Position numbers and translations under genes: made by a program
Assembly: GCA_018240785.1 (NCBI GenBank)
Contig: JAFEFC010000047.1
Coordinates: forward strand, 1 to 48,332
Source of the DNA: Pseudomonadota bacterium
GTDB lineage: Bacteria > Pseudomonadota > Gammaproteobacteria > Burkholderiales > Rhodocyclaceae
DNA length: 48,332 nt
Direction of reading: 5' to 3'
The notes under the pieces: generated by a model
Databases searched by the model: none
Told to the model about the DNA's origin: nothing
What the model saw: only the letters and a program-made list of their open reading frames with translations
Shown: piece after piece, positions 1 to 48,332 of the stretch
Layout of the letters: each line of letters starts with the position of its first letter
Numbering within the stretch: position 1 is the stretch's first letter

Positions 1-457
1 ACTACAGGCCAGACCGGTGCCCTTCCGCATAGGGAAATCGGACTCACGGGGTTGTTATCGGCGCAAAATGGTAGTGAATTCAACCGTAAGAACCAATGGC
101 CGCTTCTGGCCGGGTCATGCCCCTGAGCTGCGCTCCCGTCACCTGCCGTTCGCGACCGGATTGTAGTCGGGTCAGCTGCCCGGTCTGTGGCGGCCGCTGA
201 CCAGAGATAGGGGTCGATTCTCGGCTTGATTGAGGTTGGCGGCCATGATTGCCACAAAGTCGCTATGCGGTCGCGGACGGTCCCCTTCTTGCGATTCGAA
301 GTCAATCGTCGTGCCATCCGACGGGGCCCCAACGATGACTGGCGCGTTCGTGTTCGCGACGGAGGACTCATACTCATGCTTTTAGACACACCGCGAAGAC
401 GCAAGCTGGGCGGATCGGAGATCACGCGTCGTTGTCTGCACACATGGGCCTTCAGGG
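1..457. other. No gene recognised
   Basis: I see no convincing coding frame, RNA gene or repeat here. The short open frames have compositions unlike proteins (Arg and Cys rich) and no ribosome binding sites. The stretch lies downstream of the caspase-fusion gene, which ends at 458, so it may include that gene's terminator, but I found no clear hairpin with a T run. Confidence 0.5.
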
Positions 458-2299
458 CTAGATCCAAAATGGACTTTGCAACGCGAGGGTTTCTGGCGAC
501 CGACCGATCAACGTCAGGCGAGGCGTCTGATTGGGTGGCATGTTGCTGATGATTCGTTCCGCCATCGCCTTCCAGTCGCCTTGAAACCGGCCTTCGTCCC
601 AAACCCGCAGTAGTTCTTGCGTGAAGCGACCATTGCCGACGCCGTCCTGCGACTCCTGATTGTCCTGGCAGCCAGCGACAAGGAGCACCGGGCCATTCAG
701 GGGCATGTTCAGCTCGCGCGTCAGCAACCGCTCGTCAGGGCCGCGCTGCTGGCGACCGAGTCGGATGTAGAAGTCCCGATTCATGCGGAAAGCCTTCGCC
801 GATAGCTCAAGGGGTAGCAGGCGGGTGCCGACCACCGGCGCCCCGGTTTGGTCAGCCAGTAACGGTGTGCGCCGTGCCCCACGAGAAACCGTGCCGCTGT
901 GGCAGCTGTCGGAGATCATGACGATGCGCACGTCGTCGGCGAACGAAGACCACAGTTCGTACAGCTCGTCGTCGATCAACATCCCATCGTAGAGGCAGAG
1001 GGTTTCGTCGGCGCTGTCGTCCTCGTCAGCGTTGAAGTCAGGCACTTGGCTGCCATGACCGGCATACGTGAACATGAAGACATCGCCTGCTTTTAGCGCG
1101 GCTGCAGCTTCGGCGATGGTGTTGCGAACCGCGTCCCGTGTGGCCTGATTGTCGAAGAGGACGGTTCTCCTCTCGAAACCTCGCTCCCTGGCAATGCGCT
1201 CCATGTCCTCAGCGTCGAAGTGGCAGCCATATAGCGGCGCGTCACCACCATAATGTGCCGGGTCGAGCGTGTTCACTCCGACATGGAGCGACCAGCCGCG
1301 ACGAGCCGGTGCGGCGGCCGCGGCAAGTCCGCGCGAACGGGGCGTACTGGCCTGGATGGCTGCCTTGATGGCTTGCTCAAAGCGGTCGGCAACCCGACCG
1401 TAACCCGGGTTCTTGGGATGTAATTCGTCGTGCCAGGCGGTGAGCGTGTTGCCCACTGCGCCGCGAGCATCGACATGGATGACGCGGTTGCCGAACTGCG
1501 CCGCGAGCCGACGCAGGCGTTCGTTGAAACGGTTGATCATGTGCGCGGCAATCGCGCGCTGTACGGCGCCGTCCTTGATGCCACGGGACGTCATCGGCTT
1601 GCCCAGCCACTTGCCGGCATTGGGAATCACATAATCGTAGCCGTGGCAGATGGTCACGACACCGGGTTCTGCCTCCACCTCGCGCAGCACACGCTCGTAC
1701 ATCGTCAGTGCATGGTCGAGCAAGCGCTCGAAGCTGGGCAGCACGTGCGCTGAGGGCGTCAGCGCGGGATCGAAATCACGCAGATGAGCCTTCAGGTTGC
1801 CGCCCCCGAGCGCATCGTTGCCACCGGCCGAGAGCAGAAACACCGAAGCGCCGGTCTCTCGGATCGCCTCGATGTATTCGTGTTCCTTGATCATGTTCTC
1901 GAGGGTGTCGCCTGCGGCATCGAGGCTACGGATGGCAAAGCCCTTGTCAAACAGCTGATCGATGGTGTCTTCAAGGACGATGGGATACTGGAACCAGGAA
2001 TCGCCCTCCGACACGAGGATGGGGCCCTCATGTCCGTCCGCCACCAGGCGATCGAAGCGGAGCTTGCGGCGCATGCGTGCAATGCCGTTGGCGAAGTTCA
2101 TCGCCGCATCGCTGCGCGCGCGTGCTTCCTTCGGATCGGCGGGTAATTCGACGGTCTCGGGGTTGAGCTGCAGCCGGGGATTGAAGAGCCCTGAACGGTC
2201 GTCGTCGGTCAGAAAATAGCGCGCCAGATCACGCTCCGGGATCGATAGGTCAGCAAGTTTTCGGTTGAGTTCGACGGGAGAGATGCGTGTGTCAGGCAT
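458..2299 (-). CDS. SGNH hydrolase-caspase (peptidase C14) fusion
   Basis: This 613-residue protein has two enzyme-like halves. The N-terminal half (about 90-315) carries SGNH/GDSL hydrolase blocks: EGDSW with Ser101, GGND at 159-162 and DELHP with Asp291/His294. The C-terminal half (about 335-613) is a caspase-like peptidase with His415 in YAGHG and Cys466 in SDSCHSG, the usual His-Cys dyad. There is no signal peptide or membrane segment, so it is probably cytoplasmic. I chose the ATG at 2299 because AGGAGG stands 7 bases upstream; the frame is also open a little further. Caspase-like proteins of bacteria are often found in conflict and cell-death loci, and an esterase or lipase-like partner domain would be an attractive effector. 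Which half is sensor, and whether the caspase half cleaves anything, cannot be told. The families are clear; the role is inference. Confidence 0.85.
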   Translation of the reverse strand: MPDTRISPVELNRKLADLSIPERDLARYFLTDDDRSGLFNPRLQLNPETVELPADPKEARARSDAAMNFANGIARMRRKLRFDRLVADGHEGPILVSEGDSWFQYPIVLEDTIDQLFDKGFAIRSLDAAGDTLENMIKEHEYIEAIRETGASVFLLSAGGNDALGGGNLKAHLRDFDPALTPSAHVLPSFERLLDHALTMYERVLREVEAEPGVVTICHGYDYVIPNAGKWLGKPMTSRGIKDGAVQRAIAAHMINRFNERLRRLAAQFGNRVIHVDARGAVGNTLTAWHDELHPKNPGYGRVADRFEQAIKAAIQASTPRSRGLAAAAAPARRGWSLHVGVNTLDPAHYGGDAPLYGCHFDAEDMERIARERGFERRTVLFDNQATRDAVRNTIAEAAAALKAGDVFMFTYAGHGSQVPDFNADEDDSADETLCLYDGMLIDDELYELWSSFADDVRIVMISDSCHSGTVSRGARRTPLLADQTGAPVVGTRLLPLELSAKAFRMNRDFYIRLGRQQRGPDERLLTRELNMPLNGPVLLVAGCQDNQESQDGVGNGRFTQELLRVWDEGRFQGDWKAMAERIISNMPPNQTPRLTLIGRSPETLALQSPFWI

Positions 2300-2630
2300 G
2301 ACGAAGCCTCCTGCGTACGGTGCTGTGGGCGTAGAGATCAAGCTGTGGTGCTCGGCGGATGACCGGCCGCCGTGATCCCAAGCTGGATGCTTGCGAAACG
2401 ATCCAGCATAGTCATGACATCAAGATTTCGCCATGTCGTTTTTGGGCTGTCGAAAGGCTGTCCCTCTCCTACCTGCGGCCCAGTCCACCGCCACGCCGGA
2501 CAACAGGTTGCGACGCTCGGGCTGGGCCCTTTCACTTCGTGCGTCGACAGGATGACGCTCCATCTCCGTGGCACCGAGCCCATCGTGTGCGATGTTCGCT
2601 GTCGTCTCTTCGAAGTACGTCGCCAAACCG

Positions 2631-3010
2631 TCAGAAACCCACCCGTGCCCCAAACTGTGGCGCGCCCGTGCGAAAGCTGATGAACGCGTAGTCGAGCCGC
2701 GTTGAGAATCGTCCCGATGGCGGGAGCAGAACGCGCCCCTCTTCGACCACGATGTCACGTTCATGAAAATAGTGAACCGTTTCTGCATCGTCGTCCGGCA
2801 GACCAAGCCATGTCACGGCGAGTTACTCGGAACGTCCGGCCCAGAGATCGCCCGTGACCGAGGACACCAACCGATAACCGGACGCTGCTGCGACAGCGAC
2901 AAGCCGAGCGACATCCTGTGGAAACGCATTAACGGGATCGAAACCGCCCGCTGTCGGCAGCAGCGCTAATAGAGACGCTTTGGCACCGCTCTGCCGCATG
3001 CATACTCTTC
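2631..3010 (-). pseudogene. Remnant of an unknown minus-strand gene
   Basis: Two protein-like segments run on the minus strand: one ending at 2823 (ending VTGDLWAGRSE) and one from 2816 to 2631 (beginning MTWLGLPDDDAE). Both look like natural sequence (mixed hydrophobic and acidic residues) and lie end to end, separated by a stop, so they may be pieces of one gene or two very small genes. I recognise no family. The rest of 2300-3119 shows no clear coding; its left edge is the promoter side of the caspase-fusion gene. Confidence 0.3.
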
Positions 3011-3119
3011 CGGTATCGAAGCCAACTGACAGGCTGGTCCCGCTGAGCGTACCAAAGGGGTGTTGGATAAATTGAGTATACGGAAAACGTACTGACGCGG
3101 CAGGCAATGATGCATCGGA

Positions 3120-4190
3120 TCATTGGCGCCTATGAGTCTCCAGAGACTTCGCACGTGCGCGATCGGCGCGCAAGCGTTGTGCGCTAATCGAGGCCTGCAG
3201 CCCCAGATAGTCGATCAACTGCTCGTCGGTGGCGCCGCCGTCGATGAGCAGTCCCACATAGGTGTTGCGCAGCGTCTGCGCACACGCCCGCTCGCCGGTG
3301 ATGCCCGCCTCCTCGAGCAGCTTCTGCGTGCGGCGGTGGACCGAGGAGGCGGAGAGCGTGACCTTCTTGCTCAGGCGTCCGAAGCCGGCCGAGCGGTCCG
3401 CCTCGAACACCTTGCGCACGGGCGACGCGTCCGCGGCGCCGTGGATCTGGTCCTGGAGCGCGAGCCACGCCCGGATCGGCGCGACGGCAAAGCCAAGGAT
3501 GCGGGCACGGTGGGCGCACCCCGGGCGGCTCAGTTCGATGCGTTCCTCCACCAAATCAATGCAATTAAGCGTCAGACCCACCACATCCCGCACCTTCAAC
3601 CCTGCCCCCAGCATCACCGCGACCAGCGCCAGATCCCGGTACTCGATCCACGCCTCGGCGCCCTTCCCCTCCTGCGCGAGGTCCGCCAGTGTCGTCGTCA
3701 GCAGCGCAATCAGCGCCTCGCATTCGGCCGCGCTTAGGAACCGGCCCGGCTGATCGTCGCCCTGCCCCACCTGTTCGGCGCCCGCGAGACTGCCGACGTT
3801 GTCACCGCGGTAGCCCAGCGCGCCCAGATGCGCGAACACGCGCTCGAGCTGGCGCACGTACTGCTGGCGCTGCCGCCCCCTCTGGGCCCGCTGGCGCGGC
3901 GCGCAGCCCGCACTGTCGAGAAAGCGCCGAATGTCGTCGGCGTCGAGCGTGTCCAGACGGCGCCCCTGGGCATTGAGCCACTGGCAGAAGCGGCCGAACA
4001 TGGCCGTGTAGACCGTCTTCGTGGAGGCCCGCAGCCTCTGGCGATTGAGCCAGGAGGCATAGGCGAGGTCAGGCGTGGTGAGCCAGCGCTCGAGGCTGTC
4101 GAAGAGGTCGGGGGTGGGCGTGGCGTCGACTTGGGTGGACTGACGCTTAATTGCATAGGTTGTGCGGTGCGCAGTGTCAGCGGGTTCCAT
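3120..4190 (-). CDS. Tyrosine-recombinase-like protein lacking catalytic residues
   Basis: The 356-residue product has a SAM-like N-terminal core-binding region (about 30-135: RASTKTVYTAMFGRFCQWL) and a C-terminal domain with the fold signatures of phage integrases. The conserved boxes are altered. The box I arginine (usually GLR.SE) reads GLKVRDVV, box II (usually H.LRH) reads AQTLRNTY, and the nucleophile region (usually a Tyr after the LGH motif) reads LGLQASISAQRL with no Tyr. It is therefore probably not a working recombinase and may act as a DNA-binding protein. I use the ATG at 4190 because GAGAGG lies just upstream; the frame stays open to 4280. It stands alone, upstream of hipA and on the same strand. 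An element att site was not found. Confidence 0.7.
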   Translation of the reverse strand: MEPADTAHRTTYAIKRQSTQVDATPTPDLFDSLERWLTTPDLAYASWLNRQRLRASTKTVYTAMFGRFCQWLNAQGRRLDTLDADDIRRFLDSAGCAPRQRAQRGRQRQQYVRQLERVFAHLGALGYRGDNVGSLAGAEQVGQGDDQPGRFLSAAECEALIALLTTTLADLAQEGKGAEAWIEYRDLALVAVMLGAGLKVRDVVGLTLNCIDLVEERIELSRPGCAHRARILGFAVAPIRAWLALQDQIHGAADASPVRKVFEADRSAGFGRLSKKVTLSASSVHRRTQKLLEEAGITGERACAQTLRNTYVGLLIDGGATDEQLIDYLGLQASISAQRLRADRARAKSLETHRRQ

Positions 4191-4404
4191 GGGGCCTCTC
4201 GCGCGGGGAGCGCAATGACGTCGATGTGTGGGTGGGTAAACGTACAGGAATTCATGCTCGAGCGGACAGCGCGACGGCACGCGTCATCGGGCCTCCCGGG
4301 CAACTGAGGCGCCGCTGGTCGCCCGCACTTGCACCTGCGCGGGCGGGCGGCTCACCCGCAGGTAGCGGTCACCGGCGAGCCGTCCCGCCAGACGCACCGA
4401 CCGC

Positions 4405-5736
4405 TCATAGCCGCTTGGCCGAGCTACGCAGACCAGCAGCGACCGCATCGAAAACGTCCGGCGGGAAATCCGGTGGCAGTGCCCGGCTCACCGCCTCGAG
4501 CACGCGGGGGGTGCGGGACACCAGTTCGTCGATGAGGGGCCCCATGTCGGCACCGAGGCCGCACTTGCGGGCCATATCGTTGAAGTGCCGGCGCTGGATG
4601 TCGCGCAGCCTGTAGTGGGTGTTCTTGCCGCGCACGGCCATGGCCAGGCGAAGCTTCTCGTAATCGAGTTGATTTGGGCCCGTGCCGGTGACCGGCCAGG
4701 CCGACAACACGTCGTAGAGCGGTGTCAGGCGGTAGCGCCCGCCGGGGAGCAGAAAGAGCGAAAAGTTCTTGGCATGGCCGTCGGTCGCCGCGAGCATCCA
4801 GAAGAGCAATTGCGCCTTCAGAAGCGTCCGGAGATCGGCCTCGCGCGTTTCCGAATTCTGCAGGATGCGCGCGATGTCCATCAGGCCGGGGCCGCCATCG
4901 GCTTCGTACTTTGCCCCGGGAGGGGTGCCGGTGGCTTGGCAGAAGTCCTCCTGGGGCAAGCGCAGCCAATAGTCGCCGGCGCTCGCCAGCCGGCGGTCGA
5001 AGCGTTCCACGACCAGGACTTTCTGGTCACCGAAGCGCTCGATCTTGCAAGGCGCAACCGGCAGACCAAAGCCGGCCAGGAATTGGGCGCAGAGCCACTC
5101 GTTTTCGACCGAAGTGCGCATGTCCGCCTGACGGTTGCCGACCAGACCCAGCGGCAACTTGAAGATGTGAGTGGTGGGCGTGGCGCCGCAGGGGCGGCAC
5201 CATTGACCCGCATGCCAGGTTAGTGCGGTCTTCTCCTGGGCACCCGCAATCGAGATGCGGAACTCGCCTTCCTCCACCGCGGCCAGACCGAGAACGCCGC
5301 TCAGGGACACAGTACCCCTGAGGATGCGTTCCACGCCCGCGTCGTCGAGCGGCTCTACGTCGATGCGAAACACGCTGTCGGGTTCGACGTTATCGGGCAG
5401 CAGTTGCACGGCACCCACGCAGTCGCGTCCGATGGCCTGCAGCAGATCGAAAGCTCCGGTGCTTTCCGTGCGAAAGCGGGACTGCAGGCGCGCACGGATG
5501 CGGTCGCTGTCGGGCAGAAGGTTGTCGAAGTAGTTGCGGACAACATCGCCGCGCAGGGGCAGATTGTCCAGCGTGAAGGGCAACGACAGAGACAGGGGGC
5601 GCCCTTCGGGCGAGGCGATCCAGGCCGGCTCGTACTGGAACTCGGTCGGTCCCCGCGCCGGCAAACGCCACTGGCCAACCAGCCTGCCGTTGGTCCACGC
5701 ATTGAGCGAGCGGGTGTGGGCAGGGCGCCCCATCAT
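4405..5736 (-). CDS. hipA: HipA-type Ser/Thr kinase toxin
   Basis: This 443-residue protein is a HipA-family kinase. In the well-studied family the toxin phosphorylates glutamyl-tRNA synthetase and induces dormancy; the target here is not known. Visible motifs are the N-terminal HipA fold with SLSLPF and NYFDNLLPD, the ATP-binding loop SIAGAQEKTAL, the catalytic DGHAKNFS near residue 318 and LTPLYDV near 340 (metal-binding Asp). Length matches the usual 430-445. The start ATG overlaps the hipB stop as TAATG, giving translational coupling and ensuring antitoxin comes first. A GTG two codons upstream is also possible. All key kinase motifs are intact, so it is probably functional. Confidence 0.9.
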   Translation of the reverse strand: MMGRPAHTRSLNAWTNGRLVGQWRLPARGPTEFQYEPAWIASPEGRPLSLSLPFTLDNLPLRGDVVRNYFDNLLPDSDRIRARLQSRFRTESTGAFDLLQAIGRDCVGAVQLLPDNVEPDSVFRIDVEPLDDAGVERILRGTVSLSGVLGLAAVEEGEFRISIAGAQEKTALTWHAGQWCRPCGATPTTHIFKLPLGLVGNRQADMRTSVENEWLCAQFLAGFGLPVAPCKIERFGDQKVLVVERFDRRLASAGDYWLRLPQEDFCQATGTPPGAKYEADGGPGLMDIARILQNSETREADLRTLLKAQLLFWMLAATDGHAKNFSLFLLPGGRYRLTPLYDVLSAWPVTGTGPNQLDYEKLRLAMAVRGKNTHYRLRDIQRRHFNDMARKCGLGADMGPLIDELVSRTPRVLEAVSRALPPDFPPDVFDAVAAGLRSSAKRL

Positions 5737-5975
5737 TACCACTCGCTCTCATTGGTGGGCGGCGTCTTGTCCTGGAGCACAAGTTCCAGGCCGAGCTGGC
5801 TCGCCAGGGCGAGGAGACGGTCGAGCGTGAAGCGCTCGGGATGGGCTTCCAGCTCCGAGAGACGGTTCTGACTGATGCCGAGGCATGCCGCGACGGCTGC
5901 CTGGGACAGGCTGAGCGCCTTTCGTCGAGTGACGAGAATCTGGCCGGCCTGCTGGGGGGAGTTGAGCCTGATCAT
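5736..5975 (-). CDS. hipB: HipB-type HTH antitoxin
   Basis: A 79-residue XRE-type helix-turn-helix protein (ALSLSQAAVAACLGISQNRL is the HTH) with a short C-terminal tail ending NESEW, as in HipB antitoxins, where the tail inserts into HipA. It would bind and neutralise HipA and repress its own promoter, which lies just upstream at about 5990-6030. AGGA sits 4 bases before the ATG. Gene order (antitoxin first) and the TAATG overlap with hipA fit a hipBA operon. Confidence 0.88.
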   Translation of the reverse strand: MIRLNSPQQAGQILVTRRKALSLSQAAVAACLGISQNRLSELEAHPERFTLDRLLALASQLGLELVLQDKTPPTNESEW

Positions 5976-5989
5976 GGATTCCTAGCGGG

Positions 5990-6030
5990 AAAACCGATAA
6001 ATGCAGAGTATCTTAATTAACGATAAATGT
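5990..6030 (-). promoter_or_regulatory. Probable hipBA operator/promoter
   Basis: The AT-rich gap upstream of hipB holds two copies of CGATAAATG (5995-6003 and 6021-6029), 26 bp apart, and an 8-bp palindrome TTAATTAA (6013-6020). Spaced repeated half-sites like these are typical of autoregulated toxin-antitoxin promoters. No binding is shown. Confidence 0.5.
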
Positions 6031-6132
6031 GCAATATCGGAAATCGCGATCCCCAAACGCCGACCCTGTGCGTTCAGGACGCCATGCGCCCGGCGGTCGG
6101 CGCGTCAAGGGAGCGCCGCTGCGGCCAGCCTG

Positions 6133-6370
6133 TAGCCCGTTACGGCGAGCGTATAACATCACGATGCGTGATACCGGCGTGCCGCAGGCGTGTATGCATT
6201 TCAATGTCTACTTCGATGACGTGACCGGGCAACGGCTGACGGCGGTTGCCGCGCAGGCGGGAGAGAGCCGCAATGCGCTGATCCGTAAGGCGGTCAGCAA
6301 GCTAATGAACGAGATGAATGCCCAGAACGATGAGGCCAATAAGTGGTGTCAACGTCAATTTGAGCTATAG
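6133..6370 (+). pseudogene. Truncated vapB antitoxin copy with its promoter
   Basis: The promoter and first part of a VapB-like ribbon-helix-helix antitoxin (start ATG 6194, MHFNVYFDD) closely match the intact copy at 7712-7880, at both DNA and protein level. After KAVSK (about 6302) the sequence departs from the intact gene and ends at 6370 with an unrelated tail (58 residues in all), and no vapC follows. It is a duplicated 5' half left by transposon-related rearrangement. It might still make a DNA-binding antitoxin half that competes for the vap operator, since the ribbon-helix-helix part is retained. Confidence 0.75.
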
Positions 6371-6399
6371 CCCAACCTGACGCGCAAGAATGCCAACGG

Positions 6400-6437
6400 C
6401 TTAGCGCGCGCTATTTTCCGTTTTCCGAGACGCCTCC
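6400..6437. repeat. Degenerate Tn3-family terminal inverted repeat
   Basis: A 38-bp Tn3-family end, outer side to the right (reads GGAGGCGTCTCGGAAAACGG on the minus strand). It differs at several places from the better copies at 7668-7705, 33762-33799 and 37348-37385. It overlaps the 3' end of the GNAT toxin gene, whose last codons (KTENSAR) are written in the repeat. Confidence 0.75.
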
Positions 6438-6922
6438 ACCGTTGCCAGCGGCAGGAAGAGCGTGAACGGTGAGTCGGGCAAAGCGATGAAGCCATGATGT
6501 CGGTAGAAGGCCGCTGCCGCCTCGTCCTTCGCATCCACCATCAAGGCATAGGCGGCAATCTCGGAACGGACAGCACGGTCAAGCGCATCGGCCAGCAGTG
6601 CGCCGCCCAGCCCTTGCCCTTTGAAAGCCTGATCGACGGCCAAGCGGCCCATGCGAACCGCTGGGACGGTCGGATAGCGCGGCAGCTTCTTGCCGACGCT
6701 GGCCGGAAGATCGGCCAGCAGCAGGCTTGCCGACGCCAGCGTGTAGTAGCCCGCGATGCGCTGCCCTTCTGCCAACGCCACGAAGCAGGCAGCCACACGG
6801 CGGCGAACATCTTGGGTGACTTGTTCCCGCAGGTAGCGCTCAAGCGGTTCTGAACCGCAGTTGAACGCTGCGCGAACATGCGCGGCATCGAGCGGCGTGA
6901 GCAGGAACGGTGCGCTGCTCAT
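6401..6922 (-). CDS. GNAT-family toxin (TacT/AtaT-like)
   Basis: A 173-residue GCN5-type acetyltransferase. Toxins of this kind acetylate the amino group of charged tRNAs and stop translation. The acetyl-CoA loop is seen as QGLGGAL, preceded by MGRLAVD, and the C-terminal motif FYRHHGF supplies the usual Tyr. The gene overlaps its DUF1778-type antitoxin gene by 4 bases. The last seven residues come from a Tn3-type inverted repeat, so the original C-terminus has probably been replaced. The catalytic core is complete. Substrate tRNA is unknown. Confidence 0.88.
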   Translation of the reverse strand: MSSAPFLLTPLDAAHVRAAFNCGSEPLERYLREQVTQDVRRRVAACFVALAEGQRIAGYYTLASASLLLADLPASVGKKLPRYPTVPAVRMGRLAVDQAFKGQGLGGALLADALDRAVRSEIAAYALMVDAKDEAAAAFYRHHGFIALPDSPFTLFLPLATVEASRKTENSAR

Positions 6923-7200
6923 TCAGCACGCAAGAGCTTGCGGCGACGGGCGAAAGCGCGTTCCAAGGCCGGGGCCGGTTGCGGCGGCGACAGCAACGCT
7001 TGTGCAAAGCACTCCTGATCGGCCAGCGACAGGCGGATGACCTCGGCTTGCTCGATGGCGCGTTGCGCGGCGTCCTGGACGGCAGCGACCACGAAATCAG
7101 TCATGGTGCGCCCCTGAAGTTCGGCGGCGCGCTTGAGCATCGAATGCAGATCGGTGCTGATCCGGGCTTCGAGGCGGGCGGTAGAAATGGCTGCGGGCAT
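6919..7200 (-). CDS. DUF1778 ribbon-helix-helix antitoxin (TacA-like)
   Basis: A 93-residue antitoxin: an N-terminal ribbon-helix-helix (ISTARLEARISTDLHSML) for DNA binding, followed by a helical toxin-wrapping tail rich in Ala, Leu and Arg (FARRRKLL). It precedes and overlaps the GNAT toxin gene by ATGA, the standard tacAT order. A perfect 17-bp palindromic operator lies 26 bp upstream of its start. Confidence 0.88.
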   Translation of the reverse strand: MPAAISTARLEARISTDLHSMLKRAAELQGRTMTDFVVAAVQDAAQRAIEQAEVIRLSLADQECFAQALLSPPQPAPALERAFARRRKLLRAE

Positions 7201-7225
7201 AGTCTTGTCCTCCGGCTGAAATTAT

Positions 7226-7242
7226 ACGGCAGATTGCCGTAC
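7226..7242. promoter_or_regulatory. tacAT operator palindrome
   Basis: TACGGCA-GAT-TGCCGTA, a perfect inverted repeat with 7-bp arms, stands 26 bp upstream of the DUF1778 antitoxin start. Ribbon-helix-helix antitoxins with their GNAT toxins bind such palindromes to repress their own operon. Confidence 0.65.
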
Positions 7243-7282
7243 AGATCCACGCCACTACCATGCGATTTTCCCGTTTCGTGAG

Positions 7283-7667
7283 CTGGCCCCTACGAGTACG
7301 ACGGCCACGACCGCCGGGTGAAGCTGCGCTACCCGCACCCGAGCACCGTCAATACCTCATCGACCACCGACTACAAGCAGTTCGGCTACAACGCAGTCGG
7401 CAGCCTCATCAACCACCGCAAGCGCAGCGGCGAAACCATCACGCTCGCCTACGACAACCTGCACCGCCTGACCAGCCGCAGCTACCCCACGGCCGCTGAC
7501 AACGTCGCCTTCGCCTACGATCTGCTGGGCCGTCGCACCCAGGCCAAGTACGCCGACAATAGCCACACCGTGGCCTACGTGTGAGATGCGGCCGGGCGCC
7601 TGACCAGCACTGCAGCCGGTGGCAAGACGCTCGCCTACCCGTGCGATGCGGTGGCCAATGCAATCGG
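7283..7667 (+). pseudogene. RHS/YD-repeat protein fragment
   Basis: A piece of an RHS-type protein with YD-like repeats (YEYDGHDRR, YNAVGSLINH, YDNLHRLTSR, YDLLGRRTQAKY) runs in frame from about 7283 and is broken by a TGA at 7582, after which DAAGRLTSTAAG continues in the same style. It has no start, no polymorphic toxin tip and stops at a Tn3-family end (7668-7705). RHS proteins deliver toxins between cells. This piece is dead, probably carried in with the transposon end. Confidence 0.8.
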
Positions 7668-7705
7668 CTTAACGTGCTTTATTTTCCGTTTTCTGAGACG
7701 ACCCC
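7668..7705. repeat. Tn3-family terminal inverted repeat
   Basis: A 38-bp Tn3-family end (Tn21-like), outer side to the right: on the minus strand it begins GGGGTCGTCTCAGAAAACGG and ends GTTAAG. It abuts the RHS fragment on its inner side and the vapBC promoter on its outer side. No transposase gene is near. Confidence 0.88.
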
Positions 7706-7734
7706 TCCTTGAGCCCGTTACGGCGAGCGTATAA

Positions 7735-7751
7735 CATCACAACGTGTGATG
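7735..7751. promoter_or_regulatory. vapBC operator palindrome
   Basis: CATCAC-AACGT-GTGATG is a perfect inverted repeat with 6-bp arms, 20 bp upstream of the vapB start, overlapping a likely -10 region (TATAAC). The truncated copy upstream keeps the left arm and most of the right arm (GTGATA). Confidence 0.6.
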
Positions 7752-7771
7752 CCGGAGTGCTGGAGGCGTGC

Positions 7772-8008
7772 ATGCATTTCAATGTCTATTTCGATGACGT
7801 GACCGGGCAGCGGCTGACGGCCGTTGCCGCGCAGGCGGGAGAGAGCCGCAATGCGCTGATCCGCAAGGCGGTCAGCGAATGGCTTGCACGACACGCGCAG
7901 GCCCAGTGGCCTGATGCGGTGATGGACTTCCAGGGCATGGCGGACATACCGCCGTTCGAGGCGGGGCGCGACCGGCTGACTCTCCCCGTGGAAGATCCGT
8001 TGGCATGA
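7772..8008 (+). CDS. vapB: VapB-like antitoxin
   Basis: A 78-residue antitoxin: an N-terminal ribbon-helix-helix (MHFNVYFDDVTGQRLTAVAA, ESRNALIRKAVSEWL) and an acidic C-terminal tail that would block the PIN toxin. The ATG at 7772 is preceded by TGGAGG at 7761-7766. It overlaps vapC by ATGA. The same 5' half occurs at 6133-6302. Confidence 0.85.
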   Translation: MHFNVYFDDVTGQRLTAVAAQAGESRNALIRKAVSEWLARHAQAQWPDAVMDFQGMADIPPFEAGRDRLTLPVEDPLA

Positions 8009-8403
8009 AATATCTGCTGGACACCTGCACGGTGTCCGATTTCGTGAAAGGCCAGCCCGGCGTGCTGGCCCGCATCAAGGCCACCTCGCCGCATCAGATC
8101 GTCGTTTCCTCGATCACACGCATGGAGATCGACTATGGGTTGGCGCTCAACAGCGAGCGCGCGAGAAGGTTGGCGCCCATGCTCGATGCCTTCTTTTCCG
8201 TGACGCGTACCGTATTCTTCGAGGATGCCGATGCGCAGGCCACAGCGGCCATTCGGGCTGCGCTGAAGAACAAGGGGCAGCCGATTGGCGCCTACGACGT
8301 GTTGATCGCGGGCACCGGGGTCGCACGCGGTTTGATCGTGGTGACGTCGAACGTCGGCGAGTTCAATCGTGTGTGGGGCTTACAGGTGGAGAACTGGCGG
8401 TAG
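8005..8403 (+). CDS. vapC: VapC PIN-domain ribonuclease toxin
   Basis: A 132-residue PIN-domain toxin. The family are Mg-dependent ribonucleases that cut tRNA or rRNA. Acidic residues at the expected places are Asp6 (YLLDT), Glu41 (RMEIDYG) and Asp98 (AYDVLIA). The fourth position, usually Asp in T.D..F, is Asn116 (TSNVGEF), which also occurs in active members. Length is typical. It overlaps vapB by four bases and is therefore translationally coupled. Confidence 0.9.
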   Translation: MKYLLDTCTVSDFVKGQPGVLARIKATSPHQIVVSSITRMEIDYGLALNSERARRLAPMLDAFFSVTRTVFFEDADAQATAAIRAALKNKGQPIGAYDVLIAGTGVARGLIVVTSNVGEFNRVWGLQVENWR

Positions 8404-8471
8404 CCTCTTTTCCTGTTTGGGATGGCTCTTGAAGGCTTGAGCGGTCATGCCGGTTTCTCCTGCGCGACAGG

Positions 8472-8702
8472 ATGAATGAGCGTCGCGACCTCGCCGCGCG
8501 CGAGATCGAGCGCCTGATCACTGCCACCGGCGTCAGCCGCACCGAGGCGCGCGAACACTGCCTGATCCTGGCGATGTTCCGCCATGGGCTGCGGGTGTAG
8601 AAGGTCTGCGGGCGGAAGCTGCACCCGATCGACGTCGAGAGCCTCGTGTTGCTCTTACCCCGGCTCAAAAAGGGACGGTCGACGACACAGCCAGTGAGCG
8701 GT
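8472..8702 (+). pseudogene. N-terminal/middle fragment of a tyrosine recombinase
   Basis: From ATG 8472 the frame encodes a small integrase of the FimB/FimE-like size class: EIERLITATG, ILAMFRHGLRV (box I Arg), then an in-frame TAG at 8598, and then K.CGRKLHPIDVESL and RLKKGRSTTQPVSG in the same frame. The catalytic C-terminus is missing here, but a matching piece lies at 10550-10664. The gene is dead by stop codon and truncation. Confidence 0.75.
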
Positions 8703-8860
8703 ATCACGACCGACCTGAAACCGGTCGCACCGCGACGACATGAAACGGGTGTGTCTTCCTGGAGCGTTCTTCAGGAAGAGATCCCTGAAGGCTGGCATTC
8801 TCTTCGCTTAAACCCGTCAATCGTCGCAAAGCCGACATGCAAGTCCAGGACAGGGTCCGC

Positions 8861-9724
8861 TCACCATGCTCCATGGCCCGTGATGTGGGGACGCATCGGC
8901 CGGGGCGCAGCGCACCGCGCCAGAATGCTTTTCCAGCCATTGCGGGCGGCAATGGCCTCGCCCAGGATGTCCAGATACTCGCCGGTCTCCACCCGGTCGT
9001 CGGCGGGCATCGGCCCGCGAGCGTAGTCGGCGAGCAGTTGCTGCCGCGCCCTCAGCCCGCTACCGATTTCCAGGATACGGCCATAGGTCTCGCAGGCGTA
9101 GGCGAAGGTCTCGCGCCTGGCATAATCGATCTCCAGCAGCCATTCCTTCACCCGGGTCTGGCGCAGGCCGATCGTTTCACGCTTGCAGTTATGAAAGACA
9201 TGCGCGGCCTCGTGGACAAGATAGTCGTCGAAGCGACCCGCCTCCCTGAAGTATTCGCCCGACACGTAGCACGTCGTTTCCTCGCTCAGGCCCACGATCC
9301 TCGGCGCATCGTCGGCAAGCAGTGCGGCATCGATGCTCGCGAGATAGAGGTTGGCCAGCTTCCACGCCGTGTTCAGTGAGGACACCCGTTCGAGCACCCC
9401 CTCAATGGTCGTCGGCGTCACAAAGACGATCGAGCCACAGAGCACGTCAAGCACGCGCGCCTGCTCATGGCGCGGGAACAGGCCCTGGACCATCGGCGCG
9501 AGCTTCGTGCGAACGAACGCCGCGCCGCTCTGCTCGGACGGCACCGTACCGCGCCGGCGGCGTGGGCGGCGGCAGCGCACGGCCTCGATCAGCGCAGCGC
9601 GAAGCGCTTTTTCGCCGTATCGGACACGATCGCAAAAGGCCTCCCCGGGCCATGCCGAGTAACGCATCTCGACGTTTCCGCTGCGAAGGTAACGATCGAT
9701 CTCTTGTTCCAGGGCTGCGTGCAT
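8861..9724 (-). CDS. Unknown protein with HEAAH zinc-peptidase motif
   Basis: A 287-residue protein of no family I recognise. Near residue 187 it has LVHEAAHVFHN, an HExxH signature of zinc metallopeptidases. A downstream Glu (KEWLLEIDYARRE) could be the third ligand. There is no signal peptide, so it would act in the cytoplasm. The gene follows a 156-residue gene on the same strand with a 5-base gap, so the two form an operon. Both lie between two pieces of a decayed tyrosine recombinase, which suggests they came in as an insertion. A combination of a zincin with a small partner would fit a toxin-antitoxin or phage-sensing protease pair, but that is speculation. Confidence 0.7.
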   Translation of the reverse strand: MHAALEQEIDRYLRSGNVEMRYSAWPGEAFCDRVRYGEKALRAALIEAVRCRRPRRRRGTVPSEQSGAAFVRTKLAPMVQGLFPRHEQARVLDVLCGSIVFVTPTTIEGVLERVSSLNTAWKLANLYLASIDAALLADDAPRIVGLSEETTCYVSGEYFREAGRFDDYLVHEAAHVFHNCKRETIGLRQTRVKEWLLEIDYARRETFAYACETYGRILEIGSGLRARQQLLADYARGPMPADDRVETGEYLDILGEAIAARNGWKSILARCAAPRPMRPHITGHGAW

Positions 9725-9729
9725 GGGTT

Positions 9730-10200
9730 CTACCGAGATGGCGGCGTACGCGGACCGCGGCGCAGTGACAGCCGGGCACAGGCTGATTTGCCCAATGCGA
9801 CATCACGGAGACGTTGCAGCATGCCGGGTGACGGCGTCCAGCCTCCACCCCGCGCAACGAAATGCGTCGCGGCGTCGACGACGGACGCACTGCGATCGAA
9901 CGTGCCGCTCAACGCCGCCAGACCCAGATCAGCACGCGCCCGCTGGTGACGCTCGAATGCGCCCGGGTCGAGGCATCCGGACGCATCGAAGGTGAGGACA
10001 TGACAGGACATCCAGGCAACATCAATCGGCTGACGGTTCTCAAGCTGGACCAGCATGTCGATCATACGTATCCGCGCACCGGAAAATTGGCGTACCGGGT
10101 GGCCGCCAGGGTCAAGAAGCATGCGCTCAAACAGTGCGCCCGGCAGCCGATACAGCCGATCAGCCTGATCCAGCAGGAACATGCGATTCGAGAGCGCCAT
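9730..10200 (-). CDS. Unknown protein, first gene of HEAAH operon
   Basis: A 156-residue protein, not recognised. It begins MALSNRMFLLDQADRLYRL and is of mixed composition with an Arg-rich tail (LSLRRGPRTPPSR). No HTH, membrane segment or catalytic motif stands out. It is followed after 5 bases by the HEAAH-motif gene, so the two are probably cotranscribed. The ribosome binding site is weak. It may be the regulator or partner of the putative peptidase. Confidence 0.55.
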   Translation of the reverse strand: MALSNRMFLLDQADRLYRLPGALFERMLLDPGGHPVRQFSGARIRMIDMLVQLENRQPIDVAWMSCHVLTFDASGCLDPGAFERHQRARADLGLAALSGTFDRSASVVDAATHFVARGGGWTPSPGMLQRLRDVALGKSACARLSLRRGPRTPPSR

Positions 10201-10469
10201 GGGGCAAGAATATCACCCCGGTACAGCGCGCATCAGGCGCAGGCAAGTGCGGGAATCGTGCGAGGGACAAGTGGGTGCGCGAAGGCCGTGGACTGGGTCC
10301 GGCCATGTCCGGCCGCCCGTCCCCTCGCCGAATCGGTTCGTTGCAGATTCCATTCTTCATGATCAAGCAGTCCAACGACATGATCTCGCTGATTGATGGT
10401 CATGATCAGCGGCTTTGAGGGGTGCGCTTGGGTTCGCTGAGTTCTTGGCAAAATAGTCTGATCCCTGAT

Positions 10470-10526
10470 GTGCGATGTGGTAACGCTGCGAAGGGCGTAG
10501 CCCGAAGCAGCGTTACCACATCGCAC
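10470..10526. repeat. REP-like long hairpin
   Basis: A perfect 20-bp inverted repeat (10470-10489 and 10507-10526; arms begin GTGCGATGTGGTAACGCTGC) encloses a second hairpin GGGC-GTA-GCCC (493-503) flanked on both sides by GAA. The nested, symmetric form is like REP/BIME elements and is too regular for chance. It is not followed by a T run, so an ordinary terminator is less likely. Confidence 0.8.
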
Positions 10527-10549
10527 CCCCCTTGATGTGACTTGCTCGG

Positions 10550-10664
10550 CGACTGCTCCGGGGAATCGTGGGAACTCTTCTCGGGCATAGGCTGGAATCG
10601 ACAGTCCGGTACCTCGGTATCGAGGTCGACGATGCCTTGGAGATCTCTGAGCAGATCGAAATCT
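10550..10664 (+). pseudogene. C-terminal fragment of a tyrosine recombinase
   Basis: In frame up to a TGA at 10662-10664 the sequence reads GHRLESTVRYLG followed by IEVDDALEISEQIEI, the usual end of small integrases, with the catalytic Tyr in VRYLG. Upstream of about 10550 the frame loses similarity. With the 8472-8702 piece it may represent one gene broken by the intervening 1.85 kb. From 10665 to about 11050 I see no gene. Confidence 0.72.
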
Positions 10665-11052
10665 GATCGTGTCCCGGCGGCTGCCCGAAGAAAGCCTTCG
10701 ACGCGACGGGCGGCTGCTTTCCGGCGGGATGCTGGAAGGGTCGTATCGGCCACAAGCTGCTGGTCGTCCCATCCACGGAGTGCTCCGTCAAACGACGGCT
10801 CGATCCAGTTAGCCGACGCTCGCCGCCACCCCTTTATCGTGTCGTCGGCCAGAGCGGCAATTCCCGCTGTTCAGAGAACGGTAGTCTAGACTCCGAATCG
10901 TAGGTCCGCTGTATGCGTTCCGAGAGCGAACCCTTGACGTGAGACAGCACCTAAACGACACGACATGCCTATCCATCGGACTTGGAGTAATTCATTACAA
11001 GAGTCCGGGCTCCTGACGCTTTGGTTTCATACGTTTAATTCGCTCCCGATTT

Positions 11053-11169
11053 GGCGGAGAAAGCACGCGAACGCATTTTGGATGCCCTGGACAAGGAGAA
11101 ATGAAATGGCATGGGGGCCGAGCGGCAGGACATTCAGGTTGCTGTTCGTGCTCTGGGCAGTTCTCGGCG
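11053..11169 (+). repeat. Left copy of 117/121-bp direct repeat
   Basis: Nearly identical to 14692-14812 apart from 4 bases missing here (after ATGGCATGG). It contains the last codons of a CHASE2-TIR gene (EKARERILDALDKEK, stop) fused to the start and signal peptide of the FecR-TPR gene. Upstream of 11053 the similarity stops, so only the tail of a former upstream TIR gene survives. Confidence 0.93.
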
Positions 11170-13109
11170 GCACCGCGTTTGCTGCCGATTGGTCACTAGA
11201 AGTCGTGAGCATCGAGGTCGATGGCGCCAAGGTCTCCCAAGCCACCCTGCAAATCACTCCACCCCAGCAAGCCAGTGCGCTAAGCCGCCCGGTCCAGCAA
11301 GGCCAATCCTTTGCCGTCGGCACCGTCATCGCCGTTCCGGCGCGCACGACCCTGATGCTCAAGAGCAGCAACGCCAACAGCGTGCGGCTGCTGCCCGGAA
11401 GCCGCATTCGCGTGCTAGCCGGTAGCGACGTGGGGGAGGAATTCGGCCAGGAAACCGGGGAGAGCTTCTTCGACATAAAGCGCGCACTCAACTTCTTCAA
11501 TGTGCGCCATGGCCGTTTCCAGGCCATCGTCAAGGGCACCCGCTACAGCGTCAAGGTCGTACCCGAGAAAGAGATCGCCTTCGACGTTGCAGAAGGCAGC
11601 GTACGCATCGAGCGCGAAGGCAAGCTCAAGATCGATGAGGGCAACAAAGAGGGCACGATCACCGTCTCCGAAACGCTCAAGGCCGGCGAACGCAAGACCT
11701 ACCGGCTCGACATCGACGAATACCTCGCACGCTTCAAAAACTTTGGCGAAGCCGAAACCTATTACCGCAAGAATCTTGAGGCGGACCGCCAGAGCGGCGA
11801 TCCGATTCGCATCGGAACCGGGCTCAATCAGGTGGGGATCGTCCTTGTAACGCTCAGCAAGTACCGAGAGGCCATCCCTTTCTTCGATGAAAGCCGCCAA
11901 ATCGCGATCACGCTCTTCCCTGGCGGCGTGCATGCGACCATCGCCGACAGTCTCAACAACCTCGGGGTCGCCCACTCGGATCTGGGCGGCACGGCCAATC
12001 TCCAGCGGGCCATTGGGTACCACGAGGAGAGCCTGAAGATCCTGCGCCAGCTCTACCCCGGCGGCGTACACGCGGGCATTGCCTCGAGCCTCAACAACCT
12101 TGGGACTGCCTACCGGGCTCTGGGCGGCACGGACAACCTCCAGCGCGCCATCAGGTACCAGGAAGAGAGCCTGAAAGTCCTGCGCGAGCTCTACCCCGAC
12201 GGCGTGCATGCGGACATTGCCACGAGCCTCAACAACCTCGGGACTGCCAACGCGAACCTGGGCGACAGGGACAACCTCCAGCGGGCCCGCGGATACTTCG
12301 AGGAGAGCCTGACAATTCAGCGCCAGCTCTACCCCGACGGCGTGCATGCGGACATTGCTGCGAGCTTCAACAACCTCGGGAATACCTACCGGGCTCTGGG
12401 TGGCACGGACAACCTCCAGCAGGCCATCGGGTACTACGAGGAGAGTCTGAAGATCCAGCGCCAGCTCTACCCCGGCGGCGTGCATGGAGACATTGCCCAG
12501 AGCATCAACAACCTCGGGGCTGCCTACGCGGATCTGGGCGGCACGGACAATCTCCAGCGGGCCGTCAGATTCTTCGAGGAGAGCCTGACGATCCAGCGCC
12601 AGCTCTACCCCGGCAGCGAGCATGCGGACATTGCCACGAGCCTCCACAACCTCGGGGCCGCCTACCGGGCTCTGGGCGGCACGGACAACCTCCGGCAAGC
12701 CATCGGGTATTACGACGAGAGCGTGAAACTCCAGCGCCAGCTCTACCCCGGCGGCATGCATTCAGACATTGGCGAGAGCTTGGGCAACCTGTCATTCACA
12801 CGCCTACTCGTCGGCCAAAACAGCGAGGCCCTACGCAATGCCCGTGAAGCGCTGCAAATCGCTCCCGACCAACTTTGGATTCGCATCAATGAAGCCCATG
12901 CGCTGCTCCTGATGGGCCGCGAAGCCGAAGCACTGGAGATCTATACGCAGTACCGCGACAAGCCGCTCAATGCCACCCAGACCGTCCGCGAAGCGGTGCT
13001 GGATGACTTTGCCGCCTTGCGCAAGGCAGGCGTGAATCATCCTGGAATGGCAACGGTCGAGGCGCTTTACGGCAAACCTGCTGCCCCCCCCCGACGGAGC
13101 AAACCTTGA
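11106..13109 (+). CDS. Secreted FecR-domain/TPR-repeat protein
   Basis: The 667-residue product starts at ATG 11106, with AAGGAG 7 bases upstream; the frame extends further but that part is the tail of another gene. Residues 1-26 form a signal peptide (RTFRLLFVLWAVLGG, cleavage about AFA/AD). Residues about 45-200 resemble FecR domains (LLPGSRIRVLAG, VKGTRYSVKV, FDVAEGSVRI), a fold found in periplasmic signal receivers. Residues about 215-560 are tetratricopeptide repeats, six of them almost identical 46-residue units with LNNLG and YPGGVH motifs. A TPR-like tail follows. A C9 tract lies near the end. The stop overlaps the start of the CHASE2-TIR gene, so the two are coupled. Inference: an envelope sensor that passes a signal to the TIR partner. 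Confidence 0.85.
   Translation: MAWGPSGRTFRLLFVLWAVLGGTAFAADWSLEVVSIEVDGAKVSQATLQITPPQQASALSRPVQQGQSFAVGTVIAVPARTTLMLKSSNANSVRLLPGSRIRVLAGSDVGEEFGQETGESFFDIKRALNFFNVRHGRFQAIVKGTRYSVKVVPEKEIAFDVAEGSVRIEREGKLKIDEGNKEGTITVSETLKAGERKTYRLDIDEYLARFKNFGEAETYYRKNLEADRQSGDPIRIGTGLNQVGIVLVTLSKYREAIPFFDESRQIAITLFPGGVHATIADSLNNLGVAHSDLGGTANLQRAIGYHEESLKILRQLYPGGVHAGIASSLNNLGTAYRALGGTDNLQRAIRYQEESLKVLRELYPDGVHADIATSLNNLGTANANLGDRDNLQRARGYFEESLTIQRQLYPDGVHADIAASFNNLGNTYRALGGTDNLQQAIGYYEESLKIQRQLYPGGVHGDIAQSINNLGAAYADLGGTDNLQRAVRFFEESLTIQRQLYPGSEHADIATSLHNLGAAYRALGGTDNLRQAIGYYDESVKLQRQLYPGGMHSDIGESLGNLSFTRLLVGQNSEALRNAREALQIAPDQLWIRINEAHALLLMGREAEALEIYTQYRDKPLNATQTVREAVLDDFAALRKAGVNHPGMATVEALYGKPAAPPRRSKP
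12000..12827 (+). repeat. Six 138-bp tandem repeats in the TPR gene
   Basis: The motif CTCCAGC or a close variant recurs at 12000, 12138, 12276, 12414, 12552 and 12690, exactly 138 bp apart, each in a unit encoding 46 residues (NLQ.AIGY..ESLK, LRQLYPGGVHA, LNNLG.AY.ALGGTD). The units are close in DNA sequence as well as protein, pointing to recent duplication or gene conversion, and their number is likely to vary among strains. Confidence 0.92.
13084..13092 (+). repeat. C9 homopolymer tract
   Basis: Nine consecutive C bases in the coding end of the FecR-TPR gene (Ala-Pro-Pro), 14 bases before the TTG start of the TIR gene. Slippage by one base would move the stop codon of the upstream gene away from the overlap that couples the two genes. 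Confidence 0.85.
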
Positions 13110-14743
13110 GCGGGACTGAGCAAATCAGGCGATTTATTCCTGCCTGGGCGCGACATGCCATGGTTGGCACAGCGGGTTTTCTGCTGTTGCTTGGCCTGTT
13201 CCAGTGGGATGTGATGCACGAGCTCGATGCACGGCTCGCAACGCGGCTTCAGGCGGGCAACGCGGCCTTCAGCAAAGACATTGTGCTGGTGGATGTACCC
13301 AAGGGCGGGGGCATCCCGGAGTTTCGCGCGCGTCTAGGCGGGATGCTGCAGGGAATGACCACCCAGCCGGGCAATCTGCCGCGTACGGTGGGGCTGGACA
13401 TGTGGTTCGAGGCCGAAACACCCGGCCATGAGCGGGTGCTGGCCGGAATTACGGCCTTGCAGGATCAGAAAGTGCCGGTGATCGGCGCAGTGAACATTTA
13501 CAAGGAAAACAGAGACGGCTTGGATGCCGATTACGATAAACGTCACATCATGGCCGTTTATGGTCGAATGGACGGTGTAGGCCATAATGCCATCAATAAT
13601 CCGAGCAGTTCGGATGCTTGGGCTTTTTATGTGCCATGCCCTGGAGGGCAGTGGCCCATGGCAATGGCGGTATTGTTGGCCGGGCAGCAGGGCATGTGCG
13701 ACCGAGAGGACGGCGCCGAACGCCGTATACCCCTCGGCGAGCCCCTGCTGCAAAGCCCAACGCACCAGGTGCTGGGTTTTGATCAGGTCTGCCCCTTCGG
13801 CTGGCGCCAGTACGGTGGCGAGTGCCTGTCGTCGCAGCCCCAGTTGCGTAACCGGATCGTGGTCGTGGGGCGTTTTGCCGACGACCCAAGCCCCTATGCC
13901 GGCCGGCCCGGCCCCGAGATTATCGCCTGGGCAGTGAATGACCTGCTCGGATTGGGCGGACGGAGCATGCTGAATAATGCTGCGATGCATTTGTTGCTAG
14001 CGCTGCTGACGTCCGGGGTAGCCCTGCTGTTCTTCGTTGGCCTCTTGCGCTTCTTCCGTCGCTGGCGCCTGAATCCCTCGCGCATTGCGCTGGTGGCCGG
14101 CGGCGTGGCCTTGCTCTTGCCTGTGGGCTTGATCAGTCTGGCGCGCCTGCTGGGGCACGACTTCAGCCAGATCCTGCTGCCCGTGCTCACCCTATTGCTG
14201 ACACTGGCACTTGCAACGCATTACCAGGGCACGATCGCGCTCGGGGCAGAGCAGGCGCGCAAGGCGCTGCTCGACATGGATTTCGCCGCCTACGATGTAT
14301 TCGTGAGCTACCGGCATAGCCATCGTGACTGGGTCGAGGGGACACTCAAACCCATGCTCGAGGCGATACGGCGCGTCGACGGCCGCACACTGAGCCTGTT
14401 CTTTGATTCGGAGGGGATTTACTCTGGTAATAGCTGGGCAAACCGGCTTGGGCGTGTCATTCATGAGTCGCGGGTCTTTCTCGCCATACTGACGCCGGAT
14501 TACTTCGAGCCCAATGCCCAAGGGCGCAAGGTGTGCGAATGGGAGATGGAGCAAGCCTTGCAGCGGCATGCGGAGAACGCGATGACAATTCTGCCCGTGT
14601 TCCATGCCGGTTATGACCCCGAGCAGAATACGCCAAGCAAACTGCCGCATTTAAGGCCCATTCAGGGTTCGTCTAGCACGGCCCCGAACTGGGCGGAGAA
14701 AGCACGCGAACGCATTTTGGATGCCCTGGACAAGGAGAAATGA
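13106..14743 (+). CDS. CHASE2-sensor membrane protein with C-terminal TIR domain
   Basis: A 545-residue membrane protein. One N-terminal membrane helix (about 18-34) is followed by an extracytoplasmic CHASE2-type sensor (about 40-288; IVLVDVPK, RTVGLDMWFEAE, RIVVVGRFADD), three membrane helices (about 292-316, 327-349, 355-372) and a cytoplasmic TIR domain (396-545; YDVFVSYRHSHRDW, SLFFDSEGI, FLAILTPDYFEPN, VCEWEMEQAL). TIR domains of bacterial defence proteins are NADases or make cyclic ADP-ribose signals; the usual catalytic Glu would be in CEWEME (Glu478 or Glu480). The start is TTG, overlapping the FecR-TPR stop as TTGA, with GGAG 6 bases upstream. The pair looks like a transmembrane sensor-effector unit. 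CHASE2 proteins are more often kinases or cyclases, so the TIR output is unusual. Confidence 0.87.
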   Translation: MSGTEQIRRFIPAWARHAMVGTAGFLLLLGLFQWDVMHELDARLATRLQAGNAAFSKDIVLVDVPKGGGIPEFRARLGGMLQGMTTQPGNLPRTVGLDMWFEAETPGHERVLAGITALQDQKVPVIGAVNIYKENRDGLDADYDKRHIMAVYGRMDGVGHNAINNPSSSDAWAFYVPCPGGQWPMAMAVLLAGQQGMCDREDGAERRIPLGEPLLQSPTHQVLGFDQVCPFGWRQYGGECLSSQPQLRNRIVVVGRFADDPSPYAGRPGPEIIAWAVNDLLGLGGRSMLNNAAMHLLLALLTSGVALLFFVGLLRFFRRWRLNPSRIALVAGGVALLLPVGLISLARLLGHDFSQILLPVLTLLLTLALATHYQGTIALGAEQARKALLDMDFAAYDVFVSYRHSHRDWVEGTLKPMLEAIRRVDGRTLSLFFDSEGIYSGNSWANRLGRVIHESRVFLAILTPDYFEPNAQGRKVCEWEMEQALQRHAENAMTILPVFHAGYDPEQNTPSKLPHLRPIQGSSSTAPNWAEKARERILDALDKEK

Positions 14744-14812
14744 AATGGCATGGGTGGGGGCCGAGCGGCAGGACATTCAGGTTGCTGTTCGTGCTCTGGG
14801 CAGTTCTCGGCG
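14692..14812 (+). repeat. Right copy of 117/121-bp direct repeat
   Basis: Copy of 11053-11169 with a 4-base insertion. It covers the last 17 codons of the CHASE2-TIR gene and the first codons of a second FecR-TPR gene that breaks off within the signal peptide, where unrelated sequence (the 3' end of the next gene pair) begins. Confidence 0.93.
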
Positions 14813-14833
14813 CTCAACAACTCGGCTACCGCG

Positions 14834-15286
14834 TTAACGGTAACGAGGCTCATCGTCCTGCACCAGATCAGACCAAACCCGGCTCACGGTGACCTGATCC
14901 GTGATCTCGATCCGCCGCGTACGGTCGGGTACATCCAGGGCCTCTTCCAGCACGTTTGTCATCCGCGGCTGTTCCGTCTCCAGCGTTTCCTGGATTGGGA
15001 CCATGCTGAATTGGAGGCGGTAGTCGAACTCGGCCAGGATGCGTTCCATCGTGGCAACGCTGACGCCCCGTTTGCCCCACACGCCATTCTCGATCCGGCT
15101 GATGTCGCCCTGATCGATGCCGACGCGCTCGGCCAACGCTTGCTGTGTCAACCCGCGGGCCTCGCGCAGCGTCCGGCATGCCTGGCCGAATGCCAAATAG
15201 TTTTGCGCCGTCCGGTAGGATGCCGCAAATTCTGGCGTGTTCCCCGTCGCGTCCGCAAGCGCCTGCGACAACTCTGTTCTGTTCAT
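14834..15286 (-). CDS. XRE-family HTH regulator/antitoxin
   Basis: A 150-residue protein with a Cro/CI-type helix-turn-helix at about 35-90 (GLTQQALAERVGIDQGDISR) and a long acidic C-terminus. It follows a 137-residue gene by 10 bases on the same strand. The order (small first gene, HTH second) and an operator-like inverted repeat upstream of the pair suggest a HigBA-type toxin-antitoxin operon, although the first gene is only weakly toxin-like. It might alternatively be a simple regulator. Confidence 0.8.
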   Translation of the reverse strand: MNRTELSQALADATGNTPEFAASYRTAQNYLAFGQACRTLREARGLTQQALAERVGIDQGDISRIENGVWGKRGVSVATMERILAEFDYRLQFSMVPIQETLETEQPRMTNVLEEALDVPDRTRRIEITDQVTVSRVWSDLVQDDEPRYR

Positions 15287-15296
15287 TGCGCCCTCC

Positions 15297-15710
15297 TCAC
15301 AGATCGACGCTGCGCAACACCGCCTTGAAGGTCACACTGCCGATCGCAGCCGTCACGTCCGCAGCCCCGGGCCCGCAGGCCAGACCGAAAGCAGTCATCG
15401 CCATCAAAACGGGGCGCGCGAAGGCCGCTTCGCACAGCGCTGCAACCACCCAGCATCGGTCGTCTCCCCAGAACACGCGATAGAAGACGATCAGCGCCCC
15501 GGTGTCGTGCCGCTCGTCGAACGACGCCTGCAGACTGCCACTCGCCCCCAGATAAGGGGCGGTTGGAAACTGCGTGCCATCGAACAGGCTGTCAAAGACC
15601 GCCGCGAATTCGGCCAGCGCATGAAGATGCGGCCCCGGCCCACAGCCTGCAATTGGCAAAACCTCATCCCACGCAATGGGATGCTGCTTTTCAGTGCTCG
15701 ATAACGGCAT
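15297..15710 (-). CDS. Possible RelE/HigB-like toxin
   Basis: A 137-residue protein, first gene of a pair with the XRE gene. The middle part (FDERHDTGALIVFYRVFWGDDRCWVVAAL) has the pattern of RelE/HigB Gp49-type folds: a charged strand, then a strand with YRVF, then hydrophobic residues, but the usual Lys/Arg-rich end (KK) is not seen. I therefore call the family weakly. Ribosome binding is weak and the start ATG at 15710 is the only in-frame one nearby. Confidence 0.5.
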   Translation of the reverse strand: MPLSSTEKQHPIAWDEVLPIAGCGPGPHLHALAEFAAVFDSLFDGTQFPTAPYLGASGSLQASFDERHDTGALIVFYRVFWGDDRCWVVAALCEAAFARPVLMAMTAFGLACGPGAADVTAAIGSVTFKAVLRSVDL

Positions 15711-15723
15711 CCGACTGTTTCAA

Positions 15724-15743
15724 TTATGGTCTATTTCCCATAA
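15724..15743. promoter_or_regulatory. Inverted repeat upstream of the XRE pair
   Basis: TTATGG-8 bases-CCATAA, in an AT-rich gap 14 bp upstream of the start at 15710, is a probable binding site of the HTH protein. The rest of 15744-15908 shows no feature. Confidence 0.5.
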
Positions 15744-15908
15744 GCATAAACACGTGGGGTGGCGTGGCTGATCAAAGGGCGCCACCTGCCAGCAGACGGT
15801 CTGTGCATTCTGCATGAATCCCGGCACCCTTCAAGCGGGCCGCGACTCCTGCCTGGCAAACGGAATCCGCGCGGAATCACGCAATCCGCAGCGCGCCGTC
15901 CTTCGACC

Positions 15909-16184
15909 TCACGGATCACCCGGGCCGCATCGGCCTTCTCTGATGTTCAACGCCTTCGCGACCGGTCCTGCTCGGTATCGCCATGCCCTTGCGATCGGCG
16001 TGCGCCTTCCACCCCGTGGACGTCGGCCTGCCGTGCAACCTCGGCATGCCGCCCGGCCGCTTTCCGGGGGAAGCGGTGATGCAGACGACGGCCCGAGCGC
16101 TTTGATGTGGGCCCGCGTGGTGCTCTGCAGCGCTTCGTCGATCGGCTCGCCCGATCGCAGTTGCCGACGAGCCTGCTGGGTCAA
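15909..16184 (-). CDS. Possible small gene coupled to the traC-like gene
   Basis: A 91-residue open frame starts with TTG overlapping the stop of the 2821-residue gene as TTGA ([20 protein letters not shown]). The first 30 residues look natural; the rest is Arg/Gly/Pro-rich and may be a frameshifted or decayed tail. The same TTGA coupling is used by the TIR gene. It may be the last gene of the Tra1 operon or merely chance. Confidence 0.3.
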   Translation of the reverse strand: MTQQARRQLRSGEPIDEALQSTTRAHIKALGPSSASPLPPESGRAACRGCTAGRRPRGGRRTPIARAWRYRAGPVAKALNIREGRCGPGDP

Positions 16185-19100
16185 GCGATCCGCGCCACAC
16201 GCCTGGGCTGCAGCGGCGCGTGGATGTTGTGCTCCTTCTCCGGTTCCGGTGTGTGCTCGCGCTTCACTTCGGCCTCGTGGATCACGTGGCTGACTTCAGC
16301 CTTCACCTGACGTTCAACGCCTTCCCGCCCAAGCACGCTGCGTGTCGCCAGGTCATTGAAATCGGTGTGCGCCTTCATGTGCTCGAGGGCCGCCATCTGC
16401 AGGTCGCTGAGCAGAGCGCCTTTCAGCTCCGCCACCTGTTGGTCGGTGAGCTTCACGCCCTCAGACGCCCCTTCAGACGCCTTCTGCACGTCCTCCAGCG
16501 CTTTGGTGGCGCGAAGGTGCGCCCGGTAGCGCTGCGGCGTGATAGGGGGCAGCTCGGCGGGATAGGCATTCTCGCCCGGCGCGAAAATCGGCAGCAGCAC
16601 CTTGCCCCCCACGGCCTGTGCCGCTTCCTGGGCTTTCACCCGACCGGCATTGGTGCCCTGCGTGAGCTCCAGTTGCCGGTCGTCGTCCCCCAGGATGAGG
16701 ACCGGCTTGTCGGGAAACGTCTCGTGCAACGCCCGGGCGACCGCAGCCAGGTTCCCCGAGTCGAAGGCGGCGACCGTCGCAAAGCCCAGCACCTCGGCGT
16801 TGGTGGCCGCCGTCGCGTACCCTTCGGAGATGACGAGCGCCGGGGCCCGGGCGAGTGCCTCCAGCCCACCGACCGGATGAAAGCACCCGTCCTTGCGGCT
16901 GTCCTTCGCAAAACGCTTGGTGCCATCTTCCTGGATGTACTGCATCGTCCACTGCTTGCCATGCACATCGAAGGCGGGGATGCAGGTGGTCTTCCCCCCC
17001 TTGTCGGTGAAGACCCCGGCGTGGACCTGGATTCCCTTGTTCCGGATATACGGGGTCGGCGCCACGACCGGCAGCAGATCGGCCAGCTGCTTCACCACGC
17101 GCTGCGCGGCCGCTTCGTGCACGCGGTCCTGCTCGCGGGCGCGGGCGGCGAGCTTGCCCGCCGCCTCGGCCGCCCACCGTGCCTTCTCCTGGGCGTCGAG
17201 GACGTAGCCTTTCGACTTCCAGGTCATCGCGACCCCGGTGCGGTTGTTCTTGATGTAGCCGGCCGGGTGGCCGTCCAGGTGCGCGACATAGAACCCCGCC
17301 TGCTCACCCTTCCTGTCGCCCTCGACGCCGATCCGGTGCGTCCTGCCGTCCATGATCGGGTGATCGCCGCTCAGCTCGCACCCCACCGAGCGCAGCGCGT
17401 CCGCGAACTCGTCGCGCGGGCTCATCGCCGGCGCCTGCTGTGCCGGCACGTTGTCGGGCAACCAGCGCTGCAGCCGCTCCATGTCGGCCTTCGGGCCCGC
17501 ATACCAGGAGCGGGCGGCCTTGTCCCACGCGGCGCCGGCGGCCTTCGCGGCGGCCCGCTCACCGTAGGGCACGGCGAGGTAGATGCGCTCCGGGCCGGCC
17601 TGGTGGCCAGCTTGGGGGCCCTGGCGGGTGTCTGCGGCCGCTTGGGTCCACCGGGCAAAGGGCACCACATCGACCCCTGAGGGCACGTACCACGCCTGTT
17701 CCTGGCGGTCCCAGCGTGCCCCGAGCGCCTTGGCCTCGTCCTTTTCCTTATACGGAACCTGGAGGTAGGTCCGCCCGTCCCGCGCAGGGCGATCGGCCGC
17801 CAGCGGCTGCCGCGCGTCCTGCCCGGCGTTGTGTTCTTGCCAATCCGACGCGACAAGCGTCGCATCCAGCGCCGCCGCCTTGCGCGCCTCTTCGGCCGCC
17901 CGGATGTCCTCGTCCGTGCGGTTCGGATCGCGCCGGATGCGATCCTCGTGCGCACGCGCCAGGATGGCTGCCCGCTCCTGCTCGTCGTCGCTCGAATGAG
18001 CGGCGATCACGGTCAGCCGGAACGCCAGATGCTCGGCCTGCCGGGCGCTTCCGAAGTCCTGCACGAACGCGAGACGCCCATCCTCGCGCTGGGCGTAGAC
18101 GCTCCAGAGCCGGGGCGCCACCCCCAGATCAGCCGCGGCCACGACGTGGGTGGCACCATTGAACGCGACCTCGGCACTCGCCTGCACGACGACATGGCCG
18201 TTCCAGTCGTGCGGCAAGGCAATGTCGAAGGCGTCACGCGCCGCGCGATCGAACGCCGCGCGATCGCCGGCCCTGCGCGCCTCGCCCACCTTGGCTTCCT
18301 CGCGGAGCTGCTCGAGCGGCTCGATCGCCGCCCCGATCTTCGCGTCCAGGGCATCGGGATCCTGCGGCAACGCATGCCGTGTCCAGAACGCGTTCTGCGT
18401 GTTGAGCGGCTGCATCGCCTCGAGGATCTCGGCAACACGCTCGATCTGGGCGAAGTTCGCGGTCTCGAGCGCAGCGACGAGCGTGCCACGCTCGAGATGG
18501 CGCACGATCCAGGCCTCGGCGCCGGGCCGGGACACCGGTGTGTCGCCGGCCCGGGATGCGAGCAGGTCATCGGGGAGTATGGTGGGGGGCCGGACAGGGG
18601 AGGGCATCGTCGTCTCCTGTTCATGCGTCGGGAGATATTGCGCAACCAGATCGGGGTAGTGGGCGAGCACCGCCGGCGGCGGCAAGACTGGGGGGAACCC
18701 GATGCCGGCGGCGTCGGGCGTGTTCAGAAACAGGGCGTTATTGACCGCGCCACGATGCACGTCGGCCACCGCCGCCTTGGCGCTGGGCGCATCCGAAAAC
18801 GCGGCGTAGCGTACGCCCAGCGTCACGCTCCACCGTCGGCCGTGATCGATCAGTTGTTCAATCGTGGCCTCGGCGGCGAACTCGTCGGGAGTCATTTCAT
18901 GGGGCGGGCGTTGATCGGCCTGCGGCTGTGGCACGCCCTGTTCGAGCACCTGCTGCTGCTCGAAGGCCAGCACATAGTCCTTGATCTTCTCGGCCTCGGC
19001 CGCCGCCCGGAAGATCTCCAGCGGATCGTCGCGCAGCGCCTTGATCCACGAACCGACGTAGGCAGCGTGCTGCCCAGGATCGTGCCCGATGCCCAGCTCG

Positions 19101-22100
19101 TCGCCGAGGATCATGGATGCGATTTCCGCACGCAGCTCTTCCTTGGCATACCCTTCGCTTCCAAACGGATTGAGGATGTCGCGATTCAGGCGGGACGCAT
19201 GTCCAGTCCAGTGGCCCAGCTCGTGTAGTGCGATGGCGTAATAGCTCGAAGCACTCGGAAACTGTCCCTTGTCCGGCAGCTGGATGGTGTCAGTCGCTGG
19301 CTGGTAATAGGCTCGGTCCTGACGGCCGTGCGCGATCTCCGCGCCGGAGCCTCGCAGGATGCGTTCTGCCCGCTCAACCGGATTCCAGGTCCTGGGCGGC
19401 CGTTCGAGTGGCGGCAGGCCGTCGATCTGTTCTGCGTTGAAGACCGTGGCGAAGAACACCCGCGGCCGTTCCAAACGAACGGTCACCGTCTGCACGCGAC
19501 CCTCCGCGTCGCGGGCCGGCACCCCGTTTTCATCGCGCTTCGGTTGCTCTTCCTCAAACTTCCAGAATTGGATGGGCGTGCCTTTTTCACCCTTCCGAAC
19601 CTGAGCGCCGACCGCCGCGGCCTGCTTGTAAGTCATCCACCGCTGATCCGTGCGACCCTGCGCGAGCAGGTACACGGAGTTGATCCCACGGTAGCGCTTG
19701 CCGGTGGTGGGATTCATCGGGTAGTAGGAACCGGGAGGCGCAGCGTTCCAGGGCCTCTGCCAGGGAGCGGCGCCTTGTCTCAACTGTTCAATGAGCTTGT
19801 CGGCCACTTGCTCGGCATAAGATCGTTTCTCGGCCACAGTTTCCCCCTTGACTGAAGGTTCCGGTGAAGCGGGCGCCACGGGGCGTGGCGCTCCGCCTGG
19901 GAAGGGTTGCGCATCCAGCGCACCCGCTGCCGGGAGCCCCACGGCGTTGGCGGTGTCGTCTGGCGACGCGCCGCGCTGCGGGGTGTCGTGGAGATCGATG
20001 ACGGGCTTGGAGGCGGTGATGCGCTCGAAGGCCTGGAGGCCATTCGAGCCCGCGGGGAGAAACACCCGCTCGGCCCATTGGATCCGTTCGATAAAGGCGC
20101 CCTGGGTCGTGAGAAGACGTTGCTCCGCTGTGGTGATGTGGCCTTTCGCCTTGATCTCGATGCGGTCCTCTTTGTTGACGCGGGAAAGGGAGATTTCCCA
20201 GCCATTGGCCAGGATTGCGCGACGGCCGGCGCGGATCGCACTGACCACGTCGGCGCTCGACATCTGGGCAATCGGGGAGTCGAGGCCAAGGTTGCGCAGG
20301 GTCTGCCTGGCGGATTCGCGTCCCATACGCCGGCCGAGTAGCTGCTCGCCGTCGTCGGTTTGGAGTCGGTAGATCGTCGAGGAGCCCTCGACCCGGTCCC
20401 ATATCGGCAGGATGATGCCCACCAGCATGCGCTCCGTGGTGGTCCGCACCTTCGGGGCGGCAGCGAGCTGCGCATTCCACAGGCCCTGCGCTTCCGATTC
20501 GTCCACCTGACGCGTCAGGGTCACCCTTTGCATGGCGCCGCCAACGCGGCGATGCTCCCAGCCGCGGTGAATCACGTCAGCGTTGTCGATGTAGCGGTGG
20601 TGGTGCTTCTCGATCCCGTACATGACGCCCCGGCGGAGCGGGTTGCCCTCAGAATCCAGGCGGTCCCCGAGGTCGGCGAGGAAAAACACCTGCCCTTGGG
20701 TCTTGCCGTACTCCGCGACGTACCAGCCTCCCAGGTCGCCGCCCCTGCGGTTGCTTCGGGCAATGGCTGAAATCTCATCCCACGCCAGGTAGGCGATCGG
20801 ATTCGAGACATCCAGCTCCACGTAGCGGGTCTTCGCCCCTGTTCGGGCATCTTCGTAAGCGACGACGTCGCGGGACTTGCGGATACTCTGCGCCCGGAAC
20901 GTCTGGAGGCCTGCGTCAAACAGGCCCTTTTGCTTGGCATAGTCGACGGCTTCCACGAGGCGGCTTTCAAAGGCCTCGAAAACCGCGTTCTGCTGGTCCG
21001 TTTTGAGAGACAGCAGTCGGTTCAGAAACTGCGGGATGTCGGGGATCTTGCTTTCGCTGAACGCGCCGTTCTCGTCGACGAGGCTGAGCCCCATCTCCCG
21101 CGCGACCTTATGGAAGTCCAGCCCGGTGGTGTTTCGGTGAAGGTCGGTGAAGAAGTTCGCCAACGCCACCTTGGCGTATTCGCTTTCCAGGTTGTCGGCG
21201 GCGGTGAACATGCCCTGGCCGGTGGCCTGGCGCTGGCCGCGCGTCAGGGCGCCGAGTTGATCCAGGCGCCGGGCGATGGAGGAGACGAACCGCTTTTGCG
21301 CCTTGAGGTTGGTGGTCGGAAGAACGTAGTGCGGCTCAACGGCCTGGTTGGTCCGGTGGGTGCGTCCGAACCCCTGGACGGCCGCCGCGGCCTGCCACCC
21401 GGGCTGCAGGATGTAGTGGATCCGCCTGCGGGTGTTCTCGGCCGTGTTGTCGGCATGAAAGCTGTAGCCAGTCCCGCCGGCGCCGGAGAACACGAGGATG
21501 CGCTTCTTGTCCCGCTGGAAGAGGTCGGCATCCGTGCGCGAGGCATGTCGGCCGCGCTTCTCTTCTTCGACCGTGAGATTGCCCTCGGCGTCTCGGGTCT
21601 GGATGAAGCGGCGGTGGCGGCCGGTCACCTCGGCAACCTGGTCGGCACCGAAGGCGTTGACGATCGAATCGAGCGGGTTTTCCGGGACGCGGATGTGTTG
21701 AAGAGTGGAAAGCAACGCCTCCCGCATTGCGAGGGCTTGCCGGTCGAACACCGGCTTGCCCTCGGAATCCTTCACCGGCACATAGACCTTGTTACCGTTC
21801 TCGTCCGAAGACTCCTCGAAGGCCTCGACGGGAAAGCCGTTGCGGACGTAGTCCATCAACATCTGTCGGGGCGTGAAATCCAGCTCCTCCAGTGCCATGT
21901 CGTTCGCGGTCGCGTCGGCGATGATGCGTTCCTGGGCGGCCTCGTTGGTATTGACGAGCTGGATCACGGCGGCATGGCCGGCCTCGAGCTGATCGCGCAT
22001 GTGATCGATGACGGCGGGTGTCTGCATCGCCGTGACGATCTGATTGAAGAACCGCTGGTGCGCGCCCCAGAACTGCGCCATGGCCGCGCTCTTCGCACTG

Positions 22101-24646
22101 CCGTTGTTGCCGGCCTGAGTGATCTCCAGGGCCTGGTTGACGTTGTTGAGGACGACTTGCCACGCCCCTGCCAGTTCGTTGTAGATGTCCTCCTGCAGCG
22201 CCGTCAGGGTGTGCTCCAGACGCTCGTAGGTCACGCCGTCGAAGGACAAGGACCGGGCGATATACATGCCCAGGCCCTTCATGTCGCGGCTGATCAGCTC
22301 CATGGCGGCGATGCCTCCGGCGGAGACATTGCTGATGAAGGCGCTGACGTCTGCAAACGGCGTCCCTTCGCCCCACAAGCCCAGGCGATCGGCGTAGCTC
22401 AGATTGCTGACCTCGGTCGCGCCCGTGGCCGAGACATAGACCACCCGAGCGTCGGGCAGCTCGCGTTGGAGGTTGATGCCGGCAATGGCCTGCTGAGAAG
22501 GCTTGCGCGTACCGCGCTTGCCCTTGATGGCAACCGCATTGCCCATGCTGTGGGCCTCGTCGAAGGCAATCACGCCGTCGAAGTCCGGTCCCAGCCACGC
22601 TACGATCTGCTGCAGGCGGGTTTTCCCGCGCTGCTGCGCGGCGTCGGTTGCTTGCCGCCTCTCGCCGCCCCGCAGCGTCGAGTAGGTGGTGAAGAGGATG
22701 CCCTCGTTCTGGACGATGTCGTTGCCGGCCTTGGTCTTTCCCTGGAAGAAGAGGCGGTCGGGGTCGCCACCAATACTGGCAAAGTCGCGCTGGGCATCGA
22801 CGATCAACCCTTCATTGAAGGACACCCAGACGGCCTTCCGGCGGCCTTGCATCATGTTGTCCATGATGATTCCGGAGATCTCGCGCCCCTTTCCCACGCC
22901 GGTTCCGTCGCCGATGAAAAACCCCTTGCGGGAGCCGTTGGGGAGCACGTCGGAATGCGCCTGGCCGGCATAGACGATGGCTTCGAGCTGGGCCAGGGAA
23001 AGCTGCCCTTGGCGGATGAGTCGGTCAGGCAGGACAGGCGAGTAGGTCGGGAGCGGGGGCTCGACGGCCGCCATAGCGGCCGACTGGACCAGCTTACCCG
23101 GGTGGGGGTGGGCGTCCGGGATGGTCAGGCGCTGGGGTGCGTAGGTGGCGAAAACCGAATCCGTGAACTCCGCGGCTGCGCCCTCAGCGGCGCTTACCGT
23201 GACGCGGGTGGCGTCCTCGCCGTCAGCGAGGCGACCAGTTCCTCCAGTATCGTCGCCGCCGCTTCTTCGATCGTTGGCGGCAATATGATCTCGAAGCTCA
23301 CCCCCGGCTCCGACTCCGTCATCAGAGACATCGCCAGGTCCGGATCTGCCTGGAGCTTGGCGATCAGCAGCAGTGGTTCCGGTAGGGTCGGAATCTCGAT
23401 CTGGCCCCGTTCGATGGCGCTCCGGACCAGGACCAAGGCGGCCAGTTCGTCGTTCGGGGCGAAGGGGATCCGAGAGTCCTTGAGGATCGCGGCGGCCTGC
23501 TGGTTCAACGACGTGAGGTTGTGGAACGCGTATCGGTTGGCGGTCATTTCGGATGGACTCCAGGAGGGCGGGCAGTTCCGCAATGACATTGACGCGGCCG
23601 GTCATGACCGGCTGCGTGGTCGGCCCCGTCTTGTCGATGACGATGAGCTGGTTGTCGAAGGTCGTGCCGTACTTCGCATACTCACGACCGTCGATACCGA
23701 CGTTAGCCCGCACCGAGTATTGGTTCGCGATGTCTCGCCACCAGGCGGAGAACGCGGGCCGCTCCGCGGCCATCCCGTTTCCAGCGACGGCGACCAGGCG
23801 CCCACCCTCGGCCAGACGCTTCAGGGCCTGCTCGATGTGGCGGGCGCCATTGGAGGTGGCACGCTGACCTTGCACGCGGCCAGCTGTGGAGGAAAACGGC
23901 GGATTCATCACGACGACGGTCGGGACGATGCCTGCGGGCAAGAGGTTGTCGAGTTGCTCGGCGTTCTCGCGGTAAAGCGTTGCGTCGGGAAAGATCTGTG
24001 CGAGCAAGGTATGCCGTCGCGGCGACAGCTCGTTCAGAACAAGATCGGCGCCGGCGATGCGCGACCAGACGGCCAAGTCACCGGTCCCCGCCGACGGCTC
24101 CAGAACCCGGTCTGCGGCCGTCACATTCGCAACCCAATTGGCGAGAAATGCGACGACCGGTGGGGTGCTGAACTGCTGAAACTCGTCCATCTCCGGATCG
24201 CGCCGGGTCTGGGCCGGGAGCCGCTGCATGCGCGCGGCCAGTTCCATGACTTTACGCGTCGCCCAGTCCGCGCCCTGTCCCGACCATGCTGCGGTCTCGG
24301 TCGCCATCAGGTGCAGGTTGAAGGCGGCCTCCATGGCATCGTAGGCGTCCTTGGACAGATACGTTCCAGCGGCCTGCGTGCCCCCGAAAGCCTCGTTGGC
24401 GGCCTCGAACAGGAAACCACTGGTGATCTCACCGTCCGCGGCAAGCTTGGCGGCGAGGCGCGCGGCCAGCAGATGGCGCGCTACGTCAGGCAGGCGCGTC
24501 GCGGGCTCCTCCTGCGCGGCAGGAGAGGGCGGGGGGCCCGGCGATAACGCCTGATCAGGCAGCGCGGGCGTCACGGGCTGCGGGGCCACGAGCCAATCAT
24601 CGAAGAGATTGAATTGGGAAGGGGTGGACGGCGGGCGTTTTTTCAT
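16181..24646 (-). CDS. Giant methylase-helicase-ArdC-primase fusion at the traC position
   Basis: 2821 residues. Domains in order: an N-6 DNA methylase (EPSAGTGDL near 184, NPPF near 249); a P/R/G-rich linker (about 355-490); a Strawberry-notch-type helicase like phage P1 DarB ([12 protein letters not shown] near 580, FDEAH near 695, [30 protein letters not shown] near 1095); an ArdC ssDNA-binding domain (APWQRPWN near 1630) with its zincin HELGHWTGH near 1807; two DUF5710-like modules ([18 protein letters not shown] near 2292; [18 protein letters not shown] near 2355); and a C-terminal TOPRIM primase region with EGYATA near 2607, the motif of RP4 TraC. RP4 order places traC here. RP4 TraC and the related ArdC are reported to enter the recipient with the DNA, and DarB is injected with P1 DNA. 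Inference: a transferred protein that primes and shields incoming DNA. It overlaps the previous gene by ATGA. Confidence 0.9.
23194..23547 (-). CDS. Nested alternative-frame ORF inside the traC-like linker
   Basis: In another frame within the linker of the giant gene, a 117-residue frame starts at ATG 23547 ([17 protein letters not shown]) with GGAG 10 bases upstream. Its sequence is far more protein-like than the frame it overlaps: [20 protein letters not shown] and [17 protein letters not shown], with balanced Leu, Ile and Glu. The main frame here is Pro/Arg/Gly/Asp-rich. Either a small gene is nested as traH is in traI, or the main frame was shifted in by compensating indels. I recognise no family. 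Confidence 0.45.
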   Translation of the reverse strand: MTANRYAFHNLTSLNQQAAAILKDSRIPFAPNDELAALVLVRSAIERGQIEIPTLPEPLLLIAKLQADPDLAMSLMTESEPGVSFEIILPPTIEEAAATILEELVASLTARTPPASR

Positions 24647-24897
24647 GGACGTCGTCCCTTACCGTCCTCCCGATTGGCTGGCGTCGCGGCGCCCGGTAGA
24701 TCAACGCTGCTTTCGCGCGCATCCTCTTCGCTTAAGGCGTCCTCGGGAAACGCACCAGCCCGCTCGGCCTCCTCGGGGCTGAACTCCACTTCATAGCCGG
24801 GGCATGTCGCGTCGACCAGTTTTTCGTGGACCGTATCCTCTGCGCTCGTCGGTTCGGCTTGGATCGGGTCTTCGTCATAGTTCTCGGGCATGGTCAC
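24643..24897 (-). CDS. Small acidic protein at the traD position
   Basis: An 84-residue, strongly acidic protein ([40 protein letters not shown]) with no recognised motif. It overlaps the genes on both sides by ATGA, so it belongs to the same transcript. In RP4 the small gene traD stands between traE and traC; I use that only as a positional comparison because sequence similarity cannot be judged. It may act as a chaperone or DNA mimic for its large neighbour, which is conjecture. Confidence 0.65.
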
Positions 24898-25661
24898 TGC
24901 TCCTCGCTCGTTTCACGAACGCCGCTGTCGCCCGGGCGTCCTTTCAGTTTCGGCTTCTTGGGCTCGTGCTTGTATTCAGCGCCAAGGCGGCGCTCGGAAT
25001 CGATGCCTGCCTGATCTTCCTGCCCCCGCCAGAAAGCGAGGAAGGTGTCGCCGGCATGCGGGCGCTCGGCCCGGAGGGTGTGATTCGGCACGGACTTGCG
25101 CTGCGCGCGCAGGGTGTAAGCCCGACGGAGGTTCATCCCGATGATCCGGTCGGCCCGCTGCCGCGCCCGCGCGGCATCGCCCCAGCCGAAACAGGTGCCG
25201 TTGTCCTTGAGGGCGGCCAGGCCACGCTTCACAGAAACGGCGTCCTGCGCGGACACCCGAGCGCGCCGCGCAGGCTTGTTGCTGCAAAAGTGCTCGAGGA
25301 CCTCATCGACCAGCAATCGGCCCTCGCGGTCGGGGTCGCCGGCATTGACGATCTCGCTGGCCTCCTCGAGCAGCTTGCCGATCATGGCGAGCTGCTTCCT
25401 GGCATCCTCCTTCAGCTGGAGAATCCAGTCAGCCGGGATGATGGGCAGCCCATCGACGCGCCAGACCTTCTTGCCGCTGTCGTGGCGGGGCACGTCGTCA
25501 AGGGTGTCGTCGTCGGGCTCGGTCTCTTCGAGCATGTGACCGAAGCACCAAGTCACCGTATCAGTGCCGCACGGGAGGAAGTCGTCGCCCGTTCCGGTCT
25601 GGCCCCGCTCGCCTGCAATGGCCTTTGCGACGGATGGTTTTTCAGCGATGAACAATCGCAT
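24894..25661 (-). CDS. Truncated topoisomerase III (TraE-like) TOPRIM domain
   Basis: 255 residues, against about 650-730 for TraE/TopB. The N-terminal TOPRIM domain is intact: [33 protein letters not shown] (Glu and DxD metal sites), and [16 protein letters not shown]. After that the usual GRVQTP region and the catalytic Tyr domain are absent. The remaining tail ([17 protein letters not shown]) resembles a later part of the TraE sequence, so an internal deletion followed by truncation is likely. It cannot be an active topoisomerase, but the TOPRIM core may still be made. It sits where RP4 has traE, 14 bases after traF, and overlaps the next gene by ATGA. Confidence 0.85.
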
Positions 25662-25675
25662 GGTTCTTGCCTCCC

Positions 25676-26308
25676 TTACCAGGTGATGAGCGGGGAAACG
25701 ACGGTCTGAATCTGCGAACGATGGAGGGGGCCGAAGTAGCGGCCATCGAACGATGTGCCACTCACGTCGGACATGAGCAGCAGTTCGGCGGCGCCGAGGG
25801 TGTAGCGGTCGGCCTGGAACCTCGGCAGCGGGCGCCCCCCGGCATCGACGGCCCTGGGGGCACTCAGGGGTAGCAACACACCATTGACGCGCACGCCCTC
25901 GTCGGATACGGCAACGTCATCATCTTGAGCGGCCAGAACGCGCTTCATCATGTAGCCGTAGCCGCCCGGGCAGAAGCCGGCGCCGATGTAGCCGCGCGCG
26001 CGCGCTTCGTGAAAGACCTGGGCCTGCGGCGGGCAGAACAGGACATAGGTGCCTTTCTCCACCGCCGCGCTGCTCGCCCAGTACAGACCGACCGGAATGC
26101 TTCGGGTGGTGTTGATGCGCGCGCCGGCTGCAAAGGCCAGCGCCGCACCGACCATGCCGGCAGCGCCCGCCAGCGCCACCGCTGCGGTGATCCTCTCGAA
26201 GCGACGATTCATGCGCCGATCCTCGGCCGGCCGACGACACCGTGACGGCGCGGGTCGCTCGGGGCGCCGCGCGCTCGCCATTCGCGCCAGGATCAGCCGC
26301 GTGCTCAT
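25676..26308 (-). CDS. traF: Conjugal transfer peptidase TraF (S26)
   Basis: 210 residues from ATG 26308, which overlaps the traG stop as ATGA. TraF of RP4 is a signal-peptidase-like enzyme that cleaves and cyclises the pilin TrbC in the inner membrane. A membrane helix (about 41-62) is followed by the S26 motif TTRSIPVG with nucleophile Ser70 and MMKRVLA with the general base Lys122, then GTSFDGRYFGP. All elements are intact. The frame is open further upstream, but that is coding sequence of traG in another frame. Its pilin substrate gene is not in this window. Confidence 0.92.
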   Translation of the reverse strand: MSTRLILARMASARRPERPAPSRCRRPAEDRRMNRRFERITAAVALAGAAGMVGAALAFAAGARINTTRSIPVGLYWASSAAVEKGTYVLFCPPQAQVFHEARARGYIGAGFCPGGYGYMMKRVLAAQDDDVAVSDEGVRVNGVLLPLSAPRAVDAGGRPLPRFQADRYTLGAAELLLMSDVSGTSFDGRYFGPLHRSQIQTVVSPLITW

Positions 26309-28209
26309 ATCGTGATCTCCTCCCCTGCTTCCGCGAACTGGATGAGGCGATCGCTGACCGCGGGCGCCTGCACCGCAGCCCGGGCGCGGAACACCGGATC
26401 CTTGAAGTAGAGCGGCTGCTTGCCGTAGATCGCCGGAAACCCCGCCACATACACGACCATGTCGCCCGCCGCCTCGATGTGGCCATCGGCGCCCTTGCGC
26501 GGACCGGGCATGCGCAGGCACTCGTCCGGCGTCAGCAGCGGGCGCTGCACCTCCTGGAAGGTGCGCGACACCTGGCCGAGCATCGCCGCGGTGCGCCGCC
26601 CGCTGGTGGTGACCTGCGACTTGACCACGGTGGTCTGCCCGGTGAGCCGCGAGAGGTGCTCGGCCGTCTCGAGGCGATTGGGCGGATAGGCGTTCTGGAC
26701 ATGGCAGTTGGAGGTGATCGTCTCGTCCGGCCCGTAGCCGGTCTCCCGGCTCTTCAACTGGTTGAGGTCCTGGCAGATCAGGTAACACTTGATGCCGTAA
26801 CCCGCCACGAAGGCGAGCGCCTCCTGCAGGATCGGCAGCCGGCCGAGGGCGGCGAACTCGTCGAGCATCAGCAGCAGCCGGTGCTTGTAATGGGCCACCG
26901 GCCGGCCGTTCTCGAACGCCATCCGGTCGGCCAGGCGGCGCACCACCATGCTCACCAGGATGCGTACCAGCGGGCGCAGCCGATCCTTGTCGTTGGGTTG
27001 GGTGACGATGTAGAGCGTCACCGGATCGTCCGCGTGCATCAGATCGCGGATGCGGAACTCAGAGCGGCTGACGTTGCGCGCCACGACCGGATCGCGGTAC
27101 AGGGCGAGGTAGGACTTCGCCGTCGACAGCACCGAGCCGGCTTCCTCTTCCGGGCGATCCATCATGTCGCGTGCCGCGGAGGCGATCGCCGGGTGAGGCT
27201 GGCCGTCGAGGTGCCCGGTGGTGGCCATCTCCATCCACAGCTCGCCGACGTCGCGGTTCGGATCGGCCAGCATCGCATCGACCGCCGGCAGCGTCGCCGG
27301 GACCCCATCGGCCTTTGCCTTGTAGAGCGCGTGCAGGATGACGCCCACCAGTAGCGCGAAGGCGGTTTTCTGCCAATGCGATTCGAGCCCCTTGCCGTTC
27401 GGATCGACGATCAGCGTCACCAGATTCTGGACGTCGCCCACCGCGTCTTCGGTCTCCAGCCGGATCTCGTCGAGCGGATTCCAGCACACGCTGCCGCTGG
27501 CCGTGGCCGGCTCGAAGCGCAGCACGGTGTTGCGGGCATGCGCCTTGCGCCAGCCGGCGGTGAGTGCCCACAGCTCGCCCTTCAAATCGGTGACCACCGC
27601 GCTCGCGCCCCAGGACAGCAGCGTCGGCACCACGAGACCCACGCCCTTGCCCGAGCGGGTGGGCGCATAGGTCAGCACATGCTCGGGCCCGTCGTGCCGC
27701 AGGTAATGAAACCGGCCTCGCGCATCCTCCCAGCCCCCGACATAGACGCCCGCCGAGCGGCGAGCCACCGCTCCGGTGAGAACGTCCCCCAGGGTGCGCG
27801 GACGGGGCAGCAGACCGGCGACCTCGATGTCCTTCTTCCCGGCCCAGCGCGCCGAGCCGTGCAGGGTGGCGTTCGCCCGCGACGAGTTGGACGACACGAC
27901 TTTCGCCACCGCGACCCCGAAGAGCCCCAATGCCGACACCATCATGCCGACACTGGCCGCCTGCAGGAGCTCGTCCGGATAACGGGCCGACCAGTTCGAG
28001 GCCCACTCGAGGATCGCCCACGGCGCATAGACATGGTGCAGATGTTCGCCCAACTGCGCCGGGTAGCCGAAGCGGTGAGCGAAGAACTGCGTGGCCGACT
28101 GCAGGCCGCCCGCGAGCGACAGCGCGGCGAGCGCGGGCAACAGCCTGCCGCCAGGCGCACACCCGGCGCGCACCTGTGGACCGGCCGCGTTATTCACCTC
28201 GATCTTCAT
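26305..28209 (-). CDS. traG: Type IV coupling protein TraG (VirD4)
   Basis: 634 residues, the usual length. The protein is an inner-membrane ATPase that links the relaxosome to the secretion channel. Membrane segments lie at about 25-45 and 80-105; Walker A is APTRSGKG near 183 and Walker B is LLLMLDEFAALG near 448. The gene overlaps both traI (ATGA) and traF (ATGA). No mating-pair genes (trb) are seen, so the channel must come from elsewhere. Confidence 0.95.
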   Translation of the reverse strand: MKIEVNNAAGPQVRAGCAPGGRLLPALAALSLAGGLQSATQFFAHRFGYPAQLGEHLHHVYAPWAILEWASNWSARYPDELLQAASVGMMVSALGLFGVAVAKVVSSNSSRANATLHGSARWAGKKDIEVAGLLPRPRTLGDVLTGAVARRSAGVYVGGWEDARGRFHYLRHDGPEHVLTYAPTRSGKGVGLVVPTLLSWGASAVVTDLKGELWALTAGWRKAHARNTVLRFEPATASGSVCWNPLDEIRLETEDAVGDVQNLVTLIVDPNGKGLESHWQKTAFALLVGVILHALYKAKADGVPATLPAVDAMLADPNRDVGELWMEMATTGHLDGQPHPAIASAARDMMDRPEEEAGSVLSTAKSYLALYRDPVVARNVSRSEFRIRDLMHADDPVTLYIVTQPNDKDRLRPLVRILVSMVVRRLADRMAFENGRPVAHYKHRLLLMLDEFAALGRLPILQEALAFVAGYGIKCYLICQDLNQLKSRETGYGPDETITSNCHVQNAYPPNRLETAEHLSRLTGQTTVVKSQVTTSGRRTAAMLGQVSRTFQEVQRPLLTPDECLRMPGPRKGADGHIEAAGDMVVYVAGFPAIYGKQPLYFKDPVFRARAAVQAPAVSDRLIQFAEAGEEITI

Positions 28210-30506
28210 CGACTGTGTCCTCCCGAACGCTGGATCGTGCCGTGCCGCGTCACGCTCACCGCATCGCCCCGCGAAACGCGGGACAGGCGCCTCGCCGTGG
28301 CCGCGTCGACCGGCAGGACCAACACGACGTGCGCGCCCCCTTCCGCACCCGCCGCCGCATCGCCCGGCCTGAGGAGCGCCAGCGGCTGACCGTCGACGGT
28401 ACGCAGACCGGCAAATAAAATGACACCAGCACGTCCATCATAGAGCGCGTATTTCGGTATATCAATTCCTTTCTGTCGCTTTTCCTCGCGCTCGGCGATG
28501 TAGCGCACGGCTGCTGCGCGCTGCGCCGGCGTCATCCCGCCTGCGCGCCGTCCGCCAGCCCCGGCAGCGCCCCGTCGCAGTGGGTGATCTGGTGCGGCTC
28601 CGAGCTGCTCCAGGTGACGAGGAACATCACGCGGCAGTAACACTTCACCTCCGCGGGCGAAGCGAACCACACCGAGTTCGGACAGGTCTCGCAGACGGTG
28701 CCGGGATGCGGGCGGCGGGACGCCTCCAGCGCGGCCAGGGTGGGGCTTTCCGGCGGCACGGGGGGACGCGTCCCCAGCGGCTCTGGTGCGGTCCTGATCC
28801 GGTCGGTCACCGGATCGCTTGCCGTATCGATGAGCTCGGGCCCCAGCACCGCCAGGGCGGCCTCGATCAGCGCGTCCTCGCTCGGGGTGTTCAGTGGATT
28901 CATGAGCCGTCTCCTGGGTGAAGAGCCGTTGCCGCCGCCCTTCCAGGGCGGGGTCGGCGAAGGTGAGGGGAAACCGGGCGTCCACCGCCGCCCGGATGAC
29001 CAGCGCCTTGAATTCGGGCGTACCGCAGACGGTGATCTCGCGGCCATAGCGCGCCATCGCCAGGCCCAGCGCGACCTTGACGCCCTCGCGCGTGAGCGCG
29101 CGGGACACCTGCAGGCGGTCCCCGTCGTCCCGCACCGCCGAGGCGCCGGCGCGGAAGATGATCGTGCCCTTCTTGGTGACGGTGTCCTGCACGGGCGCCG
29201 GGCCCGGCCGCAACGGATCCACATTCGCGCCCGCTCCCGTCCCCGCGCCCGCCAGGGTGTTGCCCGTGAGCCCCTGCGCGGCCTCGCGGGCGCGCAGCGC
29301 CGCGAGCGCCGCGGCGTTGCCCTGCAGCGCTTCGTGCTTGAGCCAGTCGGCCCACGTCCGCCGCCGGAAACTGTCGTAGAGCGCGGCCCGCTCCCGGGCG
29401 TAGGCCGTGTGGATCTGCGCGAGCCGCTCGCGCAGCGCGCGGCTCGCCTGCGCATACAGCAGCCTCTTGTCGATGCCCTTGCCGTCGGCCACCCTGATCG
29501 TCGCCCGCCACAGCCGGTTCGCCCGCCAGGCGTCGTCGACGGCGCGCAGCCTGCGCCGCCGGGCGCCCGCCAGCGCCTCGCTGCGCTGCGCCGATGAGCG
29601 CTGCTGCTCGGCCTGGTAACGCGCATGCAGCGCGGTGGTATCAATGCGCAGACGGACCGGCGACTTGCGGTAGTGCCGGTCATCGCGAACGACGGCAGGG
29701 GCGGGCGGCTCGTCGGACGCCCCCTTGGCGGGCCCCTCGGCCAGCGCCCCGAACGGCCCCAGCCGCGCCTCCAGCGCAGGTTTCGAGAGTCCGCGCGCGA
29801 GCGTGCTCGCTTTCACCCGCGTGCCGTCTTGCGATTCGACGATGAGCCCGTTCCCGCGCGGGCGCAGCACGAGTCCGTTGTCCGACAGGACCTGGTGCAG
29901 TTCGGCCCAGGAACGCGCACCCAGCAGATCCTCGAGGCACACCCGCCGCACCCAGCCGACGAGCGACTCGACGCCGGCGTGGCGCTCCATGTCGGCTGCG
30001 CGCCCCTCGGCCACCGAGCGCAGCGGGACATGGTTGTCCGCCTGCAGGCCGTACTCGCGCTCGAGCGTCACACACAGATCCGCGAGCGTGCGGTACGACT
30101 GGAACGGCTCGTGCAGCGTGCGCCGTTCCGGGTGGATCTTGTTGATGGCGATGTGAAGGTGCACGTTGTCGGTGTCGTGATGTACCGCGCTCACGCGCTG
30201 GTGCCCCCCGAAACCCAGCCCGGCAGCGAGCCGCGCTTCGATCGCCTGCAGCGTCGCCGCGTCCGGTGCCTCGCCCGGCCGAAAGCTCACCAGCAGGTGA
30301 AATGTCTTGTCGCCCGCCGCGCGGGTGTTCTGCCGCTGGGTGGCCAGCACCTCGCCGAGCACCGCCGGCAGCGTCGCGGCCGCGCAGTTCGTCACGCGGA
30401 TCTCCCCGAGCCGCTCGGTCTTGTCCTGGGCGTCGGTGATGTACTCGACCAGCTCGGCGAAGTTGCTCCTGGCGAGCGTGCGCATCGGCACGTGCTTGGC
30501 GATCAC
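28206..30506 (-). CDS. traI: Relaxase TraI (MobP/IncP type)
   Basis: 766 residues, RP4 TraI-like. The relaxase nicks oriT and stays bound to the 5' end. It begins MIAKHVPMRTLARSNFAELV with nucleophile Tyr22, and the metal motif is VSAVHHDTDNVHLHIAINKI. The start is GTG at 30506 with GAAGG 7 bases upstream. The C-terminal part contains a Pro/Arg-rich stretch (about 525-655), which overlaps traH in another frame, and ends with YIAEREEKRQKGIDIPKY, typical of the RP4 TraI tail. It probably acts with TraJ, TraH and TraK at the oriT just beyond traJ. A KorB operator lies 18 bases upstream of its start. Confidence 0.94.
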   Translation of the reverse strand: MIAKHVPMRTLARSNFAELVEYITDAQDKTERLGEIRVTNCAAATLPAVLGEVLATQRQNTRAAGDKTFHLLVSFRPGEAPDAATLQAIEARLAAGLGFGGHQRVSAVHHDTDNVHLHIAINKIHPERRTLHEPFQSYRTLADLCVTLEREYGLQADNHVPLRSVAEGRAADMERHAGVESLVGWVRRVCLEDLLGARSWAELHQVLSDNGLVLRPRGNGLIVESQDGTRVKASTLARGLSKPALEARLGPFGALAEGPAKGASDEPPAPAVVRDDRHYRKSPVRLRIDTTALHARYQAEQQRSSAQRSEALAGARRRRLRAVDDAWRANRLWRATIRVADGKGIDKRLLYAQASRALRERLAQIHTAYARERAALYDSFRRRTWADWLKHEALQGNAAALAALRAREAAQGLTGNTLAGAGTGAGANVDPLRPGPAPVQDTVTKKGTIIFRAGASAVRDDGDRLQVSRALTREGVKVALGLAMARYGREITVCGTPEFKALVIRAAVDARFPLTFADPALEGRRQRLFTQETAHESTEHPERGRADRGRPGGAGARAHRYGKRSGDRPDQDRTRAAGDASPRAAGKPHPGRAGGVPPPASRHRLRDLSELGVVRFARGGEVLLPRDVPRHLEQLGAAPDHPLRRGAAGAGGRRAGGMTPAQRAAAVRYIAEREEKRQKGIDIPKYALYDGRAGVILFAGLRTVDGQPLALLRPGDAAAGAEGGAHVVLVLPVDAATARRLSRVSRGDAVSVTRHGTIQRSGGHSR
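28532..28903 (-). CDS. traH: TraH, nested in traI in another frame
   Basis: 123 residues from ATG 28903. RP4 carries traH inside the 3' part of traI in a different frame, encoding an acidic protein that stabilises the relaxosome; the arrangement here is the same. The N-terminus is acidic (MNPLNTPSEDALIEAALAVL), and the C-terminus has Cys-rich CETCPNSVWF and KCYCRVMFLVTW. Its stop TGA overlaps an ATG (28535) in the traI frame, so ribosomes leaving traH could restart and make the C-terminal 109 residues of TraI as a separate product. Confidence 0.85.
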   Translation of the reverse strand: MNPLNTPSEDALIEAALAVLGPELIDTASDPVTDRIRTAPEPLGTRPPVPPESPTLAALEASRRPHPGTVCETCPNSVWFASPAEVKCYCRVMFLVTWSSSEPHQITHCDGALPGLADGAQAG

Positions 30507-30523
30507 GGGCGCGCCTTCGTCTC

Positions 30524-30536
30524 TTTAGCCGCTAAA
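30524..30536. promoter_or_regulatory. KorB operator
   Basis: TTTAGCCGCTAAA exactly fits the IncP KorB operator (OB) consensus TTTAGCSGCTAAA. It overlaps the traJ stop codon and lies just upstream of the traI start. KorB is the ParB-like global repressor of IncP plasmids; no korB gene is in the window. Confidence 0.85.
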
Positions 30537-30971
30537 AGGCTCGCGCCCGGCCCGGGGCTGGACGACCTTCATCATCACTTCGCCCATCTGGTCCTGCGTC
30601 GCCTCGATGCGCGCGAGCACCGCGCGCAGCGTCGCCTCGCCGAACTGCGCGGTGCGCTCGTCGTTGGTGAGCCACAGCTTCAGGAGCCCCCCGAGCCGCC
30701 CCAGATCGCCATTGATCCGCGCGAGCTCGCGCACCTGCTCGTAATCGACCACCCCGCCGATGCGATAGCCCTGTCCGACCTCGCGCAGGAAACGGGCGAC
30801 GCTCATGCCCGCGCGCTGCGCCTGCGCTTCGATCAGCGCCTTCTCGCCGGGCGACACCGGCACGCGCAGGTGATGGGCGCGCCGGGCGGCACCTTGCGGG
30901 GCGGCGCCCGGCGCCGCGCTTGCCGCTTCGACCGCCGCCGGTCGGGCAGCGAGTTTCACCGTCCCATCCAT
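30525..30971 (-). CDS. traJ: Relaxosome protein TraJ (MobC-like)
   Basis: 148 residues from ATG 30971 (GAGG 7 bases upstream; a GTG at 30977 is also possible). TraJ of RP4 binds the oriT inverted repeat and recruits TraI. The protein has a ribbon-helix-helix-like centre (RVPVSPGEKALIEAQAQRAG, MSVARFLREVGQGY) and a helical C-terminus (NDERTAQFGEATLRAVLARI) of the MobC type. It is transcribed away from oriT, followed by traI. Confidence 0.88.
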   Translation of the reverse strand: MDGTVKLAARPAAVEAASAAPGAAPQGAARRAHHLRVPVSPGEKALIEAQAQRAGMSVARFLREVGQGYRIGGVVDYEQVRELARINGDLGRLGGLLKLWLTNDERTAQFGEATLRAVLARIEATQDQMGEVMMKVVQPRAGREPFSG

Positions 30972-31009
30972 CCTCACACCTCGCTGTGAATGCCGGCGGG
31001 AGCCGGCTG

Positions 31010-31130
31010 GGCCTCGCAGAGCAGGATCCCGTTGAGCGCCCCCGGCGCGAATAAGGCCAAAGCGAAGGGGGATGACCGGCTTGCCGGTTAGCCAACTTCG
31101 CCCATCCTGCCCGCCGTTCAGACCTCATGA
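31010..31130. other. IncP-type origin of transfer (oriT)
   Basis: The traJ-traK gap holds AACTTCGCCCATCCTGCCCG, which fits the RP4 nic region (ACTTCACCTATCCTG/CCCGG); the cut would be between 31109 and 31110. Just before it is an inverted repeat ACCGGC-TT-GCCGGT (31076-31089) placed as the TraJ-binding repeat, and GGATCCCGTTGAGC and GCGAATAAGG upstream also recall RP4 oriT. Divergent traJ and traK promoters are expected here; 31131-31365 shows nothing else. Confidence 0.88.
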
Positions 31131-31365
31131 CGCCAGAAGAAGAACGCATCGCGGAACCGCATTTATCCGCATTCCTGCGCTAACCTGCGACTGCATACTA
31201 GACGGATATAGCGAAATTACGCAAGCTCGTTCATAATCCCGTTGTCGTAGCGGCGGAATGCGCGGAAGTTGCGCCTTTTTGCGCTGTTATTGCAGGTCGC
31301 AGCGCACGGGAATGCGCGAGAAATGCGCGGCGATGCCGACAGGCAGCCCGGAAGGAGGGATCAGG

Positions 31366-31743
31366 ATGACGACACGCTACACCGAGGAGCTGGCCGGCTG
31401 GGTGAGCCGACGCGCCGCGCCGCGGCCGCGCCAGGACCGCAACATCGTCGCCTTCCTGGCCGTGAAGGAGGATGTCAGGGCGGCGCTCGAGGCCGGCTAT
31501 GCCATGAAAACCATCTGGGCCCACCTCACCGCCACCGGGCGCCTCGCCGGCCGCTACGAGACCTTCACCCAGCACGTGAAGCGCTATCTGCGGACGGCGC
31601 CCGCGGCCGCAGGCTCACCGTCCCCGCCGGCACCGCCGGCGTCCACCCCACCGCCCGCACCGGGCGAACCCCGCAAGACGCCCCCACCCTCGGTGGGCGG
31701 CTTCACATTCAATGCCACCCCGAAGACGGAGGACCTGTTCTGA
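31366..31743 (+). CDS. traK: oriT-binding protein TraK
   Basis: 125 residues, start ATG 31366 with AAGGAGG 7 bases upstream; the frame upstream of this is oriT-proximal non-coding DNA. RP4 TraK wraps oriT DNA beside nic. The body (about 1-80; VSRRAAPRPRQDRNIVAFLA, VRAALEAGYAMKTIWAHL) looks like a small DNA-binding HTH fold, followed by a Pro-rich linker and the conserved end FNATPKTEDLF. Its stop overlaps the traL ATG (TGATG). Confidence 0.88.
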   Translation: MTTRYTEELAGWVSRRAAPRPRQDRNIVAFLAVKEDVRAALEAGYAMKTIWAHLTATGRLAGRYETFTQHVKRYLRTAPAAAGSPSPPAPPASTPPPAPGEPRKTPPPSVGGFTFNATPKTEDLF

Positions 31744-32468
31744 TGGCAACGATCCACATGGTTCTGCAAGGCAAGGGCGGCGTCGGCAAGTCGATGATCG
31801 CGTCCGTCCTCGCCCAGTACAAGGCGAGCAAGGGACGGGCGCCGCTGTGCCTCGACACCGATCCGGTCAACGCCACGTTCGCAGGCTACGGGGCGCTCGG
31901 TGTGCAGCGCGTAAACATCCTCGAAGGCAACGAGATCAACACCCGCCACTTCGATGCGCTCATCGAGCAGATCGCCGCCGCCGAGGGCGATGTCATCATC
32001 GACAACGGCGCCAGCGCCTTCGTGCCGCTGTCGCACTACCTCATCAGCAACCAGGTGCCGGCCCTGCTGCACGACATGGGACACGCGCTCATCGTGCACA
32101 CCGTGATCACCGGCGGGCAGGCCCTGCCCGATACGGTCAGCGGCTTCGCCCAACTCGCCAGCCAGTTCCCTGCCCAGTGTCAGTTCGTCGCCTGGCTCAA
32201 CCCGTACTGGGGGCCCATCGCACACGAGGGCAAGGGCTTCGAGCAGATGAAGGCGTACCTGAGCCACAAGGCGCGGGTGTCGGCCCTCATCCAGATCCCG
32301 CCGCTCAAGGAAGAGACCTACGGCCGCGACTTCGCCCAGATGCTGCAGGCGAGGCTCACCTTCGACGAGGCACTCGCCCTGAGCACGCTGACAATCATGA
32401 CGCGCCAACGCCTCAAAATCGTGAAGACGCAACTCTTCGCCCAGCTCGACAACGCCGCGGTGCTTTGA
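31743..32468 (+). CDS. traL: TraL, ParA/MinD-like ATPase
   Basis: 241 residues, the size of RP4 TraL. It has a deviant Walker A (LQGKGGVGKSMIASVLA), DTDPVNATF and DNGAS as switch motifs, typical of MinD/ParA-type ATPases. RP4 traL is a non-essential transfer gene of unknown exact role. It overlaps both neighbours by one base (TGATG), so traK-L-M is an operon. Confidence 0.9.
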   Translation: MATIHMVLQGKGGVGKSMIASVLAQYKASKGRAPLCLDTDPVNATFAGYGALGVQRVNILEGNEINTRHFDALIEQIAAAEGDVIIDNGASAFVPLSHYLISNQVPALLHDMGHALIVHTVITGGQALPDTVSGFAQLASQFPAQCQFVAWLNPYWGPIAHEGKGFEQMKAYLSHKARVSALIQIPPLKEETYGRDFAQMLQARLTFDEALALSTLTIMTRQRLKIVKTQLFAQLDNAAVL

Positions 32469-32902
32469 TGTCCGACCAGATCGAGGCGCTGGTCAGGGAG
32501 ATCGCGGCCAAACACGGCATCGCCGTCGGCCGCGACGACCCGATCATGATCCTGCAGACGATGAACGCGCATCTGATGCGCGAGCACGCGGCCGCCCAGC
32601 AGGCAGCCCTCGATCGCTTCAGGGAAGAACTCGAGGGCATCGCCCACCGCTGGGGCGAGGACGCCCGCAGCAAAGCCGAGCGCACGCTCAACGCCGCGCT
32701 CGCGGCAAGCACGGACGCCATGAAAAGCGGCATGGAGGCGGGCGCGAAGGCCGCCGCCACCGCCGCCCGGCACGAGATCGACGCGGCGCTGGCGCAGCTT
32801 GCCGGCCCGATCCGCGAAGGCCGACGGATCGCCACCCTGAACCTGATCGCCGCCGGCATGGCCGTGTTCGCGGCCGCACTGGCGCTGCTGTCGACGCTGT
32901 GA
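32468..32902 (+). CDS. traM: Conjugal transfer protein TraM
   Basis: 144 residues, the size of RP4 TraM. A soluble, Ala-rich helical body (about 30-115, probably coiled coil) ends in a single membrane helix (LNLIAAGMAVFAAALALLST). The start ATG overlaps the traL stop. Role in RP4: transfer efficiency, not essential. Confidence 0.85.
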   Translation: MSDQIEALVREIAAKHGIAVGRDDPIMILQTMNAHLMREHAAAQQAALDRFREELEGIAHRWGEDARSKAERTLNAALAASTDAMKSGMEAGAKAAATAARHEIDAALAQLAGPIREGRRIATLNLIAAGMAVFAAALALLSTL

Positions 32903-33335
32903 AGCGGCCTACCGCAGCCGACGAAGGGTGGAGAAGGAAGAGGCGTGGAGGAGTCCGGCCGGTAGCGAAGCTGCCGGCAGGTTTCGGGGAGGCCAAGCGC
33001 AGCGCGGCGGGGTGGGCGCAGCCGACCCCAGGAGGCAAGCGCAGCGCGCAGCGAAGACGCCGGGCGCGGGCGGGCAGGGCGCGAGCCTTGCCCGAGGGCG
33101 CGCGCCGCGTGAGCGGGGCCTCGAGCGCCCGGACCACGCCCGGCGCCGCAGCGTAGTCCCCCTCCCGGCCCGCGGGCCGGCCAATCAGTTCCCGCAGCTA
33201 AACAACGACCGCGCGCTGCCCCTTGCCGCCACTGTCTGCGCCCGCAGGGGGACTCCAGACCGACACGTGCATCGCTGAACCTTTCCGGACACAGCACCCG
33301 CGCCTTTTCCGGCCCAGTTCCCGCTAGTCGAGCGC
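32903..33335. other. GC-rich non-coding gap
   Basis: About 430 bp between convergent traM and the kfrB-like gene. It is very GC-rich and purine-skewed (repeated GCGCAGCG, GGGCGCGGG) with no convincing gene in either strand. A KorB operator lies at its right end. It may hold transcription terminators of both converging genes, but no classical hairpin with T run is clear. Confidence 0.5.
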
Positions 33336-33348
33336 TTTAGCCGCTAAA
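33336..33348. promoter_or_regulatory. KorB operator
   Basis: TTTAGCCGCTAAA, identical to the site at 30524-30536, here within a 19-bp palindrome (CGCTTTAGC-C-GCTAAAGCG). It overlaps the stop codon of the kfrB-like gene. As there are two exact matches, both next to IncP-type genes, chance is unlikely. Confidence 0.85.
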
Positions 33349-33697
33349 GCGAACGGGAGCGCCCGCGGCTGAGCTGGACCGTTTCAGCGGCCAGGCTGGC
33401 CCGGCCCTGCGCGTCGTAGCTGATGCGCATCAGGCTGCCGATCTCAGGCGTCTTGTCGAAATCGGCGCGCGCATGGACGACATAGGTCTTGCCGTTCTGC
33501 TGGAACACGCCGTCCTTGTCGACGTGAACAATCATCCCGCTGCAGATCGCGGTCTTGTCGGCCGGACGGGCAAGATACAGATTGTAGATGCCAGGCTTCA
33601 GGGCACCGGCCTTGTCGACCTTCTCGTTGCGCCATTGGCCCTCCTGCTCGGTTTGAACGATTCGGGAGCCATTCATCACAAGAAGCCGCTGTTTCAT
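33344..33697 (-). CDS. KfrB-domain protein
   Basis: 117 residues. The central part (LKPGIYNLYLARPADKT, GMIVHVDKDGVFQQNGKTYV) resembles KfrB-type domains seen in IncP plasmids and related integrative elements; the tail AETVQLSRGRSRSL is basic. KfrB-type proteins are non-essential plasmid proteins whose exact role is uncertain (partition or host-range). It is monocistronic and points toward traM. A Tn3-type end lies 64 bp beyond its start, so the neighbouring genes on that side were probably lost. Confidence 0.78.
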   Translation of the reverse strand: MKQRLLVMNGSRIVQTEQEGQWRNEKVDKAGALKPGIYNLYLARPADKTAICSGMIVHVDKDGVFQQNGKTYVVHARADFDKTPEIGSLMRISYDAQGRASLAAETVQLSRGRSRSL

Positions 33698-33761
33698 TAC
33701 GTCCTCACAGTCCAGTGCGCCAAGCGCTTACGATCGGAAAGGGGCGAAGTGTGCCGCAATG

Positions 33762-33799
33762 GGGGTCGTCTCAGAAAACGGAAAATAAAGCACGCTAAG
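33762..33799. repeat. Tn3-family terminal inverted repeat
   Basis: A 38-bp Tn3-family end (GGGGTCGTCTCAGAAAACGG at its outer side, ending CACGCTAAG), outer side to the left. It is close to the ends at 7668-7705 and 37348-37385. It runs directly into a truncated istB gene, and outside it is the kfrB-like promoter. Confidence 0.9.
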
Positions 33800-34249
33800 A
33801 CGCACCTGATTGCCAGCATCGGCCACGCCCTCATCGAACGCGGCTACCGCGTGCTCTTCACCCGCACGAGCGATCTGGTGCAGCGCCTGCAGGCCGCTCG
33901 GCGCGATCTGCGCTTGCCGGCCGAGTTGGCCAAGCTCGACCGCTTCGACCTGCTGATCTGCGACGACTTCAGCTACGTTCGCCGCGATCAGGGCGAAACG
34001 TCAGTGCTCTTCGAGCTCATCGCCGAGCGCTACGAGCGCAGAAGCCTGGCCATCACTGCGAATCAGCTGTTCTCGGAGTGGGGCCACGTCTTTGCCGAAC
34101 CGGCCATGACCCTGGCCACCGTCGACCGGCTCGTGCATCACGCCACGATCTTTGAGATGAACGTGGAGAGCTTCCGCCGCCGCGTTGCTCAGAAGGGGCT
34201 CGCCCCTTCTGAGCAACGCAACCCCAACACCTCAAAGCCGAAAGGCTGA
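33800..34249 (+). pseudogene. istB (IS21-family ATPase) fragment
   Basis: The C-terminal part of IstB, starting just after the Walker A (THLIASIGHALIERG), with the AAA+ Walker B LLICDDFSYV and TANQLFSEWG. The N-terminal part and istA are missing; a Tn3-type end has cut it at 33799. Past about residue 145 the reading frame enters a foldback hairpin (34182-34219), so the C-terminus is also altered. It cannot support transposition. An IS21-type terminus with two repeats follows (34278-34315). Confidence 0.87.
34182..34219. repeat. 17-bp perfect foldback at the istB end
   Basis: GCGTTGCTCAGAAGGGG - CTCG - CCCCTTCTGAGCAACGC: a perfect 17-bp inverted repeat with a 4-base loop inside the C-terminal coding part of the istB fragment. 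It may be a foldback duplication at a break or a terminator-like hairpin. Confidence 0.8.
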
Positions 34250-34277
34250 ACCGCTCATGCCTCGCTTCCACCAGCCA

Positions 34278-34315
34278 GGATAATTGACGTCGACCGGCCA
34301 AGGTAATTGACGCCG
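34278..34315. repeat. IS21-type repeated terminus
   Basis: Two copies of the sequence GG[A]TAATTGACG[T/C]CG, at 34278-34292 and 34301-34315, follow the istB fragment. Multiple repeats of this kind are usual at ends of IS21-family elements. They mark the right end of the broken element. Confidence 0.6.
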
Positions 34316-34426
34316 GGCAGTCATTGTTGTGAAACGACGTTTGAACACCCCATGCTTCGCTACCTCGTTTTTGCCAATGTGGGTCCGGTAGCGTCTATCC
34401 ACGAGTTCCCTTCGCGGGCAGTTTCC

Positions 34427-34636
34427 CTATAGCTGTGGCCCTGCGACGACCTGTCTGACCTGACTGCGCAGGTTCAGAAATGTCCGTCTGTCGCTCGGCG
34501 AGCAGGAAACGGTCACGAAAGAGCGCCCTGACGGCGGCGTCAGACGCCCATGCTTTCTCCCACGGCGAAAGCGCCAGCCTTCGCGCAAGAGTGCTCGCAC
34601 GAGCGAATCGACTTCCTTTGAAGTGCTGTATTTCAT
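34427..34636 (-). CDS. HicA-like toxin
   Basis: 69 residues with the pattern of the HicA/YcfA double-stranded-RNA-binding-like fold: SKEVDSLVRALLREGWRF, then the basic RRGRKHGRLTPPSGRSF and VTVSCSPSDRR. HicA toxins are mRNA interferases. The usual catalytic His is the one in RKHGRL. No HicB antitoxin is next to it; instead, a 26-residue peptide gene and an XRE gene lie upstream on the same strand. The ribosome binding site is weak. Confidence 0.6.
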   Translation of the reverse strand: MKYSTSKEVDSLVRALLREGWRFRRGRKHGRLTPPSGRSFVTVSCSPSDRRTFLNLRSQVRQVVAGPQL

Positions 34637-34672
34637 CGATCGAAGGCATCCGAAAGGACCCGGTCCATGCGG

Positions 34673-34753
34673 TTACTTGCGCGGCGGGTTGTTGCCCCGG
34701 CCAGGGCCGGACGGATTGCCAGTCTTGCTCGGACCGTTTTCGAGGTGGTTCAT
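34673..34753 (-). CDS. 26-residue Gly/Pro-rich peptide
   Basis: ATG 34753 with AGGAG 6 bases upstream (a strong site), ending in TAA: MNHLENGPSKTGNPSGPGRG and then NNPPRK. It is too short for normal gene finding but has the strongest ribosome binding site in this block. It lies between the XRE gene (stop 34851) and the HicA-like gene (start 34636) and is on the same strand. The family is not known to me; the low-complexity basic tail suggests an unstructured partner or a signal peptide-like factor. Confidence 0.55.
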   Translation of the reverse strand: MNHLENGPSKTGNPSGPGRGNNPPRK

Positions 34754-34850
34754 GTTCATCTCCTGTGGAAGTGCCCCGGAATTTGAGGGCGAGAGAGGGC
34801 CCGAGGCGTACCCTCGCTCGTAGAACGGATAAACGGGATTGGACGGCGGG

Positions 34851-36116
34851 CTAGTTAAGCCACGCTTCGATGCGCTGCTTCAGATCATCCCGATCCTTGT
34901 GCCGCCAGGGCACGGGGCGAAATTGCTCGGGCACCGTCTCTTCGACGAGTTGGATCCGGTACCGCAAGCCATACGGACTCCCTTGCGTTCCCGCGGTCGG
35001 CCACAGATTGAGCTCACAACCATCGCCTGTCGGAATGATCTCCCACCACTTGCGCGGGTAGGCCGAAAGGTCTGGCTCGAGGAGATCCTGGAGGGCACCT
35101 CCAAGCATCCTGGTTGCAGCGCTGTGACTGACGCCCTCTGCCTGGTACGCATCAAATCTCTCGTCGGGAATTTCCTCAAGACACCCCGCGACCACGTGCT
35201 CAGAGAGGCGCTCACTCTCTTTGCCGTTGTACTCCGTCACCAGAAGCCGGAGCCTGCGTACATCGCCCGGCTGAGGAGATCCGTCGAAACCGGTCACAAA
35301 ACTCACAACGGAGTACGCCCAGTCGATCAGCGGATCTTCAACCAGCCAAACATCAAGCCGACTGGGCTTCAGCCACCGAAGCCCATTGGCGTCAGGGAGG
35401 CACCGGACGAAGTCGATCCGGATCACAAATCGACCGCGAAGCTGCTCGATCTCAAGCCGATACCAGGGTGACGCACGATACATCCGGATCCGGTCATCGC
35501 TTCCCCTCTGGTGGTCGAGACGATCGCCAACAAACTCACGAATCAAAGCCATAACCCCGACGCCGCCACGAACAACTTCTGTACGGGTACCCCCCATTTC
35601 GTTGGCCACCACCAGCCAATGGCCGTCCACATTCGCCGGCTTCAAGATCTCGTCTTCACTCAGCCCGGTAAGTTGCGACAGCTCGGCGAGCTCGGCTGGA
35701 TTGCGTGCGAGTTGAGCGGATTCAATGCGCCTGCCCACATCGCGGGCCATCCACTCCAGCGCGCCTTCGGCACCGTTCTCTTCATCCAACGCCCTTTGTA
35801 GTGAGGCGTTTCCCTGGCTGAGTTGTTCAGTAAGCAGTTCGAGAATCCACTTCTCGTAGCTTCTGGGGTCTGGCGCGATGCTGCCCTGCAGATCCGCCAG
35901 GGGAACATCGAGGATATTAGCAATGGCTTCAGCCCGCTCGCGGCTGGTGCTGCCCCGCTTTTCGATGCGCCGATAGCTGGCGGTGTACGTTTCCTCATCC
36001 TGCTCGAGGCCCAGACGGTCGCAGATCTGGCGCGCCAGGGCAGCTTGAGTCAGGCCCCTCTTTTCGCGCAGTTCATGCAACCGCTGGCGGTCGATCTTGA
36101 AAGATGGATGACGCAT
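34851..36116 (-). CDS. XRE-family HTH protein with large unknown C-terminus
   Basis: 421 residues. The helix-turn-helix (RLHELREKRGLTQAALARQI and RIEKRGSTSRERAEAIANIL) is at about 12-70. The rest (about 85-421) is not recognised; a Trp-rich, charged region (PSRLDVWLVEDPLIDWAYSV) suggests a folded sensing or enzyme domain. It heads a probable operon with the small peptide gene and the HicA-like gene. The Tn3-type end at 36270 cuts into sequence about 150 bp upstream of its start; most of its promoter (36117-36269) survives. Confidence 0.75.
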   Translation of the reverse strand: MRHPSFKIDRQRLHELREKRGLTQAALARQICDRLGLEQDEETYTASYRRIEKRGSTSRERAEAIANILDVPLADLQGSIAPDPRSYEKWILELLTEQLSQGNASLQRALDEENGAEGALEWMARDVGRRIESAQLARNPAELAELSQLTGLSEDEILKPANVDGHWLVVANEMGGTRTEVVRGGVGVMALIREFVGDRLDHQRGSDDRIRMYRASPWYRLEIEQLRGRFVIRIDFVRCLPDANGLRWLKPSRLDVWLVEDPLIDWAYSVVSFVTGFDGSPQPGDVRRLRLLVTEYNGKESERLSEHVVAGCLEEIPDERFDAYQAEGVSHSAATRMLGGALQDLLEPDLSAYPRKWWEIIPTGDGCELNLWPTAGTQGSPYGLRYRIQLVEETVPEQFRPVPWRHKDRDDLKQRIEAWLN

Positions 36117-36377
36117 AAACCCTCCGTGAATGTGGCGTCATCATGCAGGAGGGTCTTTATGTTCTCCAGTATCATAAACAGAACATAAATGGCTTTCCTG
36201 AGTACGAACGACCAATCCTTCGCAGCCAGCATTCGCGCTCACCGCTTTCTCCTCCAAGCTGAACTTCCTGGGGTCGTCTCAGAAAACGGAGAAAATCGTA
36301 CGCTAAGCCCCTTCCGGCTTTGCGATCGGCACGGTCCACCATTCGGTGGTAGACCAAGCAGTCGTGTCACCAGCCGT

Positions 36378-36551
36378 CATCTCTACAACGCGGCGCCAAT
36401 GCAGTGCCTAGCGGTGGTTCGCCAGCACCCGAGCGGCGAGCGGGTGATCCTGGCACCGGGGGATTACGCGGCGTGGTTGGGCGCAGAGACGCCGGCCGAC
36501 CACTTGCAAGGGCTGGTGAGGCCGTGTCCGGAGGCGGGCTGGCAGCGTATG
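36378..36551 (+). pseudogene. SRAP (SOS-associated peptidase) internal-deletion fragment
   Basis: In frame: YNAAPMQCLAVVRQHPSGER, the N-terminal YN.AP.Q motif of SRAP/HMCES-type proteins, directly continued by VILAPGDYAAWLG, which belongs to the C-terminal end of the same family. The central part and the N-terminal Cys2 are missing. It is a deletion product, not a gene. A repeated non-coding segment (36349-36383) leads into it. Confidence 0.7.
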
Positions 36552-36599
36552 AACTTGGGTGACGGAAATTTCTGGGGTTCCGGCTTACAACCCCATGTA

Positions 36600-36716
36600 C
36601 CGCCCGGCAAGCTGACTTCGTTCCCGCAGGCCGTGCAGCTCAGGGACGACCGCCATTTCGTCGTGGTCGATCCGAACGGGATCGGGGCCGATGTGGTCCA
36701 GCGGGTCGGGGCATGA
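36600..36716 (+). pseudogene. C-terminal tail of an unknown gene
   Basis: A short protein-like tail (PQAVQLRDDRHFVVVDPNGI..) ends at 36716 and overlaps the ATG of the MATE fragment by 4 bases, as genes in an operon do. It is therefore probably the end of the gene that preceded the MATE gene in its original home. Confidence 0.35.
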
Positions 36717-37160
36717 CAGTCCGCGACACGGCATCTGTGGCGGATGACGCACATACGACCTCGGGCAGCGCCTCCAACGTCCTGTGGGCCGACCTTCGCG
36801 CCGCGCTGCGCGGCACGAACGCCGACTACACGCGCATTCCCCTGAAGCGCGCGGTGTTCCTGCTGGCCGTGCCGATGATGCTGGAACTGGTGCTCGAGTC
36901 GACCTTCGCGGTGGTCGACATCTTCTTCGTCGCCAAGCTCGGATCGTCGGCGGTGGCCACCGTCGGGTTGACGGAAACCTATTGTCGCTTCCTGCTGTAT
37001 TCGATCGCGATGGGGCTGGCGATGGCGGTCACCGCGATCGTCGCCCGGCGCGTCGGCGAGCATCGAGGCGAGGAGGCCGCGTTGTCGGCGGTGCAGGCCA
37101 TCGTGGTGGCGTTGCTCGTGTCGCTGCCCTTCGCCGTGGCGACGACTTCGAGTTCCGCCA
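36713..37160 (+). pseudogene. MATE efflux pump N-terminal fragment
   Basis: About 150 residues of a MATE-family multidrug exporter: leader, IPLKRAVFLLAVPMMLELVL, DIFFVAKLGSSAVATVGLTE, and AMAVTAIVARRVGE. Only the first few membrane helices remain; near 37150 the sequence changes to an unrelated tail. It is a dead fragment, probably captured in the transposon. Confidence 0.88.
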
Positions 37161-37164
37161 ACAC

Positions 37165-37293
37165 CCTTCCGTGGGACTTGTCACGTCAGAATATGAATCC
37201 GTCGTCCAGAAGCTGGAGGCGCTATGCGCCGCATACCCCTCCGGTACGGACGATGCGGAAAAAGCGTGGCCTGCCTGTGAACTAGCACGTTGA
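37165..37293 (+). pseudogene. C-terminal tail of another unknown gene
   Basis: In a different frame from the MATE piece, a protein-like tail (SEYESVVQKLEALCAAYPSG) ends at a stop at 37291-37293. It has no start and marks the fourth gene piece in the element. Confidence 0.35.
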
Positions 37294-37421
37294 ACGACCG
37301 TCCGTCTCAGTAGCTAACGACACAAACCGAGCGCTACCGCGGCACGGCTTTGCGTGCTTTATTTTCCGTTTTCTGAGACGACCCCTACCTTGCGTGGGTG
37401 CATCGGCACCATTCTTCTTCG

Positions 37422-38264
37422 CTACTTTACAGGTTCCGGAAGCCACGTTTCGTAAAGGGTATCGCCGAACCATCGATACCTGAGCGCCCGATTGACATAT
37501 AGCCTGACCGCCGTCCGAACAGACGGAATGACCATGGTATTAGGCCTGCTACGGTCAGTCATGGACGATCCCCACTCCTGGCTGACTACAGCACGGAGAC
37601 CAGCGGGTAGGTCTTCAGACAGGCGAAAGGCCGCGTCCGATTTGGTGTGCCAATCAATGTCTCCTGCTGAAGGCACTGCATCGAAAAGCAATTCGTGTTC
37701 GATTGAAAGGACGCGAGCAGGAACAAGGTCGATGAAACGCCCTCTTTCCTGCCCTGCCGCCCATTGAGCATACCCCCTGAAATGGACTCTGTCGGGCACC
37801 TGCACCAAGGCATGCGGACTAAAGGTCATTGGGAAGACACCTCCCTTGGAGCGGTACTGCACGATAACTGCACACTTTTGGGCGCACGCTGCATAGAGAG
37901 CACGGAATATCTCTGCATCGGGCTCAGGCGTGCATCCACTCAGTGGATTCTCCAGCCGCACGCCAAACGGGTAGTCGTCGTCGGAATTCTGAAACAGGAC
38001 CGAAACGCCATCGAGCATACGCATCAGATCCGAGGGCCTGGAAGGTGCGAACCGTAAGCCATCGGAGGTATCCGCCAACTTGCGCATGCGCTTTCCGGCG
38101 TTGATCAGTGGAACCGGATAAGTGTGTTCGAATGTACTGATCGTTTTGCGCTGCACATGCTCCCGGCTCTGGCCGAGGATTCTGGCAAGTCGTGACGCTT
38201 GGAGGCCTGACTCCCAGTAGGCCAGGTACTCAAGGCAAAGCTCATTGATCTTAGGAATTTTCAT
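37422..38264 (-). CDS. WYL-domain transcriptional regulator
   Basis: 280 residues from ATG 38264; the frame runs further up but the extension looks non-coding and reaches over the cas6 promoter. The N-terminal part (KIPKINELCLEYLAYWESGL, SRLARILGQSREHVQRKTI) is a winged-HTH-like DNA-binding region, and the middle/C-terminus (VIVQYRSKGGVFPMTFSPHA, RVHFRGYAQW, FIDLVPARVLSIE) is a WYL-type ligand-sensing domain. WYL proteins often regulate CRISPR-Cas and other defence loci. The gene is divergent from cas6, with a palindrome beside its start. Confidence 0.78.
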   Translation of the reverse strand: MKIPKINELCLEYLAYWESGLQASRLARILGQSREHVQRKTISTFEHTYPVPLINAGKRMRKLADTSDGLRFAPSRPSDLMRMLDGVSVLFQNSDDDYPFGVRLENPLSGCTPEPDAEIFRALYAACAQKCAVIVQYRSKGGVFPMTFSPHALVQVPDRVHFRGYAQWAAGQERGRFIDLVPARVLSIEHELLFDAVPSAGDIDWHTKSDAAFRLSEDLPAGLRAVVSQEWGSSMTDRSRPNTMVIPSVRTAVRLYVNRALRYRWFGDTLYETWLPEPVK

Positions 38265-38267
38265 GAT

Positions 38268-38284
38268 GTGTGAAAATATCACAC
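38268..38284. promoter_or_regulatory. Operator palindrome between WYL gene and cas6
   Basis: GTGTGA-AAATA-TCACAC, a perfect inverted repeat with 6-bp arms, begins 4 bp upstream of the WYL start and 67 bp upstream of cas6. It is placed to control both the regulator and the cas operon. A possible -10 for cas6 is TATGAT at 38316-38321. Confidence 0.6.
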
Positions 38285-38350
38285 TTAGAATAACCAAATA
38301 TCTTCGACGCTCGCATATGATGCTCTCGTGATTTCTGACGAGGCTATGGC

Positions 38351-39061
38351 ATGAGAGTTCTAATCGACTTCGGCAGGAACCCCCAACGGTACAGATACAC
38401 GGACAGCATGAACGCGGCATTGGTTGCCGGGCTGGTGGCGGCCGGGTTGCGTTCAGACGAGCTAGTCGGGGAGAGGGCGCTTCCGTGGACATTCGGCACC
38501 GCGGGAAGGGCTGGACCCGACGGTAAGCGGATCATCGCTTCGGTCACGCTTTCTTCGCCCTCCGAGCGTTTTGCACAGGCACTCACGCGCCTTGATCCCG
38601 GAGAATTCCGAGTGGCGTCGAGCAACGGCGACACAATCTGCCTCGCCGACGCAGTGCTCCGGCATTGCCCGAGCGTGCCGGCCGGGGGTGTGGACGAACT
38701 GATGGTGGCCTTTGCCAGCCCATTCCTCGTACCCATGCCCAAGCAAGGGCGCGAGAAGACCCACTTCTATGACGATCTATCCGGCGTAGACCTCAACGCG
38801 GCGCTGGTTGCCGGCGTTTCTCGACGTGCCGGACGATCCCTCGATCTGACGATTTCAACCGATCGGCTATCGATGGCGACGGATCTCAGAAAGCAGCTCG
38901 TCCACGTGCGGCGCCTGCCGAATGGCAAGCCACTTTTCCATCCCGCCTTTTCCGTTCCGATGACACTGCGTGGCCGGCCGGAGGATGTCAGATTCGCTTT
39001 TCTCGCTGGGGTCGGCGCCAAGACGCATGCCGGGTTCGGCTGCCCGATCCTGATGCGCTGA
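38351..39061 (+). CDS. cas6: Cas6 crRNA-processing endonuclease
   Basis: 236 residues with the RAMP fold pattern; the C-terminal glycine-rich loop GVGAKTHAGFGCP is the Cas6 hallmark. It would cut the precursor crRNA at the hairpin (CCCC-ATGA-GGGG) of the repeats. The ATG at 38351 has AGG 7 bases upstream. It is the first gene of the cas operon here. Confidence 0.85.
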   Translation: MRVLIDFGRNPQRYRYTDSMNAALVAGLVAAGLRSDELVGERALPWTFGTAGRAGPDGKRIIASVTLSSPSERFAQALTRLDPGEFRVASSNGDTICLADAVLRHCPSVPAGGVDELMVAFASPFLVPMPKQGREKTHFYDDLSGVDLNAALVAGVSRRAGRSLDLTISTDRLSMATDLRKQLVHVRRLPNGKPLFHPAFSVPMTLRGRPEDVRFAFLAGVGAKTHAGFGCPILMR

Positions 39062-39070
39062 GGCCACTAC

Positions 39071-41989
39071 ATGTTGTCCATCGCTCCCCAGCTCTTCAAG
39101 AAATTCCTCGACACCGTCGTGATCGACGGAGTTTTCAGCGATTCAGAACGGGCATTGACGGCCGGCCCGCTCGGGGCGAAGTCCGCACAGGAAGTCGCCT
39201 CCGGTCGCCGCATCGATCACCGCACACCCTATCTGATGACGGTCTCGGGTAAGGGTGGTTACCTTCCTGGCCCGGATTTTTCCAAGCGCGAGAGCTTCCG
39301 CAACATCACCCTGCTCGATCATCTGGTTTCGGTCGCGCGCGGTGGTGCAGTGCTTGCCGAACTGGACCTGCGCGCAGTGGGCGTAAACGACACAGGAATC
39401 CGTTCGCGGATCGCGCTACTCATTGCTGTGGGCTTCTTACACGACACCGACAAAATTCTCGGCCTTTCGCGAACAGACGAACTCAAGCCCGAACATGTCG
39501 AGAATCTACTCCAGCGCTTTCATGTTGACCGCTTCCTCGAAGTGACCGGGGTGCGCGTTTCCCCGGCCGATCTACTTTCAATGATTCACGCGGTAGAGGT
39601 AAGCCGCAGTGGTACCTTGAAGCCGGGCATGCGCCTTCTGACGGCAGAAGAACACGCGGATTGCGGCTACGTGCGGCTTGCCGATCGGCTCGAGGGACTC
39701 TTCCTCAACAGCGCTCAAGGCCCCGTAGCGATGGTTGCGGAGCTGCAAAAATACGGGGGCTTCCGCAGCCCGTATTTCGCCACCGGCTGGCGTGTCCTAC
39801 ACCTTCGTTCGGCACATACACCCTTCCTGCTGAATGCACTTCAGCGCGGCTTGTGTGCTCAAACCATCGCCACCTGCGGCATGCCGCCATTGCTGGAAAT
39901 CCATCACGACGGCGAGCTCATTGCGATCGTCCCCGAGCCAATGGCCAACCGGATCATTGAAGAAGGGATCCGGCGTGCGACCCGGCCTCTAAACCTGAGT
40001 CTCCGCGTGATCGTGCCCCAGGGAAACGGCATGCGCGACATGCAGGACGGCGGGTCGGGACCGGAGGACCTGCACGACGCCTTACGCGACGATCCGGTTT
40101 GCGCCGCGAAGTCCCTGTTCGTGCACATCGACTTTCTTACAGGCGAACAATCGTTGCGAAACGCGATCGACAGCCTGTTCGGACCGCTCGGTTTTCCGCC
40201 CAACTATGCTGGCATCGACAAGTTCGGCGGAAAGCTCTTCCAACTCTGGCCGGTCCGGGCGGGGGACGACGAACTGATTCACGCCCTCCGAACGGAGGCG
40301 GCAATGATTGCGGTCGCACTCGGCTGCGCCGAACCGAAAGAAAAGTCACTTGCGGCGCAGGTGCCGCCAGCGGAGGTGCGCGAAGCTGAACTCGTAGCCG
40401 CACTGGCGCAGACCAATCATGTCCTACCGGACTGGATGGCCGGAATCCATCACCGCCTGAGCCGCCAGTCGCTACTGGCCGCTTGGGCGGCAGCTCTTGC
40501 AGAGCGGGACGAGGTACTGAGCGAGTGCCTTTTCGGTAGCGATGGTCTGCTCAAACTCTGGCTCTGTGGCGATGGCGCCCGCCGGGCCGGCCTGTTTGAC
40601 AAGATCGGTGACCCGGGTGCGGTCTTGATAGAGGCGGCCGCACAGTGGCTAAGGGGTGCGCTCAACCGCCGTTTTGTCGGCGCTGAGAACGACGACAGTG
40701 AAGGACGCTGCCATTTCACCAACCTGCCGGTCAGTAAGGACACCCGCATCGACGCGAAATCCGGCCTGGAAGGGATCAAGACAAGCGCGTTTTCCGGGCG
40801 GGAGGGACGGCCGGAATCGTTCGAAAGCAGCAAGTCCCAAACCCTGGTTTCCGCCCCGGCAGCGGCTGAGCACCGCCTGCGTACCCTGATGGGCGAAGGG
40901 CGTGGGAATGGCGATATCCCAGCCTATGTCTCTACGCCAACTATGATGGGGCTTTTTGCCAGCCTCAACATGAGAGCGGATCCCGACTTCCTTCAACTGA
41001 ATCACTACGACCTGATGCGCCAGGAGATTAGAGCGGACAAGCCAGTTTTCCCAGAGAGCGAGACCTATGGGCATCGGTTGATGTTCGCCCGTCATGCGTC
41101 CATTCCCGGCAAGACCGCGGAAGTCATCAGTTTTACCAGAATGATGCTGCAATCCGCATTGCGGATGGGTCGGCCGGTGCATGTGTTCAGGGGTCTACCC
41201 ACCTCCGAGAACGCCTTCGTGCATTTCGACTTCCTGCCCTCTGTCATCGAACGCGGCATTGGCGGCCGTTCCCTACGGCTGGAGCAGATCCCGTCGGCGA
41301 TCGGACTGTTGCGCAATCTCGAAGCGATGAGTGAAACCCCGAATCTCGGGCTGGAGTTAGCGCTTCGCTATGCCGATCCGTCGACCCGTTTTGCCGCGGC
41401 TTGCGAGGCGCTGGCGGTGCTCAATCGTCTGCCGGACGACAAGCTCAACAAGCTCGCCGACCTCAGACGGGTCCTTCAAACTTTCACCCGGAGCCCCGAT
41501 ACCATCATGACGCCGTCCGATAACGTTCTAATCGAATTCGCCCGGGCCATGACCCGGGTGCAAGAAGCGCCTTCCCGCGATGCCAGCAACGCGGTTCGTA
41601 CGCTCGGCCTAAAGATTGCGCTCGATGCCGTCGAGGCCTGCGCAGTGGCCCTGCATCAAACAGGCAAGGAAACCCAGATCGCCGCTATCGCAGGCGCCCT
41701 CGAGAACGAATTCGAGCGTTCATCGCGCCTGGCGTGGCGCGGCAGTCAAAGGGACCTGCCGTTCCCGCGCAAAGCGGCGATGGCGGCGGCCTCCTTGTTT
41801 GTTGAGCAGGTGTGGCCCATTGCCTTCAAGGGGCGCCCGCCGGCCTCAAAAGCGCGCCGAATCGCCATGGCGGTCTACCAGGTGGCATTCGAGACCGAAT
41901 CCTACCGTCCTCGCGACAAGCCGAATCCTCAAGCGACGGTAGCGGATAACGCTGCCGAGATCCATGTGAGCTCTGAACCCAATGCGTAA
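39071..41989 (+). CDS. cas10d: Cas10d (Csc3), type I-D large subunit with HD nuclease
   Basis: 972 residues. An N-terminal HD nuclease domain has His84 (LLDHLVSV) and His124/Asp125 (FLHDTDKI), the pattern of the Cas3''-like HD that in type I-D is fused to Cas10d rather than to the helicase. No GGDD motif is seen, as expected for the Cas10d branch. The C-terminal about 160 residues form a helical region that in type I-D is also made separately as Cas11d from an internal start. The gene starts 9 bases after cas6. The role is large subunit of the interference complex. Confidence 0.87.
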   Translation: MLSIAPQLFKKFLDTVVIDGVFSDSERALTAGPLGAKSAQEVASGRRIDHRTPYLMTVSGKGGYLPGPDFSKRESFRNITLLDHLVSVARGGAVLAELDLRAVGVNDTGIRSRIALLIAVGFLHDTDKILGLSRTDELKPEHVENLLQRFHVDRFLEVTGVRVSPADLLSMIHAVEVSRSGTLKPGMRLLTAEEHADCGYVRLADRLEGLFLNSAQGPVAMVAELQKYGGFRSPYFATGWRVLHLRSAHTPFLLNALQRGLCAQTIATCGMPPLLEIHHDGELIAIVPEPMANRIIEEGIRRATRPLNLSLRVIVPQGNGMRDMQDGGSGPEDLHDALRDDPVCAAKSLFVHIDFLTGEQSLRNAIDSLFGPLGFPPNYAGIDKFGGKLFQLWPVRAGDDELIHALRTEAAMIAVALGCAEPKEKSLAAQVPPAEVREAELVAALAQTNHVLPDWMAGIHHRLSRQSLLAAWAAALAERDEVLSECLFGSDGLLKLWLCGDGARRAGLFDKIGDPGAVLIEAAAQWLRGALNRRFVGAENDDSEGRCHFTNLPVSKDTRIDAKSGLEGIKTSAFSGREGRPESFESSKSQTLVSAPAAAEHRLRTLMGEGRGNGDIPAYVSTPTMMGLFASLNMRADPDFLQLNHYDLMRQEIRADKPVFPESETYGHRLMFARHASIPGKTAEVISFTRMMLQSALRMGRPVHVFRGLPTSENAFVHFDFLPSVIERGIGGRSLRLEQIPSAIGLLRNLEAMSETPNLGLELALRYADPSTRFAAACEALAVLNRLPDDKLNKLADLRRVLQTFTRSPDTIMTPSDNVLIEFARAMTRVQEAPSRDASNAVRTLGLKIALDAVEACAVALHQTGKETQIAAIAGALENEFERSSRLAWRGSQRDLPFPRKAAMAAASLFVEQVWPIAFKGRPPASKARRIAMAVYQVAFETESYRPRDKPNPQATVADNAAEIHVSSEPNA

Positions 41990-42005
41990 GTCTGAACTGG
42001 AGATC

Positions 42006-43016
42006 ATGATGCCCCTGAACACCTTGAAACCCTATCTCGGCGACATCGATGCTCTGCTTTCGATCACCGAGGAGGACGCAAGTAAATCCTACGCCCAACC
42101 GGCATTGAAAAATTTGGGCTCGGTCACATTGGTGGTGCTGAGGGAGGTCATCTCGCCGGCCGCGTTTCGCAACGCTGAATCGGAAATCACCGATATCGAA
42201 TCGCGGGGCCGGCGCCATGTTCGGGCAGTGGCCAACAAGTTCAAATTCGGCGAACGAGCGCGCGGCCTGCAGGTGTTGAGATTTTTCGGAGCGGGGGGCG
42301 TTTCCGCTCAAAACAAGACGGCCTTTTACGGCAAGCAGAAGCCGTCCGAGAAGTTCGATCTGAATGCTTTGGTGTTCGGTGACAGCGCCAATGCCGGCAA
42401 CAAGGTCTTGCCAGTGAAGGCAGCGGCGCAGTATTCGGACGCGGTGTCGCTGCAGGAATATAGCGATGCGGTCGATGTCACCTTTCACAACCGCGCGTCG
42501 GAAGACGGCACGCTATTCAATGCGCAAAAGAAGGAAAACTCGAACAATCTTTTCGAGAGGCATTATGTTCGCCCCGGCACCCTGTTGCTGCAAACCATCT
42601 CGTTCAACGGTAAGGTGGCGCCGCTCGAGGCGGTCGAACACCTGATCCTTTCGATGGGTCTGGCGGGCGCCTATGGTGGGCAGACTTCGATCTACGGCGT
42701 GAACGTGCGCAATCATCTGGTCGGCTGCTACGCCGGGCGTTTCGAACGCGACCTGGCCAGCCCCTATGTGGCCATCGACAGCCTCCATCAGGCTGGAGCG
42801 GATATCGTGGATCCCGCCGCCGTCGTTGATGTCTGCAAGAGCCTGTACTCGCAAGCCTACCCGACCGCAGTGAGTGGCGCCGACCTTGTCGAGGTACAGA
42901 AATCCCTTGTCGCCCGACTCGAGGCGGAAGACGCTGGCATGCGCGTGGCTTATCAAGCCAACGCGAAGAAGATCGGCGCCTATTTCGACGCGTGGTTTGA
43001 GGGTATAGGCGGATGA
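42006..43016 (+). CDS. csc2: Csc2 (Cas7d) backbone subunit
   Basis: 336 residues, Cas7-type RAMP protein of type I-D (VTLVVLREVISPAAFRNAES, LQVLRFFGAGGVSAQNKTAF, GLAGAYGGQTSIYGVNVRNH), which would form the crRNA-binding backbone. I prefer ATG 42006 or 42009 because GGAG lies at 41999-42002. A start at 41982, overlapping cas10d by 8 bases, is also possible. Its stop overlaps the csc1 start. Confidence 0.9.
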   Translation: MMPLNTLKPYLGDIDALLSITEEDASKSYAQPALKNLGSVTLVVLREVISPAAFRNAESEITDIESRGRRHVRAVANKFKFGERARGLQVLRFFGAGGVSAQNKTAFYGKQKPSEKFDLNALVFGDSANAGNKVLPVKAAAQYSDAVSLQEYSDAVDVTFHNRASEDGTLFNAQKKENSNNLFERHYVRPGTLLLQTISFNGKVAPLEAVEHLILSMGLAGAYGGQTSIYGVNVRNHLVGCYAGRFERDLASPYVAIDSLHQAGADIVDPAAVVDVCKSLYSQAYPTAVSGADLVEVQKSLVARLEAEDAGMRVAYQANAKKIGAYFDAWFEGIGG

Positions 43017-43696
43017 ACTCGCCAACTGCCACGCCAGTGCGGGCCGTTACCCTCACGCCGTTTTACTATCACAGTCTGGCGGTGCCTTCAGGCACCGCAA
43101 CACTGGCGCCCTACTTGGCGGATCGTTCAATGTCTTACGCGCTCGCCGGTGCGATGGGGGCGCTCGCTCCGTCGGCGGCCTTGCCAAAAAAGGACTATGA
43201 GCGCGATCTGCGCCAACTGCCTTGGCTCTGCTCGGTTTTCGAGGCGCGTAACCCCCGTCTGTTACCAGCGATCGGCAAGCGGCTGAACCTGGACGCCGAA
43301 GGTGGCTATCAAAAGCGGGTCATGGACGCGACCGGCACCGGCAACCTGAAGACTTGGTTCTATATCCAGGAAGTTCCAGTCGGCGTGGAGTACGACGGCG
43401 CAATTTTCGGAACGGATCCCTTTCTTATGGCGAGTGAAGTGGAGCGCAGGGAGGTCACTGAGATTGTCGTCCGTACCGGGAGACATCTGGGCGGACTGCT
43501 TGCGCTTACCCGCCAGACAGACCCGCGACCGGTCCGACTCAACGCCCACACCGCCCACCTTTTCGGCCAGCGCCCGGCGGACGACCCGGCGATGGCCGTA
43601 GATGTGTTCGCTTTGTATGACATGCAAGTGACTTCGCCGATGGAGCTCAACGTCGCAGCCGCGACGGTCGGCAACTGGCGCGACTTCCGGGCTTGA
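43013..43696 (+). CDS. csc1: Csc1 (Cas5d) subunit
   Basis: 227 residues. The Csc1/Cas5-type RAMP of type I-D, capping the 5' handle of the crRNA. Segments such as VTLTPFYYHSLAVPSG and TWFYIQEVPVGVEYDG fit this family. ATGA overlap with csc2 and a 12-base gap to the best cas3 start show a coupled operon. Confidence 0.85.
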   Translation: MNSPTATPVRAVTLTPFYYHSLAVPSGTATLAPYLADRSMSYALAGAMGALAPSAALPKKDYERDLRQLPWLCSVFEARNPRLLPAIGKRLNLDAEGGYQKRVMDATGTGNLKTWFYIQEVPVGVEYDGAIFGTDPFLMASEVERREVTEIVVRTGRHLGGLLALTRQTDPRPVRLNAHTAHLFGQRPADDPAMAVDVFALYDMQVTSPMELNVAAATVGNWRDFRA

Positions 43697-43708
43697 GGGG
43701 TGACGGAC

Positions 43709-45703
43709 ATGGACCCGGTCGAGTTCATCATCCCGCGCCACGCTGTGCCATCCGATCCGCACAGTGGCCTGTCGCCGTTGCAGGAGCAGATGCTGAACGA
43801 GCCAGCGCCAATCCGGATCTTTTCCGCACCAACCGGCGCAGGCAAAAGCTACGCGTTTCAAAAGGCCATGCGCGAGCGTGCAGAGCGGGTGCTATTTATT
43901 GTTCCCACCCGCCGTTTGGCGCAGAACCTGGCCGAAGGACTGGTCAGGGATCTGATGCGCGATGGCGTGCCGGAGGACAAAGCGCTGGGGCAAGTGTTCT
44001 TGTGGACATCGGACGAGCGGAAGCGACAGGAAGCTGCCGAGCCGCAGATTCGCAACCGCGACCGCAGGATCCGGCAAGTACGCGCGGAGGCGGCAGATAG
44101 CGGCGGGGGCTTCATGGTCATTGCCACCCCGGAAAGCGTCGCCTGCTATCTGCTGAATCCACAACTGCGCAGCGACGGCATCGATCCCGAGAACCTGCTC
44201 GATCTCCTGCGTCTGTCCCATATCGTCTTCGATGAATTCCACACCATCGAAGCACGCGGCATGGGTATGGCGTGCGCCTTGGCCACGTTTGCTTCGCAGG
44301 TGCTCGGGACCGCACGCATCAGCTTCTTGTCCGCCACGCCCATTGATCTCAAGACCACCCTGGTTGGATTCGGTATCCCTGCGGACCAGATTGCGGTGGC
44401 CAAGGAAACCGTGGTGACGGGCACCGAGGTTGAAACGGCGGGCATGCGTGCCATTCATGGCGATGTGTCCGTCCGCATCGAGGATGGCGAAGGCCTGCTT
44501 TCCTCGCTGCATAGCCATCGTGCGCAGATCATTGACACCCTGGCTCGTACCGACGACGGGCGGCAAGTGGTGCTTGTGTATGACTCTGTGAAGCAGTTGC
44601 TTGCCGACAAGCAAGCGCTTGCCGCGTGGTTCGACGACATCGGTGTCAGGCCGACCGACCGACTGGCGATCAATTCGGTGGACGACAGCGTGGAGCGCGA
44701 ACTCGGCGAACTGTTCACCATCGGGCGCCAGACCGATCCGCAACGTTTCAAGGTGTTGGTGGCAACGTCGAGCATCGAGATGGGCGTAACCTTCAAGGCC
44801 GGCCTGATTCTGATGGAGCCGGGGCATGACGCTTGCTCGTTCGTGCAACGGATCGGTCGCGTCGCACGGGGCGACCTGTCGGGCGCCGTGATTGTGCACG
44901 TCACCGGCATGCAGTTCGATCGTCATGCCTGGCTGCGCGAGCTGAGAGGAGATCTAGCGGTGCAGGCGACACGTATTCCGGTGGATCGCTTCATTGATTT
45001 TGTGCTCAAAGCGGTGCGTGCGCGCTTCGATGTGCGTGCCGACGAACTGGACCAAGAGCAGAGTGTGTTTCGTCGCATGCCGCAATCGGCGATCTGGTGC
45101 GCCGGCCTGTTCTGGATCGCGTTAGAGCGCAGCGCGCATTACAAAGGCATGAAAGACACCCTGCGCAACTTCCGTCCTCGGCACGCTGCGACCGTTGGCG
45201 CGCTATTAGCCAAGTTAGAGCATGGGCGGCTGGCTTCCGCACGCGCTTGGGCGAAAGCCTTCGTCAATGAGGCCAAGCGGCTGCGCATGATCTTGCCAAA
45301 GGTTTGGTTGATCGATCCGATCGGAACGAGGAAGGCGATCCCGTGGCAGCTCTATGCGAGTACCGAAGCGTTGATCTCGGCGCCCACCCGCTTGACGGGA
45401 AACGACGAAGTCGAGGTGCTGTTATCGAGTCCGATCGGGGAGATTGAGGGTGCCTTGGGGGGGCTTCGGGTACGTCGCCGCGAAGAGGTTCTTTTCCCGC
45501 ATGCAGGTTGGACGAAATCGCTTGAACTGGACGGGATCCGGGAGGCCTGGCTGCGCGTCGTCACGTCGGAGAAGCGTGATCCGGGTTTGTCCGACGATCA
45601 GGACGAAATGCTCGAAGCCGCTGAACGACTTGTCCGGCTGTCGAGCATCGTGCCGGTGACCGGAAACGAAGCTGTGGCCGATGGCGCAAGCCTCATCTGC
45701 TGA
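43709..45703 (+). CDS. cas3: Cas3' helicase (no HD domain)
   Basis: 664 residues from ATG 43709 (GAGG 10 bases upstream; an in-frame GTG at 43700 lacks a site). A superfamily-2 DExH helicase: SAPTGAGKS (Walker A), VFDEFHTIEARG (DExH), FLSATP, VATSSIEMGVTF and VQRIGRVARG. There is no HD domain, in line with type I-D, where the HD is on Cas10d. It unwinds and moves along target DNA. It overlaps cas4 by 23 bases. Confidence 0.9.
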   Translation: MDPVEFIIPRHAVPSDPHSGLSPLQEQMLNEPAPIRIFSAPTGAGKSYAFQKAMRERAERVLFIVPTRRLAQNLAEGLVRDLMRDGVPEDKALGQVFLWTSDERKRQEAAEPQIRNRDRRIRQVRAEAADSGGGFMVIATPESVACYLLNPQLRSDGIDPENLLDLLRLSHIVFDEFHTIEARGMGMACALATFASQVLGTARISFLSATPIDLKTTLVGFGIPADQIAVAKETVVTGTEVETAGMRAIHGDVSVRIEDGEGLLSSLHSHRAQIIDTLARTDDGRQVVLVYDSVKQLLADKQALAAWFDDIGVRPTDRLAINSVDDSVERELGELFTIGRQTDPQRFKVLVATSSIEMGVTFKAGLILMEPGHDACSFVQRIGRVARGDLSGAVIVHVTGMQFDRHAWLRELRGDLAVQATRIPVDRFIDFVLKAVRARFDVRADELDQEQSVFRRMPQSAIWCAGLFWIALERSAHYKGMKDTLRNFRPRHAATVGALLAKLEHGRLASARAWAKAFVNEAKRLRMILPKVWLIDPIGTRKAIPWQLYASTEALISAPTRLTGNDEVEVLLSSPIGEIEGALGGLRVRRREEVLFPHAGWTKSLELDGIREAWLRVVTSEKRDPGLSDDQDEMLEAAERLVRLSSIVPVTGNEAVADGASLIC

Positions 45704-46247
45704 ACTCGGGGACTGGGACGCCCCAATACGGCGATTTCATGCGCTCGCGGAACAGTCGGAGCTGCATGGGCTGCTGTTCCAACACCTCGAGTTGTGCGAG
45801 CGACGTGCCTGGTTGCATCTCAACCGGATCGACTACGTTCATCTGGAGCCCCGGATGCAGTTGGGCATCGTGGCACATGAGATTCATCGCCCCCGTGATC
45901 ATTCGGTCGAGGGACTGATGGGGATTGCGCCGGACCGGATCGATTGGGCACGGCGCGAAGTCATCGAAGCGAAGGCGGGGGCTGGCGCACGAGCAGCCGT
46001 TTCGTGGCAAACCCGCTTCTACGCAATCATGCTGATGGCCGCCACCGGTGCGCGCTGGTCGGCCGCCAACGAGATCATCGGAGGGCGAAAGCACATCGTG
46101 GTTGAGATCGGCCTCGCAAGCATTGTCGAGATGGTCGCGATGGCAGAGTGCCTAGTGCGCATGCGATCTGCCCCCCTGCCGCCCGCGGCGCCGCGAAAGC
46201 CGATTTGTGCGTCGTGCTCCTACCGCTTTTTGTGTGGGCATGTCTGA
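45681..46247 (+). CDS. cas4: Cas4 nuclease
   Basis: 188 residues, RecB-type nuclease with Fe-S cysteines: CERRAW, LGIVAHEIH, PDRIDW, EVIEAKAG (motif III Glu-x-Lys), and the C-terminal cluster CASCSYRFLC. In adaptation Cas4 trims prespacers and selects the PAM with Cas1-Cas2. It overlaps the end of cas3 and the start of cas1 (TGATG). Confidence 0.88.
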   Translation: MAQASSAELGDWDAPIRRFHALAEQSELHGLLFQHLELCERRAWLHLNRIDYVHLEPRMQLGIVAHEIHRPRDHSVEGLMGIAPDRIDWARREVIEAKAGAGARAAVSWQTRFYAIMLMAATGARWSAANEIIGGRKHIVVEIGLASIVEMVAMAECLVRMRSAPLPPAAPRKPICASCSYRFLCGHV

Positions 46248-47221
46248 TGGAAACCCTCTACCTGACCAAGGACGTCAAACTGGCGCGGGAGCATTCAACC
46301 CTTGTAGTCGTCCCGTCAGAGGGCCCTCGCCGCCGGGTGCCGATCGAAGGCCTGCGCCATGTCATCGTGGCAGGGGAGGCACAATTGACCACCGCCGTGC
46401 TCGGACTCTGCGGTCACGGTGCGGTCCGAGTGACAATTCTCGACTGGTACGGAAACGTAGTCGGAAGTTTTGAACCCAAGGGCTCGCCCGCAGCCGGGAA
46501 AATTCACCTTCTTCAAGCTGCCGCGCGCCTCGATCCCATTCGTCGCATAGGACTGGCACGTGCGTTCGTGCTGGGCGCAGCGCGCAACATAAGAGCAAAC
46601 TTGAAATATCGCGCATACAGAGGCAATCGCGATTTGGAGCGGAGCCTGTCCCCTATCGAGGCTCTAATCGCCCGCATTCCAGAAATGGAGACCGTGGAAA
46701 GCCTAATGGGCGTCGAGGGACAGATCCGTGCCTTTTATTACGATGCTTGGGGCACGATTGATCATAGGTTGAGCTTCGGGGCGCGCAGGCGTAGACCGCC
46801 AAACAATCCAATCAATTGTCTGATTTCCTGGTTCAACGGACTGGCCTATGCGCTGGTTCGGCACGAGATTGCAAAGACTCATCTGGATGACTGCATTTCG
46901 TTTCTGCATTCCAGCCAGGATGCCCGCGCATCATTGGCCTTGGATCTTTCAGAGATATTCAAGCCTGCCATCTGCGACACCTTGATCTTCGAAGCTGTTC
47001 TGCGCGATCAATTGAGGTCCGAATGGTTCCACCAGGAACAAGAAGTGTGCCGTTTATCTGAAAAGGGACGAGCCACAACGCTGGAGCTATGGGTGCGGAA
47101 GACGGAGGATCGGGTTCAGGGTGAACCATCCTTCCGGGAGACAATACGCCAAGAAGCGCTGGCGTTGGAGCGCGATCTCCTTGGGATAAAGGAATACCGT
47201 CCTTGGCGGAGGCAGATCTGA
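46247..47221 (+). CDS. cas1: Cas1 integrase
   Basis: 324 residues. N-terminal beta domain (LYLTKDVKLAREHSTLVVV) and C-terminal catalytic helices with the metal residues in MGVEGQIRAFYYDAWG (Glu), ISFLHSSQ (His) and DLSEIFKPAICD (Glu/Asp). It inserts new spacers next to the leader. The ATG overlaps cas4 and the stop overlaps cas2. Confidence 0.93.
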   Translation: METLYLTKDVKLAREHSTLVVVPSEGPRRRVPIEGLRHVIVAGEAQLTTAVLGLCGHGAVRVTILDWYGNVVGSFEPKGSPAAGKIHLLQAAARLDPIRRIGLARAFVLGAARNIRANLKYRAYRGNRDLERSLSPIEALIARIPEMETVESLMGVEGQIRAFYYDAWGTIDHRLSFGARRRRPPNNPINCLISWFNGLAYALVRHEIAKTHLDDCISFLHSSQDARASLALDLSEIFKPAICDTLIFEAVLRDQLRSEWFHQEQEVCRLSEKGRATTLELWVRKTEDRVQGEPSFRETIRQEALALERDLLGIKEYRPWRRQI

Positions 47222-47520
47222 TGTTTGTCGTGATTACGTACGACGTAAGGGCGAACCGAACGGAGATCTATAAACGCCTTCTGTTGAAGTTCCTAACGCA
47301 CGAACAGAATTCGGTTTTTGCCGGGGACTTGACCGAGGCACAATATCGTAAATTACGGGCCGGAATATCCAGGATCGCAAACGCCGACGATCGGGTTTTG
47401 CAGTTTCGTGCGATGAATCGCCATAACATCGAAGCCTCCATTCTGGAGAAAAATAGTGGTAACGGCGCGTTGACCGAGCGTTCCCTTCTTCACCACGAAA
47501 TGAGTGCGCTGATCTTGTGA
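47221..47520 (+). CDS. cas2: Cas2 adaptation protein
   Basis: 99 residues: MFVVITYDVRANRTEIYKRL is the ferredoxin-like beta strand with the usual Asp. It forms the central dimer of the Cas1-Cas2 complex. It starts on the cas1 stop codon (TGATG) and is followed at 117 bp by the array. Confidence 0.92.
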   Translation: MFVVITYDVRANRTEIYKRLLLKFLTHEQNSVFAGDLTEAQYRKLRAGISRIANADDRVLQFRAMNRHNIEASILEKNSGNGALTERSLLHHEMSALIL

Positions 47521-47637
47521 CTACGGTATCGGATCGTGTGAAGAGCGGTGGGGTGCGTAGTGTTTTTCTGCATGATCTACCAGTGATCTTTTCTTCTTCG
47601 TCCCCTGCTGCAACCGTTAGACCTTGCCGGCAGGAGG
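47521..47637 (+). promoter_or_regulatory. CRISPR leader
   Basis: 117 bp between cas2 and the first repeat, with T-rich stretches (TGTTTTTCTG, CTTTTCTTCTTCG) that are rare elsewhere in this GC-rich window. The array probably grows here, at its cas2-proximal side. Orientation is inferred because the last repeat on the far side is degenerate. Confidence 0.65.
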
Positions 47638-47989
47638 GTTCCCGTTCCCCATGAGGGGTTAGGAGAAGGTCGGAGCGGACATCCGCAACGGCTGGATTCC
47701 GGTTCCCGTTCCCCATGAGGGGTTAGGAGCCTCACCCGGAAGTTTCAACGGCGGGATGCTCGCCTGAGTTCCCGTTCCCCATGAGGGGTTAGGAGGCAGC
47801 AGCCCCGGCCAACGTAGCCTTTGCCAGCGCCCGTTCCCGTTCCCCATGAGGGGTTAGGAGGCCTTGTTGATCGTGGTGATGATGCCCACGCCCGCCTGTT
47901 CCCGTTCCCCATGAGGGGTTAGGAGCGGCACGCCGATAAGCAGCAGTCGCGTTGAGGTCGAGTTCCCGTTCCCCATGAGGGGTTAGGAG
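47638..47989 (+). CRISPR. CRISPR array: six 28-bp repeats, five spacers
   Basis: Six identical repeats (GTTCCCGTTCCCCATGAGGG followed by GTTAGGAG), at 47638-47665, 47702-47729, 47768-47795, 47833-47860, 47898-47925 and 47962-47989. Spacers are 36, 38, 37, 37 and 36 bp. The repeat has a 4-bp stem CCCC-ATGA-GGGG, leaving a 7-8 base 3' handle after Cas6 cutting. A possible degenerate end repeat follows at about 48008-48035 (GCAGGGGTTCTAAG). Five spacers only, all distinct. Confidence 0.97.
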
Positions 47990-48028
47990 GCGCCAGAGCT
48001 CGTCCGTGTTGTTTGGCCGATGCAGGGG

Positions 48029-48132
48029 TTCTAAGCCGGAACCGCCGAAAATTCCGTCAGCCGATCAACGTGGCTTGTCCCGCGCCCGGTCGATGGGGTA
48101 GACCCAACAGTCGTGTCACTAGCCGCCATTTC
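48029..48132. repeat. Repeat related to 36349-36383 and 36560-36593
   Basis: 48098-48132 (GTAGACCCAACAGTCGTGTC...) matches 36349-36383 in the same orientation, at about 29 of 35 positions. 48029-48062 (TAAGCCGGAACCGCCGAAAA...) matches the reverse complement of 36560-36593, at about 28 of 34. The pair of segments may be part of an insertion sequence; no transposase is seen. Confidence 0.65.
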
Positions 48133-48332
48133 GATCACGGCAATGCCAGCCGGACGTCACGTCCAGATTGTTCCGGTCTGGATGAGGCCGACTGACGTCT
48201 CGGATGACGGGTGGCATACAACTGCTGTGAGTCCTGCAGGGGGGCAGCTGCCTGACCGGACGGCGAGCATCAGCCCATCTCATGTATTAGTCATGTCAGC
48301 TTTGACACTGCGCACGCGACGGCACCCGACCC
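48133..48332. other. No gene recognised
   Basis: Beyond the repeated segment I see no gene, repeat or RNA in the last 200 bp. Confidence 0.45.

Follow-up and report, generated by a model that had tools for sequence, protein, structure and literature searches.

A TraC-type primase fused to a methylase and a Strawberry-notch motor in an IncP-type Tra1 operon, with a candidate gene overlapping in the +1 frame

The fused gene and its operon

The window, i.e., the whole stretch of 48,332 nucleotides that was analysed (contig JAFEFC010000047.1 of assembly GCA_018240785.1, Rhodocyclaceae), harbors an IncP-type Tra1 operon in which the traC slot is occupied by a fused gene. The gene order traJ-traI-traG-traF-(topB fragment)-traD-like is that of R751, and an earlier note, made from the sequence alone, had rightly placed a 2821-residue protein in the traC position among these genes. 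The features of the operon are:

31010..31112, minus strand: traJ-II leader RNA (Rfam RF01760, 95.3 bits)
30525..30977, minus strand: traJ
28206..30506, minus strand: traI relaxase, TraI/MobA(P) family
26305..28209, minus strand: traG coupling protein
25676..26212, minus strand: traF signal peptidase
24894..25661, minus strand: topB/traE, N-terminal part alone (NCBIfam match 1-182 of 669)
24643..24897, minus strand: small ORF assigned to the traD position by its location; family searches gave no match
16181..24646, minus strand: fused ORF in the traC slot, 2821 codons, ATG start, no internal stops; its parts are shared in one ORF with 17 other loci

The recurrence of all parts in a single ORF at 17 other loci (methanotrophs account for 15) contradicts an assembly artefact, which the earlier note had named as a way in which its reading could fail. 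TraG and TraF lie directly upstream of the fused ORF in 15 of the 17. Among the fused-type loci, L029 has lost its 5' end at a contig edge, and in L004 codon 135 is followed by an in-frame stop. L029 and L017 (whose gene ends at 1337 codons) are missing from some of the counts below, and L036 is cut.

The RP4-type Tra2 genes TrbB, TrbE, TrbF, TrbI, TrbJ and TrbL are found on another contig of the same genome (C28), which is 99.2% identical to plasmid pTX1 of Thauera across 9.7 kb. The Tra1 region of pTX1 can also be aligned with the window, and pTX1 is a close sister plasmid whose TraC is unfused.

Domain architecture of the long chain

The following parts could be delineated along the chain, all on the minus strand:

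23522..24490: helical N-terminal part and adenine N6-methylase, residues 53-375 (STP motif, EPSAGTG, NPPF; AlphaFold, Foldseek)
23159..23521: main-frame linker, residues 376-496, modelled as disordered and evolving rapidly in the main frame
22175..23107: Strawberry-notch ATPase N lobe (AAA_34, Pfam), residues 514-824
20903..21679: Strawberry-notch ATPase C lobe (Helicase_C_4, Pfam), residues 990-1248
19937..20899: conserved post-motor region, residues 1250-1570, from alignment; its position is that of the SnoC winged helix as described by Iyer et al.
19502..19819: ArdC-N ssDNA-binding domain (by sequence, Pfam), residues 1610-1715
18998..19375: zincin metallopeptidase MPTase-PolyVal with HELGH, residues 1758-1883
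17447..17785: two DUF5710 modules, residues ~2288-2400 (one matched stretch, 2292-2334; limits by eye)
16580..17353: TraC-type TOPRIM primase, residues 2432-2689 (PHROG match)

The motifs that had been named earlier are present at EPSAGTG (183), NPPF (248), DEAH (696) and SATG (739), along with a Walker A motif GDGTGVGK at 579, HELGH at 1808 and DxD at 2653. A further motif of 14 residues and the two VPY..AKA modules were spotted by eye in the translation, as was a DFND (DaN-) motif in the primase part. The HExxH motif is retained in 18 of 18 fused genes; 17 of these also have the methylase and Walker A motifs, L029 being cut before both. Profile searches, which the earlier note had proposed as a check, recover the Strawberry-notch motor (AAA_34, 3e-120; Helicase_C_4, 3e-85), ArdC-N (ArdcN, 5e-33), the zincin (MPTase-PolyVal, 2e-47) and DUF5710 (two copies, 8e-39) in Pfam. 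The predicted ArdC part thus stands as an ssDNA-binding domain and a zincin by sequence, and the ArdC-N region also matches the crystal structures of ArdC (PDB identifiers 6SNA and 6I89) at 7.6e-44. For the TraC TOPRIM region the outcome is divided: PHROG DNA primases match at 9e-41 and the region falls within the match to annotated TraC primases, but nothing was found in Pfam at E 0.1.

The AlphaFold model is mostly well folded over residues ~53-375. Foldseek searches initiated with the methylase model match the M subunits of type I restriction-modification systems and M.TaqI. In Pfam the methylase is weak, with MTS at 0.03, under the cut-off. In the model, no recognition domain directly follows this type-I-like methylase; the linker behind it has a pLDDT below 50. 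The structure of residues 1250-1570 was set aside because the model is too poor there (pLDDT 47.6).

Relationship to known DNA-entry systems

The architecture belongs to a class already in print, as far as the published description goes: polyvalent proteins, with a Strawberry-notch example from Methylomonas (WP_020485828.1; Iyer et al. 2017, PMC5512222), are listed there with a methylase-helicase dyad, Strawberry-notch motor, ArdC-N, MPTase and toprim primase, as found here. Like them, the fused chain combines several disparate domains, and T4SS transfer genes adjoin its gene, the mating-channel genes being on another contig. A role in DNA entry, as had been suggested, would be the natural class for such a protein. 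The text of Iyer et al. (PMC5512222), in the parts that bear on this class, mentions neither an overlapping gene nor an internal start, and these two predicted features are what the present analysis adds.

With IncP TraC (traC of R751 and pTX1; TraC1/TraC2 of RP4), the fused protein has in common the traC slot, ArdC-N, MPTase, DUF5710, a primase with toprim acidic motifs and the positions of candidate internal starts, but it carries ~1600 extra N-terminal residues with the methylase and motor. The free-standing ArdC of R388/pSa shares the predicted ssDNA-binding and zincin module, whereas it is devoid of primase, methylase and motor. The likeness to P1 DarB proposed earlier holds in plan: each is a single chain, linked with DNA entry, in which an SF2 ATPase comes after an adenine methylase. 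It does not hold for the motor family, which is SNF2-related in DarB and Strawberry-notch (AAA_34/Helicase_C_4) in the window. Searches of DarB found no ArdC or primase family. The DarB family is characterized by an N-terminal LPD36 domain and by protection in cis against type I restriction; no LPD36 model appeared among the family matches of the window protein or of DarB.

The methylase-motor half clusters with phage giants in a core tree of 46 rows that each cover 80% or more of the core (L029 left out), one of these giants (L041) bearing MuF_C and LPD38 domains. The tree of the ArdC region is too weakly resolved to give the number of fusion events. Methylase/Strawberry-notch genes of alphaproteobacterial plasmids resemble the fused gene in the methylase-motor core but are unfused; a toprim gene lies directly downstream in four of the five, overlapped by 1-4 bases in three of the five.

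A probable overlapping gene in the +1 frame

A second open reading frame sits between the methylase and the motor, overlapping the main frame:

23194..23547, minus strand: overlapping gene in the +1 frame, ATG at 23547, about 114-117 codons, TAA stop
23558..23561, minus strand: GGAG core of its ribosome site, weak in the window

An iterated profile of this frame, searched against 15,307 six-frame fragments from 73 loci, matched 44 loci, phage giants among them, and gave no match anywhere in these 73 loci other than in the methylase-motor linker; the P1 stretch searched has none. For 42 of the 44, the +1 frame within the linker was confirmed by script; of the other two, L041 was placed by coordinates and L035 lies in a gene with broken frames. 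The 44 matches, and likewise the 45 loci of the ribosome-site count below, include duplicates (L056 of L043, L074 of L052 and, in this segment, L050 of L049). No profile match was found in 11 of 53 loci with an open linker, namely, the five genes from alphaproteobacterial plasmids, L038 and L039 (both pieces of a single gene from a same-genus genome) and the giants L034, L045, L075 and L076, these four having +1 ORFs in the linker, none of which matches at E 0.001.

By its substitution pattern, the overlapping frame evolves as protein-coding sequence, with purifying selection in its own frame and relaxation of the host frame. In its own frame dN is below dS in 13 of 13 pairs, while the main frame at the same site has dN above dS in 12 of 13 pairs, with low dS. 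Identity in the +1 frame exceeds that in the main frame in two of 30 bins, both at the overlapping gene. The frame also keeps a ribosome site, start and stop of its own. Many relatives have TTGGAGG or CTGGAGG before it, and, with the best start chosen first, 42 of 45 loci have a ribosome-site energy of -5 or lower. The value in the window is weak (-5.9), and two of 17 distant giants (L034 and L053) have weak values at the first ATG of the +1 ORF.

The predicted small protein has no Pfam family (two members searched); two PHROGs families were each matched by one of 16 members with a best E of 0.005, and we take these as chance. A profile search of the PDB gave a best E of just 0.035. Plasmid matches came from four of 72,556 records, all four being loci already in the set; there was none in 50,697 phage records, and among 398 genomes drawn from the phylum, its own genome alone has it. 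The window, 18 relatives of the fused type and four Chromatiaceae loci all predict an acidic protein (pI 4.1-4.8). DNA mimicry, considered as a role, is not general because the pI is 8.0 in L041 and L043.

Candidate internal starts

Two in-frame codons, together with upstream ribosome sites, lie where TraC1 ordinarily begins and at a position like that of the TraC2 start, respectively:

19835..19837, minus strand: GTG, residue 1604, ordinary TraC1 start position
19843..19849, minus strand: AAGGGGG ribosome site ahead of this GTG
18605..18607, minus strand: ATG, residue 2014, with CAGGAG upstream, position like the TraC2 start

The ribosome site of GTG 1604 ranks best among the 119 in-frame ATG/GTG codons of the window gene; the TraC1-start site is the best of its gene in eight of 18 genes and within the top three in 14 of 18, and L031 lacks it. 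R751's own start at this position ranks 11 of 67. Against synonymous recoding, p ranges from 0.054 to 0.547 per gene, none significant; the direction is as expected in 17 of 17, but the genes are related. The site of ATG 2014 ranks six of 119, and traC of R751 and pTX1 have similarly placed sites.

A proposed several-product TraC fusion

Given the architecture, the gene slot, the protein-like conservation of the overlapping frame and the recurring ribosome sites, all read at the level of sequence, it is very probable that this stretch yields more than a single protein. The earlier note had assumed a single product; the overlapping gene, and the ribosome sites where TraC1 and TraC2 would start, make several products likelier than one. 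We hypothesize, with a probability of about 0.66, that the locus encodes a several-product TraC fusion that marks, shields and primes incoming DNA, along with a partner protein from the overlapping gene. An IncP-type TraC primase would here carry a phage-giant-type methylase and Strawberry-notch motor in front, and translation from residue 1 would give the complete chain of 2821 residues, that from residue 1604 a TraC1-like protein and perhaps that from residue 2014 a TraC2-like one, while the +1 frame would supply a distinct protein of ~117 residues. The full chain, or its TraC1 part, would enter the recipient via an RP4-type channel, where the ArdC part may coat the arriving single strand and the primase may start the second strand. 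The motor could then carry the methylase along the new duplex and allow adenine methylation to precede restriction, and the small protein may be devoted to the methylase-motor as its partner or regulator. Against this, a chain of 300 kDa is very large for a secretion substrate. The unwinding that had been ascribed to the motor is not supported: SWI2/SNF2 proteins are described as translocating on duplex DNA with the strands kept together (Iyer et al., PMC5512222).

The strongest competing explanation, which we consider unlikely, is that the methylase-motor half works in the donor, marking the plasmid before transfer or controlling genes, and that export is limited to the TraC product that begins at the internal start. 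The recurring TraC1-start ribosome site would suit such a division, and the transferred strand would keep its donor methylation. However, close relatives of this half include the phage giant with MuF_C and LPD38, of a class predicted to be injected, and in the window it is fused to a class of primase that is reported as transferred.

Less probable still is a single transported chain that does everything, in analogy to the P1 Dar system, the internal starts and the overlapping ORF being irrelevant. The 18 genes with all parts in one ORF and, wherever an estimate of dS was possible, the purifying selection on the methylase, motor and ArdC-zincin parts are what it would lead one to expect; the conservation of the overlapping frame as a protein and the recurrence of TraC1-start ribosome sites speak against it. 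Frameshifting from the methylase into the +1 ORF, adding a C-terminal domain in place of a separate protein, would conveniently replace the disordered linker, as the ORF begins right where the methylase fold ends, but the start codon and ribosome site recur and, in 13 of 45 loci, the open +1 frame extends no more than one codon beyond the chosen start on its upstream side, making this a very improbable route. That the ORF is a composition by-product or a conserved RNA element is scarcely credible: the GC content of 64% there makes open frames cheap in the window (chance of an open +1 frame 0.49) and its own ribosome site is weak, but homologous ORFs occur in AT-richer relatives, where P(open) is below 0.02 in 10 of 26, and a dN/dS under 1 in each of the 13 pairs tested, together with the control bins, points to a protein.

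Beyond the several-product TraC fusion, we tentatively extend the idea to the wider family, though the odds are against it in this full form: methylase-Strawberry-notch genes of phages and conjugative elements would be two-protein machines, in which the overlapping gene supplies a subunit that targets or restrains a type-I-like methylase devoid of a recognition domain, and the conjugative branch would also have taken in traC, giving four nested products that act jointly to mark, shield and prime DNA on arrival. Ancestrally, the small gene may have stood between methylase and motor, and read-through of it by the main frame would have come later. Should the overlapping gene be expressed, its second-frame location would explain why so deeply conserved a part of phage and plasmid DNA entry has escaped annotation, the disordered and fast-evolving linker would be its shadow, and the DarB-like methylase-motor class would gain a concrete partner. 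The window element and pTX1, whose TraC is 96% identical to the primase segment of the window, form a natural pair for comparing TraC with and without the methylase-motor.

Domain composition of the fused protein

The traC slot of the window is occupied by one fused reading frame, within which a second gene is predicted:

16181-24646, minus strand: fused ORF, 2821 codons, open throughout
23194-23547, minus strand: putative overlapping gene, +1 frame, 117 codons in the window

The best-supported reading is that of a DNA-entry protein linked to TraC and sharing its methylase-motor half with phage giants (huge phage ORFs with methylase and motor), together with a dedicated small protein from the overlapping gene, the existence of which we consider about 0.93 probable on comparative sequence grounds. 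The earlier note had proposed a chain combining DarB-like, ArdC and primase modules. In profile searches with Pfam and PHROGs, a weak methylase match is followed by two Strawberry-notch lobes, ArdC-N, MPTase-PolyVal, two DUF5710 domains and a DNA primase. Sequence matches of the fused protein in the PDB at E 0.01 are confined to two ArdC entries. A methylase model built from a 10-sequence alignment is mostly well folded over residues ~53-375 and matches type I restriction enzyme M subunits and M.TaqI in the PDB. Residues 376-496, the linker to the motor, are disordered in this model and hence no recognition domain is seen directly after the methylase.

Polyvalent proteins were defined by Iyer et al. 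2017 (PMC5512222), who name a Methylomonas Strawberry-notch example among them and propose methylation of injected DNA. For the present protein, antirestriction by methylation is an evenly balanced proposition, and transport of the full chain is put forward somewhat more tentatively. The ArdC of R388 binds ssDNA and is needed in the recipient, its protease site being dispensable, and antirestriction by TraC1 was uninvestigated by then (PMC7213743).

A probable overlapping gene in the methylase-motor linker

A conserved +1 ORF of 111-117 codons is present in the linker of the window and 25 loci. Of 300 pairs compared, 299 show higher amino-acid identity in the +1 than in the main frame (mean 0.573 vs 0.362; 25 sequences, L052, a viral locus, left out), and in a control along the gene (66 pairs, 12 sequences) this holds for two of 30 bins, both in the linker. 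In its own frame the overlapping gene has dN < dS in 13/13 pairs, whereas the main frame over the same stretch has dN > dS in 12 of these, the exception being L006-L035. In a comparison by region, dN of the main frame is above dS across the linker in six of seven pairs, with low dS (L015-L014 about equal), and every finite main-frame dN/dS ratio outside it is ≤0.31. The chance of an open +1 frame ranges from 0.0000 to 0.66 (n=26; 10 values below 0.02). For the window alone this chance comes to 0.49, and its ribosome site is a weak one; the case for the predicted gene is comparative.

Among 15,307 six-frame fragments from 73 loci, an iterated profile of the overlapping gene has 44 matches with E ≤0.001, three of which are duplicates. 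A script placed 42 of these in the methylase-motor linker in the +1 frame; the hit in L041, a phage giant, lies in the linker by coordinates, and that in L035 falls between the pieces for methylase and motor in a gene whose frames are broken. The small protein would act as a partner or regulator of the methylase-motor, a role suggested by its occurrence in that one place. The linker is open in 53 loci, of which 42 match the profile and 11 do not; these 11 are the giants L034, L045, L075 and L076 (their +1 ORFs being unmatched or weakly matched), L038 and L039 (two pieces of a single gene from a genome of the same genus) and five alphaproteobacterial methylase-motor genes. P1 darB does not match either. 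Production by frameshifting from the methylase is disfavoured, because in 13/45 loci the +1 frame is open for at most one codon upstream of the start. An independent start is the preferred reading. When the best of several nearby starts is taken, a choice that favours the result, the ribosome site reaches an energy of -5 kcal/mol or lower in 42 of 45 loci, duplicates included. In the literature searched, which covers few subscription papers, no title dealt with overlapping genes in such methylase-motor genes. A precedent is ardD, an antirestriction gene lying within tniA in antisense orientation (PMC3533173).

Relatives among plasmids and phages

In a scan of genome contigs the fusion lies in one ORF, as far as the contig reaches, in 14 of 26 loci, and likewise in three of four plasmid records matching the methylase-motor at ≥60% identity. 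Apart from the window, 15 of 17 fused loci are from Methylococcales, L013 and L031 being deltaproteobacterial bins by title. The fused gene lacks the primase acidic motif in L014 and has an in-frame stop after codon 135 in L004, and the Nitrosomonas gene (L017) ends at 1337 codons. In Chromatiaceae, ArdC-MPTase is a separate gene just upstream in L018; L006 also has it upstream, and there the methylase-motor is spread over several frames, while IS66 follows a second copy of ArdC-MPTase. The methylase-motor is a separate gene in alphaproteobacterial plasmids, as also in a same-genus genome. In the plasmids it overlaps a toprim gene by 1-4 bases in three of five (L066, L067, L069) and lies 12 bases from one in L068; no toprim neighbour was found among the listed genes of L065. 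At least three plasmid records among the matches listed cover ≥80% of the full-length query; the methylase-motor part alone matches 667.

The IMG/VR scan yielded 16 loci with giant or contig-cut ORFs carrying methylase and motor, in none of which tblastn found ArdC or primase; a DUF5710 match in L042 is in a separate ORF, and the L041 giant additionally has MuF_C and LPD38. In a quick core tree (SH-aLRT support only, midpoint root) all 21 conjugative rows cluster together (SH-aLRT 100), with L041, L020 and L052 as nearest neighbours; any direction of transfer read from this tree would be tentative. Among 10 flanking ORFs from five viral loci scanned against PHROGs, four have a named function, viz., integrase (L052), ParA (L041), tail fibre (L043) and tail spike (L053), of which integrase and ParA are not phage-specific; one matches unknown families and five have no match.

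Candidate internal TraC starts

Several products are probably made from the fused stretch. In 17/18 fused genes an ATG or GTG occurs at the place of the unfused TraC start, 15-35 codons ahead of the PWQ(R/K)PW motif; L031 has no such start. TraC of the Thauera plasmid pTX1 begins MAE, and the internal start of the window reads GTG GCC GAG. The ribosome site at this TraC1 start is the best of in-frame ATG/GTG in eight of 18 fused genes, among the top three in 14, and stronger than the mean of synonymous recodings in 17/17 (single p 0.054-0.547). RP4 TraC1 and TraC2 share one common frame. A second candidate start, the ATG at residue 2014, is preceded by CAGGAG, which ranks sixth among 119 sites in the window, and agrees in position with sites in pTX1 and in R751, where the site ranks first (residue 703 in the frame as read). 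TraC1 and TraC2 of RP4 have two gene entries in PMC7314908, and in the main text of PMC5512222 internal starts did not turn up in a word search.

Operon setting and the sister plasmid pTX1

Upstream of the fused ORF are traJ, traI, traG, traF, a topB N-terminal part and a traD-position ORF, ordered from traJ to the latter as in R751, and Rfam detects a traJ-II leader in the window. Mating-channel genes were not found in the window; contig C28 of the same genome carries TrbB, TrbE, TrbF, TrbI (below the curated cut-off), TrbJ and TrbL, and contig C2 further TrbE/VirB4-type and TrbB matches. Over 9.7 kb the C28 stretch shares 99.2% identity with plasmid pTX1 of Thauera sp. K11, and C28 and C41 may form one replicon. 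The window Tra1 aligns with pTX1 at 91% identity in 25669-33288 and at 92% in 16068-18521, the sole alignment within 18522-25668 being 18950-19720 (76%). TraC of pTX1 at the corresponding place is ordinary and unfused (1268 aa), so these two close sister plasmids differ by one block.

This block, 18522-25668, has breakpoints inside traC (~residue 2042) and just past the traF end. Only the N-terminal piece of topB is present (24894-25661, minus strand); topB is still shorter in the Nitrosomonas locus (9336-9764) and has no annotation in the examined stretch of pTX1. Just downstream of the fused gene, a remnant (15901-16009, minus strand) is 73% identical to its 3' part.

Other genes in the window

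CRISPR-Cas and conjugation genes share the contig. Pfam identifies Cas6, Csc2, Cas3-like, Cas4 and Cas1 at 38351-48000 (plus strand), with a 972-aa ORF without match in the Cas10d position and six repeat copies at 47635-48000 (spacing 64-66); by eye, the genes look type I-D-like. At 10965-14743 (plus strand) a gene for a FecR-TPR protein precedes one for a CHASE2-TIR protein (FecR and CHASE2 below cut-offs); a GDSL-type domain fused with a caspase-like peptidase is encoded at 458-2341 (minus strand), and a HipA-type protein at 4405-5742 (minus strand).
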